Positions 1 through 64,000 of a stretch of DNA of 64,000 nucleotides are shown in pieces. Made by a program: the position numbers and the translations under genes. The number at the start of each line of letters is the position of its first letter. Positions within the stretch are counted from its first letter, which is position 1. The notes beneath the pieces were generated by a model, which was not told the DNA's origin, searched no databases, and saw only the letters and a program-made list of their open reading frames with translations. The stretch is from Leuctra nigra (taxonomy: Eukaryota; Arthropoda; Insecta; Plecoptera; Leuctridae): positions 24,436,069 to 24,500,068 of the forward strand of contig OW203771.1 in assembly GCA_934045905.1 (NCBI GenBank). The letters run 5' to 3'.

Positions 1-308
1 TCTGTTAACAAAGCTCAAGATTGAACCTGCAAGTAGGGGCTGGACGACCAGTCGCACTACGTTATATCCGCTACAACTTAGCGTGGTTACAATCTACATT
101 TAAACACTACTCACGCGGCGATGTGAAGTCGACGACGGTCAGCCAGAGAAAGAGAATGAGCTCAGGTCGCCGATCCGCGAACTCGACTATCATTGACCAT
201 TGCGCATGACATCTTTTCTGCTCTAGGCGACCCTCCAAATATGGGTACAAATGCCGGCTAATGGTAACGACTTGACGTTGGCGCCAGCGCCGAATTCAAA
301 CCGTTACA
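1..308 (-). mobile_element. LTR fragment cut by the window edge
   Basis: These bases match, almost base for base, the last ~308 bp of the two LTRs at 49477-50519 and 51678-52738, and end at the same terminal TTACA. The following sequence differs from that beside either other copy, so the element boundary is at 308. Strand is taken from the complete element, whose integrase remnant lies on the - strand. Whether it is a solo LTR or one end of an element extending left cannot be told. Confidence 0.85.
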
Positions 309-720
309 ATAGGGCGGCCCATACTAGAGCGGGTTCATCTTTGCCTGTCCTCGACCATAGTTGATATTTCAATTTTGAGGGTCATCACTCATCAATGAAA
401 ATACTACAAAAGTAAAGCAAGCGAGTGTCATTGATTATTTGGGATCTGGTTTTATATATAAAAAATATATTTTTATGGAGAGAGTTGTCAAGCTATCACG
501 ATTGGGCCTTGTGAATGGGTCTTCAAAATGTATGGAAAGCGAACTGCTGCGCAAGTGACGTCATTAATAATTATGTTTGTTATTTACAGTTTATTCCATT
601 TCAAAAGGGGAATGGACGTTCCAAGAAGTTTGCAATTCTCCCACAGATGGCATGGTTTGCAATACCACTACCATACAAATTTAGAAAAATTTACTGAGAG
701 TCTAGGAGCCGTTGCAGTTA

Positions 721-897
721 CTATTTGTCGTTTCTTTGGTTGACGCTCCATGTGTTGATTGTGGTTTTGGCCGAATCGACCTCCGACACCTGAGGATGGT
801 GGAACAATCTCCGCCGAAACGTCGTGGACAACGGCCCTTTTTAGGGCCAAAACCACAATCAAAACATGGAGCGTCAACCGAAAAAAACGACAAATAG
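721..897. mobile_element. Palindromic MITE-like element
   Basis: Inverted arms of ~50 bp begin CTATTTGTCGTTT and contain GACGCTCCATG and GTGGTTTTGGCC; the mirror copy ends at 897. The ~70-bp loop is GC-richer than its surroundings. No target-site duplication could be fixed, so the class is open. Confidence 0.65.
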
Positions 898-1921
898 ATA
901 CAAATTTTGCTTTGGTGATAATCAATCACGTGTTGAAACGACCACTAGATCTTTAAATCAGTCATAAAATATAATATAATGTATCGCTAGTTGCCATAAA
1001 ATCGTCTATTTAATAGCCAGGCTAAAAAAATGCATGTAAAAAGTAATTTAAATCTGTTGTAATATGTTAGTACTTTCTCAGCTAAGTTGGCAGACACGTT
1101 TTTTCTCTTGTCTTCTCTGAATTTGTTTCCCACCTCCAACCAACCAACCAATAGCGTGGTAGATCCCATTCCCGTTTTGAAGTGGAATAAACTGTAATAA
1201 GTGAGTGAAAGTTGTGCAATCTCTTTTCTCTTGAGCGGCTTTACTAATAAAATGTTCACCCATATTGTATTCAAAATTATTGTACAGTCTTTGATGCCCA
1301 GCGCAACTATCTGCACAATACCAAAAAGACGTACGTAATAATGCATGTAGACGTGCGAATTGAACCCGCCGTTCACTATAAGAACACTGTGTATTATGAC
1401 CCAGCTTTACAGATGGAAACCAAATAGTGTCCAGCTTACAGTGTAATTATCGCAATTAATTAATTATAACACACGATTCCGGTAACACAGCATTGTCATG
1501 CAACGGCGCGTAACAGAGTTGCCAAATGTGTTACTGCATTGATGAGTATGATGTAGGTTTAGTATTTAACTATGAAAAGATATGAAAACGCATGCAATAT
1601 GGAGTGACTGGCACACATGTACCGTGAATGCAATTTAATAGCTGCGTATAAATTGCATAGTCGTGTATAAAATTGATTGCAAATATAATATAATCCCCCC
1701 CCCCCTCCAAAAAAAAGAAATGTATAGTAAATATATAAGTGAATATTGATATTAATATAGATGTATTAAATTGAGCTAAATACCTGTACAACCTAAGTGT
1801 TAAGATTCGATAGACTCTCTTCCAAATGTTAACTTTTACCATATTAGGGTTTGGTATGTTTATTTATTGCACATCTATTTCACTCAAATCAATAACTACG
1901 TTTTAAAATATAAGGTAGGTA

Positions 1922-2132
1922 CACTCCCCCAAATAATAAACGGTACTCGAAAGAAAATGAATTGACTGATTAAGGTTTGATGGCATCATCCCATGAAGTC
2001 AGTGCTAACGCATTATCTAACTCTTTTAGGTGAGCTCTGATTTCATTGATAAAATCAAGGATTGATTGTCAAGGAACCGGCTAAGCAGCCAATACGTTTT
2101 GTACCAAGTACCGTTTATTATTTGGGGGAGTG
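1922..2132. mobile_element. Mariner-like MITE with TA duplication
   Basis: The terminal repeats CACTCCCCCAAATAATAAAC and its inverse are flanked by TA on both sides (1920-1921, 2133-2134), as for Tc1/mariner insertions. The interior resembles the interiors of copies near 42506 and 47824 (shared phrases such as GGTGAGCTCTGAT), so these form one family. Confidence 0.7.
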
Positions 2133-2271
2133 TACCTACATGAAAGATGTCTGGCCAAAAAGCCCAAATAATCACGTACTGTTTTGTAATAATATTAACA
2201 TTGCGTATGCACTACGAATGTACTAACTGGAAATTCGCTGAATTTAATTAAAATCGGCATTGCCAGACTAC

Positions 2272-2402
2272 ACACAGTCATATTGTGACACTACTACACA
2301 CTGTCATATTGTGACACTACTACACACAGTCAAGTGACACTACTACACACAGTCAAGTGACACTACTACACACTGTCATATTGTGACACTACTACACGCA
2401 GT
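2272..2402. repeat. Minisatellite, 20/26-bp unit
   Basis: Tandem copies of CACTACTACACACAGTCA alternate with and without the spacer TATTGTGA, giving a two-length-class array of about six units. No coding potential. Confidence 0.85.
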
Positions 2403-4820
2403 GGTATTTGGCGCCTGAACTTATAGTACCTATACGAAGCTGCCAAGTACCGCGCTACACCAATATGCGAGTTACATTGTAATCCTCGTGTATATTGTTA
2501 CCACCACTACAGATAAAACAATTGGGTCTTCAGAGTTTAAATTAGGCTGAATCATTGAATCAATTGTCCCCACTTTTGCAAGCATTTTATTAAACATTTT
2601 GACCGGAAATGAATTTTGCCATTTCAGCAAACAAATAGTTTTTAGGCCGATCAAACGTTGTTCGAGAGTTTTCTAATTTGGCAAAATTAAAGACAAAATG
2701 TTGGTAAACAGAACACTTCAATAAAATAATCAAAGCATATTTACGTTATCCAACCAATTTTATGTAACGAATAATTATAATAATGTTAAATGTGTGATTG
2801 AGAAATATTGCAGCTTCTTTCAGTTAAATGAAGTGAGTAAATGAACTATGTTATTTTATAGTTAGATATAGATATTACATAATATTGCAGCGTGTTAGTT
2901 AGTTGAAGTTTATTGCCATTTAAATAAACAATGGAATTTGATAAGAATTGAATATTTGAGGTGGTAAAATATCATAAGTACAGGTAACTATGACAACTGT
3001 AAAATAACATCACGCTCATTACAAGTATTGCCAATATTTTGCTGATCTCACGATACGTCATATTATATTATTAAACAAATTGCATGCACTAGACCTATTA
3101 TCATGCCATGTAGAATATTCAAGAGGAGAGATGGTGTTCATATTGATAAAAACAACTTGTGTAAAAATTCGCGTAAGTTTTTATTATGTGATTTAAAAAG
3201 GTCTAAATATAGATTTCTGTGTATAAAACGGCACATTTTTATTTTGGTGAAAAAACTTATTTTTGGTAACAATACCTGGCCTTCTATTCCGTGATAAAAA
3301 CTTGCCTAAAAACTCGCCTAAAGAGTGACTTAGTCTCAGCTCCGCCCATTTTTCTCTTGTTGGCATATAAATTATAAAATGGCATATCTATATAATATGT
3401 TCATTATTATTTATAATGTATTATAAAGTGAATATACACATTACAATGTGTATATCATGAAGTTTAATAATAATTTATAATGTATATTATCTTATCATAA
3501 TATTTAATTAGTGAAATGGCATTTTCACTTAAATGATTAATTTAAATTTCATATCATTTTTAGATAAAACAATTATTGTTATTGGAACAGTATTTTGAAT
3601 TTTCATTTAAGGGTCACAACGAAAAACTTTTATCTAGTGGAGCGGTCTCTCCACCCAGCCAAGTCGTACTATACACTCACAGTCACTCAACATACCGTAA
3701 ATGCCTAATAAACTGAGGAGCAGACCAAACACTTTTACTGTAAGCAACAACATGGCATTTTCGGCCTACTGGATCTTAAAATTGGAAAATCTCACATTGT
3801 TGTGAAATGTCTTAATTTCGAGCTATGGCCCACCCCACCCCATATACCAAATTTGGGAACAACAGGTTTTGCCATTTGCGAGCTAGAGGGCCATGAAAAC
3901 AGTGAAATTATACCCCTTCTTAAAGCTATCTGATGATGATGATGATGATGATGATTCAGATATCAGGAAACATTTTTGACAGGGCCACAGCCTAAACGGC
4001 TGAACCGATCGACCTGAAACTTTTACCACATATGCACTTTTGGCGTCTGATGATACCTTGCCTCTTGTGATTTTTTGTGCCGCCATTTTTAAACCGGAAG
4101 TGACATCATAACTCAAAAACGTCTGGACCGATTAGAACGAAATTAGCGCCATTCGATTTAGATGGTCATCTATATGAAGTTTCAATAAAAAAAATATTAT
4201 TTTCTTATTTTCTAAACCGGAAGTGACGTCATAAATACGCAATATTTAACTTATTTCAACAAATTATACTTAAAATACATACATAATTAACTTACATTGT
4301 AACATAGACAATACAATTTATATATTCAAGGAAGCAGTGTTCTCGGCCGCCATTCCTGAAACCGGAAGTGACGTCATATATCTAAAACGCCTGTACCGAT
4401 TGCAACTGAACTAGCTCCTGCGTATTCATTCTGCTATTTATTTGAAAAATCAATTGTGAAAAATGAATAAATAAATTAATGGTACCGGAAATGGCGGCAG
4501 GAACCACTAAATGAAACCGGAAGTGACGTCATATATTACAAACGGCATGACCGATTTTACGGAAATATAGGGATTAGGAATTCAGATGGTCGTTCATGAA
4601 GGTATCAACTAGATACAACTAGATTGTTTTCTTATTACCTATACCGGAATTCGGCCGCTATTTCAAAACCGGAAGTGACGTCATGTATCGAAAACGGCTG
4701 GATCGATTATAACGAAACTTAAGCTATTCTTCTTGGATAATCATTTTCATCTTATACCAAACGCAACTTTTCATAGTAACCAAATCGGTTGAGGCGTATT
4801 TTTTTAAAGTAATTAGTCCC

Positions 4821-6406
4821 GGGGAAGCTGAATAATGTCGACTGGAATAATGTCGACTCACTCGTGTGACAGGGTCTTTTCATGAAGTGGAAGAATGTCG
4901 ACTCAAAAGTCGCTCTTATTCCAGTATCGTGAAAACACAGTCCTCGATTGGAAGAACGTCGACTCTCAGTCGACATTATTCCACTGGAATAATCTCGACT
5001 ACAAGTCGACGTTCTTCCATTGGAATAATGTCGACTCCACTGACGTCACTGACGTATTCCACTGACGTCACACTTGATTTGGCGCCATTTTTAAACGTGT
5101 ATACGGTTCTCACAATTTAGTCTGAGCTTATTCTAACGCTGGACTTGTTTCAATGCAAAGCAATATTTCATGTAAAATAAATAATCGGGACGGAAATATT
5201 GGAGGTAAAAAAGGTCAAGTGGGATAGAATCACTGATATACAGTTAAGCAAATTTCGTGATTTACATGCTTAGTCACGTGATATCACTTGAATTTCCTTG
5301 ACGTCGCACTGTTCTGCACCGTGGTTAAGTGCGACGGATGAATGATTATAATGATGATTGGATTGGGAGATGATGGTGAAGAGTAGGTAAGGATGGAAGG
5401 TGGGAAGGAGGCGGTCGTGGCCTGTTAGTAGATTACCTCACAGCATTTGCCTGTTTAGACGGTTTGCCTGTTTAGACGGACGTTTATTTGCCTTTCAATA
5501 GACGGTTCTCTATTAATTGCAAATACATCCATATTGAATTGAAATAGGTTCCACTCAATCAATATAAAAGTATTTGTTTTTGTTTTTCATTGAAACTTGA
5601 GAATTTGTATTTGTAATATTTTGTTTATTTTTGTTTTGTCTGCTACCTAGAGCAATGCAAGTTACACCGTTTCACCAATCGAGCTAAATTGTGCACACGT
5701 GTTCGGACCACCTTTTTTGTTTGCAGACCCCATTTTCTTTTTAAGAATCCGTTTATTGGTTAAAATTAAAATAATAAAAAAAAAATCCTTCTCTAATTGG
5801 AAGATAAACTAAAATGGTCAGATCAAGTTCAAATTTTGTATGGGCAAAATTTGCTACCATTTTCTATTATTTTACCTATTTTCATCCCACACTTTTTAAA
5901 ACTTTTTGACTCATAAAAGGAAGAAAATGTATCTTCCTCATTATACAAGTGATTCTGTCCCACTTGACCTTTTTTACATCCAATATTTCCGTCCCGATTA
6001 TTTTTTTTACATGAAATATTGCTTTGCATTCAAACAAATCCAGCGTTAGAGGGAACCGTAAACACGTTAAAAATGGCGCCAAATCAAGTGTGACGTCAGT
6101 GGAATACATCAGTGACGTCAGTGGAGTCGACATTATTCCAATGGAAGAACGTCGACTTGTAGTCGAGATTATTCCAGTGGAATAATGTCGACTGAGAGTC
6201 GACGTTCTTCCAATCGAGGACTGTGTTTTCACGATACTGGAATAAGAGCGACTTTTGAGTCGACATTCTTCCACTTTATCAAAATTTATTTAAAGTTCCA
6301 AATCTGGAAGTATGTCGACTTTTAGTCGACATTATTTCACTTCATGAAAAGACCCTGTCACACGAGTGAGTCGACATTATTCCAGTCGACATTATTCAGG
6401 CGTCCC
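4821..6406. mobile_element. Foldback element built of GTCGAC hairpins, 8-bp TSD
   Basis: Interrupts copy A; the intact counterpart at about 29590 shows the empty site. The target TTAGTCCC is duplicated at 4813-4820 and 6407-6414. The long inverted arms (about 4821-5170 and 6030-6406) end with GGG...CTGAATAATGTCGAC and carry serial short palindromes of the form GTCGACTnnnAGTCGAC framed by GGAATAAT/ATTATTCC. The loop contains older repeat fragments, including a SINE piece at 5302-5432. An 8-bp TSD is compatible with hAT-like or P-like transposition, but the ends match nothing I recognise. Confidence 0.8.
5302..5432 (-). mobile_element. SINE fragment (minus orientation) inside the foldback loop
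   Basis: The reverse complement matches the 3' body of the tRNA-derived SINE at 36168-36454, including CCACGACCGCCTCCTTCCCA and CTACTCTTCACCATCATCTC. It lacks the tRNA-like head. Confidence 0.7.
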
Positions 6407-7528
6407 TTAGTCCCTGCTCGGACATGTGCTACAAGCTGTATGAATAATCTAACAAAAGAAGTGATATCCCAGAAAAAACACTCCGTGTAAAAAAGGCAGC
6501 CAAGTCTCTTTACTTTAAAAAAATTCAACACCGAAAAGGAGTGATATCAAAAAAGGAGCCAAGTCAATGACATTTCCAAATATTTAATCGTATTTTTGAA
6601 ATAAAAGAATAAACACCGAGAAATACTTTACAAAAGGACTTGGCGCATCGTTTTTTTAAAGACATTTTTCTATTCATAAGCATTAGTCATTTATATACAA
6701 CAGTCATTAAGAATTTTTAGAATAATAGGGAAACATCCTTCAATTACATATTATACATACCTACTGTAAAATATTTTCTATTTGAATATATACGCGATGA
6801 AACTTGTTGTCTATGTTTTCTATAAATACACAATAGTTATCTTCGTAATATTGTTTCGTGGTCAACATAATTAAGTCTCATGCGTTATACCTTCTCATCA
6901 TGAAATACATTTCAATTAATCCACATTTTATAACAATACATTTCACAAAGTACACAGTCACATTGTATTTCTATTAAAAAAAATATCTTTATACTTTAAA
7001 AATATATAATAGTGTTCCATAGATAGTTAGTAATTATTTGACAACGTTTCATGAATTCCTTCAGTTAAGATCAAATTATGAAAAGATACCCTTCTAATAT
7101 CACCATATTAACAGTACTGCAAGAATATGTATGAGCCCACTTCCAATTGTTATTTAATTCTTCCATCCTTATATTACTTATCTATTACAGCATGAAATCT
7201 TTCTTCTCGCCATTGACAAAACTATAAAATAGCCATTACTAAAAGTAGCTTGATTCATAGATTCTTAATCTAATAGAAAGAGAAAATGTACCTACTTGTA
7301 AATTTCTTTCCACTTTTAGGATAGAATTATGTCTTTAAAAAAACGATGCGCCAAGTCCTTTTGTAAAGTATTTCTCGGTGTTTATTCTTTTATTTCAAAA
7401 ATACGATTAAATATTTGGAAATGTCATTGACTTGGCTCCTTTTTTGATATCACTCCTTTTCGGTGTTGAATTTTTTTAAAGTAAAGAGACTTGGCTGCCT
7501 TTTTTACACGGAGTGTTTTTTCTGGGAT

Positions 7529-8903
7529 TTTAGTTTCCCACGAACGCATTTCCATATTCATTATTTCTTGCTAAAATATTACTATATGAAGATAAAATAA
7601 CTGTAAAGAAAGATAAACACAATCTTGAATGTTTCTTGTTTTAATTAGGCTGTGCAAAGCGTGTTTACAAGGAATCTCCTTTACGGTTCCAACATAGGTT
7701 TCAATAACAAATAGAATAAACCAAAGTTCACTGCCGTTGCTACACTTTGCATGGTGCTGAAGTGCAGGCCTCTAAAAGATGCAGGACAATTATCTGCATT
7801 TGGAGAAAAAACACATTGTACACTTTAAAAATAATAAAAAATATCACTGTAAAATAAAACAATGAGACAAACGAAAAACATACCTACAAAATTATTTTAT
7901 TGAAGATCAAAAATAATAAAAAAAATTGGAAAATTCCAATGAAAAATCATGTACCTAATGCTTAATACTGAGATTTTTAATTTAAAATGCAAAATTTAAG
8001 TTCAAATATTTTACTAGTACTTTTACTAGTATTAGTGAATATTTTTTTTATTGATAAATTAATTTAATTTAAAATTTAAGTTCAAATATTTTACTAGTAC
8101 TTTTACTAGTATTAGTGCATATTTATTTTTGATAAATTAATTTAAATAAATTTTAATATTTTGTGAATATTGAAATACGGTAATTCAAAAATAATTTTAT
8201 GATTAAAATATATTTAAAAAAATCTAAAAACTCATTTAGTGGATAACAACTTTTGATTCCAGGGTAATATAGTTAATGTTGTTTTACACAACCACGCAGC
8301 TTTATTAATTTTCATGAGTCTTTTTTAATTAATATGTTGATTTGGCCCCTTTATTTCAATGCTAGATGCATATTTTTTTCTAAGAAAAGATACTTGTCTG
8401 TTCATTATACACTGAGCATTTTTATGAGGAAAATGCAGAAATAATACCAAATCAAGGTTTGAAATCGAGGAATTGTTACAATAATATTGTGAAACGGAAG
8501 AATCCTAAATCCTACATTTTCCTAAATTGCATCATTTGAAATGCGTAAAATAAATATCAATTATAAATCGAGGGAATGTCCTGATTAGCTCTACTGGGTA
8601 TGGTCTTCTTAAGTCTTCATGATTGTTTATGACTTCCGACTACTTCTGATAATAATGTGTACTAGATATTTTGTTTATCTCTGACGAAGGAAGTGTCCAG
8701 TGACATTGAGAAACAGTGTTTTTGAATAACGAAAAGTAGCGTGGAATCTCATTTTACAAACAACGAGAGTTCGCAACCAGTTGTCAACAAATCACCGTGG
8801 TGCGCTGTTGACGCAAGCAACAATCGCGGTTGAGATTCATTTATTCATTCTCTCATTTTAGTTAGGTACTATTTAGTTTCTTATTGTTTACAATTAATTA
8901 AAG
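7529..8903. promoter_or_regulatory. Upstream region of ClC-a; 5' UTR and promoter expected here
   Basis: Sequence after repeat copy A up to the channel start codon. The bases just upstream of the ATG read as ordinary leader. About 7529-7790 is paralogous to 47033-47290, and about 7991-8150 is a two-copy direct repeat. No confident TATA box or initiator could be assigned. Confidence 0.35.
7991..8150. repeat. Two-copy tandem duplication, 80-bp period
   Basis: AAAATTTAAGTTCAAATATT followed by TTACTAGTACTTTTACTAGT occurs at 7991 and again at 8071 with minor differences. Confidence 0.85.
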
Positions 8904-8960
8904 ATGGCAGAAGGAGGAAGGCTACCGGAACAAACCCAATTGGGTTATCAACATACTTTG
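8904..8960 (+). CDS. ClC-a: ClC-a exon 1 (residues 1-19)
   Basis: Encodes [19 protein letters not shown] and stops at a strong donor, GTAAGT. Phase 0 out. The next exon begins [10 protein letters not shown], which continues the conserved N-terminus of this channel family. Confidence 0.85.
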
Positions 8961-9639
8961 GTAAGTAAATAAAGACAATACTTGACATCTTGTAAGTAGA
9001 CAATTTCACCGGCGTTTTTTGAAGTTTGTTTTGAATGAATATGAATAGAGTTGACGCCAATAGGAAATATCACTGGATTATTTTTAACTTCACTCAAGCT
9101 CAACCATGAGCTCTAGGGTAAACATCCAGTGGTGGATCGGGTTTTCAATGAAATTCATAGAAAATGCAGTATTGGTTTATATATGAAGCATACAATTTTA
9201 TTTGTCTTGTATTGGGTATGAACAATATAAAAAATATAGCATAAATTTATTAGTTGACAGCAGACTTATAAAAAAATTATTGCCTTGTGCTAATTTGATC
9301 CACCACTGGGATGAGACCCGGTTGTGCGTCAGTTATCTAGTGGAGCGGTCGCTCCACCCAGCCAAGTCGTACCGTACACTCACACTCACTCAACATACCG
9401 TAAATGCATAATAAACTGAGGAGCAGACCAACCACTTTTATTGTAAGCAACAACATGGCATTTTCGGCCTACTGGATCTTAAAATTGGAAAATCTCACAT
9501 TGTTGCGATATATCTTAATTTCGAGCTATGGCCCACCCCACTACATATACCAAATTAGGGCACAATATGTTAAGCCGTTTGCGAGCTAGAGGGCCGTGAA
9601 AAACGTGAAATTACACCCCTTTTAAAACCTATCTTGATC

Positions 9640-9670
<31 letters not shown>

Positions 9671-12600
9671 ATCAGGAAACACCGCAATCACCGCCACAGC
9701 CTGAACGGCTGATCCGATCGATCTGAAATTTTCACCACGTGTGCACTTTTGGCGTCTGAGGTGCCTTTTTATAAAACCAACAGGAAGCCGCCATTTTGAA
9801 ACCGGAAGTGACGTCATATCTCGAAAACGGCTAGACCGTTAGGAATTAAACCAGCGCCAAATGATTCAGACGGTCATCTTTATGGAATATCAATAGTTAA
9901 AGTAGAGATGTACTATTACCGAAACCGGAAATGACGTCATGAAAATGAAGAACTAGATTTTAATGACCTCTTACTACAATAACTACATATTCAGAAGGCT
10001 TATAATGATACATAACATTTATAGAAATAAATTCTAGGTGGCAGTAATTTCAGTCGCCATTTTGAAAACCGGAAGTGATACCATATCTCGAAAATTGCTA
10101 GACTGATTGGAACGAAGCTTTCGCAATTCTTCATGGAATATCACTTTAAGCTTAGGTATATTGAGCACCAAACACAATTTTTCGTATAAACCAATTCGGA
10201 AATGGCGTATTTTTTTAAAGTAATTCATCATTGTTGCTCCGATGTGTGTTACAAGTGGTGTAAATAAACTAAAAAAATAAGTGATATCCCCATAAAAAAA
10301 CACTCCGTGTAAAAATACCAGCCAAGTCTCTTCAACTATAAAAAAATAGTAGAAATCTAAAAGTTCAGCACTGAAAAGTAGTGATATCAAAAAATTAGCC
10401 AAGTCAAAACTTAATTTTAAAAACCAAAATATACTTGGCGCATCGTTTTAAAGGGCATTATAGGTATATTGTATATATTTAGGTACATTTGATTTTTGGC
10501 ATATGCTTCTTTATTATTTATATACACGATGCGCCAAGTATATTTTGGTTTTTAAAATTAAGTTTTGACTTGGCTCATTTTTTGATATCACTACTTTTCA
10601 GTGCTGAACTTTTAGATTTCTACTATTTTTTTTTAGTTGAAGAGACTTGGCTGGTATTTTTACACGGAGTGTTTTTTTATGGGGATTGGAATTTACTGGA
10701 ACTGAAGTTTGTTATTGCCCCATCAATTAGAAAGGAATTTATGAAGGACGCATTTTAATATCAGTCGTATTATGATATGTATTAATAATTTACATAATAA
10801 ATACATAATAAATAATTTTAATTAATTGAAAACACAACTTAAAAAATTAAAAATAAAGCTTGGCGCATTGAATTTGCACCGACCATGTAGACATCTTTCA
10901 TCTTCTTCCAATATTCTGTCTTTCTTCGGCTCCTTTATCTTCATCTTCTTCCTTATGTTGCTTCTTTTTGACACAATGCGCCCAGCTTTATTTTTATTTA
11001 TTTTTAATTTACATTTTAAATTTATTTTTTAAAGTTCAATTAATTAAAAACATTTATTTTGTTTTTAAAAACATTTTGAATAATTTGTATTTATCGATTT
11101 TAATTTTTATAATTTTGTTTAGAATTCAATAATGGTTCACATTGATTTTTTTCTTAGAATTTGGGCACAACGTTACGTTTTTAGTGTTGTGCTTGGCGGC
11201 AGTAACTGGGCGAAATGATTTCACGAATTTTAAGTGCAAAAATGTTTCAACAATATATTATTGCTTGGTCCTTCTTTTATATCTCAATCCTTTTAGGCGG
11301 AAAAGTGCTTGGCAGTTTATTTGCAAGTTTTTGTTTTTGTACATAGATTTAACTCAAAAAGAAAGAAACTTGCTTGCTCCGCGCGTAAATGATCCAAAAC
11401 TGGGAGCAAATGAGTATCTCTAAATTATAAATAAATATCATAATAAGACTGATATTAACGTGCGCCCTTCACAAATGTAAAATACAAATATGTATTTTTA
11501 TGTTAAAAAAAAAATACCCTGCACATCGTTAATAAGTAAATACGTATAGATTTTTTATTATTATTATTTATCTAGTGGAGCGGTCGCTCCACCCAGCCAA
11601 GTCGTACTGTACACTAACACTCGCTCAACATACCGTTACTGCCTAATAAACTGAGGAGCAGACCAAACACTTTTACTGTAAGCAACAACATGGCATTTTC
11701 GGCCTACTGGATCTCAAAATTGGGAAATCTTACATTGTTGCGAAATATCCTAATTTCGAGCTATGGCCCACCTGACACTATATACCAAATGTGGGAACAA
11801 AAGGTTATGCCATTTGTGGGCTAGAGGGCCGTGAAAACCGTGAAATTACACCACTTTCTGATTCTGATTCTGATGATTCAGATATCAGGAAACACCGCTA
11901 TCACCGCCACAGCCTAAACGGCTGAGCCGATCGATCTGAAATTTTTATCACATGTGCACTTTTGGCGTCTGAGGTGCCTTTTTATAAAACCAACCGGTAG
12001 TCGCCATTTTAAAACCGGAAGAACGTAATATCTCTAAAACAGCTGGACCGAACGGAATGAAACTAGCACCAAATGATTCAGACGGTCATTTTTATGAAAT
12101 ATCAATCGTTGAAGTAGAAATGTACTATTACCGATACCGGAAATGAAGTCATCAAAATGAAAAATCTGACATTAAACACCTCTTACTGCAATAACTACAT
12201 ATTCAGTAGGCTTATAATGATACATAACATTTATATAAATACATTCTGGGTGGCAGTGATTTCAGCCACCATTTTGTTAACCGGAAGTGATGCCATATCT
12301 CGAAAACGGCTGGACCAATTTGAACAAAGCTTTTGCTTTTCTTCATGTAGTATCATTTTTAGCATAAGTTAGTACCAAACGCAACTTTTATTTGTAACTA
12401 TATTGGAAATGGCTTATTTTTTTAAAGGAATTAGTCATTGTTGCTCCAATATGTTTTACAAGTTGTGTAAATAAACTAAAAAAAATAGTGATATCCCCTT
12501 TAAAAAACAGCCAAGTCTCTTCAACTTTAAAAAAATAGAAGAAATCTAAAAATTCTGCACTGGAAAGAAGTGATATCAAAAAATGGGTTAAGTCAAAACT

Positions 12601-15600
12601 TAATATTTAAAACCAAAATATACTTGGCGCATCGTTTTTAAGGGCATTATAGGTAGCTACATATGATTTTTGGCATATACTTCTATTACTATTTATATAC
12701 ACGATGCGCCAAGTATATTTTGGTTTTTAATATTATGTTTTGACTTGGCACATTTTTTGATATCTTTACTTTTCAGTGCAGAATTTTTAGATTTATTTTA
12801 TTTTTTTATAGTTCAAGAGACTTGGCTGGTATTTTTACACGGAGTGTTTTTTATGGGGATTATATTTACACGAGCCAAAAAACATTTAATAAATCACCAA
12901 TCTCACAAGCTCTACAAGAGCTTGATTGTAGGAATAAACACATTAAAAACACCCAGAAAAGACAATTGAAATATAAGAACACAATCAAACGGAGCACCAA
13001 AAACAACTTTCAAATGAATACATCATTTAGTGAATCTAGTGGAGCGGTCGCTCCACGCCAGCCAAGTCGTACGGCGCGCACACTCTCATATAAAAAGGCT
13101 GGAGCAACCCACTTTTACTGTAAGCATCAAAGTGGCATTTTCGGCCTACTGGATATCAAAATTGGAAAATCTCACATTGTTGCGAAATATCTTATTTCGA
13201 GTAATGGCCAACCCTACAACATAAACCAAATTTGGGAGCAATAGGTTACGCCGTTTGCGAACTAGAGGGCCGTGAAAACTGTGAAATTGTACGGCTTTCA
13301 GATAATAATAATAATGATGATTCATCTTCCAATAAATTACGCGGTCTCCGCCACAGCCTAAACGGCTAGGTTGATTGACCCGAAATTTTCACCACATATA
13401 CAGCTCGTCTGCCTGATGATACCTTGCCCTTATGAATTTTTTGTGCCGCCATTTTGAAACCGGAAGTGACGTCATATCTCAAAAACGACTTAACCGATCG
13501 GAACGAAATTTGCGCCAATCGATTCAGACGGTACTCTTTAAGAAATAACAATAGTGAAATTAAAGTTTTCTAATTACTGAAACCGGAAATGACGTCATAG
13601 TTTAGCGAAATCTGCCTAAATTCACTTCCCTTTCTATAAAAACCAACTACATATTCAGAAGGCTTATAATGAAATATTAGTATTTATATACATATTAATA
13701 CAATGTGTAAGAGCTTTCAGTCGCCATTTTGAAAACCGGAAGTGATGCCATATCTCGAAAACGGCTGGACCTATTGGAACGATGCTTTCGCAATTCTTCA
13801 TGGCATATCACTTTAAGTTTATATTTAGCTCCAGACAATATTTTTTTAGTAACTAATTCGGAAATGGCGTATTTTTTTAAAGAAATTAGCCATTGTTGCC
13901 CTAATAAGTTTTACAAGTTGTGTGAATAAACTGAAAAAATAAGTGATATCCCCATAAAAAACACTCCGTGTAAAAAAACAGCCAAGTCTCTTCAACTAAA
14001 AATAAATTATGAAATCTAAAATTTCTGCACTGAAACGTAGTGATATCAAAAAATTAGCCAAGTCAAAACTTTATTTGAAAATTAAAAAATACTTGGCGCA
14101 TCGTTTTTTTTTTAGGGCATTGTAGGTATAGGTACTATAAGTATATATGTATTTATATCAAGCCTATACTTCTAAGCTATTTATATACACGATGCGCCAA
14201 GTATTTTTTAATTTTCAAATAAAGTTTTGACTTGCCTAATTTTTTGATATCACTACGTTTCAGTGCAGAATTTTTAGATTTCATAATTTTTTTTTAGTTG
14301 AAGAGACTTGGCTGTTTTTTTACACGGAGTGTTTTTTATGGGGTATATACTTCAATAAGTACTATTGCTAAGCGCTATGTACGTTTTTATAATTTTAAAC
14401 AATTTAAAATGAGGACGTGGTGCTGGTCTTTTTTGATGTCACTACTTTTCAGAGCTGAATTTTCATTATGTATGTAAAATTAGGTATATTCGTAAGACAT
14501 AAATTTCCAAAATAATGTCAGTGAGCTAAATTTTCCACTAGGTCAAAATTATATTATTCTGTAAATAGAAACAGCAGTGACAATGAATTTGTTATGAGTT
14601 CGGTGTACAGAAAGTTGCCACTTTTAACGCTCGCATTGCATAAGATAAGTAAATTACAAAATATTTGTGTTCAAATCCAGATTTCTCGACTCGTTGATTA
14701 AACGAAACTTATCATCTATATCAATTAGTAAAGACAGACAATAATGAGACCTGCGGTGTCATTTAGTAAATAAATCGAGTATCTGGCCAGGAAACAGGAA
14801 ATAGCTGTCAAAAATTAGCATAAAGTTGTCACAGAAAATGTGTTTCCTATCACCGTGGGAAAACCACGAATAACCAGCAAAATGCCAGCTATAGCTAATT
14901 ATTTTAAATCTCCTTCAAGTACGAAATTTTCACCTAATAGATATCGCTAAGTACTTATCCATTTTGCCCACTGTGATAATTGCTAACAATAATTACCTCT
15001 TTATCTGATTACAAATGCATGTAATAATTCAGGTCTAAGTCAGTGCACCGACCTTGGTCCCATAGGCGTGCGCACGAAGGGGGCCGGGGGGAGGGGCCTT
15101 GGCCCCCCCTAATGGGTCAGCCTCAACTTAAAAATTATAAAATGTGGTCCTCATAACGTGTCAAAATTTTGTTTTGAAAGGGTTTAAACAAAAAAAAATC
15201 TCCCTGCGGGGCAGACTAGATTTGCTCAAATCAACGGAATCAAGTACTAGGTTGATCAAAAACACAATATTTGGAGAAAATACCACGCAAACAATGCTTA
15301 TAAAGTACCTTTCAAAAACACGATTTTTCGTGAATTTCTAGGTTTTTCCCCTAAAAATTATTTATTTTTAATATGCCTCAAAATTGCTCAAATATTAATT
15401 ATTTGACTACGTTTCATGATTTCCCTTAGTCAAGATCAAATTATGAAAAGATACCCTTCTCACCATATTAACAGTGCTAAAGAATATATGAGCCCACTTC
15501 CTTGTATTTGAATTATTCCACACTTATAATACGTATAATGGACTTAGTAATTACAACATGAAATCTTTCTTATATCGTCATTGACAAAACTATAATATAG

Positions 15601-18600
15601 CCATTACTATAAGTAGCTTGATTCATAGATACTTGCTCTAATAGAAAGAGGAAAGTGTACCTATTTGTAAATTTCTTTCCACTTTTAGGATAGAAAGATG
15701 TCTTTAAAAAACGATGCGCCAAGTTCTTTTGTAAAGAATTTCTCGGTGTTTATACTTTTATTTCAAAAATACTATTAAATATTTGGAAATGTCATTGACT
15801 TGGCTCCTTTTTTGATATCACTCCTTTTCAATATTGATTTTTTTTAAAGTAAAGTGACTTGGCTGCCTTTTTTCCTCGAGTGTTTTTTTCTGGGATATAA
15901 TTACTGTATAGCTTTATTCTTTTGCATTGCTTGCTGAAAACTTGCTGGTGAAATTTGATTGATCGATAATTTGATATAAAAGATGTTTCAGAAGGCAGAT
16001 GTTTTCAAACGATTTCAATGTATAGATGGTTAATGGAATTATCCAACATACTAAATGTGTACTTCATATGATTCATTAAAGTGGCGCGTTTGTCTTTCGA
16101 TGCTCCTTGGGAGTTAAATTCAAGTATCTATCCTTAATTTAAATTTTGAAATAATCCGAGATGTGTTTTTTAAATCAATACAATATAATATATGTATCAT
16201 TATTATAAATACTCATTATAATTAGACAGACCAAACGAATAATTAGTGAAAATAGCCAAAACTTCGGGACTTCGTTGTATTGATTGTACAAAAGTACGAA
16301 ATGTAGATAGGAGACCTACTAAGTTCAATTCCTGACACTGCTACTTACTCGTTACTACTCGTTTACGAATATACATGTTCTGATTACCTACTACTTCAAT
16401 GCATGTATGATTTCAATGCAGATGTATGGGCATTACACAGAGAAGCTCGGGAATTTTGCCAAAGAAGAAGCAAGAAGAATAAAGAATATTCAGAAAGACC
16501 GAGAGCACGAGATTCACCATGCAAAGCAGGTAAATGATAAACAACGAAATAATTCAAATAAGGTAAATCAAACATGGCAAGTGGCTTATACCTCGTTCAT
16601 ACTATTAAAGATAATCTCTGTTAAATATTTGATCCCCAGAATGCATGTTAGTTAACTTTGATGACGTTAAGACATAACAGAGTTTCAGGAACTCGGTTAT
16701 CTTTTAACAGAGATTAAGTTAATGGATATCAAAAATCACAGTGTGAACAGGGTATAGCGGTAAATTTTTTGTGTTAAATTACTACAAAAATAGGTGTGAC
16801 AAATTGAATCAAATACACTGATCGAATTGATTACTTATTAAATTATTGTATTTGCTATTATTTTTTGTGCATTTATTGTGGGGCTAACAATATTTTATAA
16901 TGCTAAATGTTTTGGTTAAAAAATGCTTTTTATGTATTTTAAAATAATTGCCTATGTGTATTAGATTCCAGAGAGCATCAGGTAATTTATTAACTTAATT
17001 GAAAAATGGATTTTATATGGATTTTTAAATGGACCAGCATAACCGGGTAACTGTACGGGTAGGTAACCTGTTTTAATTGATATTATATGGATCCTGAAAC
17101 GAAAGCCCAACTGTATGGCTACGGGATGCATAAGTCCGCTTTTTTTTAAATTGAAAAAATGGATTTTATACGATTTGTAAAGGATGTCTAGCAATAGCAC
17201 TCATGGATTATTTATTACATTCGTATTTTTAAAATTTGTATAATTTTTTTTTTAAATCTGAAAATCTGAAAATACGATTACGAAAATATTCGTATTTTTC
17301 TGATATTTTTATGTGCTTTTTTGTTTATCTCATATTTTATATTTTTTTGGTGGTGATTTTGTTTGCATGATTATTTTTATTTCCATGTGAGATTTTTTTT
17401 ATATTTTGCTTATTATATCAACAAACAGTTTTGTATAAAATAATATATAAAATCTTATTTTCAGAAATATTTTTTACGTGATTTATTACCAATTTGAAGA
17501 AGATTTCCATGCATTCTTTTGTCATTACGACTTTTTTCTATTACTCATTTATTTAGTTTTTTGAAAATTTTATATTTTTAATATGAAGGTCATGGTGATT
17601 TAAAATGTGATGGTGATTTAAAAAAGTTAATAATCATAATTTGTACTCTTCGTTATTTTATAATTTTGTTCTCAAGTGATCTGTGATTATATTCTGTGCA
17701 TCACTGAATGCAACGTCTCAAGCTCTTGAGTCTTGCACAGGGCACAGTTAGCTCATGCTGGAGACACGTGTTCAGCAAGCTGGGCGAGGACTGGATATTC
17801 CTGGGACTGCTCGGCATCATCATGGCTGTCATCAGCTTCTTCCTGGACCATGCAGTGCGAGCGCTATATCATGGCTATATCTTGAGTCTTGCACAGGGCA
17901 CAGCCTTGTCATCACGCTGGAAACGTGCTGTACAAATGTTCAGCAAGCTGGGCGAGGACTGGATATTCCTGGGACTGCTCGGCATCATCATGGCTGTCAT
18001 CAGCTTCTTCCTGGACCATGCAGTGCGGTCGCTATCATGGCTATATCTTGAGTCTTGCACAGGGCACAGCCTTGTCATCACGCTGGAAACGTGCGGTACA
18101 AATGTTCAGCAAGCTGGGCGAGGACTGGATATTCCTGGGACTGCTCGGCATCATCATGGCTGTCATCAGCTTCTTCCTGGACCATGCAGTGCGGTCGCTA
18201 TCATGGCTATATCTTGAGTCTTGCACAGGGCACAGCCTTGTCATCACGCTGGAAACGTGCTGTACAAATGTTCAGCAAGCTGGGCGAGGACTGGATATTC
18301 CTGGGACTGCTTGGCATCATCATGGCGGTCATCAGCTTCTTCCTGGACCATGCAGTGCGAGCGCTATATCATGGCTATATCTTGAGTCTTGCACAGGGCA
18401 CAGCCTTGTCATCACGCTGGAAACGTGCGGTACAAATGTTCAGCAAGCTGGGCGAGGACTGGATATTCCTGGGACTGCTCGGCATCATCATGGCGGTCAT
18501 CAGTTTCTTCCTGGACCATGCAGTGCGAGCGCTATATCATGGTGTGTAGACATTATCAAGTTTTACCTTTTGAGTTTTTGGATTTTTCACCGAGTATGAA

Positions 18601-21600
18601 AAGTGTGTGTGTGTGAGTAACTGATCGGCTTGTGGATGTTGTAGCTCGAATATGGCTATATGAAGACATCACGTCGACACCACTGCTGCAGTATCTGTTG
18701 TGGATCTTACTGCCAGTGTTGCTCATTCTCTTCTCAGCAGGCTTCGTGCAAATAGTCTCTCCACAAGCGACAGGTATATCACCACGAATGGGGAATTTAC
18801 ATAATAGACATTATGCTGTTTGTATTGACAATCAAAGAATTGAATTCTTTGGAAATCCTGTCCTAACTTTATTTTGTCGTTATTTGTCATTATTTGTCGT
18901 GTTTAACACTTTGAGGTCGCAACAGAGGTCATAAAGTACTCCAGTGTGCGGCATTATTTAGTCTATTGGGCTGTTATAGGTCATTATTATCTGATTTTTT
19001 TAAATAATTTAGTGGGAAGAAAAAATTTCAAAAACGCTCTGACGAACCGTGCGATTCCCGTTCGCTTCCGTTTGCCTCTTAACAAAATAGGACTTCATAT
19101 ACGAGTATTAAGAACAGTTCAATGAAAATAATTTCATAGTTTGGAATAAGTTATTAGTTTTATTTTGTCCAACAGTTGTTTAGTGCCACAATTTTACTAT
19201 TTTTTGGGCACTAAACGTATGTAGGACAAAGCCTAATTATGTTTTAACAGTCATTGGAAAGATATTGATAATAATCGATTAAAAAACTCTTCAAGGTCAA
19301 ACTCACTTCCCAACCGTCTTAAATCAGGACGGTATTTTTTAGGGCATTCCATAATTTTATTTAATCGATATAATTTCTTATTTTCTTATGAGTCGTATTG
19401 AAAAAGTAATCTGACTTTTCTCTTGCCACTTCACTCCGCCACATCCTCTACTACTGTTGGCTCTGAGAAGCCATCTTGATATTGTTGCGAATCTAATGGA
19501 ACTGTTCTACTTGCCAGGATCTGGAGTTCCCGAAGTGAAAACAATTCTGCGAGGCGTTGAGCTAGAAGAGTTCTTCACAATGAAAACGCTGGTTGCCAAA
19601 GTGATAGGTCTGATAGCGACATTGGGAAGTGGCATTCCTCTAGGAAAGGAGGTAATCGTTTCGAAATGTATTTATTAGTATTTATTGTATTTATTGTATT
19701 TATTGTATTTATTATTATAAGACTTGAAGGAAAATAGGATATGTTCTATTTGAAAAGGCTGAAGAGATGTCTTGAATTCTAGTGGACGCGTGTTAAATCC
19801 AAGTCTTGAATTCAACCCACTTGAAGGGTTGAAATCAAGGAAACTTGAATCGGTAATTCAGCCGTTACAGAAATTATAAATAATTAAGCAAAAGTAATTA
19901 TATAAAATATGTTATAAATATAAATAAAATATTTTTTAAATATTATATTATTATAAATAAATAATTTAGACGTGTTTATGACACAATCGCGCGTGTTTAT
20001 GACTAAATGCGTGATGTTTAGGTTAATTAGCTTAATAGAGAGTATAAAATAAATAACATTCTATTCGTGGTAACTTCATAACAATACCAAGACTGTGATT
20101 TTGTGACTGTGACTTGATGTTATGTTATTTTACATTTACCTAAGTTACAAAAATCCACAACACGCAACTGTATTTACAATTTGTAATAAAAAAAAATAGT
20201 TGCGAATAATAAAAAAAATACTCCTCGCCGATGTGGTCCGGACTAAATAGGCGTTTTTTATTTAGTTTTTTTTTAGTTTTTTTTACGATATAGATTACGC
20301 GCTGTAAAAAACTGACCCAGAGATATTTTAAAATTTAGATAATTGTTTCAAAGTTTTTTTTTTATTTGTGGGGAATTTCAGGATTTTTAACGCTGTGCCA
20401 TTTAGGCTGCATTTCACCAAGATTCTAAACCCGGGTTAGAGGCGGTAAACCTGGTTTAGAGGCCCCTAAACCAGGTTTACCGCCTCTAAACCGGGTTTAG
20501 AATCTTGGTGAAACGCAGCCTTAGAGGCATGAAAAGGAATCTGTGTGTGTTACTGTTTGCAGGCACCCTTTGTCCATGTGGCAAGTATAATCGCCAGTCA
20601 GTTGTCGAAGTTGTCATCATCATTCCACGGTGTCTATGAGAATCAGTCAAGGAAGACAGACATGCTGGCAGCGGCCTGTGCAGTGGGCCTGGCATCGTGC
20701 TTCGCCGCCCCCATTGGAGGTAACACCTTCATTCATTATTCATTTCGGATGTTGGACTATTTTTGATGCAAAAGTCGCCTATCTTCAAAATAGTAAAAGC
20801 AAGGTTATTTTGTATTTTTAGACCAAGAAAATATACATTTAGCTAATATTTTAACATTTTATTTTATCAAAAATATGCTGGCACTTTTTTTTCATAAAAT
20901 AAAATATAACATATAAATAAAATACACATTCAGCTAATATTTTACAATTTTATTTTTAAAGAATATCCTATCAATATTTTTGATACGGGATTGATAAATA
21001 AAGTTAAAGCAATGTGCTCTTGTATTTTCCTCAATTAAAATCCATTGGCACTAATTTTGTATTTTTAGACCATAAAAATACACATTTAGTTAATATTAAA
21101 AAATAATTAAAAGAAATATACCTGATTATTTTCGATACTGTGATTGATAAAAATAGTAAATCCAGGGGTATCTTTCTTGTCTTTTCCTCAATTAAAATCC
21201 TGGTACATATTTTGTGATTTTATACCAAGAAACCAAGAAAATACACTTGCATTTAACGTTTTAAAGTTTAAACATTTATTTTTTAAATCCTATATTTGTA
21301 TTATTTTTCTCTGTACTGGGATTGGTAAAATTAGTACGTAAGCAAAATACACTTGTATTTTTCTTCAATTAATATCCACTGGCATTTATTTTGTACTTTT
21401 AGAGCAGGGGTCGGCAACCTGCGGCTCCTTAGTGGCTCTTTAAAGGCTATTTACAATTTAAATAAAGATATGAATGCAAAAAATTCGACAATTTGAAAAA
21501 ATAACGCCTGCTGTTTAATTCAGTTTGATCATTTTAGAGCCCCTGTATAACTTCTGGAATCAAAAAATTAGATAATTCGGTTAAAAAAACGCCCTGAGGG

Positions 21601-24600
21601 ACAACAATTAAAAGGTTGTTTGATTCAGTTTACTCATTTTAGAGACCCTGAATCACTGTTAAATGGTTGAAATTCTAAAAACAAAAACCCTGCGGGGCAA
21701 CAACTAAATATCAAAGTAACCAAATAATCAAAATATTAATTTATTATTTTCAGTTTTTTATATTTAATTACCTCTTCTGCGTCTCCCATTATTATCTACT
21801 TTATTAATATTTTTGAAATAAGTTCCTCGACCCAAAAATGTTGCCGACCCCTGTTTTAGAGCAATTAAAATACTCTAGCAGATAATGTGTTCCTATTAGG
21901 TATTGTTAGCAGGTATGACCAAGTGTCCTTGTGTTTAAGGCTTGCTCTACAGTATTGAAGTGACGTCCGTGTACTTCGCCGTGAGGAACTACTCTCGTGG
22001 CTTCTTCGCTGCTGTCACATGTGTCCTTGTGTTTAAGGCTTGCTCTACAGTATTGAAGTGACGTCCGTGTACTTCGCCGTGAGGAACTACTCGCGTGGCT
22101 TCTTCGCTGCTGTCACATGTGTCCTTGTGTTTAAGGCTTGCTCTACAGTATTGAAGTGACGTCCGTCTACTTCGCCGTGAGGAACTACTCTCGTGGCTTC
22201 TTCGCTGCTGTCACATGTGTCCTTGTGTTTAAGGCTTGCTCTACAGTATTGAAGTGACGTCCGTGTACTTCGCCGTGAGGAACTACTCGCGTGGCTTCTT
22301 CGCTGCTGTCACATGTGTCCTTGTGTTTAAGGCTTGCTCTACAGTATTGAAGTGACGTCCGTGTACTTGGCCGTGAGGAACTACTCTCGTGGCTTCTTCG
22401 CTGCTGTCACATGTGTCCTTGTGTTTAAGGCTTGCTCTACAGTATTGAAGTGACGTCCGTGTACTTGGCCGTGAGGAACTACTCTCGTGGCTTCTTCGCT
22501 GCTGTCACATGTGTCCTTGTGTTTAAGGCTTGCTCTACAGTATTGAAGTGACGTCCGTGTACTTCGCCGTGAGGAACTACTCTCGTGGCTTCTTCGCTGC
22601 TGTCACATGTGTCCTTGTGTTTAAGGCTTGCTCTACAGTATTGAAGTGACGTCCGTGTACTTCGCCGTGAGGAACTACTCTCGTGGCTTCTTCGCTGCTG
22701 TCACATGTGTCCTTGTGTTTAAGGCTTGCTCTACAGTATTGAAGTGACGTCCGTGTACTTCGCCGTGAGGAACTACTCTCGTGGCTTCTTCGCTGCTGTC
22801 ACATGTGTCCTTGTGTTTAAGGCTTGCTCTACAGTATTGAAGTGACGTCCGTGTACTTCGCCGTGAGGAACTACTCTCGTGGCTTCTTCGCTGCTGTCAC
22901 ATGTGTCCTTGTGTTTAAGGCTTGCTCTACAGTATTGAAGTGACGTCCGTGTACTTCGCCGTGAGGAACTACTCGCGTGGCTTCTTCGCTGCTGTCACAT
23001 GTGTCCTTGTGTTTAAGGCTTGCTCTACAGTATTGAAGTGACGTCCGTGTACTTCGCCGTGAGGAACTACTCGCGTGGCTTCTTCGCTGCTGTCACATGT
23101 GTCCTTGTGTTTAAGGCTTGCTCTACAGTATTGAAGTGACGTCCGTCTACTTCGCCGTGAGGAACTACTCGCGTGGCTTCTTCGCTGCTGTCACATGTGT
23201 CCTTGTGTTTAAGGCTTGCTCTACAGTATTGAAGTGACGTCCGTGTACTTCGCCGTGAGGAACTACTCGCGTGGCTTCTTCGCTGCTGTCACATGTGTCC
23301 TTGTGTTTAAGGCTTGCTCTACAGTATTGAAGTGACGTCCGTCTACTTCGCCGTGAGGAACTACTCGCGTGGCTTCTTCGCTGCTGTCACATGTGTCCTT
23401 GTGTTTAAGGCTTGCTCTACAGTATTGAAGTGACGTCCGTGTACTTCGCCGTGAGGAACTACTCGCGTGGCTTCTTCGCTGCTGTCACATGTGTCCTTGT
23501 GTTTAAGGCTTGCTCTACAGTATTGAAGTGACGTCCGTCTACTTCGCCGTGAGGAACTACTCGCGTGGCTTCTTCGCTGCTGTCACATGTGTCCTTGTGT
23601 TTAAGGCTTGCTCTACAGTATTGAAGTGACGTCCGTGTACTTCGCCGTGAGGAACTACTCGCATGGCTTCTTCGCTGCTGTCACATGTGTCCTTGTGTTT
23701 AAGGCTTGCTCTACAGTATTGAAGTGACGTCCGTGTACTTCGCCGTGAGGAACTACTCGCGTGGCTTCTTCGCTGCTGTCACATGTGTCCTTGTGTTTAA
23801 GGCTTGCTCTACAGTATTGAAGTGACGTCCGTCTACTTCGCCGTGAGGAACTACTCGCGTGGCTTCTTCGCTGCTGTCACATGTGTCCTTGTGTTTAAGG
23901 CTTGCTCTACAGTATTGAAGTGACGTCCGTCTACTTCGCCGTGAGGAACTACTCTCGTGGCTTCTTCGCTGCTGTCACATGTGTCCTTGTGTTTAAGGCT
24001 TGCTCTACAGTATTGAAGTGACGTCCGTCTACTTCGCCGTGAGGAACTACTCGCGTGGCTTCTTCGCTGCTGTCACATGTGTCCTTGTGTTTAAGGCTTG
24101 CTCTACAGTATTGAAGTGACGTCCGTGTACTTCGCCGTGAGGAACTACTCGCGTGGCTTCTTCGCTGCTGTCACATGTGTCCTTGTGTTTAAGGCTTGCT
24201 CTACAGTATTGAAGTGACGTCCGTGTACTTCGCCGTGAGGAACTACTCGCGTGGCTTCTTCGCTGCTGTCACATGTGTCCTTGTGTTTAAGGCTTGCTCT
24301 ACAGTATTGAAGTGACGTCCGTGTACTTCGCCGTGAGGAACTACTCTCGTGGCTTCTTCGCTGCTGTCACATGTGTCCTTGTGTTTAAGGCTTGCTCTAC
24401 AGTATTGAAGTGACGTCCGTGTACTTCGCCGTGAGGAACTACTCTCGTGGCTTCTTCGCTGCTGTCACATGTGTCCTTGTGTTTAAGGCTTGCTCTACAG
24501 TATTGAAGTGACGTCCGTGTACTTCGCCGTGAGGAACTACTCTCGTGGCTTCTTCGCTGCTGTCACATGTGTCCTTGTGTTTAAGGCTTGCTCTACAGTA

Positions 24601-27600
24601 TTGAAGTGACGTCCGTGTACTTCGCCGTGAGGAACTACTCGCGTGGCTTCTTCGCTGCTGTCACATGTGTCCTTGTGTTTAAGGCTTGCTCTACAGTATT
24701 GAAGTGACGTCCGTCTACTTCGCCGTGAGGAACTACTCGCGTGGCTTCTTCGCTGCTGTCACATGTGTCCTTGTGTTTAAGGCTTGCTCTACAGTATTGA
24801 AGTGACGTCCGTCTACTTCGCCGTGAGGAACTACTCTCGTGGCTTCTTCGCTGCTGTCACATGTGTCCTTGTGTTTAAGGCTTGCTCTACAGTATTGAAG
24901 TGACGTCCGTCTACTTCGCCGTGAGGAACTACTCGCGTGGCTTCTTCGCTGCTGTCACATGTGTCCTTGTGTTTAAGGCTTGCTCTACAGTATTGAAGTG
25001 ACGTCCGTGTACTTCGCCGTGAGGAACTACTCGCGTGGCTTCTTCGCTGCTGTCACATGTGTCCTTGTGTTTAAGGCTTGCTCTACAGTATTGAAGTGAC
25101 GTCCGTGTACTTCGCCGTGAGGAACTACTCGCGTGGCTTCTTCGCTGCTGTCACATGTGTCCTTGTGTTTAAGGCTTGCTCTACAGTATTGAAGTGACGT
25201 CCGTGTACTTCGCCGTGAGGAACTACTCTCGTGGCTTCTTCGCTGCTGTCACATGTGTCCTTGTGTTTAAGGCTTGCTCTACAGTATTGAAGTGACGTCC
25301 GTGTACTTCGCCGTGAGGAACTACTCTCGTGGCTTCTTCGCTGCTGTCACATGTGTCCTTGTGTTTAAGGCTTGCTCTACAGTATTGAAGTGACGTCCGT
25401 GTACTTCGCCGTGAGGAACTACTCTCGTGGCTTCTTCGCTGCTGTCACATGTGTCCTTGTGTTTAAGGCTTGCTCTACAGTATTGAAGTGACGTCCGTGT
25501 ACTTCGCCGTGAGGAACTACTCGCGTGGCTTCTTCGCTGCTGTCACATGTGTCCTTGTGTTTAAGGCTTGCTCTACAGTATTGAAGTGACGTCCGTGTAC
25601 TTCGCCGTGAGGAACTACTCTCGTGGCTTCTTCGCTGCTGTCACATGTGTCCTTGTGTTTAAGGCTTGCTCTACAGTATTGAAGTGACGTCCGTGTACTT
25701 CGCCGTGAGGAACTACTCGCGTGGCTTCTTCGCTGCTGTCACATGTGTCCTTGTGTTTAAGGCTTGCTCTACAGTATTGAAGTGACGTCCGTGTACTTCG
25801 CCGTGAGGAACTACTCTCGTGGCTTCTTCGCTGCTGTCACATGTGTCCTTGTGTTTAAGGCTTGCTCTACAGTATTGAAGTGACGTCCGTGTACTTCGCC
25901 GTGAGGAACTACTCTCGTGGCTTCTTCGCTGCTGTCACATGTGTCCTTGTGTTTAAGGCTTGCTCTACAGTATTGAAGTGACGTCCGTGTACTTCGCCGT
26001 GAGGAACTACTCGCGTGGCTTCTTCGCTGCTGTCACATGTGTCCTTGTGTTTAAGGCTTGCTCTACAGTATTGAAGTGACGTCCGTGTACTTCGCCGTGA
26101 GGAACTACTCGCGTGGCTTCTTCGCTGCTGTCACATGTGTCCTTGTGTTTAAGGCTTGCTCTACAGTATTGAAGTGACGTCCGTGTACTTCGCCGTGAGG
26201 AACTACTCTCGTGGCTTCTTCGCTGCTGTCACATGTGTCCTTGTGTTTAAGGCTTGCTCTACAGTATTGAAGTGACGTCCGTGTACTTCGCCGTGAGGAA
26301 CTACTCTCGTGGCTTCTTCGCTGCTGTCACATGCGTGACCGTGTTCCGACTGTTCGCGGTTTGGTTCGAGCATGAAGGTGACGCTGATACATCTCCCATA
26401 CTGCAGACTAGACTGTTTTCATGATTCTCAATCGGAATCATGATCAGAATTGAATCAAAGTATATTCAAAATGTACTCTCAAGCAGATTTTTTAACCATT
26501 TTCTACTGTCAGTTATTGTAGCTGCAGCGTATAGGGATGGAGCGAACTTGAATTTTGATATCGACTATCGATATCATTTATATCGATATATATCAATATA
26601 TCGATACTTCGACATATCGATATATTGTGATATCGATACTTCGATATATCGATATATTAAAATATCGATACTTCGATTTATCGATATATCAATGATATTG
26701 AAATATCGAATTATCGAAATATTAAAATATCGAAATATTGAAATATTGATATATCGATATATCGAAATATTGATATATGGAAATAATATATTTCTATGTA
26801 AAGGTATGGAAATATTTATATACGCATGAATGCCTTAAATTGCTCCTAAAACTGATAGGAATTTCAAAATAAAATGATAAAAGAAATAACGCAGCCGTTC
26901 CAAAATATAGGGTAACCAGCCAGATAAGAAAGAAAATGTGAATAATCTGTGAAATTTTCAATAATCTGGTAAACGCTGCACTGCAAATATGAATTATTTT
27001 GCCATAGTAGGTATAAACTTCAATTAAGAACATAATTGTATCATGGTTAAGCTTTAATTTATCGATATATCAATATTGAAATATTGAAATATTGAAATAT
27101 CGTATATCGATATTTCGATATTTCAATATATCGCAATTTCGATATTTTTTCATATCGCAATAAATAACGTTGTATCAATATTTTCTCCATCCCTACTGCA
27201 GCGTACCACCTGCAAGTGAATGAAAGGTAAACCCTGTCCTTTATACTACAGTACTAGAGCTGTGTTAGTTGCAAGGGTTTACCTTTCAAGGACATTATTA
27301 ATTATTTAGTATTTATTTGCAAACAGAACTGAATCCACAAGTGCAAATATAATAAACAACATAGAACATACACTTAAATATAAAATATAATTAAAATATA
27401 GTAAAACAGTAGACACATGAGATAAATAAAATAGAAAATGTTTCTTATAAATTATAAATTTTCCATCAAATAAATATAATATAAGTAATCGTTGGTACAT
27501 TCTAATAAAATATAAATGTTCCATAAAATAAATATAACATTGATAATCGTTTTTAATACAAAGTCTTGCCCCCAAATTATCTCTGCCTTAGTCTCAAAAT

Positions 27601-30600
27601 TAATCAAAATCACTATTAGGAAAAGAGTTATCAGACTGTTGTTTACTCGAATAAAATATCTATTCAATTTTATGTAGTTGCAGATTTAGTTTCTATAATC
27701 TTCGTTATATGCATGTTCTTAGTAGAAAATATATGTGTTTGGGCCAAGTCACTTAGATGTAATCAATTATCACTGCACATTTGTTTTGTTTCTTTTCACT
27801 ATTTGACTTTGGCTTTTTCTATCACCTATTGTTACTTTTCTTTACTTCACTGGCATTTTGTCACCAAAACCAAAAGCATATCTCTTTGTCATTTCTCTTT
27901 TCAATAAAATCTATTTAATCCTTTCTGCAGTTTAATCTTTTTCTACAACCCTCTTCACGTTCAGACACAGTCCAACCTCTTAATTGTCCTAATCTGAAAT
28001 AAGGCGACGTTGTCTATTTTCGAGACACTTCTTCTAGCCCTTTGTGCTGGCCAATTGGTCGTGTTATCAAGCTATTTCCAGGACGTGACGAAGTCGTGCG
28101 GGTAGTCTCTATTCGCACTCCTCACGGCACTGTCAACCGCTTGTCAACCGCTTGGTGACCCTCCCTACTGGTGTGGATTCTCCAATCTCTTGAAGACAAC
28201 CTCCAGACACTAATCAAGAGAGCTTCCTGTACCATCACCAAGATGCTGAGCTCCATTTTTCAAGATATCTAATTCCTTTATGTATCTAATTTTTTCGATT
28301 TAAAAATTCTCATTTTGGTGGGCCGTATGTTTGCGTTAAGGCCGGGTTGGACCAACTCTGGATTAAGTTAACTAACGATGAATCCAGTTGGCGCGAATTC
28401 CACAGCCAATAAGATTCACTAATTTTTACTAACCATCTAGTGGAGCGGTCGCTCCACCCAGCCAAGTCGTACTATACACTCACAGTCACTCAACATACCG
28501 TAAATGCCTAATAAACTGAGGAGCAGACCAAACACTTTTACTGTAAGCAACAACATGGCATTTTCGGCCTACTGGATCTTAAAATTGGAAAATCTCACAT
28601 TGTTGTGAAATGTCTTAATTTCGAGCTATGGCCCACCCCACCCCATTTGGGAACAACAGGTTTTGCCATTTGCGAGCTAGAGGGCCATGAAAACAGTGAA
28701 ATTATACCCCTTCTTAAAGCTATCTGATGATGATGATTCAGATATCAGGAAACATTGTTGACAGGGCCACAGCCTAAACGGCTGAACCGATCGACCTGAA
28801 ACTTTTACCACATATGCACTTTTGGCGTCTGATGATACCTTGCCTCTTGTGATTTTTTGTGCCGCCATTTTTAAACCGGAAGTGACGTCATAACTCAAAA
28901 ACGTCTGGACCGATTAGAACGAAATTAGCGCCATTCGATTTAGATGGTCATCTTTATGAAGTATCAATAAAAAAAATATTATTTTCTTATTTTCTAAACC
29001 GGAAGTGACGTCATAAATACGCAATATTTAACTTATTTCAACAAATTATACTTAAAATACATACATAATTAACTTACATTGTAACATAGACAATACAATT
29101 TATATATTCAAGGTAGCAGTGTTCTCGGCCGCCATTCCTGAAACCGGAAATGACGTCATATATCTAAAACGCCTGTACCGATTGCAACTGAACTAGCTCC
29201 TGCGTATTCATTCTGCTATTTATTTGAAAAATCAATTGTGAAAAATGAATAAATAAATTAATGGTACCGGAAATGGCGGCAGGAACCACTAAATGAAACC
29301 GGAAGTGACGTCATATATTACAAACGGCATGACCGATTTTACGGAAATATAGGGATTAGGAATTCAGATGGTCGTTCATGAAGGTATCAAATAGATAAAA
29401 CTAGATTGTTTTCTTATTACCTATACCGGAATTCGGCCGCTATTTCAAAACCGGAAGTGACGTCATGTATCGAAAACGGCTGGATCGATTATAACGAAAC
29501 TTAAGCTATTCTTCTTGGATAATCATTTTCATCTTATACCAAACGCAACTTTTCATAGTAACCAAATCGGTTGAGGCGTATTTTTTTAAAGAAATTAGTC
29601 CCTGCTCGGACATGTGCTACAAGCTGTATGAATAAACTAACAAAAGAAGTGATATCCCAGAAAAAACACTCCGTGTAAAAAAGGCAGCCAAGTCTCTTTA
29701 CTTTAAAAAAATTCAACACCGAAAAGGAGTGATATCAAAAAAGGAGCCAAGTCAATGACATTTCCAAATATTTAATCGTATTTTTGAAATAAAAGAATAA
29801 ACACCGAGAAATACTTTTCTAAAGGACTTAGCGCATCGTTTTTTTAAAGACATTTTTCTATAAGCATAAGCATAAGTCATTTATATACAACAGTCATTAA
29901 GAATTTTTAGAATAATAGGGAAACATCCTTCAATTACATATTATACATACCTACTGTAAAATATTTTCTATTTGAATATATACGCGATGAAACTTGTTGT
30001 CTATGTTTTCTATAAATACACAATAGTTATCTTCGTAATATTGTTTCGTGGTCAACATAATTAAGTCTCATGCGTTATACCTTCTCATCATGAAATACAT
30101 TTCAATTAATCCACATTTTATAACAATACATTTCACAAAGTACACAGTCACATTGTATTTCTATTAAAAAAAATATCTTTATACTTTAAAAATATATAAT
30201 AGTGTTCCATAGATAGTTAGTAATTATTTGACAACGTTTCATGAATTCCTTCAGTTAAGATCAAATTATGAAAAGATACCCTTCTAATATCACCATATTA
30301 ACAGTAGGTACTGCAAGAATATGTATGAGCCCACTTCCAATTGTTATTTAATTCTTCCATCCTTATATTACTTATCTATTACAGCATGAAATCTTTCTTC
30401 TCGCCATTGACAAAACTATAAAATAGCCAATACTAAAAGTAGCTTGATTCATAGATTCTAAATCTAATAGAAAGAGGAAAATGTACCTACTTGTAAATTT
30501 CTTTCCACTTTTAGGATAGAATTATGTCTTTAAAAAAACGATGCGCCAAGTCCTTTTGTAAAGTATTTCTCGCTGTTTATTCTTTTATTTCAAAAATACG

Positions 30601-33600
30601 ATTAAATATTTGGAAATGTCATTGACTTGGCTCCTTTTTTGATATCACTCCTTTTCGGTGTTGAATTTTTTTAAAGTAAAGAGACTTGGCTGCCTTTTTT
30701 ACACGGAGTGTTTTTTCTGGTCAATAACTAACTTAATCCAGAGTTGGTCCTACCTGGCCTAAGTCACTTAGATGTAATCAATTATCACTGCACATTTGTT
30801 TCGTTTCTTTTCAAATTTTCCCTATGACACTATTTGACTTTGGCTTTTTCTATCACATATTGTTACTTTTCCTTACATCACTGGCATTTTGTCACCAAAA
30901 CCAAAAGCATTCTCTCTTTGTCATTTCTCTTTTCAATAAAACCTATGTAATCCTTTCTGCAGTGTACTCTTTCTCTACAACCCTCTTCACGTTCAGATAC
31001 AGTCCACCTCTCAATCAAACAATATGTAAAGGTTTAAGGTAGGTATCACCCTAGCCTACCCTGTGACAAACATTTCTGCAGATTTTAACCAATATTTATT
31101 ACATTCTAACACATGAATTGCTGCAAAAATTTAAATATTAAGTTTTTGATTTGTTTTATAGATTTTTCATTGTTGTGATTCATAACAATGGAAAAAACAC
31201 TATTTTTCAAAAACGATTACTTTTTACTGGTTACTCCTAGAGACCTGTATTTTTTTGTAAGGATTTATGAATGTTATAAATGTTTTGAGGGGGCGGGTTT
31301 ACTTTTTAAAATAATTGAAGTAATTACAAATGTATTGTAATTTTTTAAATTATTACCAATAAAAAATTATTCAAACTATAATATAAAATTGAGTATGAGC
31401 TGTAAAGAAAAAATAGGTCGTCGAAACATGGACGATATGTTTATCTACTGAACAATAAAATAATGTGAATATCTTTCAAAAAGGAAAGATATCTTGTTTG
31501 AAAGATACACAAATCCAGGAAAACCTAGTTCTGTGATACGGAGCTAAAAGATACACACACTAAGGCAATGTAGTACCTACCTGATACACTGTCATATTAA
31601 AATTTAATTATAAAATTGAATATATAGCAGGAAGAAGTGACACATTTAAATATACATTGAAAAAAAATGGAAAAATAAGAAATTAATATCACTTGCGTAA
31701 TACATTACTAATTTAATAACTTCCGTATTGTTTCATTTCAGAGACTTTGACTGCTTTATACGAGACTAATTTTAATGCTCACGTTCCATTTGACATTAAA
31801 GAGTTGATTGCGTTTGCTTTGATGGGGTAAGCAAATGAACTTTGAACTGAATCGACGAATAATAAAGTGGAATTCAACATTGCTATGGAATGTTACAGAG
31901 TAATATGTGGATTAGGAGGCGCAGCGTATGTCTGGCTCCATCGACAATATGTATTTGCCATGAGAAGAAATACGTATCTCACCAGTTTTTTACAGAAAAA
32001 GTAAGACATTCATCTGAATCATCTGAATCTGTATTGGAGAAAAATATTAAATGATAATGGTAGTTTCGGTATAGTATAGTTTCGGTATAACTATGCATCT
32101 TTATTTCACATTTTAATATGATATTTAAATCAATATTCATTTCTAAATAAGATAAATTCCCCATACAACAATGATATGATATGATATGAAGAGGACGTTT
32201 TCAATGCTAATCGTACATTTGATTTCAGTCGCTTCTTGTACCCATTCATCGTTGCGCTGACATTTGCATCGGTGTCTTTTCCTCTTGGCCTCGGCCAATT
32301 CATGGCTGCAGAGTTAGACACCCACCATCAGGTAACAACAAGACGCGGGACGCTTATGACCTCGGTATTGCCAGAGTGTACATTGATACGGCACCAAGGA
32401 AGACGTTCGGTCCTGTTCGTGTCCCGCCACGGTCGGAAACATCAGATTTCTTCGTGCCTTGTCTCGCTTGAGGGAACGCAATGCTATTGGGAAGTAATAA
32501 AACATTTTATTTGATCTTGCTTATATTTAACTATAATCTAAAATATTAGTTAAAAATTAGTTGATTATACATATACTTACATTTTGAGTTATTCCCAGTT
32601 ATAGTTAAGATATTCTCTATTTTAACTTTGTATTTGTAAAAAACGTTTTTTGTGATTCATCTATCAAAATACCTCTTGTGCGAGAATTTAAGAAAGAACG
32701 AAAATAATAACGAATACCTCTGTCTGAACTTGCACAATATCGTTAGAAAAAAATACAGGCTTAAATTATTAAACAGATAATCTTATGATGCTCACTTTCG
32801 TTCCATATTGAGTTTAAAAAAAAAATTATCTCATATACATTTTACGATATCTTTTTTCACAAATAAATTTGGCAAGTGTTGGCAGACAAAAGCCAAATGC
32901 TAATTAGCCCAATGACAGTGATTATTGTTAATACAGGAAAGGTTTTCATGTACAAAATACGAACAGGGTACATTTCGGAAGTATTGTAAGAAACGAAACG
33001 AGGCCGAACGCAACGAAAGATATTTCTTGGTGTCGTATGAATGTACGGTCTGGTTGAGCGAGCGTAGCGAGCGTCTCCTTTCGGCTCATTTGGCACGGAC
33101 CTCTGTTTTTTTTTGTTTTTTTGTTTTTTTTCTGTTGGGTGAGGCTGTACAGGTCAGAGTTTTTCTTCGATCGATCTGAAATTTTGCACACATGTAGAGA
33201 CAACCTTTTCTGTTTGCAGACCCCAAATTTTTTTTAAATCCATTCATTGGTTAAAATTGAAATAAACATCTCCTGATAGGTTGAAAAATGAAAATGGTAT
33301 TCGATAAATCTGATCAAATTCATATTTTGGCTATACAGGTCAGAGTTTTACTTTGATCTAGCTGAAATTTTGCACACATGTTAAACCAACCTTCTCTGTT
33401 TGCAGACCATATTTTTTTTGAAATCCATTAATTGGTTAAAATTTAAATAAATATCTCCTGATAGGCTGAAAAATGAAAACGGTCTTCGATAATTCAGATC
33501 AAACTCATATTTTGCATGATCATTAAGACTAACATTGTCTCTTATTTTACAAAATTTCATCCCAATCAGTTAAGAACGTATGAACTTATTAACATTTTTA

Positions 33601-36600
33601 ATATCTGTCAGTAATGAAGTATCAAAATGAATGTTTTCCAGTGCCAATTGGATTGAATCTGATTTGTTTTATTTTAACCAGGGTTCTTAGATGCTTAGAT
33701 GTTATTTTCAAGTTTCAATGAAAAGCATAATAATATGTTGTGTTGATTGAGTTATCATATTTCAATTCAATATGGATGTATATGTTTTCTGTGCTTGTGT
33801 ACGCATTTCCGGTTCGAGAATTTGCATGTCCCCGTGCTCGCTCACCAACGCGTTACACTGAGCGTTTTCCTAGTAATACGCATACGGGACTGGGACTGGA
33901 AACAAATAAAATTTAATTTAACCTAATTCACAAGCGTTGAAATACAACAACAGATTTGTACAAGATTCAGTATTCATAATGACCGACAATTCAGTTTTTT
34001 AGAACCATTTTAATAAGTTTGTTCACCAACTTCACCTGGACAAAAGTAATTTCTTTCCCAAATTTAATCAAATTTAATTTAATTTAACTTAATTCACAAA
34101 TGATGTGGAAAATATCTACAACAGATTTTTACAAGATTCAGTTTCATGGCATTGACAGACAATTTAGTTTCTTGGTAACAATTGATTATGTACTACCTAA
34201 GTGTTGTTTAGATTATAGATTTATTCACCAACTTCACGTGGACAAAAGAAGAGCTGAATGCTGAAGAGGCTTATGTGTTGCGGCATTGGGTGACCCCGTA
34301 CTCCGACGTGTTCGTCAGCCTGGCGGGGTTCGTCGTGTACACGGTAACACCACATTCACTTCAGACTGACCCTGGCGGGGTTCGTCGTGTACACGGTAAC
34401 ACCACATTCACTTCAGACTGACCCTGGCGGGGTTCGTCGTGTACACGGTAACACCACATTCACTTCAGACTGACCCTGGCGGGGTTCGTCGTGTACACGG
34501 TAACACCTCATTCACTTCAGACTGACCCTGGCGGGGTTCGTCGTGTACACGGTAACACCTCATTCACTTCAGACTGACCCTGGCGGGGTTCGTCGTGTAC
34601 ACGGTAACACCACATTCACTTCAGACTGACCCTGGCGGGGTTCGTCGTGTACACGGTAACACCACATTCACTTCAGACTGACCCTGGCGGGGTTCGTCGT
34701 GTACACGGTAACACCACATTCACTTCAGACTGACCCTGGCGGGGTTCGTCGTTACACGGTAACACCACATTCACTTCAGACTGACCCTGGCGGGGTTCGT
34801 CGTGTACACGGTAACACCACATTCACTTCAGACTGACCCTGGCGGGGTTCGTCGTGTACACGGTAACACCACATTCACTTCAGACTGACCCTGGCGGGGT
34901 TCGTCGTTACACGGTAACACCTCATTCACTTCGGCAAAGTCAATCCATGGATATCGATTGGCTACTGAGAAAAGTCATTAAATTAACAAATTCACAACAT
35001 ATTTACATTTATTTATTTTATTTCATAAAAAATTAAACATCTTCAAATATTTGGAGATAGTTGTTTATATTTTTTTCGTTGAAAAAAGTAGTAAAAGTTA
35101 TGAAAGTCTTCGATGATCATTTTTTGTGAAGAACATATCTTCACATATTTTAAGGGAAGAGGAATTTTCTATTTACTAAAAATTACTTGGAGCATCGTTT
35201 TTTGTGTATTATAGATAGGACCTATATTATAGATATAAGTTGGTTACATACATTGATATCTGGCCTGCTCGTCTATTATTTATACACGATGCGCCAAGTA
35301 TTTTATCGATTTTTTAAATAGTTTTGACTTGGTCCATATTTTGATATCACTATTTTTTAATGCTTAATTTTAGATTTCTTTAATTTTTTTCTTAGTTGCA
35401 GAGACTAAGCTGCCTTATTTACATGGAGTGTTTTTTCTGGGATAATCATAACTGTAAAACATAAAGAATGTATTTTTTTTATTTGTTATTGTTTCATTAC
35501 CCAAAAGTATAATTATTAAAGTGAAATAATATGATATATATTGAATAACTACCTTTAAAATTATTTTTCCTTAGGGCTGTGGGATGAAATATTGTATTCC
35601 CACTCAAATTAAAAGGTGGTTTAGATGAGATAAAAATCCAAAATTTATCTTGTTTATCTTATATAAGAAAATATTTCAATAGTACAAAAAAATGACTTAC
35701 TGATTTCTAGGTAAATAATAAGAGTAACTTATGTCGTGAAATGATGCACGTTCGCTAAAATAACATATGTCGAGTAAAGAGGTGTGAATCATCTAATGTT
35801 TTCTATGGTTTGGATTTCAGTTCATTTTCTCTATAATTGGTGCTACAGTCGCTATTCCGTCCGGCAACTTCATCCCCGTGTTTAAACTGGGAGCTGGATT
35901 GGGACGTCTCTTGGGCGAGCTGATGCATTGCTGGTTTCCCAACGGCATGAGTTTTAATGGCCTGGTGATCCCCATCATACCAGGTACTGATAACAAAAAA
36001 CAACTCTGTACCATGCCGGTATACTATCAAACACACAAATTACTAGGAGGCCTGTAGAAGACAGCCAAAGCGCTGTCGAAATATTGCCTCCGTATTTTAA
36101 TTTGTGTTTTTATATTCCGGCATCAATATATATATAAAATATATTATATAAAAATTATACTGGCGTCACGAACAGGTTGGCTGGGTGGTAACGCTCTGAA
36201 CTTGTATTCCGGAAGCCCGGGTTCGATTCCCGCGGCAGTCCTTCCTGACTGGGGTTTTTTCGTGGTATTCCCTCAGTCCACAGGCAAATGCTGGAAAGGT
36301 ATACCCTACTAATAGGCCACGACCGCCTCCTTCCCACCTTTCATCCTCACCTACTCTTCACCATCATCTCCCAATCATCATCATAGTCATTCATCCGTCG
36401 ACATTAGCCTCGCTGCAGAACAGTGCGACGACGTTAAGCCCCAGACAAAAAAAATATACCGGCGTCGTCCAGAGTAGGGTTTTTATCATATTCATTACCG
36501 GTACATTAACTTCATCGTTTTATTATATCAGGTACTGTTTCATTTTTTTTTGTCTGGGGCACAACCTTACCGAGCGTTGTGCCCAAATTTGCCAATCTCC

Positions 36601-39600
36601 TTCTTCATCTTCGTAATTGTCCGTTGTTTACCCAATGGTTAATTGCGTCTATGGTAGGGGGAACCGTGAAAAGCCCTCTGAAGCCTTTCCAGTATAACTC
36701 GCGTAGCTGTGTTGCGTGGTGCTTGGCAGCGTCACGCTAACGCGCGATTAGATGACATTACGACATTTTGTCTGGTATATATGAAGCAGAACGTCTCGTT
36801 TCCCTTGAAGAGAGTTTTATATTGTTGCTGCTGTGATTTATTTAAGAGGCAAACGGAAGCAAACGGGAATCGCACGTGGTTCGTCAGAGCGTTTTTTGGT
36901 CTTCCCACTTAATAATTTTAAAAAATCATATAGTAAAGTAACGACCCATAACAGCCTAATAGACTAAATAAAGCCGCACACTTGAGTTCATTATGGCCTC
37001 TGGTACGTCCTCAAAGTGTTATATACGATATTTTTAGTAAAATAATCGTATTTAACACTTTGAGGTCGTACTAGAGGTCATGAAGTACTTCAATATGTGG
37101 CATCATTTAGTCTTTTAGACTGAAATGGGTCGTTACTATCTGATTTTTTAAAATTATTTAGTGGGAAGACAAAATTTCAAAAAAAAAAACGCTCTGACGA
37201 ACCGTGCGATTCCCGTTTGCTTCCGTTGGCCTTTTAACGCTAATAATGAAGCAATGAGTGAACCTAAATATTCCATCAGATCACACAATATGCGAAGTAT
37301 TGTGGAAATGAGAGACATGTTGACTGTGTGTTCTAGGAGGATACGCCACCGCCGGTGCCGCTGCCTTCACGGGCGCAGTCACTCATTCCATATCAGTAGC
37401 TGTGATTGTTGTCGAGATGACTGGGCAATTGACTCATTTAATGCCAATTATTGTAAGACATACTCAAATAATCAAGTCATGACCCATTACGTCCGTGATA
37501 CGATGATGATGGTGTTGCATTTCTCTTCCAGATTGCCGTGTTAATATCTAACGCGATAGCCGCTCTGCTCCAGCCGTCTTTGTATGAGAGTATGATTCTG
37601 ATCAAGAAGCTGCCGTACCTGCCGGTGCTTCTGCCGTTCTCGTCAGGTAATAGGTCGTTGCCAGCCCGCTTGGTACCTTTATTGTTTTTAAAGTGCGTTT
37701 TAGTCGAGTGGATATGATCCACTCAATCAACATAAAAGTATTATGATTTTCATCGAAACATGAAAATAGCATGGTACCAATAGCAATTCAGATTTAATTC
37801 AATTGGCATTGGAAAACATTCATTTCGATACTTCATTGCTGACAGCTATTAAAAATTTAAATAAGTTCATAGTTACTATCAGGAGATATTTATTTTAATT
37901 TTAACCAATTAATGGATTTCAAAAAAAATCAGGGTCAGCAAACAGAGAAGGTTGTCTTTACATGTGTGCAAAATTTCAGATCGATCGGTGAAACGGTGCG
38001 ACCTGTGTATAATTAATAGCAGAAAAAAAGAGATCCGTGCTAAAAGAGCCAAAAGGAGACGCTCGCTTCGCTCGCTTAAAAATCAATATCCATTTAATGA
38101 CAGCGCTTTGAAACATGCTTCCTTCCTCAGGCTTGTACAGCGTGTGTGTCGAAGCATTCATGGTCCGCAATGTGAAGTACATTTGGTACAACATGAGCTA
38201 CGAATCGCTGGTGAAGATATTGATGCAGAGTCGCTCGTTGAAGGGTTTTCCGTTGGTCGACAATCCCGACTCCATGATTCTTCTCGGCTCGATTCAGCGC
38301 TTTGAGCTCATCAGACTGATTGAGAGTCAAGTTGGCAGAGAGAGACGACTCAAAGTTGCAGCCAGGAGGCGTCGAGAAGAAGACCATATGTGAGTCACTA
38401 CAGTTTGTTTTTCCTTTGATTGAACTCTCAACAGACGGAGCCACAGTCAGTTGTTCTGTAAGGCCGAGAAAGACAACATTGCAAGGTGAGCGCGCAATGA
38501 AGTCTTTCTCGGCCTAGCAGAACAACTGACTGTGGCTCCATCTGGTGAGAGTTTATACAGCAAAAAAAATAGACTGTATTCGCACAAAAACAATCCGATC
38601 TGCACTCTGGTGATAGAAATGTGTACTTGAGGAAGTGGTTTCAGAATTATATTCTCATAAGGAACGTGTAGAGTTAAGATACCTCTACTTCATACACTAT
38701 TAAACATAGAACCCTGAAAAAAGTAACGAGTAAAGAAAAGATTATGCTTTATCGATCTGTCTCCTCAGAATTTTATTTATTGTGTTTAAATAATTAGTAA
38801 ATTACTTTCCGTATGAGATAAATAACGGATTATCGAGTGGCCTGATTGGTCCGTTAAACCATTTCCTGTCTTCTCATTGGCTGATGCATAACATGTTTGC
38901 ATGATTATTACGCTGCAATTTAAACTCAGAGAAAAATTCTGAGGATACAGATCGATAATGATAATCTTTTTTATACTCGCTACTTTTTTCATGGTTCTAT
39001 GTTTAATAGTGTATGAAGTAGAGGTAACCAAAGTCTATACGTTTCTTATGAGAATTCAATGCTGATCCCACTAACTCAAGTACCACATTTCAACCGCCAG
39101 AGTGCTCTACTGAACTTGATTTAGCGAATACAGCGAAAACGCTTCTTGCTACTACACATTTAGTTACAGTTTTTTTAAGAAAGCACTAAGAAGTGCTTTC
39201 TCCCAACCCCAAAAAGTCAATAACCCAACATAATATTATGTTTTTAATTAACAAATTATTATGATTATTATGATTATTATAATTATTATGTTTTACTCCA
39301 CTATGTTTTATGTATTATGTTTAATGTTTTTTTATTATGTTCCACTTTAAAAGTGGTTGTGGTCCAATGCTGGGGCAAGAGTCTGCAGCTTATAGAATGG
39401 GCCAAGTCATCATTTCAGTTGGTAATTGGTAATTGAAACTTGTAGGTATACGAATATATTTTGATGCGGTGCGATGTGATACCTGGTTCAAAAAAGGAGT
39501 TTCGTTTTATGAGCTCAGTTTATTGATAATATATTCCTGGTTATTTCACACAAAAACGTGTGTATCTCCAAAATTGTCGAAGTTACAATTTCTTTTTTAA

Positions 39601-42600
39601 TTGTTATATTGAAAACGGTAATTATGAAATAAAAAGAGTCTAAAATACAAGTCTAATTGATAACGCCTTGCTATTTTGAGACACATACATGTAATTTTTT
39701 AATATTATTTAATAATACTGAATATTTATTATATACCTAACTACAACCCCATATCAATATTTATTTACAATATTGTATAATCATAATTTTAATTAATATG
39801 AATATAATAATACACTTTGCGGGTGTGAAAAATGATAATGATGTTCCAGGGGACGGGAGGAGTTAGAGCGTCTGGAGTGGATGAAATTGCAACAGAAGTA
39901 CGGTCCTGCAGGGCGCTTTGAGACACTTCCAGTCGCAGGATTTTCAGATCCATCAAGAGATGACAGCTCCAATGCAAGTCTACGACTGCGACAGATCGAC
40001 AGTGCGGTGAGTCCTCAGAGATGCTTATCACAACAGATAATATTATCCAGTCCTCTTTCAATCATATTATCATACATTTAGAATTTATAGGAGAGGGGTA
40101 TTACAGCTACTGCAATTATTAATATACCTAACCTGCAAGGCATACTTTTACAGAATCATTATTAAAAGAGAGGGAATAAAATAATTAAAACATTATGCAT
40201 AATTCCTATTTGTACCGTTATGAGTTATTTCATTGATCTATCAATATTGCTTCATAATTGTGTGCTATTAATCAAATTCAACTATATTAAATTGTTAACA
40301 ATTTAAAAAACAATTATGATTAAATGTTTTATAAAATTGTTTACACGACATAATTTTTATATTTCATTTTATTCCATCACTGTACAAACAATTCTTACGT
40401 GTCATTCTAATTTCTTAGTGAAAATCAAGATAAAAAACATATCACTTGACAACATAATATTTTCAGCCACCTTTCATGCCTACACATCGAACGAAATCAA
40501 TATTGAAGAACCCAGGATCTGGATCAATTGAAAGCTCTCCCATGCTGCTCCCTCGTGCTGCATCTTCTAGCAATGAAAATAGGTAAGCGATATTCTCGCA
40601 ATTCCCAAGTGCCTATGGGCATCGAGTGTTCATACCCCCAGCGCCACGAGTGAAAGAAATAAGCAACATTTGTGGGAATGATCTTCAGCTGTTTCATTTC
40701 TCATTGGCCGTGACCTAGCAACCGATCAAATGTCAACCAATGTACTCAAAATATTTCGAAATCAGAACCAAGTCGCGCAAATTACTATTGTAATAAGATT
40801 CAGTGAAATTGTGAACACTTTGTTATTAATATTTGGTAGGCGAATACACATTAGATAAACTTGTGTAAATTTTAAGGAGTGATAATGCGTAATATGTGCA
40901 GCAACATAACGTATAACTGCAGCGACTTGGACGCCTTGCCAAAGGTAAGCTTCCTTCCCACAGCTTAGGTGGCTCTGTATGTACTTTTTACAGCGCTATC
41001 TGTAGTCTAAACACGCTGCCTATAGGTCTGTTCGTTTTGCTTACTGCACTTTACTGCTCATTGCAAATCCGTTCGTTTTGCATCAAACTTGCTGTTCCGT
41101 CACTGCGATTGTGTTCGATTTGACACTGACAGTAGCTGCGCAGTGACTGTTCTTACAGCTGGGTAGGAAGGTACTGTAGCTGTAGCAACTTTGCAGTAGA
41201 CGGCAAAATGGCGGACGTAATGAAGATACAATGTTTTTCTTTGTACAATGTTACAAAATACAATGTTACAATGTAACATGTTTTTCTTTTGGATGGATTG
41301 TGAAAATACGCCCAAGGAGGAGAAAAATGTGTATTTGTTTCAGAGTTTAGGTGAGTTATATGTTATGTTATGAAATGATACGTTTTTATATAAAAATGCA
41401 TTGGGATTAGATAAGAATTCTATAAATGTAGAACATAGCCTCCCTTATTTTTAAATTCTTCCAGCCAAAGTCACAAACCTCCAGACTGCCATCCTGCTGC
41501 AAATGCGTTCGTTTTGTGTTGGTACAGCAAGCTACTGCAAGAGTTACCAGGGCCTACTGTAAGCTGCTGCTACTGCAACTGCAGTAAGCAAAACGAACAG
41601 ACCTTATGAATCTCCGCGTCTTGAAATGTTGTGAATGTTTACAGAATGCGCCTTGTGTTCAACTCAATGTTCCGCAAGAGTGCGGCTGCATCGCTCCCTG
41701 ACGTGCACACCGACCCCGACGTCGGCAAGCTCATGGAGGAGCTATCCAGCAGTCCGACGCCAGGCGCCAGGACGTCCAAGAAGGTCACACTTGTGAGTCC
41801 TAGTAGTCCAGGGATTTTGTGATTATACCCTCCACTAATTGCAACAGAAGGTTTCAATACATGAATCGATTCAGAAAAATGCACTCTACAACATATTATC
41901 CAAAATCGCCCAAAATCCGTGCACCGGAAGTACTTTTTAATCACTTTTTAAGTTAGTTTCCCATGTTAATTCATCTTCAAAAAAATCATGTAACTCCGAT
42001 TTTGACGAAACTTGGCAGGATTGTTCACCAACCTAAATGAACAAAAGGCCCATTGAAAATTCATATTTTAGTAAGTTTTCGACGATTTAGGTCACTTTGG
42101 AGTGTAATTTGACGTTTTGCGAGGTCCATGTTTCCCAAACGATGAGATTTAGAGGAAAATGCTCAGAGAGCTATTTGTGTTTATTTAGGATGTTAAACAA
42201 TTCTGCCAAGTTTCGTCAAAATCGGAGTTACATGAAAAAAAAAGTTTTTTTTGCCAGATGGCGGAAATTAACTTAAAAAGTGATTAAAAAGTACTTCCGG
42301 TGCACGGATTTTGGGCGATTTTGGATATGTTGTAGAGTGCATTTTTCTGAATCGATTCATGAATTCAAATCTTTTGTTGCAATTAGTGGTGGGTTCAGCC
42401 ATTTTTTGCTTTAAAGTACTGGGCTATAACTTTCACCAAGCAGTCAAGCAGACTGGACACTCAGTCATGCACGCACGTTTCACATTTTATTTTTATATGC
42501 GTGTACACTCTTGACCAAACTAAAAACGTTCATAAGAAACTGATTGACTGATAAAGATGGGATGGCATATTTCGATGAAGTCTATGCTAACTTGGTATCT

Positions 42601-45600
42601 AACTCTAGTAGGTGAGCTCTGATGTCATTGATAATAAATAAAAAGGATTAATTGTCAATGAACCTGACCAAAAGCTAATGAGTTTTCTTCAAATACCGTT
42701 TTTAGCTGCGCCAAAACACATACATTTGAATCTAGTCTACCGTCGCATTAATATTTTGCAAAATATAATTACAATAATACCATGCTATACGTTACCACCA
42801 TACGCTTCCCCTAATTCTAAAATAGGGAAGCGTACGAATATTACACGATTGGCACGAATATTAGTCCAAAAGACATTTCGGTAGCGACATTAAAGTCCCA
42901 AAAATGTGTCATAGGCTCCACCATTTCAACTATTTTTTTGTATTATGGTATTCAAAACGCTGCCTTTAATGTACAAAAATGAAGAACGACTTTAAAATAT
43001 AAATGAACATTATAATTTTTGTTTAGAAACAGTTTTCATTTTGCCAGGCGCCAGGGCTTCAAAGAAGATGCAACTTGCATACAATATGCAAGTCCACATC
43101 CATACAACCATATACATTTTCTCTGCAATACAAATATCGAATATTAAGTTAATAAATATATATTTCAATTAAATTTTAATAAGCCTTTTCTTTCTGTGAA
43201 TAATTCAGCATTGGAGATTACAGCATTTTTTCTTTCCTGCCTCGGTAATTCCAATGCCCCTGCAAACAGTGTAGACAGTGACATGGTAAGGAGTGAAAGA
43301 GAGAGTGAAAGAGAGATCTGTTGCAGCCAGAGGAGCACCTCATCGACATGACAGCAGAAGAGCAGAGACAATGGGAAGACGAAGAGCTCAAGAAGAATGT
43401 CCACTTCGAGAGATGTCCGGTCGATCCAGCGCCGTTCCAACTTGTCGAGAAAACATCACTCATGAAAGTACGCAGAAAAACAAAAACAATCGCAAGACTT
43501 TTTATTTCATACATGATTTTACATCTTAATCAACTACAACGACCGACAAATTATGAAATTAGTTCGAAAACGAGAAGATTTATATAATATTAACATTACT
43601 TACCTATAAACATTGTAAAGGCTGAATTACACGATTCAAGACTTGGATCGTCTAAATGAAAACATTTAAGCATATGACACGTGTCCAAGTCTTGAATTCA
43701 GGACATCTCTTCAGCCTTTTCAATTAGAGCATGTCCCTATTTTCCTTCAAGTCTTGAAATACTTCAACCAATTGTTAATTTCACCGCAACATCAATCAAC
43801 AATAAACATTTAATCGTTTCATGTTTCATGTTTTCATGTTTTCTTGAAATCAAGGGTTCAATTCAACCCCTTCAAGGAAACTTGAACCGTGTAATTCAGG
43901 CTAAAAAATTAAATAATTTCATTCCTCTTTATTTCATTCTACATCTTGCAAATGATTTACGTATGTGGTAAGAAAATTATACATTATAATTACTAAATAA
44001 CACTGGATCTATCAAAAGAGACCCAAATTATCTATATTCACACAAACAATATGAAAGTCCAATGAAACTTTGTTGGCTTTGCATTAAAAGTATAATTTTA
44101 ATTTTGAAAGCGAGCAATTGGTGGTCTTGATTTTGCGTGTAAAATATCTGTAATACATTATGTAAACGACAAATAACTGTATTAAAATAGAGTAGAGCGT
44201 GGCGAGCAAAGCATTTATGAACAAAACTATTTTTTGTGGGAAAGCAAATTATTTTTTGAGATAGTACAATTTGAGTTGCTGAGAATTTTTAAAAAATGTA
44301 CAGTACTTCATTTTTAAAATCGATATCAAAATCACTTCTGTAAAAACAAACTCTTTCCCCAATACCGGAGAAAAATCAATTGGAAAATCAATGGGAAGTG
44401 GATGTTGGTGAATTAAAAATGAAGTAAATCAAAGTGAATATAGTTCCAAATGTAAAACTGGATTATTTAGTATTAAAAAAAAAATCTGCCCCTAACGGTC
44501 ACAAAAAAGTTATTAACAATTGTCACACAAAATTGTCACACAATTGTCAATATCCCATGGCATTGGATTCTATCCTAAAGAAAGTTATCTGCAGAGATAT
44601 ATTTTAAAAATAAAAATGGCTGGCACTGTACAGGCACTGTATGTCATTTGATTTCAATTTCTGATAAACACGTTCGGGGGCAATTCAATTTTTAACAGCA
44701 ATTTGTTGCCCGTGATAAAGAGATTTATAATATAGGAAATTACTTTAAAAAAATTTCAAAACTATTTTAGGGAGGTTCTGGTTCATCAGCTTTTTACCCG
44801 AAGGGAAAATGTTTTCAGAATCATGTCTGGCTATTTTGCCGTTTTGACAATGTATGTCCGATTTTCTGTCGGAGTGTGTCTAAAGATGAGTCATTATTTT
44901 ATTTATTTATTAAGAAAACACACGTATACAAATACAACATAATCCATAGCTTGACCATGATTTTTTTTCTGTGGTGCAAAATCAATCAATTGTCTACCAA
45001 GACTACTAAATAATGTATTTGGTATAAATATGTTGCGGACATTTTAATCATTTGAATCAGTTAGAAGAAAGATATTACAAGTTTACGACTACGAAAAAAA
45101 ATTACACCAAATATGCTAATAATTTGACCACTAAGAGCGTTATACCTTGATGACCATCAGAAGTCAACGTGTTCTTGTGGAATAAGCCTGGATGTCAGTG
45201 AGGAGTGAACATGTCTGTATGTTGCAGTGTCATTCCCTCTTCTCATTGCTGGGTGTGAGCCATGCATACGTCACAGCCATCGGCCGCTTGATAGGCGTCG
45301 TGGGACTTACAGAGGTAAGACATCACCAAGACACAACACTGTTACCATGATCAAATAGTTGATTTTGTCACAATGTTGATTTTGTCATGAACTACAATAT
45401 TCAATTTATTGAATAAAATCTCAAGATCTGTTGGTCATTCATAAGTAAAAGCCTAATAATTAAATATCAAAATAAAAAAAAATAAAAAAAAATCTTCTAA
45501 CATAAATTTGTTTGAAAATGTAAAATTAGTTATTTTTAGGAAACACTTATATCGCTTTGTAATGTAATTCTGCATTTGTAATTAATAATTAATACTTCAT

Positions 45601-46540
45601 TAATTTGTATTTATTTATTCAGATTGATTTTGTTGTGTGATTTTTAAATATTGTTCTGGTATATATATAACTATATTACAATTAATAAACACTGCCATTA
45701 TGATATGGTTGCCAATATGACACAGTATAACAATTAAAAATTTGATGACATTTGAATAGAATATAAAATTGACATTAAGTATTATTAATATAAAAGAAAA
45801 ACTATGCATCTAAAAAGAATTTAACTGGACTATTAACTACAAAAACTATACATATTACTATGAAGGAGATTTCTTAAGATGACTATTAAGCCCTTTATAG
45901 CTATAGTAATCTGATATTAATTATAAACTTATTTCCCAATTTAAATTGTTTACAAAATTCTTTGAAGAAACAAGGTATCGTCCCTCTCACTCCAATAAAT
46001 AATCCGATAACATTGATATCTCGTACATACTTTTCCTTGAAGTAGGGAATGGTCGGTTCATAGATCAACTTTTTCTCGATGTCTATTTCTTCGGCTTGTC
46101 AACGAATGTCAACGAATGTCAACGATATACTAGGTAACGTTTTTCTATAATAAAAATTAATATCTCTTTAAAAACTATTTTGTTCCAATGGTTTTAAAAT
46201 GTCATCTATTGATTTTAATTGTGTCATCTATACTCTGATTTTGAATTGCTTTCATGTTGAGGACGAACTCCAAAACATCTGACAAAATGAACAGATTCGA
46301 ATGTCATTCTGAAAAGTTTGATATCTAATTGTTGTGTTTCAGCTGCGTAAAGCTATCGAGGAGTCTAACTCGGGAGGTTTGCCTTCAACTGCTGAAGCTG
46401 CTCGTAAAGAAAACGAAGTTGAGTCCGAGGGAGGCTTAAACTCGGTCTATGACCAGGCCTCCACATCTAGAGCAGATGCAGATGATTTAATACTGGAAGT
46501 TGACGCAGACAAAGACATGAATAAACAGAACGGGGCTTAG
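8904..46540 (+). CDS. ClC-a: ClC-2-type voltage-gated chloride channel (21 exons)
   Basis: Membrane chloride channel of the CLC family; dimers conduct Cl- across plasma membranes, with roles in insect epithelia and glia known from Drosophila ClC-a. Joining 21 exons by GT-AG borders gives 925 residues, with every phase matching. Visible landmarks: GEDWIFL before the first helix (exon 3), GSGVPE with pore Ser148, GKE with gating Glu191, GNFIPVF at 441-447, pore Tyr537 in QPSLYES, then two CBS domains (about 566-628 and 805-870). The length is within the ClC-2/ClC-a range. The residue after the gating glutamate is Ala, where the family signature GKEGP has Gly. Three exons (3, 7, 11) abut tandem arrays of their own splice junctions. 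The start ATG at 8904 has a good context (AAGATGG). The orthology call is strong; transcript structure is inferred from borders only. Confidence 0.95.
9335..10686 (-). mobile_element. Hairpin-headed repeat, copy B
   Basis: Head ATCTAGTGGAGCGGTCGCTC, (GAT)n at about 9638-9668, three CCGGAA(G/A)TGA motifs, then inverted arms about 10287-10445 and 10527-10686 around a short loop. Same family as copy A but with an arm subtype ending ATGGGGAT. Confidence 0.8.
11570..12860 (-). mobile_element. Hairpin-headed repeat, copy C
   Basis: Same architecture as copy B: palindromic head at 11572, short GATTCTGATTCTGATGATTC microsatellite near 11855, CCGGAAG motifs, inverted arms about 12490-12640 and 12700-12860. 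Confidence 0.8.
13034..14344 (-). mobile_element. Hairpin-headed repeat, copy D
   Basis: Palindromic head at 13036, (AAT/GAT)n near 13303, CCGGAAGTGACGTCAT at about 13460, and inverted arms about 13945-14105 and 14185-14344 ending ACGGAGTGTTTTTTATGGGG. Confidence 0.8.
15060..15115. repeat. GC-rich hairpin-forming segment, unclassified
   Basis: An abrupt G/C-rich stretch (GGGGCCTTGGCCCCCCC and neighbours) in AT-rich sequence. It looks like the end of a dispersed element, but the partner end was not found. Confidence 0.4.
15395..15896 (-). mobile_element. Hairpin-headed repeat, truncated copy F (loop and one arm)
   Basis: Matches the loop and the right inverted arm of copies A and E (compare 7020-7528), ending GTGTTTTTTTCTGGGAT. 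The head, body and left arm are absent. Confidence 0.75.
16422..16529 (+). CDS. ClC-a: ClC-a exon 2 (residues 20-55)
   Basis: Acceptor TTTCAATGCAG; encodes [20 protein letters not shown] and a further 16 residues; donor GTAAAT. Basic, charged cytosolic N-terminus typical of ClC-a. Phase 0 in and out. Its first codon is ATG, so an alternative start here is possible. Confidence 0.9.
16530..17740 (+). other. Intron 2, unique part
   Basis: AT-rich intronic sequence up to the first acceptor of the exon 3 array. Nothing else supportable. Confidence 0.6.
17741..18541 (+). repeat. Five-copy tandem array of exon 3 plus acceptor
   Basis: Exon-like copies lie at 17741-17873, 17897-18039, 18063-18205, 18229-18373 and 18397-18541, spaced 166 or 168 bp. 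Each is preceded by the same acceptor tract, CTTGAGTCTTGCACAG. Copies 1-4 end CATG followed by GCTATA and so lack a GT donor; only copy 5 ends in a usable donor (GTGTGT). Copy 1 has a diverged, 12-bp shorter start. Copies 2 and 3 carry a 2-bp deletion near the end. Only copies 4 and 5 share the reading frame that reaches exon 4. Confidence 0.95.
18397..18541 (+). CDS. ClC-a: ClC-a exon 3, functional copy (residues 56-104)
   Basis: Last of five tandem copies and the only one with a GT donor. Encodes the conserved [20 protein letters not shown] first membrane segment. Phase 0 in, 1 out; exon 4 completes codon 104 as Ala followed by RIW, as expected for the family. Use of the copy 4 acceptor would stay in frame and add 56 residues. 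Confidence 0.9.
18645..18773 (+). CDS. ClC-a: ClC-a exon 4 (residues 104-147)
   Basis: Acceptor GATGTTGTAG. Encodes [20 protein letters not shown] and the segment ending [17 protein letters not shown], the second helix pair of a CLC channel. Donor GTATAT; phase 1 in and out. Confidence 0.92.
18774..19517 (+). other. Intron 4
   Basis: Contains one arm (18900-19082) of a foldback family that is complete at 36842-37238, recognised by CGCTCTGACGAACCGTGCGA. The rest is AT-rich. Confidence 0.7.
18900..19082. mobile_element. Single arm of a foldback repeat
   Basis: Matches the right arm of the foldback at 36842-37238 (AACACTTTGAGGTCG through CGTTTGCCTCTTAAC). No opposing arm nearby. Confidence 0.7.
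19518..19651 (+). CDS. ClC-a: ClC-a exon 5 (residues 147-191), pore and gate
   Basis: Acceptor TTCTACTTGCCAG. Encodes [14 protein letters not shown], carrying pore Ser148, and ends [10 protein letters not shown] with the gating glutamate Glu191 as its last residue. Donor GTAATC; phase 1 in, 0 out. Confidence 0.95.
19721..19863. mobile_element. MITE fragment related to 43620-43902
   Basis: Shares AAGTCTTGAATTCAACCC and the terminal GGTAATTCAGCC with the complete element in intron 19. One terminal repeat is missing. Confidence 0.65.
20405..20520. mobile_element. Near-perfect palindrome, PIF/Harbinger-like MITE
   Basis: A 116-bp inverted repeat from GGCTGCATTTCACCAAG to its mirror, flanked by TTA on both sides (20402-20404, 20521-20523), as for PIF/Harbinger insertions. 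The interior alternates CTAAACC/GGTTTAG motifs. It ends 42 bp before exon 6. Confidence 0.75.
20563..20719 (+). CDS. ClC-a: ClC-a exon 6 (residues 192-244)
   Basis: Acceptor TTACTGTTTGCAG. Encodes [17 protein letters not shown] through [15 protein letters not shown], the helices after the gate. The first residue is Ala, where CLC proteins have Gly (GKEGP). Donor GTAACA; phase 0 in, 1 out. Confidence 0.93.
20720..21924 (+). other. Intron 6, part before the 98-bp array
   Basis: AT-rich, with several imperfect direct repeats of ~150 bp (phrases such as ATACACATTTAG and TTTTAGACC recurring from 20820 to 21400), then a hAT-like MITE. Confidence 0.6.
21405..21853. mobile_element. hAT-like MITE with 8-bp TSD
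   Basis: Ends CAGGGGTCGGCAACCTGCGG and, inverted, GTTGCCGACCCCTG. The target TTTTAGAG is perfectly duplicated at 21397-21404 and 21854-21861. The 449-bp interior has no coding potential. The end sequence and TSD length are typical of hAT elements. Confidence 0.85.
21925..26334 (+). repeat. 45-copy, 98-bp array of the exon 7 acceptor and exon start
   Basis: Exactly 45 x 98 = 4410 bp with no indel. Each unit is 15 bp of intron end (GTCCTTGTGTTTAAG) plus the first 83 bp of exon 7. Copies vary at four sites: G/C in CCGTGTAC, T/G in CTCTCG, rare TTGGCC (copies 5 and 6) and CATGG (copy 18). Copies 19-27 and 28-36 have the same nine-unit order of variants. Because 98 is not a multiple of 3, any acceptor but the last reads into a TGA in the next unit. 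Confidence 0.98.
26252..26377 (+). CDS. ClC-a: ClC-a exon 7 (residues 244-286)
   Basis: The body of the exon follows the 45th array unit. Encodes [17 protein letters not shown] then [20 protein letters not shown], ending FEHE. Acceptor GTGTTTAAG is identical to the 44 decoys upstream. Donor GTGACG; phase 1 in and out. Joining to exon 8 gives the conserved EHEETLTALY. Confidence 0.93.
26530..27195. mobile_element. hAT-like MITE filled with TATCGA repeats
   Basis: Ends TATAGGGATGG and CCATCCCTA with the 8-bp target CTGCAGCG on both sides (26522-26529, 27196-27203). Both subterminal zones (26560-26790, 27055-27170) are made of irregular ATCGATAT repeats. The open frame across the left zone is a by-product of the repeat. 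Confidence 0.75.
27742..27988 (+). repeat. Direct repeat, left copy
   Basis: About 250 bp matching 30757-31013 (AAGTCACTTAGATGTAATCA through CTCTTCACGTTCAGA) in the same orientation, with scattered differences and short indels. It looks like a duplicated intron segment. Confidence 0.75.
28340..30764. mobile_element. Palindromic MITE split by hairpin-headed copy E
   Basis: The arms at about 28340-28375 and 30722-30764 are inverted copies sharing GGACCAACTCTGGATTAAGT. The space between them is almost entirely copy E, so copy E landed inside a small older foldback. Confidence 0.6.
28435..30720 (-). mobile_element. Hairpin-headed repeat, copy E (reference copy)
   Basis: The cleanest full-length copy. 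Perfect palindromic head GTGGAGCGGTCGCTCCAC, short (GAT)n at 28726, CCGGAAGTGACGTCAT-type motifs near 28874, 28997, 29142, 29298 and 29450. Left arm about 29653-29855, ~670-bp loop, right arm 30523-30720 ending TGTTTTTTCTGG. About 95% or more like copy A outside the nested element. Confidence 0.85.
30757..31013 (+). repeat. Direct repeat, right copy
   Basis: Partner of 27742-27988, with an extra AAATTTTCCCTATGACACT segment. Confidence 0.75.
31742..31826 (+). CDS. ClC-a: ClC-a exon 8 (residues 286-314)
   Basis: Acceptor TTTCATTTCAG; encodes [20 protein letters not shown] and ELIAFALMG; donor GTAAGC. Phase 1 in, 2 out. Confidence 0.93.
31899..32000 (+). CDS. ClC-a: ClC-a exon 9 (residues 315-348)
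   Basis: Acceptor AATGTTACAG; encodes [20 protein letters not shown] and [13 protein letters not shown]; donor GTAAGA. Phase 2 in and out; only 72 bp of intron separate it from exon 8. Confidence 0.93.
32229..32331 (+). CDS. ClC-a: ClC-a exon 10 (residues 348-382)
   Basis: Acceptor TTGATTTCAG; encodes [20 protein letters not shown] and [14 protein letters not shown], matching the conserved GxGQFMAxEL region. Donor GTAACA; phase 2 in, 0 out. Confidence 0.93.
32332..34211 (+). other. Intron 10
   Basis: The first ~180 bp are GC-richer and stay open in the exon 10 frame to a stop at about 32512. Then AT-rich sequence, a repeat of the GAGCGAGC-ended family (33053-33873), and two related ~130-bp segments after it (AATTTAACCTAATTCACAA and AATTTAACTTAATTCACAA). 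Confidence 0.65.
33053..33873 (+). mobile_element. GAGCGAGC-ended repeat, full copy 1
   Basis: Begins TTGAGCGAGCGTAGCGAGCG and ends GAGCGTTTTCCTAG before a T. Subterminal TGAGCGAGC/GCTCGCTCA inverted repeats, a palindromic AACGCGTT near the 3' end and the CTAG terminus suggest a Helitron- or Helentron-type non-autonomous element. Internal phrase: AAATTTTGCACACATGT. Confidence 0.65.
34212..34343 (+). CDS. ClC-a: ClC-a exon 11 (residues 383-426)
   Basis: Acceptor GTGTTGTTTAG; encodes [20 protein letters not shown] through [14 protein letters not shown]. Phase 0 in and out. Its donor (ACG/GTAACA) is the first of twelve nearly identical ones; later donors shift the frame and meet a TGA. Confidence 0.88.
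34319..34932 (+). repeat. 12-copy, 52-bp array of the exon 11 donor
   Basis: Units begin CCTGGCGGGGTTCGTCGTG, cross the exon-intron border at TACACG/GTAACA and end CTTCAGACTGA. Copies of TGGCGGGG start at 34321, 34373, 34425, 34477, 34529, 34581, 34633, 34685, 34737, 34788, 34840 and 34892. Two copies lack one G (CGTCGTTACAC) and some have CCTCATTC for CCACATTC. Confidence 0.97.
34933..35820 (+). other. Intron 11, part after the array
   Basis: AT-rich, with truncated hairpin-headed repeat G. Nothing else supportable. Confidence 0.6.
35165..35443 (-). mobile_element. Hairpin-headed repeat, truncated copy G
   Basis: A diverged loop and arms around CGATGCGCCAAGTATTTTAT, ending ATGGAGTGTTTTTTCTGGGAT. 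The head and motif-bearing body are missing. Confidence 0.65.
35821..35983 (+). CDS. ClC-a: ClC-a exon 12 (residues 427-481)
   Basis: Acceptor TTTGGATTTCAG; encodes [20 protein letters not shown] then [20 protein letters not shown]. Carries the GxFxP pore signature as GNFIP (441-445). Donor GTACTG; phase 0 in, 1 out. Confidence 0.95.
36168..36454 (+). mobile_element. tRNA-derived SINE
   Basis: RNA polymerase III signals: box A-like TTGGCTGGGTGGTAACGC at 36177 and box B GGGTTCGATTCCC at 36219. A ~200-bp body follows, with an A-rich 3' tail. The 12-bp target TATAC(T/C)GGCGTC is duplicated at 36156-36167 and 36455-36466 with one mismatch. Confidence 0.85.
36842..37238. mobile_element. Foldback element with ~190-bp arms
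   Basis: The arms run from TTTAAGAGGCAAACGGAAGC to its mirror, with almost no loop; the centre is near 37045 (CGATATTTTTAGTAAAATAATCG). Both arms carry GTTCGTCAGAGCG/CGCTCTGACGAAC. A single arm of the family lies at 18900-19082. Confidence 0.8.
37337..37452 (+). CDS. ClC-a: ClC-a exon 13 (residues 481-519)
   Basis: Acceptor GTGTGTTCTAG; encodes [20 protein letters not shown] then [19 protein letters not shown], highly conserved in ClC-2-like channels. Donor GTAAGA; phase 1 in, 0 out. Confidence 0.95.
37532..37646 (+). CDS. ClC-a: ClC-a exon 14 (residues 520-558)
   Basis: Acceptor TTCTCTTCCAG; encodes [20 protein letters not shown] with pore Tyr537, then [19 protein letters not shown]. Donor GTAATA; phase 0 in, 1 out. 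Confidence 0.95.
37647..38130 (+). other. Intron 14
   Basis: Largely a truncated, minus-oriented copy of the GAGCGAGC-ended repeat (about 37725-38077), which ends within 55 bp of the exon 15 acceptor. Confidence 0.7.
37725..38077 (-). mobile_element. GAGCGAGC-ended repeat, truncated copy 2
   Basis: Reads on the - strand from AAGCGAGCGAAGCGAGCGTC. It shares AAATTTCAGATCGATCGGTG with copy 4 and lacks the CTAG end. Confidence 0.65.
38131..38389 (+). CDS. ClC-a: ClC-a exon 15 (residues 558-644), first CBS domain
   Basis: Acceptor TTCCTTCCTCAG. Encodes [20 protein letters not shown], then LPLVD-like [23 protein letters not shown] domain 1. It ends in a basic, glutamate-rich stretch. Donor GTGAGT; phase 1 in, 2 out. 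Confidence 0.95.
38422..38553. mobile_element. Palindromic MITE
   Basis: Inverted arms AACTCTCAACAGACGGAGCC and AGTCAGTTGTTCTG...GGCCGAGAAAGAC with a ~25-bp loop. No clear duplication of the target. Confidence 0.7.
38573..39133. mobile_element. Foldback element, imperfect ~200-bp arms
   Basis: Matching inverted blocks from the outside in: CTGTATTCGC, CACTCTGG, GTACTTGAG, ATTCTCATAAG, GAGTTAAGATACCTCTACTTC-like, and TAATAGTGTATG, surrounding an AT-rich centre. Confidence 0.65.
39850..40006 (+). CDS. ClC-a: ClC-a exon 16 (residues 644-696)
   Basis: Acceptor ATGATGTTCCAG; encodes [20 protein letters not shown] then [20 protein letters not shown], an inter-CBS linker with little conservation. 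Donor GTGAGT; phase 2 in, 0 out. Confidence 0.85.
40007..40466 (+). other. Intron 16
   Basis: AT-rich; nothing supportable. Confidence 0.6.
40467..40582 (+). CDS. ClC-a: ClC-a exon 17 (residues 697-735)
   Basis: Acceptor ATATTTTCAG; encodes [20 protein letters not shown] then a serine-rich stretch, part of the disordered CBS linker. Donor GTAAGC; phase 0 in, 2 out. Confidence 0.85.
40583..41644 (+). other. Intron 17
   Basis: Mostly the TIR element 41026-41604, which ends 40 bp before exon 18. Confidence 0.65.
41026..41604. mobile_element. TIR element (AGGTCTGTTCG ends)
   Basis: Terminal inverted repeats of ~25 bp begin AGGTCTGTTCGTTTTGCTTA. Internally there are further copies of GTTCGTTTTG. 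Flanking TAT occurs on both sides, which may be a 3-bp target duplication. Confidence 0.7.
41645..41792 (+). CDS. ClC-a: ClC-a exon 18 (residues 735-784)
   Basis: Acceptor TGTTTACAG; encodes [20 protein letters not shown] then [20 protein letters not shown], the end of the CBS linker. Donor GTGAGT; phase 2 in, 0 out. Confidence 0.9.
41827..42394. mobile_element. MITE with ~130-bp terminal inverted repeats
   Basis: The arms run from ACCCTCCACTAATTGCAAC to its mirror, containing CGATTCAGAAAAATGCACTC and GTGCACCGGAAGTACTTTTT. A ~290-bp interior repeats the phrase AAAATCGGAGTTACATG inverted. Confidence 0.8.
42506..42700. mobile_element. Mariner-like MITE, degenerate
   Basis: The left end TA/CACTCTTGACCAAAC and interior TAGGTGAGCTCTGATGTCATT match the elements at 1922 and 47824. 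The right end is worn. Confidence 0.55.
43327..43467 (+). CDS. ClC-a: ClC-a exon 19 (residues 785-831), second CBS domain
   Basis: Acceptor ATCTGTTGCAG; encodes [20 protein letters not shown], then [18 protein letters not shown], the start of CBS domain 2. Donor GTACGC; phase 0 in and out. Confidence 0.95.
43468..45227 (+). other. Intron 19
   Basis: A MITE at 43620-43902; the remaining ~1.3 kb is AT-rich with no recognisable element. Confidence 0.65.
43620..43902. mobile_element. TIR element (GGCTGAATTACACG ends)
   Basis: Inverted termini GGCTGAATTACACG(A/G)TTCAAG. The interior carries repeated AAGTCTTGAATTCA motifs. Related fragment at 19721-19863. Confidence 0.75.
45228..45314 (+). CDS. 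ClC-a: ClC-a exon 20 (residues 832-860)
   Basis: Acceptor GTATGTTGCAG; encodes [20 protein letters not shown] and LIGVVGLTE, the core of CBS domain 2. Donor GTAAGA; phase 0. Confidence 0.95.
45315..46342 (+). other. Intron 20
   Basis: AT-rich; a triple GTCAACGAAT at about 46098-46125. Nothing else supportable. Confidence 0.6.
46343..46540 (+). CDS. ClC-a: ClC-a exon 21 (residues 861-925) and stop
   Basis: Acceptor TTGTGTTTCAG; encodes [20 protein letters not shown], finishing CBS 2 (LTE/LRKAIE), then an acidic tail. TAG stop at 46538-46540. Confidence 0.95.
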   Translation: MRKAIEESNSGGLPSTAEAARKENEVESEGGLNSVYDQASTSRADADDLILEVDADKDMNKQNGA

Positions 46541-46570
46541 ATTAAGGTTGAAGTGAATTTATAATTCATT

Positions 46571-46576
46571 AATAAA
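46571..46576 (+). terminator. ClC-a polyadenylation signal
   Basis: AATAAA begins 30 bp after the channel stop codon. Cleavage is expected 10-30 bp further on. Confidence 0.7.
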
Positions 46577-47399
46577 TACAATAATTTAAAATGTATTAAT
46601 TTGTGTTGCTATGTTGAGATATTTTGTATTGTTTTGACACTTTTATTTATATATTTAAATAATTTCCCAAATTAATTAGCGTAAAAGAACTAATGCCTTT
46701 TAGAAATAATGTTTAAGAAAAATATCACAGAAAGAAATTCACGTTACATTTATTAATTCATTCATAATAATATCATGTTCATTAATTCATTCAATTGCTT
46801 AATTGAAATTTATAATGTATTATGTACATTATTATTTATAATGTATATATAAATTATGTTTTATAAATTATCATTTATAATGTATATAACCTTATGATAA
46901 TATTTAATTAAAAATGGCTTTTTCACTTAAATGTTAAATTTTAATTTCATCATTTTTAGGTGAAATAATTATTGTTATTGGAACGGTATATTGAATTTTC
47001 ATTAAAGAGACATACCTAACAAAAAACTTTTTTTAGTTTCCCACGAACGCATTTCCATAATCATTATTTTTTCTAAAATATTACTCTATGAAGATAAAAG
47101 AAACAGGAAAGAAAGATAAACACAATCTTGAATGTTTCTTGTTTTAATTAGGTTGTGCAAAGCATGTTTATTGTTTACAAGGAAGCTACTTCACGGTTCC
47201 AGAAACACAAATAGTAGACCAAAGTTCACTGTCGTTGCTACACTTTACATTGTGCTGAAGTGCAGGCATCTAATAGTTGCCTCTAATAAGTCTCCAGGCC
47301 TCTAATAATGTATTCTGCTTTTTAAGTGCAAATTCTAGATAACATAACTTTCGTAACATTGATTATAATAAATTTAACATTTTACGCAATCGATAGTAA

Positions 47400-48220
47400 T
47401 TGAGCGAGCGGCTCATTTTGGCTCTTTTGGCACGGACCTCGGTTTTTGTGTGTGTTTTTTCTGTTACTATAAGGCTATACAGGTCACAGTTTTTCTTCGA
47501 TCGAGCTATAATTTTGCACAAATGTTCGGACATTCTCTGGGCGTTGCAGACTCTAATTTTTTTGAAATCCATTCATTGGTTAAAATTTAAATAAACATCT
47601 CCTGATAGGTTAAAAAAATGAAATTGGTCTTCCATACATCTGATCGCAAAGTCATATTTTGCATGATCATTAAGACCAACATTGTCTCTTATTTTACAAA
47701 TGTTCATCCCATTCAGTTAAGAGCGTATGAACTTATTGGCTTTTTTAATAGCTGTCAGATATGAAGTATCGAAATGAATGTTTTTCAGTGCCACTTGAAT
47801 TTGAATCTGATTTGCTTTATGTACACTTGGCAAAACAAAACTTGCACGTGCAATAAATCTGATAGGCTGATAAATGTAAGATCGCACCATCAGAAGTCAA
47901 TCTAAGCGATCTCATTGTCTCACTCTAGTAGGTGACTTCACATTTCAAGATAATACAAGCTATGATTGGTTATGGGACATGACCAGCAGTCATTCAAATT
48001 TGGTCAACGTTCAAGTTTTGTTTGGCCGAGTGTACCAGGGTGCTTAAATGCTATTTTTAAGTTTCGATGAAAAGCATATATATACTTTTATGTTAATGGC
48101 TCATATTTCAATTCAATATGGATGGATATGTTTTCTGTGCGTTGGTAACGCATTTTCGGTTCAAGAATTTGCACGTATTCGTGCTCGCTCATCAACGCGT
48201 TACAATGAGCGTTTTCCTAG
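47400..48220 (+). mobile_element. GAGCGAGC-ended repeat, full copy 3
   Basis: Begins TTGAGCGAGCGGCTC, ends GAGCGTTTTCCTAG followed by T. Interrupted by a mariner-like MITE at 47824-48032. Confidence 0.7.
47824..48032. mobile_element. Mariner-like MITE nested in copy 3
   Basis: Terminal repeats CACTTGGCAAAACAAAACTTG-type (20-bp core CACTTGGCAAAACAAAACTT) and inverted AAGTTTTGTTTGGCCGAGTG, with TA on both sides. Confidence 0.75.
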
Positions 48221-48322
48221 TATAAGCCAAAATATATCTCAGAAAGAAACTCGTGGGAATAATAAATAATGACGTTTGCTTAGTTACAAATAATAGCGTG
48301 ATGCATTCAAGTGCACATAATA

Positions 48323-48373
48323 TTAGTTCACATTGAGCAGGACGATCAAGTAGGTGGTGATGGATCCTCCCAT
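48323..48373 (-). CDS. Receptor A exon 4
   Basis: Acceptor CTGATGTTGCAG on the - strand; encodes MGGSITTYLIVLLNVN and a TAA stop. This is the last transmembrane helix. Confidence 0.8.
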   Translation of the reverse strand: MGGSITTYLIVLLNVN

Positions 48374-51300
48374 CTGCAACATCAGACAACGCGTTACAAA
48401 ACTGTCTTCTTCTTCATCAGTTCCAACAACACAAGAACCAAGTAAACTCACCGAGTACAACAGATCCAAGTCCATGGAAAAGAATCCACCAGCTGTGAAG
48501 TCTACCTTCTTGTTGATCAGAGTGATCGACAAAGCCGTCAACTTGAAATAATTAAAAACAGTTAAATTATTGGTTATAGTCTTCTGGGATCGTTCTCTAA
48601 CTATTTTCTATGTTCTATTATATTTTTTTATGCAGTTAAAGTTATTTCATGATTAATGACGTACTTAGTTAATCATTCATTCATGGTCGGTAAATTCCCT
48701 CATTCACTCAAAATAGCGAGGGTAATCCCAATTCACAAGAAAGGGTGCCGTAAGGAAGTTGGCAACTATAGACCAGTCTCAATACTACCGACAATTTCCA
48801 AAGTTTTTGAAAAGGCATTTGAGAGAAGACTAATAAAATATCTAGAATCACGCCGACTAATAGCAGCAGAACAACATGGTTTTAGAGCACAAAGATCAAC
48901 TAACACTGCAATTGCAAGCCACGTGGACTGGGTAGTTAGGGAACTTGATAAAGGAAATTCAGCTGTCACGGTATTTATGGATCTGTCAAAAGCTTTTGAT
49001 TGCATCAGCCATAGTGTCCTACTTAGTAAATTAGATAGGTATGGAATGAAGGACACTGCGATCGACTGGTTAACCTCATACTTGGAAGGGAGGGAACAAT
49101 TTGTAGAATTAAAAGGAAAGAACGACAAGGTTTACAAATCAAAATATTACACCATTAAATTTGGCGTACCTCAGGGGTCTGTGCTTGGACCAGTACTATT
49201 TAACGTATATATAAATGGAGTTGCGGATGTCGTCACTGAAGGTAATTTGATATTGTTTGCAGACGACTCCACTTTAAGCATTGCTCATAAAGATATGAAA
49301 ACTTTGGAAATAAATACTCACACGCAGGTAAACAGAGTTGTTCAGTGGTTTAAGCAAAATAATCTTATAATTAACGAAAGCAAAACGAAATATATGGTGT
49401 ACAACCTGGGCAATAAGCCACAAGAAGACATAAATGTACTGCTGAATTGCACCCAACTTGAACAAGTGTGTAACTTTGCCACGCCGGCGTCGTCGCCTCG
49501 GGCAGAAATAACCAGTGCCGGGCTAGCAACAGCTGGAGATGGGTGTGGGCGGGTGATCTCGTGGTAGTTGACAAAGAGAGAGACACGACATGAGCGAGAG
49601 CAATAGGATCAGAACTAGGTGCTAGACTATCAAGACATAAGGCTGTGATGTCCAGTTGACATTAATTATGGTTTTATTACATAAAGTGAGGAATAAATGA
49701 ACAGTCAAATATCAGAATGAGATAACAGATTACCGGGGGTTTGACCTCCTCGCGTAAATGGACTCTGTGTACAACACAGGTCGTAACCTCATCAGCTGTG
49801 TGCCTGGAGGCAACACAACACATGCAATTGAATGAATAGCAAATAAGACTGATACAATACAATTATAAAATAACGACAGTGCAATGTTGCTTGCCGAACT
49901 GATTCGGACTTTTACTAGTAATTATAACAACTCGTTACTTACACTTCTTGATATGCTGCTCGCCGAACTACTTCGGACATTTACATAAATAGAACTCGTA
50001 CAGACGACGTTCTAAGATTACTGGACTTACTTAATACAATGTTGAATTTAGAAAGGTTTATAGATCGAAAAGGGTGCCCTTTCCCTGACTGCCTGACTCT
50101 CCGCGGAGACAATCCAAGTGTGGCCACACTTGATTGCAATACAAAAACTACGCAACGACAAAATACATTAACTACTCTATTTCAAGTAGGCCACAGGGGC
50201 ACAATAATGATTCTGTTAACAAAGCTCAAGATTGAACCTGCAAGTAGGGGCTGGACGACCAGTCGCACTACGTTATATCCGCTACAACTTAGCGTGGTTA
50301 CAATCTACATTTAAACACTACTCACGCGGCGATGTGAAGTCGACGACGGTCAGCCAGAGAAAAAGAATGAGCTCAGGTCGCCGATCCGCGAACTCGACTA
50401 TCATTGACCATTGCGCATGACATCTTTTCTGCTCTAGGCGACCCTCCAAATATGGGTACAAATGCCGGCTAATGGTAACGACTTGACGTTGGCGCCAGCG
50501 CCGAATTCAAACCGTTACAATTCCCCGTTAACCCCAACAAAAAGAAAATACAATTTTCTTTTTCTTCGAGTTCTTACAGGCTAACTATCATAATAACTAC
50601 GCAAATCCTTGATGTGCCAGGTTCCGATATCGCGTCCATCGAGGTCCTTGAGACGGTAGATCAGCGGTGACGTTTTCTTGCTGATCTCGAACGGTCCTTC
50701 GTATCGAGGCGCTAGCTTGGCTGCATAGTTGTCGGCAGCGTTGGACAAGTGGAAGTCTCTCTTCAAGACTCGGTCGCCAACATGGAATTCCAGCGGGCGT
50801 CGTCGGAGGTTGTATCTCACGGCGTTTTGCTGATGGGCGCGTTTCAAACGAGCGCGAATATCTGTAAAAATAGATTTTAGTCCTTGCATCTTGTCAACAC
50901 GGTCCGCGACAATTTCCGCCATATCAATGCGTCGATGGTCTGTACCACACAAAATTAATTCACGACCAAAGTTAACGTATGCCGGTGTATAGCCAGTTAC
51001 TTCATTCACTGCTGTACGTAGGGCACAACCTATTTTCGGCACATTCTTGTCCCATAGCTTATGATTGTCGGTGATGTATGATCTCAGCATACCTAGAACA
51101 GTACAATTAGCGCGTTCCGTCGGGTTCGCTTGTGGATGACGTTTGTCGTTGTAGTGAAGAGTACTATGGTAGTCTGGACTCTTGAGCCATCTTCTTCCAA
51201 GGAGCTCCTATGAACTCAGGACCATGGTCACAAACTAAGATCTCTGCAGTGTCGTACACTAAGAATACCTCGTCTTCTATCTTCTGCGCCACGAGTTTCG

Positions 51301-54300
51301 ACTTCGCGGATCTCACAGGAAATAGTAGGCTGTATTTCCAAAAATGTGTCCGTCACCATCAAAGTTTTAGATACAGGTCACTGCTGTTTGCAGGCGCTCG
51401 CTTAAAGCATGAATTTCTTCTAACGACTCGGCTTCGTCCATGATGAAAAGATTACGTAACAGGGATAAATAATGACTGAACGATACAGCTCACCAGTATG
51501 CACGGCGTGTTCACGTAACTCGAAGGTCAAACGTATCTCGAGGTAATCGCAGCAAGCACAAGCGTCTGAAGGTCGTTGTTGTCCCACGTCGATTTTGGAT
51601 TTGAGCACCAAAATGCCAACGTTCGGGCTCCACACGTCGCGTCTTGATCACCAGGCCCCACGTTGTGTGCGCCAAAATGCCACGCCGGCGTCGTCGCCTC
51701 GGGCAGAAATAACCAGTGCCGGGCTAGCAACAGCTGGAGATGGGTGTGGGCGGGTGATCTCGTGGTAGTTGACAAAGAGAGAGACACGACATGAGCGAGA
51801 GCAATAGGATCAGAACTAGGTGCTAGACTATCAAGACATAAGGCTGTGATGTCCAGTTGACATTAATTATGGTTTTATTACATAAAGTGAGGAATAAATG
51901 AACAGTCAAATAAACACAACATACAAATGATCAGAATGAGATAACAGATTACCGGGGGTTTGACCTCCTCGCGTAAATGGACTCTGTGTACAACACAGGT
52001 CGTAACCTCATCAGCTGTGTGCCTGGAGGCAACACAACACATGCAATTGAATGAATAGCAAATAAGACTGATACAATACAATTATAAAATAACGACAGTG
52101 CAATGTTGCTTGCCGAACTGATTCGGACTTTTACTAGTAATTATAACAACTCGTTACTTACACTTCTTGATATGATGCTCGCCGAACTACTTCGGACATT
52201 TACATAAATAGAACTCGTACAGACGACGTTCTAAGATTACTGGACTTACTTAATACAATGTTGAATTTAGAAAGGTTTATAGATCGAAAAGGGTGCCCTT
52301 TCCCTGACTGCCTGACTCTCCGCGGAGACAATCCAAGTGTGGCCACACTTGATTGCAATACAAAAACTACGCAACGACAAAATACATTAACTACTCTATT
52401 TCAAGTAGGCCACAGGGGCACAATAATGATTCTGTTAACAAAGCTCAAGATTGAACCTGCAAGTAGGGGCTGGACGACCAGTCGCACTACGTTATATCCG
52501 CTACAACTTAGCGTGGTTACAATCTACATTTAAACACTACTCACGCGGCGATGTGAAGTCGACGACGGTCAGCCAGAGAAAAAGAATGAGCTCAGGTCGC
52601 CGATCCGCGAACTCGACTATCATTGACCATTGCGCATGACATCTTTTCTGCTCTAGGCGACCCTCCAAATATGGGTACAAATGCCGGCTAATGGTAACGA
52701 CTTGACGTTGGCGCCAGCGCCGAATTCAAACCGTTACAACTTCTCATTCCTAGGTACTATTATTGACCAACGTTTAGCCTGGAATTCTCATATTGACAGC
52801 ATAGCAAAGAAAATATCTTCTGGTCTATTCGTATTACGGAACCTTTCTCTACACCATAATAAAGAACTTCTAATGTTAGCTTACTTTGCAATCATAGAAT
52901 CCCACATCAGATACGGCATTTGTGTATGGGGAAACAGTTCAAAGAAAAATATTGACCGGATACTAATTTTACAAAAAAGGGCAGTTAGGATAATTTTAGA
53001 ACTTAAAAATATGGAGTCATGCAAAAGTAAATTTAAAGAATTAGGAATAATGACCGTCCCTGGCATATATATCCACACAACTATCATGATGGCAGTGAAA
53101 AATGTGTCACTTAATAAAACAAATGAATGCGTACATAGTCATAATACCAGGAGAAGAAACGACATCCATGTAGAATCTAAAAGACTAAACATTTCAAGCA
53201 AAGCCCCTAGTACAGCTGCAATAAGTCTTTTCAACAAACTTCCCAAAAATATTAAAGAGATGAAGGATACAAGTATATTTTATAATAGCCTTAAAGATTA
53301 TCTTATAGAAAAATCGTTATATAGTGTACAAGAGTATATGGGCGAGTAAAAGTAGAAATAATATAAGTTAGACTAGAGATGTAAACTAAGTCTGTTAAAT
53401 GTACGTAATATTCAATCTATTTCTTATATGTTAAATTTCTCTTGTAATTAATTAATGGATTTGAAGGACGAGAGAGTGTGTTTTATTATAACTACCTACT
53501 TATAACTAATTGTTAAAACAATGTACATTGTAACTGACAATTCAATAAATAAATGAAATGAAATGAAATGAATGTAATTTCGTTTGAGAACAGTTGCTCC
53601 AATTAATATAATGATAACATTTAAGACTAAAACTAGATGCGCTTTTGTTTTGTATGATTCAATTCTATCCTTTATTTAGTCAATTGTATTATTATCGTTT
53701 TTTTTAATTTATTATACAAGAAAATACACTAGGAAAACGCTCTGAGTAACGCGTTGATGAGCGAGCACGGATATGCGCAACACCTCGAACCGAAATTCTG
53801 TCTATTGAAAATGTCATTAAAAGCCAATTATTCTTGAATTTCGTCACAGACTTGTATGAAAATCTCCAACAATTCCTAAAATATTGGTCCCAATAACCAC
53901 GCAAAGCTTTAAGTTGATCGATTGAACCCTTATGATTGAACGATTCCTTGTTAATTTCCAAAAATCACAGGATATCGTTCAAAAAAATGTTAAACGGTCA
54001 TATCAGTTTCATAATACGTTTGAAAGTTTCTGCTCTAATTACCTTGAAGTGAAGATTCGAAGATTCCGTGAAATATGAAATTCGAGAAATATGATAGCCA
54101 ACACGCAAAATATCCGTAAACTGTCGATAACTATTGAATTTAAACACAGTTTAGTCTGAAAATTGTCAAAAATACAGATAATGTTGGACCCGAAGACCAT
54201 GCAAAATTTTAAGTTGATCGGTCAAACGGTTCTGGTTTAAATTTCAAAAAGTACATGAAATATTTTTTAAATTTTAACCAATGGGAGGATTTGGCTGAAA

Positions 54301-54539
54301 ATTTGTAAAATAAGAGACAATGTTGGTCCTAATGACCATGCAAAATATAAGGTCGATCACATTTGTCGAAGTCCATTTTCATTTTTCAGCCTATCAGGAG
54401 ATGTTTATTTAAATTTCAACCAATGAATGGATTTCAAAAAAAATTAGGGTCTGCAAAGAGAGAATGTTGGTTTTACATGTGTGCAAAATTTCAGATCGAT
54501 CGGTGAAACGGTGCGACCTGTGTATCGGCTATTAGCAGC

Positions 54540-54571
<32 letters not shown>

Positions 54572-56192
54572 AGAGGTCCGTGCCAAAAGACCCAAAAGGA
54601 GACGCTCGCTTCGCTCGCTCAATTACAACGTAGCTCCGCTAAACCAACAATGGCTTGTCGGCAAGGCTACTAAATACAACTATACAAAACACAATAAAAT
54701 GATAAACACTCTCAGATATCAATATACTCTTGACTATTACACAATTCAAAATAATAGTATAAAGACACAAATAATATAATAATTATAATTCCACAAAAGA
54801 GAAACCAGAAACAAATGAAAAGGCGCCCCTGATTCCACAGAATTGAATACCAGTTTACAATTACCTAATCCAAATTTTCTACAACCCATTTTTTTATTAT
54901 TGTTTCCACTTCAAAGTATTCGAACCACATTATAAATTATAATCATTTCCTCGGAAGTCTCGATCATTATATTGAATGGTACAAATGCTTAGTCACCCAA
55001 ACACACAACGAACAAACAAAGAAATTACCTCTTTTTGCACCATGTGATTGGTTATTGTTGGCAGGATTCGCGTGACCACGTCTCTGGTTCTCTCACTCTG
55101 CAATCGGACACACATTGAAGTAAAAGAGTCATAGTTGTCTTGTATTAATCTGAATATTATGTGATGCTCATATTAGCTATATCTTAATCTTACCTCAGTC
55201 CGAGCGATATTGCACACGACACAAATTGATGATATCATTAAGACAGTCATTAGTAACTCATAAACTGTCCAATATTCAAACTTGCCGGTCTGCAAACTCC
55301 TAATGCATTCGAACATTACTGTCAGAATATGCACGAAACCATATCCAATTACACTGAGAAAAGACAATGAAAAGAGATCGTTGACAGTTTTTGCGGCGTC
55401 GCAAAGTATGGAGTGAATAGACGACACAGTTCGTAAAATTACGACGTCCGCTTGATGACCTTGAGCCTGTAGGTACTCGTTTAGGTGAATGAAACATTGA
55501 CGCAGTGCAAGAACGCAACACATGAACTGCAATTCTGATAGAAGAATTATGAAATATTGTGAGTAAAACGTGATGACGATAAATGCTGGCATGGAGAATC
55601 CCAATACAAAAATATCGAGCAGATAATATAAGAGAGTGCTGAGAAATGTAATGGCAATGAAGGCCAACACGATTAATTGGTTCTTTGTGTGTGGAACTTT
55701 GAGAGAAATTATCTCCATCGAAATGTCAAACTCACGTAAACATTTGAAGAACAAAATTAACTTTTCCTGCCTGAATCCCTTTATAGTAAAGCAAATAGCT
55801 GGAACGGCCCCAACCATACTACGAAATAATAATGTATAATACTGGATCGTGCCCGATTTATAACTGATGTCTTCATAAAGACAATAGTCTACGTTGTATT
55901 TAGATGCCGCGCCAAGAGCGATGACGATGACAGCGCTGTAGACCGCTCCTAGACGTGACACTACAAGAGTGACGCTGCCATTGACGTGTTTGACGCGACA
56001 ACTGACGAGACCCATGAGTTGTGAGATGTAGATCATCGGCAAGGCGCTGGACAACGCGTCTACTGGCCTCCAGCGAGCGCGGAGTTTCTGGAGAACGCTG
56101 CCTTTAACAGTTACCCACTCGTCACGAGGTCGGTCTGGACTCCAGAGGTCTCCAGCTTCCAAATCAGCTTCTTCACTTGTCCTTAAAGCCAT
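48323..56192 (-). CDS. Gustatory receptor, 7tm_7 family (gene A, four exons)
   Basis: Predicted seven-helix insect chemoreceptor of the plasma membrane of sensory neurons; the ligand cannot be inferred. Four exons (56192-55194, 55097-55029, 48541-48452, 48373-48323) join in phase 0 to give 402 residues, the normal length. Exon 1 holds six to seven hydrophobic stretches. The C-terminal exons carry FTAGGFFSMDLDLLYS and TTYLIVLLN, matching the family's final-helix pattern (usually TYhhhhhQF; here N-V replaces Q-F). The ATG at 56192 was chosen over an upstream in-frame ATG at 56342 because gene B starts at about the same place. Intron 2 is 6.5 kb and filled by transposons; introns 1 and 3 are 96 and 78 bp. 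Linking the distant C-terminal exons to this gene is inferred from phase, strand and family pattern. Confidence 0.8.
48452..48541 (-). CDS. Receptor A exon 3
   Basis: Acceptor TTATTTCAAG; encodes LTALSITLINKKVDFTAGGF plus FSMDLDLLYS; donor GTGAGT. Conserved region before the final helix. Confidence 0.8.
48656..49476 (+). pseudogene. LINE reverse transcriptase, left part
   Basis: Reverse transcriptase fingers and palm: IPIHKKG, NYRPVSILPTISKVFEK, the catalytic motif FMDLSKAFD, GVPQGSVLGP and the LFADDS catalytic box near 49255. The N-terminal endonuclease is absent, and the frame breaks where the LTR element was inserted. The downstream part resumes in frame at 52743. Confidence 0.9.
49477..50519 (-). 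repeat. LTR (3' in element orientation)
   Basis: 1043-bp long terminal repeat. Lacks 18 bp (around 49712) that the other LTR has. Confidence 0.92.
50581..51090 (-). pseudogene. Retrotransposon integrase C-terminal remnant
   Basis: 169 residues resembling the end of a Gypsy-type integrase: NEVTGYTPAYVNFGRE, then HVGDRVLKRDFHLS and LAPRYEGPFEISKK, the small barrel that follows the catalytic core. The catalytic D,D,E region is missing upstream, so no active enzyme is expected. Confidence 0.85.
51678..52738 (-). repeat. LTR (5' in element orientation)
   Basis: 1061-bp partner of 49477-50519; its inner border is followed on the - strand by TTTTGGCGCACACAACGTGG, a plausible tRNA primer-binding site. 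Confidence 0.9.
52743..53349 (+). pseudogene. LINE reverse transcriptase, right part
   Basis: Continues the frame of the left part. Thumb and C-terminal region: FLGTIIDQRLAWNSHIDSIA, HIRYGICVWGNSSKKNIDRI, LQKRAVRII, ending LIEKSLYSVQEYMGE and TAA. An open frame is kept on both sides of the LTR insertion, so the LINE was fairly young when hit. Confidence 0.88.
53729..54622 (-). mobile_element. GAGCGAGC-ended repeat, full copy 4
   Basis: On the - strand it runs from TTGAGCGAGCGAAGCGAGCG to GAGCGTTTTCCTAG before T. A ~30-bp poly(A) run lies at 54540-54570. Interior has several CAAAATTTTAAGTTGATCGG-like repeats. Confidence 0.7.
55029..55097 (-). CDS. Receptor A exon 2
   Basis: Acceptor TCCGATTGCAG; encodes SERTRDVVTRILPTITNHMV QKE; donor GTAATT. 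Phase 0. Confidence 0.8.
55194..56192 (-). CDS. Receptor A exon 1 (333 residues)
   Basis: Starts MALRTSEEADLEAGDLWSPD; ends CNIARTE at donor GTAAGA. Contains most of the helices. Its 5' part (55918-56155) is nearly identical to receptor B. Confidence 0.82.
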
Positions 56193-57674
56193 GGCAACAA
56201 AGACACTGGCAATACACCTTAGAAATGTTAGCAAGTTGTAGGAGAGTATTTGAAAACAAACCAACTTGTATATTTCGAAGATAAGGACCTGTTGGATAAA
56301 AAAAAAAGTTAAACGATAAAACATTCTCTGAATTATCAACAATGTTATGTAATATTTTACTTATAATTTCAGGGAAGAGTGACTTCAAAGTGATTTTGAT
56401 TTCACAGAAACATAATAAGAGCAATAGCAATATATAATAGGCATAATTATTAATTAGCTCAAACTGCAATATTACCTGAATATAGAAAATTGAAGTTTTA
56501 ATATAAATCCTTACAATTTGACAATTAAAATTACCAATAACATTTAATCTATGATATTGATGAGTAATCATTGACAGTCGCTAAATAGATAATATAAAGT
56601 TGCGCTTGTTAATGTCTCTTGACTAAAATGTTGGCCTTACAGAAGCCATGCCCATACCTCCAGAGGCGGTACAAAAAGGTACAACATCGGCTTGTAGGCA
56701 ACTCAGTTATATCGCAGTTAAATATAGACCCAGTCGAATAATTAGGCTATTTTAACTTAACTAAAAGCTGGTCAAATATTACACTGGTTTATTTATTTGG
56801 CGACCACCCTTAAATTCCTGGATAATTTCATATTATGTGATACAAAAGTACTACACGAAAACAACTCAGCTGAAGAAGAACACGTGCCCATAAAACTATA
56901 AGGAGAACTCCTTATGTAAATCAATTGAAAGAATTGAGAAGATACTTGCAGTTACTCCCAGCCCAGCTCCAGTCGCTTAAGAAACTAATTGAAATTATTG
57001 AATTATCATTATATTTTATTGATAGTTCCTTTGTTCAAGTAATAGCATTTTATAATTAAAATGGCGCGATCAAGTGAATTGATGAATATTTAAGAGCATC
57101 ATTAGAAGTAACTATGACAACAGGTCAACAAACATTGCGCTCATCCCACAAATTGCAAATATTTTCAGCTCGCACGAAATAATTAATAATAATATCGCAA
57201 TTAATAATAAAATATTTATTCAAGGAACGAGTAGTATATATAGTAGAACATATCATTTTAATGATAAAATTCATTAAATACTACCAAAACATACACATAT
57301 AACCATCTAGAATAAAAGAAGAAGTGAAGTTATAAATAAGTCAGCAAGACTCAATTTCATAATTCAAATTAGTGGTTCCTTGATGGTTGTTCCATTGCCA
57401 TAGTTCTTGATGGGAAAATCTGTGGTATGGAATATCGAAATATTTACTTTTTCTGCATTGATTACTATATCCATGGATATTGCTATTTGAGAGGTAACTG
57501 TCTGAGTTTGGAATTGCATCCAGGTTTGAATTATAGTTGTAAAGAAGAGAGATGTACACATTTAAGGGATCTGAAAATTTCTAAGGTATGTGATAGGATT
57601 TATTAATAAAAGTTTACAAGGATGAAAAATATTGCAAGGAAATTACGTTATAGATCATTGTGTTGTTAGGTACT
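56193..57674. other. Spacer between the two receptor genes
   Basis: AT-rich; presumably includes the receptor A promoter. No transposon or gene recognised. Confidence 0.55.
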
Positions 57675-57740
57675 CTATGAATGTTCAGGAGATCGCATAT
57701 TGAGCAGGACGATCAAGTAGGTGGTGATGGCTCCTCCCAT
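57675..57740 (-). pseudogene. Receptor B exon 4
   Basis: Acceptor TGATGTTGCAG; encodes MGGAITTYLIVLLNMRSPEH S and TAG. Confidence 0.75.
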
Positions 57741-57818
57741 CTGCAACATCAGACAACGCGTTACAAAACTGTCTTCTTCTTCATCAGTTTCAACAACACA
57801 AGAACCAAGGCAACTCAC

Positions 57819-57908
57819 CGAGTACAACAGATCCAAGTCCATGGAAAAGAACCCACCAGCTGTGAAGTCGATCTTCTTGTTGATCAGAGTGATCGACAAA
57901 ACCGTCAA
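57819..57908 (-). pseudogene. Receptor B exon 3
   Basis: Acceptor TTCCATGATAG; encodes LTVLSITLINKKIDFTAGGF plus FSMDLDLLYS; donor GTGAGT. About 96% identical in DNA to gene A, including the following 78-bp intron. Confidence 0.75.
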
Positions 57909-58017
57909 CTATCATGGAAAAGAACAGACTTTATTAAATATTCTTGAAATATGGCTTTTTCCTTATGACCTAGTGTAGGTGGATGTGAATAATAAAAAAA
58001 CGGCAAGATGAAAAGAT

Positions 58018-58190
58018 TTTTCTTCTTCGGGATTCGAACCCGGCTACTCTGAATGTCTAGTCCAGTGCAACACAGCCACTGCCATTTGGACTGCATCCTT
58101 AGCTCAGGTGGTAGAGCAATGGGATCGCTGGCACTGGACAGGGCATTCAGAGGAGCCGGATTCGAATCATGGAGGAGAGAATTTTTTTCA
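58018..58190. repeat. Inverted pair of tRNA-like (SINE head) sequences
   Basis: The right half has a box A-like TAGCTCAGGTGGTAGAGCA at 58099 and a box B-like GGATTCGAATC at 58159. The left half is an inverted relative (GGATTCGAACCC at 58029). The spacing and the lack of a closed acceptor stem argue for SINE-derived sequence and against a functional tRNA. Confidence 0.6.
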
Positions 58191-58327
58191 TCTTGTAGTT
58201 GGTATTTATAAACATTCTTTATCAAACACTATATTTTCTCAAAAATTATTTTCTGATCCCCGTAACACCCATTTCAATTTAACGATTCGAGGTCACAACG
58301 AACTCAAAACTGTTTTATAATAGAATA

Positions 58328-58719
58328 CTAGGAAAACGCTCTGTGTAACGCGTTGATGAGCGAGCACGGATACACGCAACACCTCGAACCGAAATTATGT
58401 CTATTGAAAATGTCATTAAAAGCCAATAATTGAATTTCGTCACAGACTTGTATAAAAATCTCCAAAACCTCCAAAAATATTGGTCCCAATCGAAAGATAA
58501 TTTATATAAAATTTGAACCAATCACATGATCCCGTTCAGAAAAGATCCCAGGGACCGCATAGATTACGCAAGTATGTTTGCAAAATTTCAGATCGATTGG
58601 TTGTGCGGTTTGACCTGGGCAGTGCAGGCAAAAAAACATACAAACAAACAAACAAAAAAAAACACACACAGAGAAAGTGCCATAAGAGTACCGTGGTGAC
58701 GCTCGCTACGCTCGCTCAA
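58328..58719 (-). mobile_element. GAGCGAGC-ended repeat, internally deleted copy 5
   Basis: Both ends present (CTAGGAAAACGCTC and ACGCTCGCTACGCTCGCTCA), but only 392 bp long against ~820-925 bp for full copies. Confidence 0.7.
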
Positions 58720-58723
58720 TAAT

Positions 58724-58790
58724 AAAATAGAATAGAATAGAGTAGAATAGAATAGAATAAAATAGAATAGAATAGAATAGAATAGAATAC
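58724..58790. repeat. (AGAAT)n microsatellite
   Basis: About 13 tandem pentamers of AATAG with few interruptions, starting directly after repeat copy 5. Confidence 0.9.
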
Positions 58791-59160
58791 ATTATTTAGT
58801 CCAGATTGATTTACAGATCAATAACAATTGACAATATATCTACAATATGTCTTGGCAATATCCATAATATCTTAATATGTTGTTGACTTATGTTATGTTG
58901 TTGTTGAATGTCTTGCATGAAAGGAGAATAATATGAGGGAGGAAAGATGACCAAAGAGGATAGACAAACGGACTCCTTCAGGTGAAAGAAGAAGGGGTGA
59001 GGCATGGAAGTGTGGGAATCGGCCATTGAGCTGTAAATAACCCACATTGTCTGACACATTGCCATTGTATCATACGAGAGATCATTAAACACAACGGTGG
59101 CATACAGAGCATATTGTGTGTAATTCATAACTGTAATCATAGACTCATTGAATTCGTAAA

Positions 59161-60087
59161 ACTATAGGAAAACGCTCTGAGTAACACGTTGATGAGCAAG
59201 CACGGATACGCGCAACACCTTGAACCGAAATTCTGTCTATCGAAATTGTCCTTAAAAGCCATTAATTCTTGAATTTCGTCACAGACTTGTATGAAAATCT
59301 CCAACAATTCCTAAAATATTGGTCCTAATAACCATGCAAAGTTTTAAGTTGATTGATTGAACCTTTATGATTGAACGGTTCCTTGTTAATTTTCACAAAT
59401 CACAGGATGTCGTTCAAAAATATGCCTGGGACCATTCTTGATATAAGTGTGTGAACACAATTTTAGATGATCTGTTGAACGGTCATATCAGTTTCATGTT
59501 TGAAAGTTTCTGCTCTAACTACTTTGGACTGAAGAGTCGAAGTTGCCGTGAAATATGAAATTCGAGAAATTTGACAGCCAACACGCAAAATATCCGTAAA
59601 CTGTCAATAACTTTTGGATCACAAATAAATACACACTCATATACAAATAACACATGCAAATTGTCAAAAATACAGATAATTTTGGTCCCAATGACCATTC
59701 AAAGTTTTAAGATGATCCGTCAATCGGTTCTAAATTAAATTTCAAATATCACATGAAAGATTTTCTTTAAATTTTAACCACGGTTGTATTTGCAATTGTA
59801 TTTGCGGTTGTGTTTGCAAGTTTGTGGACAATATTGGTGGTAATGACTTGTCAAATTGATAGAACCAACCAATCAAATGGTATTTTTTTAATTTAAACCA
59901 ATCAATGGATTTCAAAAAAATTAGGGTATGCAACGCCCAGAAATGTTCCATATACATGTGTACAAAATTTCAGCTCGATTAAAGTAAAACTGTGACCTGT
60001 ATAGCCTCAGTAACAGGAAAGAAACAATAAAAAAACAGAGGTCCGTACCAAAAGAGCTAAAGAGAGACCCTCGCTTCGCTCGCTCAA
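59161..60087 (-). mobile_element. GAGCGAGC-ended repeat, full copy 6
   Basis: From ACTATAGGAAAACGCTCTGA to CGCTTCGCTCGCTCAAT; homologous throughout to copy 4. Confidence 0.7.
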
Positions 60088-60138
60088 TGCAGCTGATCGT
60101 CTCAAACACTCTTACACAACAAGCAAAATAAAAAGTAT

Positions 60139-61383
60139 TGAAACCTGCGGGATTTGGCTCAGAGGGTAGAACACAAAGAATCAGCAATATTATAATTTGT
60201 TTATTACAGAGAAAATAAATGTTCATTGATGTGAAAAGAGCAATCAAAAATTATGAAACAATATTACGTTCGATACGTCGGCAGTAGTGATGATGTCGTC
60301 TGGTTTGTTTACTTCCGCGTAAACAAGTGGATGGCGTTGACTCTTGCGTAGTGTGTCCCGTGAACTCCAGTCCACCAGCAGAATGGAATGACTGGATATG
60401 TCACCTCCTTCAGCTGCGATGCGATGATGTTGTCTAATAACCCCTTGGTTACCAGGACGTCCAGCAGTCCGTGCACAAGGAGTGACCTCCTCGAGCAGTT
60501 GGATCAAGTTGGCTCAGGCTAATGACGTTCGTGGTTGCAGACTCGTCGGTTTCTCCCGGAGTTGCAATTCACTAACTTTTATACTTTAACATTTACTGAC
60601 TTTAATGTTGAAACTGTTCAGTTGATCACTTGTAACTTGAAATTGTCATAATGCGATATTATTTGCCTCAGCATTAGGCTTGAAGTTTGAATTTACCGGG
60701 TTGACGTTTATACAAAAATGTTATTTTAATGTTTACCTTCGATCACATCGGCACTGTCTCGCTGAAATTATACTATGTTGCGTGCACAAGGCTTCACGGT
60801 TCGCGAGGCAGGTCTCACTGCTCTGAGAAAACTCCGACTGATGAAGTTTGGCTGGTAGCTTGACGTTTTATACCCTCTCACCTCGGTTTACCGCCAAAGA
60901 ATATGATTGGTTGGTTTTGTACACGTGGTAGCTATTTTTAGGCATTCTGTCATTTCTAAAGCCCGCGAAACGACTTTCTTTCTGCACGTAGGCCCATGCT
61001 TTTCTTGGAATCACTGAAAACTAGTCTGGCTGACTGGTTTTGTAGCGTTATCACAATGACTGGTTCACTTGTTATTACGTGGTGACATCACAATTTAGGT
61101 AAGGTCACATACTTTTTATATGGATTCACTCACTTTCTTGATATAATTGCACATTGTTAAACTTATTTGATTGCTCGTTATATTTTTGTCTATATTTTGA
61201 TTGCTGTTGAATTTTAAGATTGTAAGTTTACATAATGATTCTAATTAATTACTTTGTGTTCAGTTAACCTTGACTCTAAGAATGCCATGCTACAAGCTTG
61301 TTCATTCTTTAAACCTATTTCAAGCAAACATTATTATTTTTTTTAAAGTTAATTTTCTAACCTAGATAGGCCAACTTGTTACA
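60139..61383. mobile_element. Solo LTR with 4-bp TSD
   Basis: 1245 bp beginning TGAAACCTGCGGG and ending CTTGTTACA, flanked by GTAT at 60135-60138 and 61384-61387. No second copy or interior. TG...CA ends and a 4-bp TSD indicate an LTR left by recombination. It has the terminal TTACA of the LTRs at 49477-52738 but is otherwise different. Confidence 0.65.
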
Positions 61384-61390
61384 GTATCAC

Positions 61391-61456
61391 TCTTTGTATC
61401 TTCTGATCGGTTGCTGTTGACATAATTCGGGTGACAACGCTTCTTGTTCTCTCACT
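61391..61456 (-). pseudogene. Receptor B exon 2
   Basis: Acceptor TTACTATTACAG; encodes SERTRSVVTRIMSTATDQKI QR; weak donor GTGATA, one codon shorter than gene A. Confidence 0.65.
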
Positions 61457-61540
61457 CTGTAATAGTAAGAAATCAGTGAAAAAGAGTAGTAAATATTTAA
61501 TGAATCTGATTTATCAATACAAATGCTACTCGTATCTTAC

Positions 61541-62542
61541 CTCAAACCTAGCACTGGTGCACACCACACATAGAGTAGATACTTTGATGACATAAATCAG
61601 AAAATAAGAAATTATATAATTTCAAAAACCGTCTGTTTCTAAGCCCTTTATGCCTTCGTAGACCAAGGTGACAATTTGCACGAAATATGTTCCAATAACA
61701 ATGAGAAAGGGCAAAGAAAAAAGGTCGTTGACTATCTTAGCCGCGTCGCAAAGTATCAAGTGAACAGACGACGCCGATCGTAAAATATCAAGGTCAACTT
61801 GACGACCTTGAGACTCTAGGTACTCGTTTAGAATACGGAAACGTTGACGTAGGGCGAGGACACAAGATATGAACTGCCATTCTGACAGAAGAAGTATGTA
61901 AAATTGGCCGTAGAATCAAATACACAATATTAGTGGTTCATCCATTCCACTTCCAAAAACGTCCAACATATATATTAATGGAGTGCTGAGAAATGGTATG
62001 ACAATGGAGGCGATTACAAAGTATTGGTTCTTTGAGTGTGGAATGTGTACATTTATGTTTTCCATGGCAATGTCAATCTCATGTAAATATTTAAAGAATA
62101 AATTGAACTCAATTTGTCGGAATCCTTTAAGAAAAAAACAAATTGTTGCGATGACCTCAATTGAATTACGAAATAACATGGTATATTGCTGAATGGAACC
62201 AGGTTTATAATTTTCGTCATCGACGGAACTTAAATTGTCTAAGAACAACTTAAACACCACTATCAGTGCGATGACGATGACAGCGCTGTAGACCGCTCCT
62301 AGACGTGACACTACAAGAGTGACGCTGCCATTGACGTGTTTGACGCGACAACTGACGAGACCAATGAGTTGTGAGATGTAGATCATCGGCAAGGCGCTGG
62401 ACAACGCGTCTACTGGCCTCCAGCGAGCGCGGAGTTTCTGGAGAACGCTGCCTTTAACAGTTACCCACTCGTCACGAGGTCGGTCTGGACTCCAGAGGTC
62501 TCCAGATGACAAAGCTGTTTCATTATTTGTGGGCGAAATCAT
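61541..62542 (-). pseudogene. Receptor B exon 1 with two TGA codons
   Basis: Starts MISPTNNETALSSGDLWSPD. TGA at 61918-61916 and 61624-61622. Ends CTSARFE at donor GTAAGA. 334 codons including the stops, one more than gene A. Confidence 0.75.
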
Positions 62543-64000
62543 TTCCTTGCTTTGGATGAAGTCGAACTTTTCGTTTCTGTTCGACTTGGAAAAACAGCAG
62601 ATTTGATTATGCGAAGATCAGGAAAGATACCTATGGATAAAAAAAAAATGCATGACACTAATTTTGAGATCAGCATTAGAAGTAGTGCATTTTGCTACTT
62701 CGAGGATAACCTCAAAGAAATTTTAATATGCGTACCTAATTTATTTCTTCACCCACTGAACGAAGTGGAAATAGAAAACAACATAACAAATTTGCACGAT
62801 TGCAAAAGAGCAAATTTACATGTGACATGAGTAACAATAGAATTTTCGGAAAAGTTGCGGTTACTTCCAAGATAGTTTATTTCGTTTAAAACAACTAATT
62901 GAAAGTATATGGTTCCTCGTGGTTGTTGTAATATTTCGCAGAGTGGGTTGAAATAAGTGTTTACACTTCGATTTCTTAAAATTGCGTCGTCCTTGAAATG
63001 AAAATGAGCGATCATTTGGCACTTTAAGGTAGCACAACTGATATCTCATATCTTCCAAATAAGCCTATTTTTGGCAGAGGTATCAATAATCACTGTTTAC
63101 ACGATACTGTGAAATATGAACAACTTCTCGTGTCTAGATTTTGAGATATTGTAGTTATAAATTCCTATTTTTAACATGTCTTATGGGGGCCATTAAAATC
63201 ATGACGATTTCCATGCTATTTTTGAGTTTTGAATTTTACTGAAGTTCAACGTTTTTTCAAAAAACTGATTTCTAGATAGATAGTTGGACATTCTATTAGT
63301 AAAAAAATTGAAAACAATACCAACGTGTGCTATTTTAAAAGTTATCAACCAAAAACTAAATGATTTCCCTATACCTCCTGTGTTACAGTTTTGTTCATTC
63401 TCGGAAGGCAATAAATTGAAATCTCGCTATACGACAGGGGTTGCTAGTTAAATGACATTTTATGATTCATTTATACTTAAATATAGTTGAAATGTAGGAA
63501 AACGTTTTCTGAACTTGTAATTTCAAGATTTTTTTTGTATATTATGTATATCATGATGGTACTACCGTACTCGTCAAGAAATCCCATTACGAGGTGTAAG
63601 ACTGTTTCACTCACCGATAAAACATTAATATTGTCATGAGTTTCTTTAGGAAAACCGGCCATTTTAAATACAGCTGTAATTTAAATGTGCTCTGAATTTT
63701 GTATGTGGCTTGTGTACCAGGTGTATTACCCAATCCTCCACAGATCCACTTGCAATCTCGATATTAAACTCATTTATTCAGATTTGGAAAATAGATCAAG
63801 ATTTTTAAGCACTTAGAATACGTAACTAATTTCTCATAGTTAGTAAACCAAAGTCGTGTCACCTACTTTAAAAATCAGACGACTGAAGAGAAATCAAAAT
63901 GAATCATACTGAAGAATGAATCGAGGAGAAACTAGCAGAACGCCTAGCTTGCTCTATTCGTTAAAAGAACTGATTCAAAAGTATTGAATCCTCATCACAT
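62543..64000. other. Right end of window, no supported gene
   Basis: AT-rich. A short - strand frame at 63477-63662 starts MAGFPKETHDNINVL but has no recognised family, splice context or neighbours, so it is not called. Confidence 0.5.

Follow-up and report, generated by a model that had tools for sequence, protein, structure and literature searches.

How can the gene of a conserved chloride channel carry tandem arrays of splice sites at three of its exons and still encode an intact protein, and do three such arrays in one gene point to a process that acts on exon borders? These questions are raised by a stretch of 64,000 nucleotides from the stonefly Leuctra nigra (contig OW203771.1), analysed here as a whole and called the window. 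The gene is an insect ClC-2-type chloride channel gene (Table 1). Its exons 3-15 align with human ClC-2 over 570 residues (E 2e-184), with ClC sequence across the transmembrane part, which identifies it as a member of the ClC family, and the protein read from exons 1-15 is 60-67% identical to insect chloride channel protein 2 homologs among the 120 matches listed of 2388. A tree of the 120 listed ClC sequences places the window protein beside hemipterans with a support of 0.33. Exons 2-15 are backed by tblastn matches, counted without those that fall in the surplus copies of the arrays at exons 3 and 7; exon 1 was called by reading and showed no homolog match. Five provisional exons follow at the 3' end, three of them with tblastn support (at 41.6, 43.3 and 45.2 kb) and the remaining two called by reading. 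Joining all 20 exons loses the frame after exon 16 and meets 11 stops; the 3' model therefore probably lacks a linker exon. Statements about the frame below refer to exons 1-15, and the null model for splice junctions uses all 20 exons. The gene is AT-rich: G+C is 36% in its introns, 49% in its exons and 51-56% in the array units, with 36% in the window. The window also contains a reverse transcriptase, with at most 59% identity over 57% of the query among the 120 matches listed of 7583.

Table 1. Positions of the channel gene, its exons and its three arrays in the window
Feature	Position	Strand	Remarks
ClC-2-type chloride channel gene, exons 1-15	8904..38389	+	643-aa open frame on joining
Exons 1-5	8904-8960, 16422-16529, 18397-18541, 18645-18773, 19518-19651	+	
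Exons 6-10	20563-20719, 26252-26377, 31742-31826, 31899-32000, 32229-32331	+	
Exons 11-15	34212-34343, 35821-35983, 37337-37452, 37532-37646, 38131-38389	+	
Provisional 3' exons, same gene	39850-40006, 41645-41792, 43327-43467, 45228-45314, 46343-46540	+	span 39850..46540
Array A3, 5 units	17726..18541	+	acceptor and copy of all exon 3 in each unit; units 1-4 without donor
Outermost exon 3 copy	17741..17873	+	W-x-[HN] motif of insect homologs present at its start, lost from the innermost copy
Exon 3, innermost copy, 145 nt	18397..18541	+	donor gt follows at 18542
Array A7, 45 units of exactly 98 bp	21924..26333	+	99% matches in TRF
Shifted block inside A7	23688..25549	+	pattern of units 19-28 recurs as units 28-37; 9-unit shift, 882 bp
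Exon 7, innermost copy, 126 nt	26252..26377	+	
Exon 11, 132 nt	34212..34343	+	ends at the first A11 donor
Array A11, 12 units of 52/51 bp	34319..34932	+	last unit truncated

A preliminary description of this DNA had reported arrays at exons 3, 7 and 11 with 5, 45 and 12 copies and with unrelated unit sequences. TRF together with unit-by-unit reading recovered three arrays of splice junctions with these copy numbers (A3, A7 and A11), and reading of the units confirmed that their sequences are mutually unrelated. In 39 TRF rows, no other array in the window combines a period of at least 40 bp with at least 4 copies, and none of the remaining rows overlaps any of the 17 other modelled exons. Within each array a single type of splice site is repeated, the partner sites lie outside it, and the introns on the array side are long (1867, 5532 and 1477 nt for exons 3, 7 and 11, arrays included).

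The A7 unit straddles the start of exon 7, taking in 16 bp at the end of intron 6 and 82 bp of the exon. Every unit carries the acceptor tttaag/G (the slash marks the splice site), and the 17 intron bases before this site and the 4 exon bases after it are identical in 45/45 copies; 45 copies at this level of identity are not due to chance. The A11 unit joins the last 25 bp of exon 11 to 27 bp on the intron side, with the donor TACACG/GTAACACC in every unit and 14 bases around the donor identical in 12/12 units. One base varies in the intron part of the unit, and two surplus units have lost a single base from their exon part. For these two exons, the earlier statement that an exon-intron border had been expanded holds. 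It does not hold for exon 3, where the whole exon lies inside the unit, leaving no unique exon body: A3 is not a border array, and its unique element is the donor at 18542, in place of which units 1-4 have GC rather than GT. The exon 3 copies, 133-145 nt long in the different units, begin at 17741, 17897, 18063, 18229 and 18397. The unit starts are thus 156, 166, 166 and 168 bp apart.

We took each array copy in turn as the one used and read the resulting protein for stops. At exon 7, only the innermost of the 45 acceptors leaves the frame open, and 44/44 surplus acceptors lead to a premature stop. Exon 11 behaves likewise, with the first of its 12 donors open and 11/11 surplus donors giving a premature stop. 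At exon 3 the innermost acceptor is open and three of the four surplus acceptors meet a stop; the penultimate acceptor (18229) keeps the frame open with 56 extra residues. The earlier claim that the protein-preserving site is the innermost one therefore stands for all three exons in that this site gives an intact frame, but at exon 3 it is not the only site to do so. With the innermost copies used, the alignment with human ClC-2 is free of gaps at joins 3/4, 6/7, 7/8 and 11/12. Since most surplus sites truncate the protein and the innermost copies yield one that aligns with ClC-2, an intact channel needs the innermost copies, and from the reading frame we deduce that these are the copies that would be used. 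For the protein to stay unchanged, the array surplus must be spliced out. The gene must therefore tolerate decoy splice sites, as had been proposed, since most of the surplus sites would truncate the protein. A strict yTnAy branch-point motif was found in the 45 bases before none of six acceptor copies sampled out of 50, and inner and outer copies are thus not separable in that way.

Outer copies might instead be used, either as alternative exons or with the outermost exon 3 copy as the true start of that exon. Besides the open penultimate acceptor of exon 3, a motif of the homologs speaks for such use. Counted back from [KR]-[LIV]-GEDW, 119 of the 120 listed homologs have W at position -6 and either H or N at position -4, and one is without the motif. 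Counted back from KLGEDW, a 12-residue stretch of the outermost exon 3 copy fits at both places, with its W at -6 and its H at -4, whereas the innermost copy has a 15-residue stretch, three residues longer, with W at -9. However, the GC in units 1-4 leaves them without the donor that mutually exclusive use would require, reading from 17741 through to the donor meets a stop, and every surplus site of A7 and A11 truncates the protein. We regard use of the outer copies, at exon 3 or elsewhere, as very unlikely.

This motif pattern is the opposite of what would be expected if a dead copy simply decayed: the motif survives in the outermost copy, supposedly dead, and the copy taken to be the working one has three extra residues there, which counts against a simple picture of the array. 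The reading we prefer is that the outermost unit may be a fossil of exon 3 as it was before a complex in-frame change. The first duplication would then be older than that change in the working exon, and the changed exon would have been copied afterwards. Unit 1 differs from the other four units over its first ~40 bp, and units 2-5 show, by reading, two variable features in all four combinations.

Does the arrangement of the arrays reveal a process specific to exon borders? The preliminary description had pointed out that all surplus copies lie on the intron side. Surplus on the intron side is the geometry of any tandem array that crosses one border; this polarity is forced, and no border-directed mechanism is needed to explain it. 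It had further argued that three independent events in one gene point to a shared process, such as slippage or repair at borders, or tolerance of decoy sites. We compared this coincidence with a placement null, in which the gene minus its surplus copies (32,150 bp, 38 junctions) received placements that were purely intronic or crossed exactly one junction. Under uniform placement, the probability of crossing a junction is 0.141 for A3, 0.113 for A7 and 0.064 for A11, jointly ~0.001. Restricting placements to those with a G+C of at least the unit G+C less 0.02 raises these values to 0.70, 0.48 and 0.29, jointly ~0.1, because many of the G+C-rich stretches in this AT-rich gene are exons; the match is partly circular, the units being G+C-rich since they include exon. 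Both sets of probabilities also have to be read in the light of the window having been picked for its odd look. The coincidence of the three arrays neither proves nor excludes a border process.

In such a process, events linked to transcription or splicing, such as repair or template switching, would copy exon edges in tandem in this species. Beyond the fact that 3/3 large arrays lie on junctions of one gene, at odds with uniform placement, the joint between A3 units offers it some support: by reading, the joint contains 5 bp present in neither flank, and the 10-mer ATGGCTATAT around it also occurs in exon 4 at 18652, as would fit a templated joint. But the same 10-mer occurs at 15595 on the other strand as well, the coincidence is far less striking once G+C is matched (with the circularity just given), and the remaining TRF rows leave the 17 other modelled exons untouched. 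We consider a border-specific process unlikely. A bolder and equally doubtful extension would be that this lineage has a process with a preference for splice junctions, which it expands into tandem arrays; many genes would then carry dozens of decoy sites, their splicing would have to rely on strict cross-exon pairing, and the ClC-2-type gene would be one visible case. By themselves, the arrays show no new process.

Instead, we think it likely that the arrays are minisatellites that arose from junction-spanning duplications, grew by exchange or slippage and are tolerated through exon-definition splicing. For A7 and A11, the starting event would be a tandem duplication of a G+C-rich segment across one splice junction; for A3, the duplicated segment would have comprised one junction and the whole exon. 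Unequal exchange or slippage would subsequently enlarge and homogenise the arrays, all copies on the intron side of the innermost one would turn into intron, and selection would act against arrays that alter the exon.

The internal variation of the arrays bears on their growth. A7 has four variable sites, and the two common ones occur in all four combinations. A repeat as long as the 10 units of the shifted block was reached in 2/2000 shuffles of the string of unit types. In the one haplotype covered here, the shifted block and the four variant combinations, including those of A3 units 2-5, fit the mark of unequal exchange. A point against this account is that adjacent A7 units are no more alike than in shuffles (568/2000). 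Where A3 and A7 derive from exon, 7/10 base differences are synonymous against 24% expected (binomial ~0.003), a count that covers only 10 sites, leaves out indels and the start of A3 unit 1 with its many clustered differences, and uses classes computed for A7 and assigned by reading for A3. This excess fits exchange with a coding copy and suggests that the variants of A3 and A7 passed through one.

The same variation bears on whether the copies, or their number, are present in the animal at all or stem from assembly or amplification. Exact 98-bp repeats are difficult to assemble, and the copy number could still be wrong. On the other hand, the variant combinations and the block shifted by nine units, the unique sequence reached at both array ends, and the internal differences among A3 units, where simple looping would yield identical ones, all argue that the arrays are real, and we judge an artefact to be quite improbable.

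If the arrays are indeed junction-born minisatellites, how would splicing cope with them? At the opposite end of each exon there is only a single splice site, and this would be what saves the protein. Exon definition would pair that site with whichever copy lies closest to it, so that the exon is as short as possible (145, 126 and 132 nt for exons 3, 7 and 11), and the surplus sites would be mostly ignored decoys. This is what a cross-exon proximity rule predicts, as described in the available part of a study of human genes (PMC9225289). There, flanking introns longer than ~250 nt favour the sites closest across the exon, and minigenes with two identical strong donors used the upstream donor exclusively; with weakened donors, larger minigenes skipped the exon. 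The class with a long upstream and a short downstream intron behaves like exon definition, and for acceptors between two long introns the upstream preference was only reduced. By analogy with these results, exon 11, with introns of 1880 and 1477 nt, would fit the donor case, and exon 3, with introns of 1867 and 103 nt, would belong to the long/short class. Exon 7, with introns of 5532 and 5364 nt and 44 near-identical acceptors upstream, would fit the acceptor result less well. The rule was shown, in the text available, for pairs of sites in human genes and minigenes (PMC9225289), whereas here 12 or 45 sites compete in an insect. In G+C the surplus units match exons, so that exon and intron stand out less clearly from each other, a point against tolerance by exon definition. 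The gene thereby provides a natural experiment on the choice of splice sites, in which 45 acceptors or 12 donors, near-identical in sequence, face one partner and the frame is intact.

Tandem copies of exons are known in arthropod genes from the muscle myosin heavy chain, where they are mutually exclusive. The copies described here share with these their tandem arrangement in an arthropod gene, but they are nearly identical and lack one of the two splice sites: A3 units 1-4 have no donor, A7 repeats only an acceptor and A11 only a donor, and the arrays are therefore not mutually exclusive exons. Intron gain by tandem genomic duplication, as far as the available part of PMC3443670 describes it, resembles the present case in that duplicated exonic sequence becomes intron through the choice of splice site. 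The arrays do not belong to that class either, since each repeats one kind of site and has its partner sites outside. We saw no sign of a new intron at the three arrays, where the other intron ends (after 16529, after 20719 and before 35821) lie outside the repeats; the introns have thus been lengthened, not gained. Growth of a minisatellite can in this way lengthen an intron without touching the protein.

The closest known systems are minisatellites in human duplicated genes, some of them at exon-intron boundaries, which give new introns or alternative splicing (PMC2812944). These run counter to the statement in the preliminary description that no system of this kind had been described. Among the papers listed by a literature search that was thin on subscription journals, there was no insect gene with such arrays, which is weak evidence of absence. 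In the portion of PMC2812944 available, 66% of the intron modifications are accompanied by transcripts in which the repeat stays in the exon, which counts against the surplus units being spliced out here. As in the present gene, the human minisatellites overlap exon borders; they are attributed to slippage or unequal crossover and are kept in the transcript or spliced out of it. The arrays of the stonefly gene have the features of this type, with head-to-tail units well within the range of at least 9 bp (98, 52/51 and 156-168 bp) that overlap an exon-intron boundary and carry an acceptor or a donor in every unit. They differ in scale and setting: the human arrays have units of 30 bp on average in four copies and lie in recent paralogs, with up to 39 copies in the morpheus family, whereas those described here have units of 51-168 bp in up to 45 copies, three of them in one conserved channel gene. 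Measured against the part of PMC2812944 available, we conclude that they are a real and extreme case of a known kind, the boundary minisatellite.

In 11 of the 12 units of A11, the tandem array of 52/51-bp units at the exon 11 donor of the ClC-2-type chloride channel gene, an acceptor-like CACTTCAG is formed at the unit joint (34344-34932; by eye only). Because this sequence ends 21 nt past the donor junction (likewise by eye only), the surplus units, those beyond the donor at the end of exon 11, could serve as microexons of ~31 nt.

An RVT_1 match at 48653-49519 marks a reverse-transcriptase element, whose portion beyond 52740 was assigned by reading alone. Two direct repeats of ~1.05 kb each (49477-50520 and 51678-52739; 98.2% identity) look like the ends of one 3.3-kb element (49477-52739), which appears to interrupt the reverse-transcriptase element. 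A further copy of 310 bp of the direct repeat occupies window positions 1-310.

Chemoreceptor-like open frames and dispersed-element copies in the window
Feature	Position	Strand	Basis
Chemoreceptor-like open frame 1	55173-56360	minus	Pfam 7tm_7, E 2e-13
Chemoreceptor-like open frame 2	61916-62617	minus	similarity of surrounding DNA to 55031-56180
Dispersed element, related copy	3632-4820		
Dispersed element, related copy	9333-10687		
Dispersed element, related copy	11568-12861		
Dispersed element, related copy	13034-14343		
Dispersed element, related copy	28435-29602		

A Pfam search at E 0.001 returned no match for open frame 2; the surrounding DNA (61390-62530) shows 74% identity to the stretch 55031-56180. 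Among the five dispersed-element copies, TCTAGTGGAGCGGTCGCTCCAC is the opening sequence of all four that were read (at 9.3, 11.6, 13.0 and 28.4 kb), and three copies carry long hairpins (10286-10686, 12502-12834 and 13941-14352). Sequence identity is 97% between the copy at 3.6 kb and the one at 28.4 kb.
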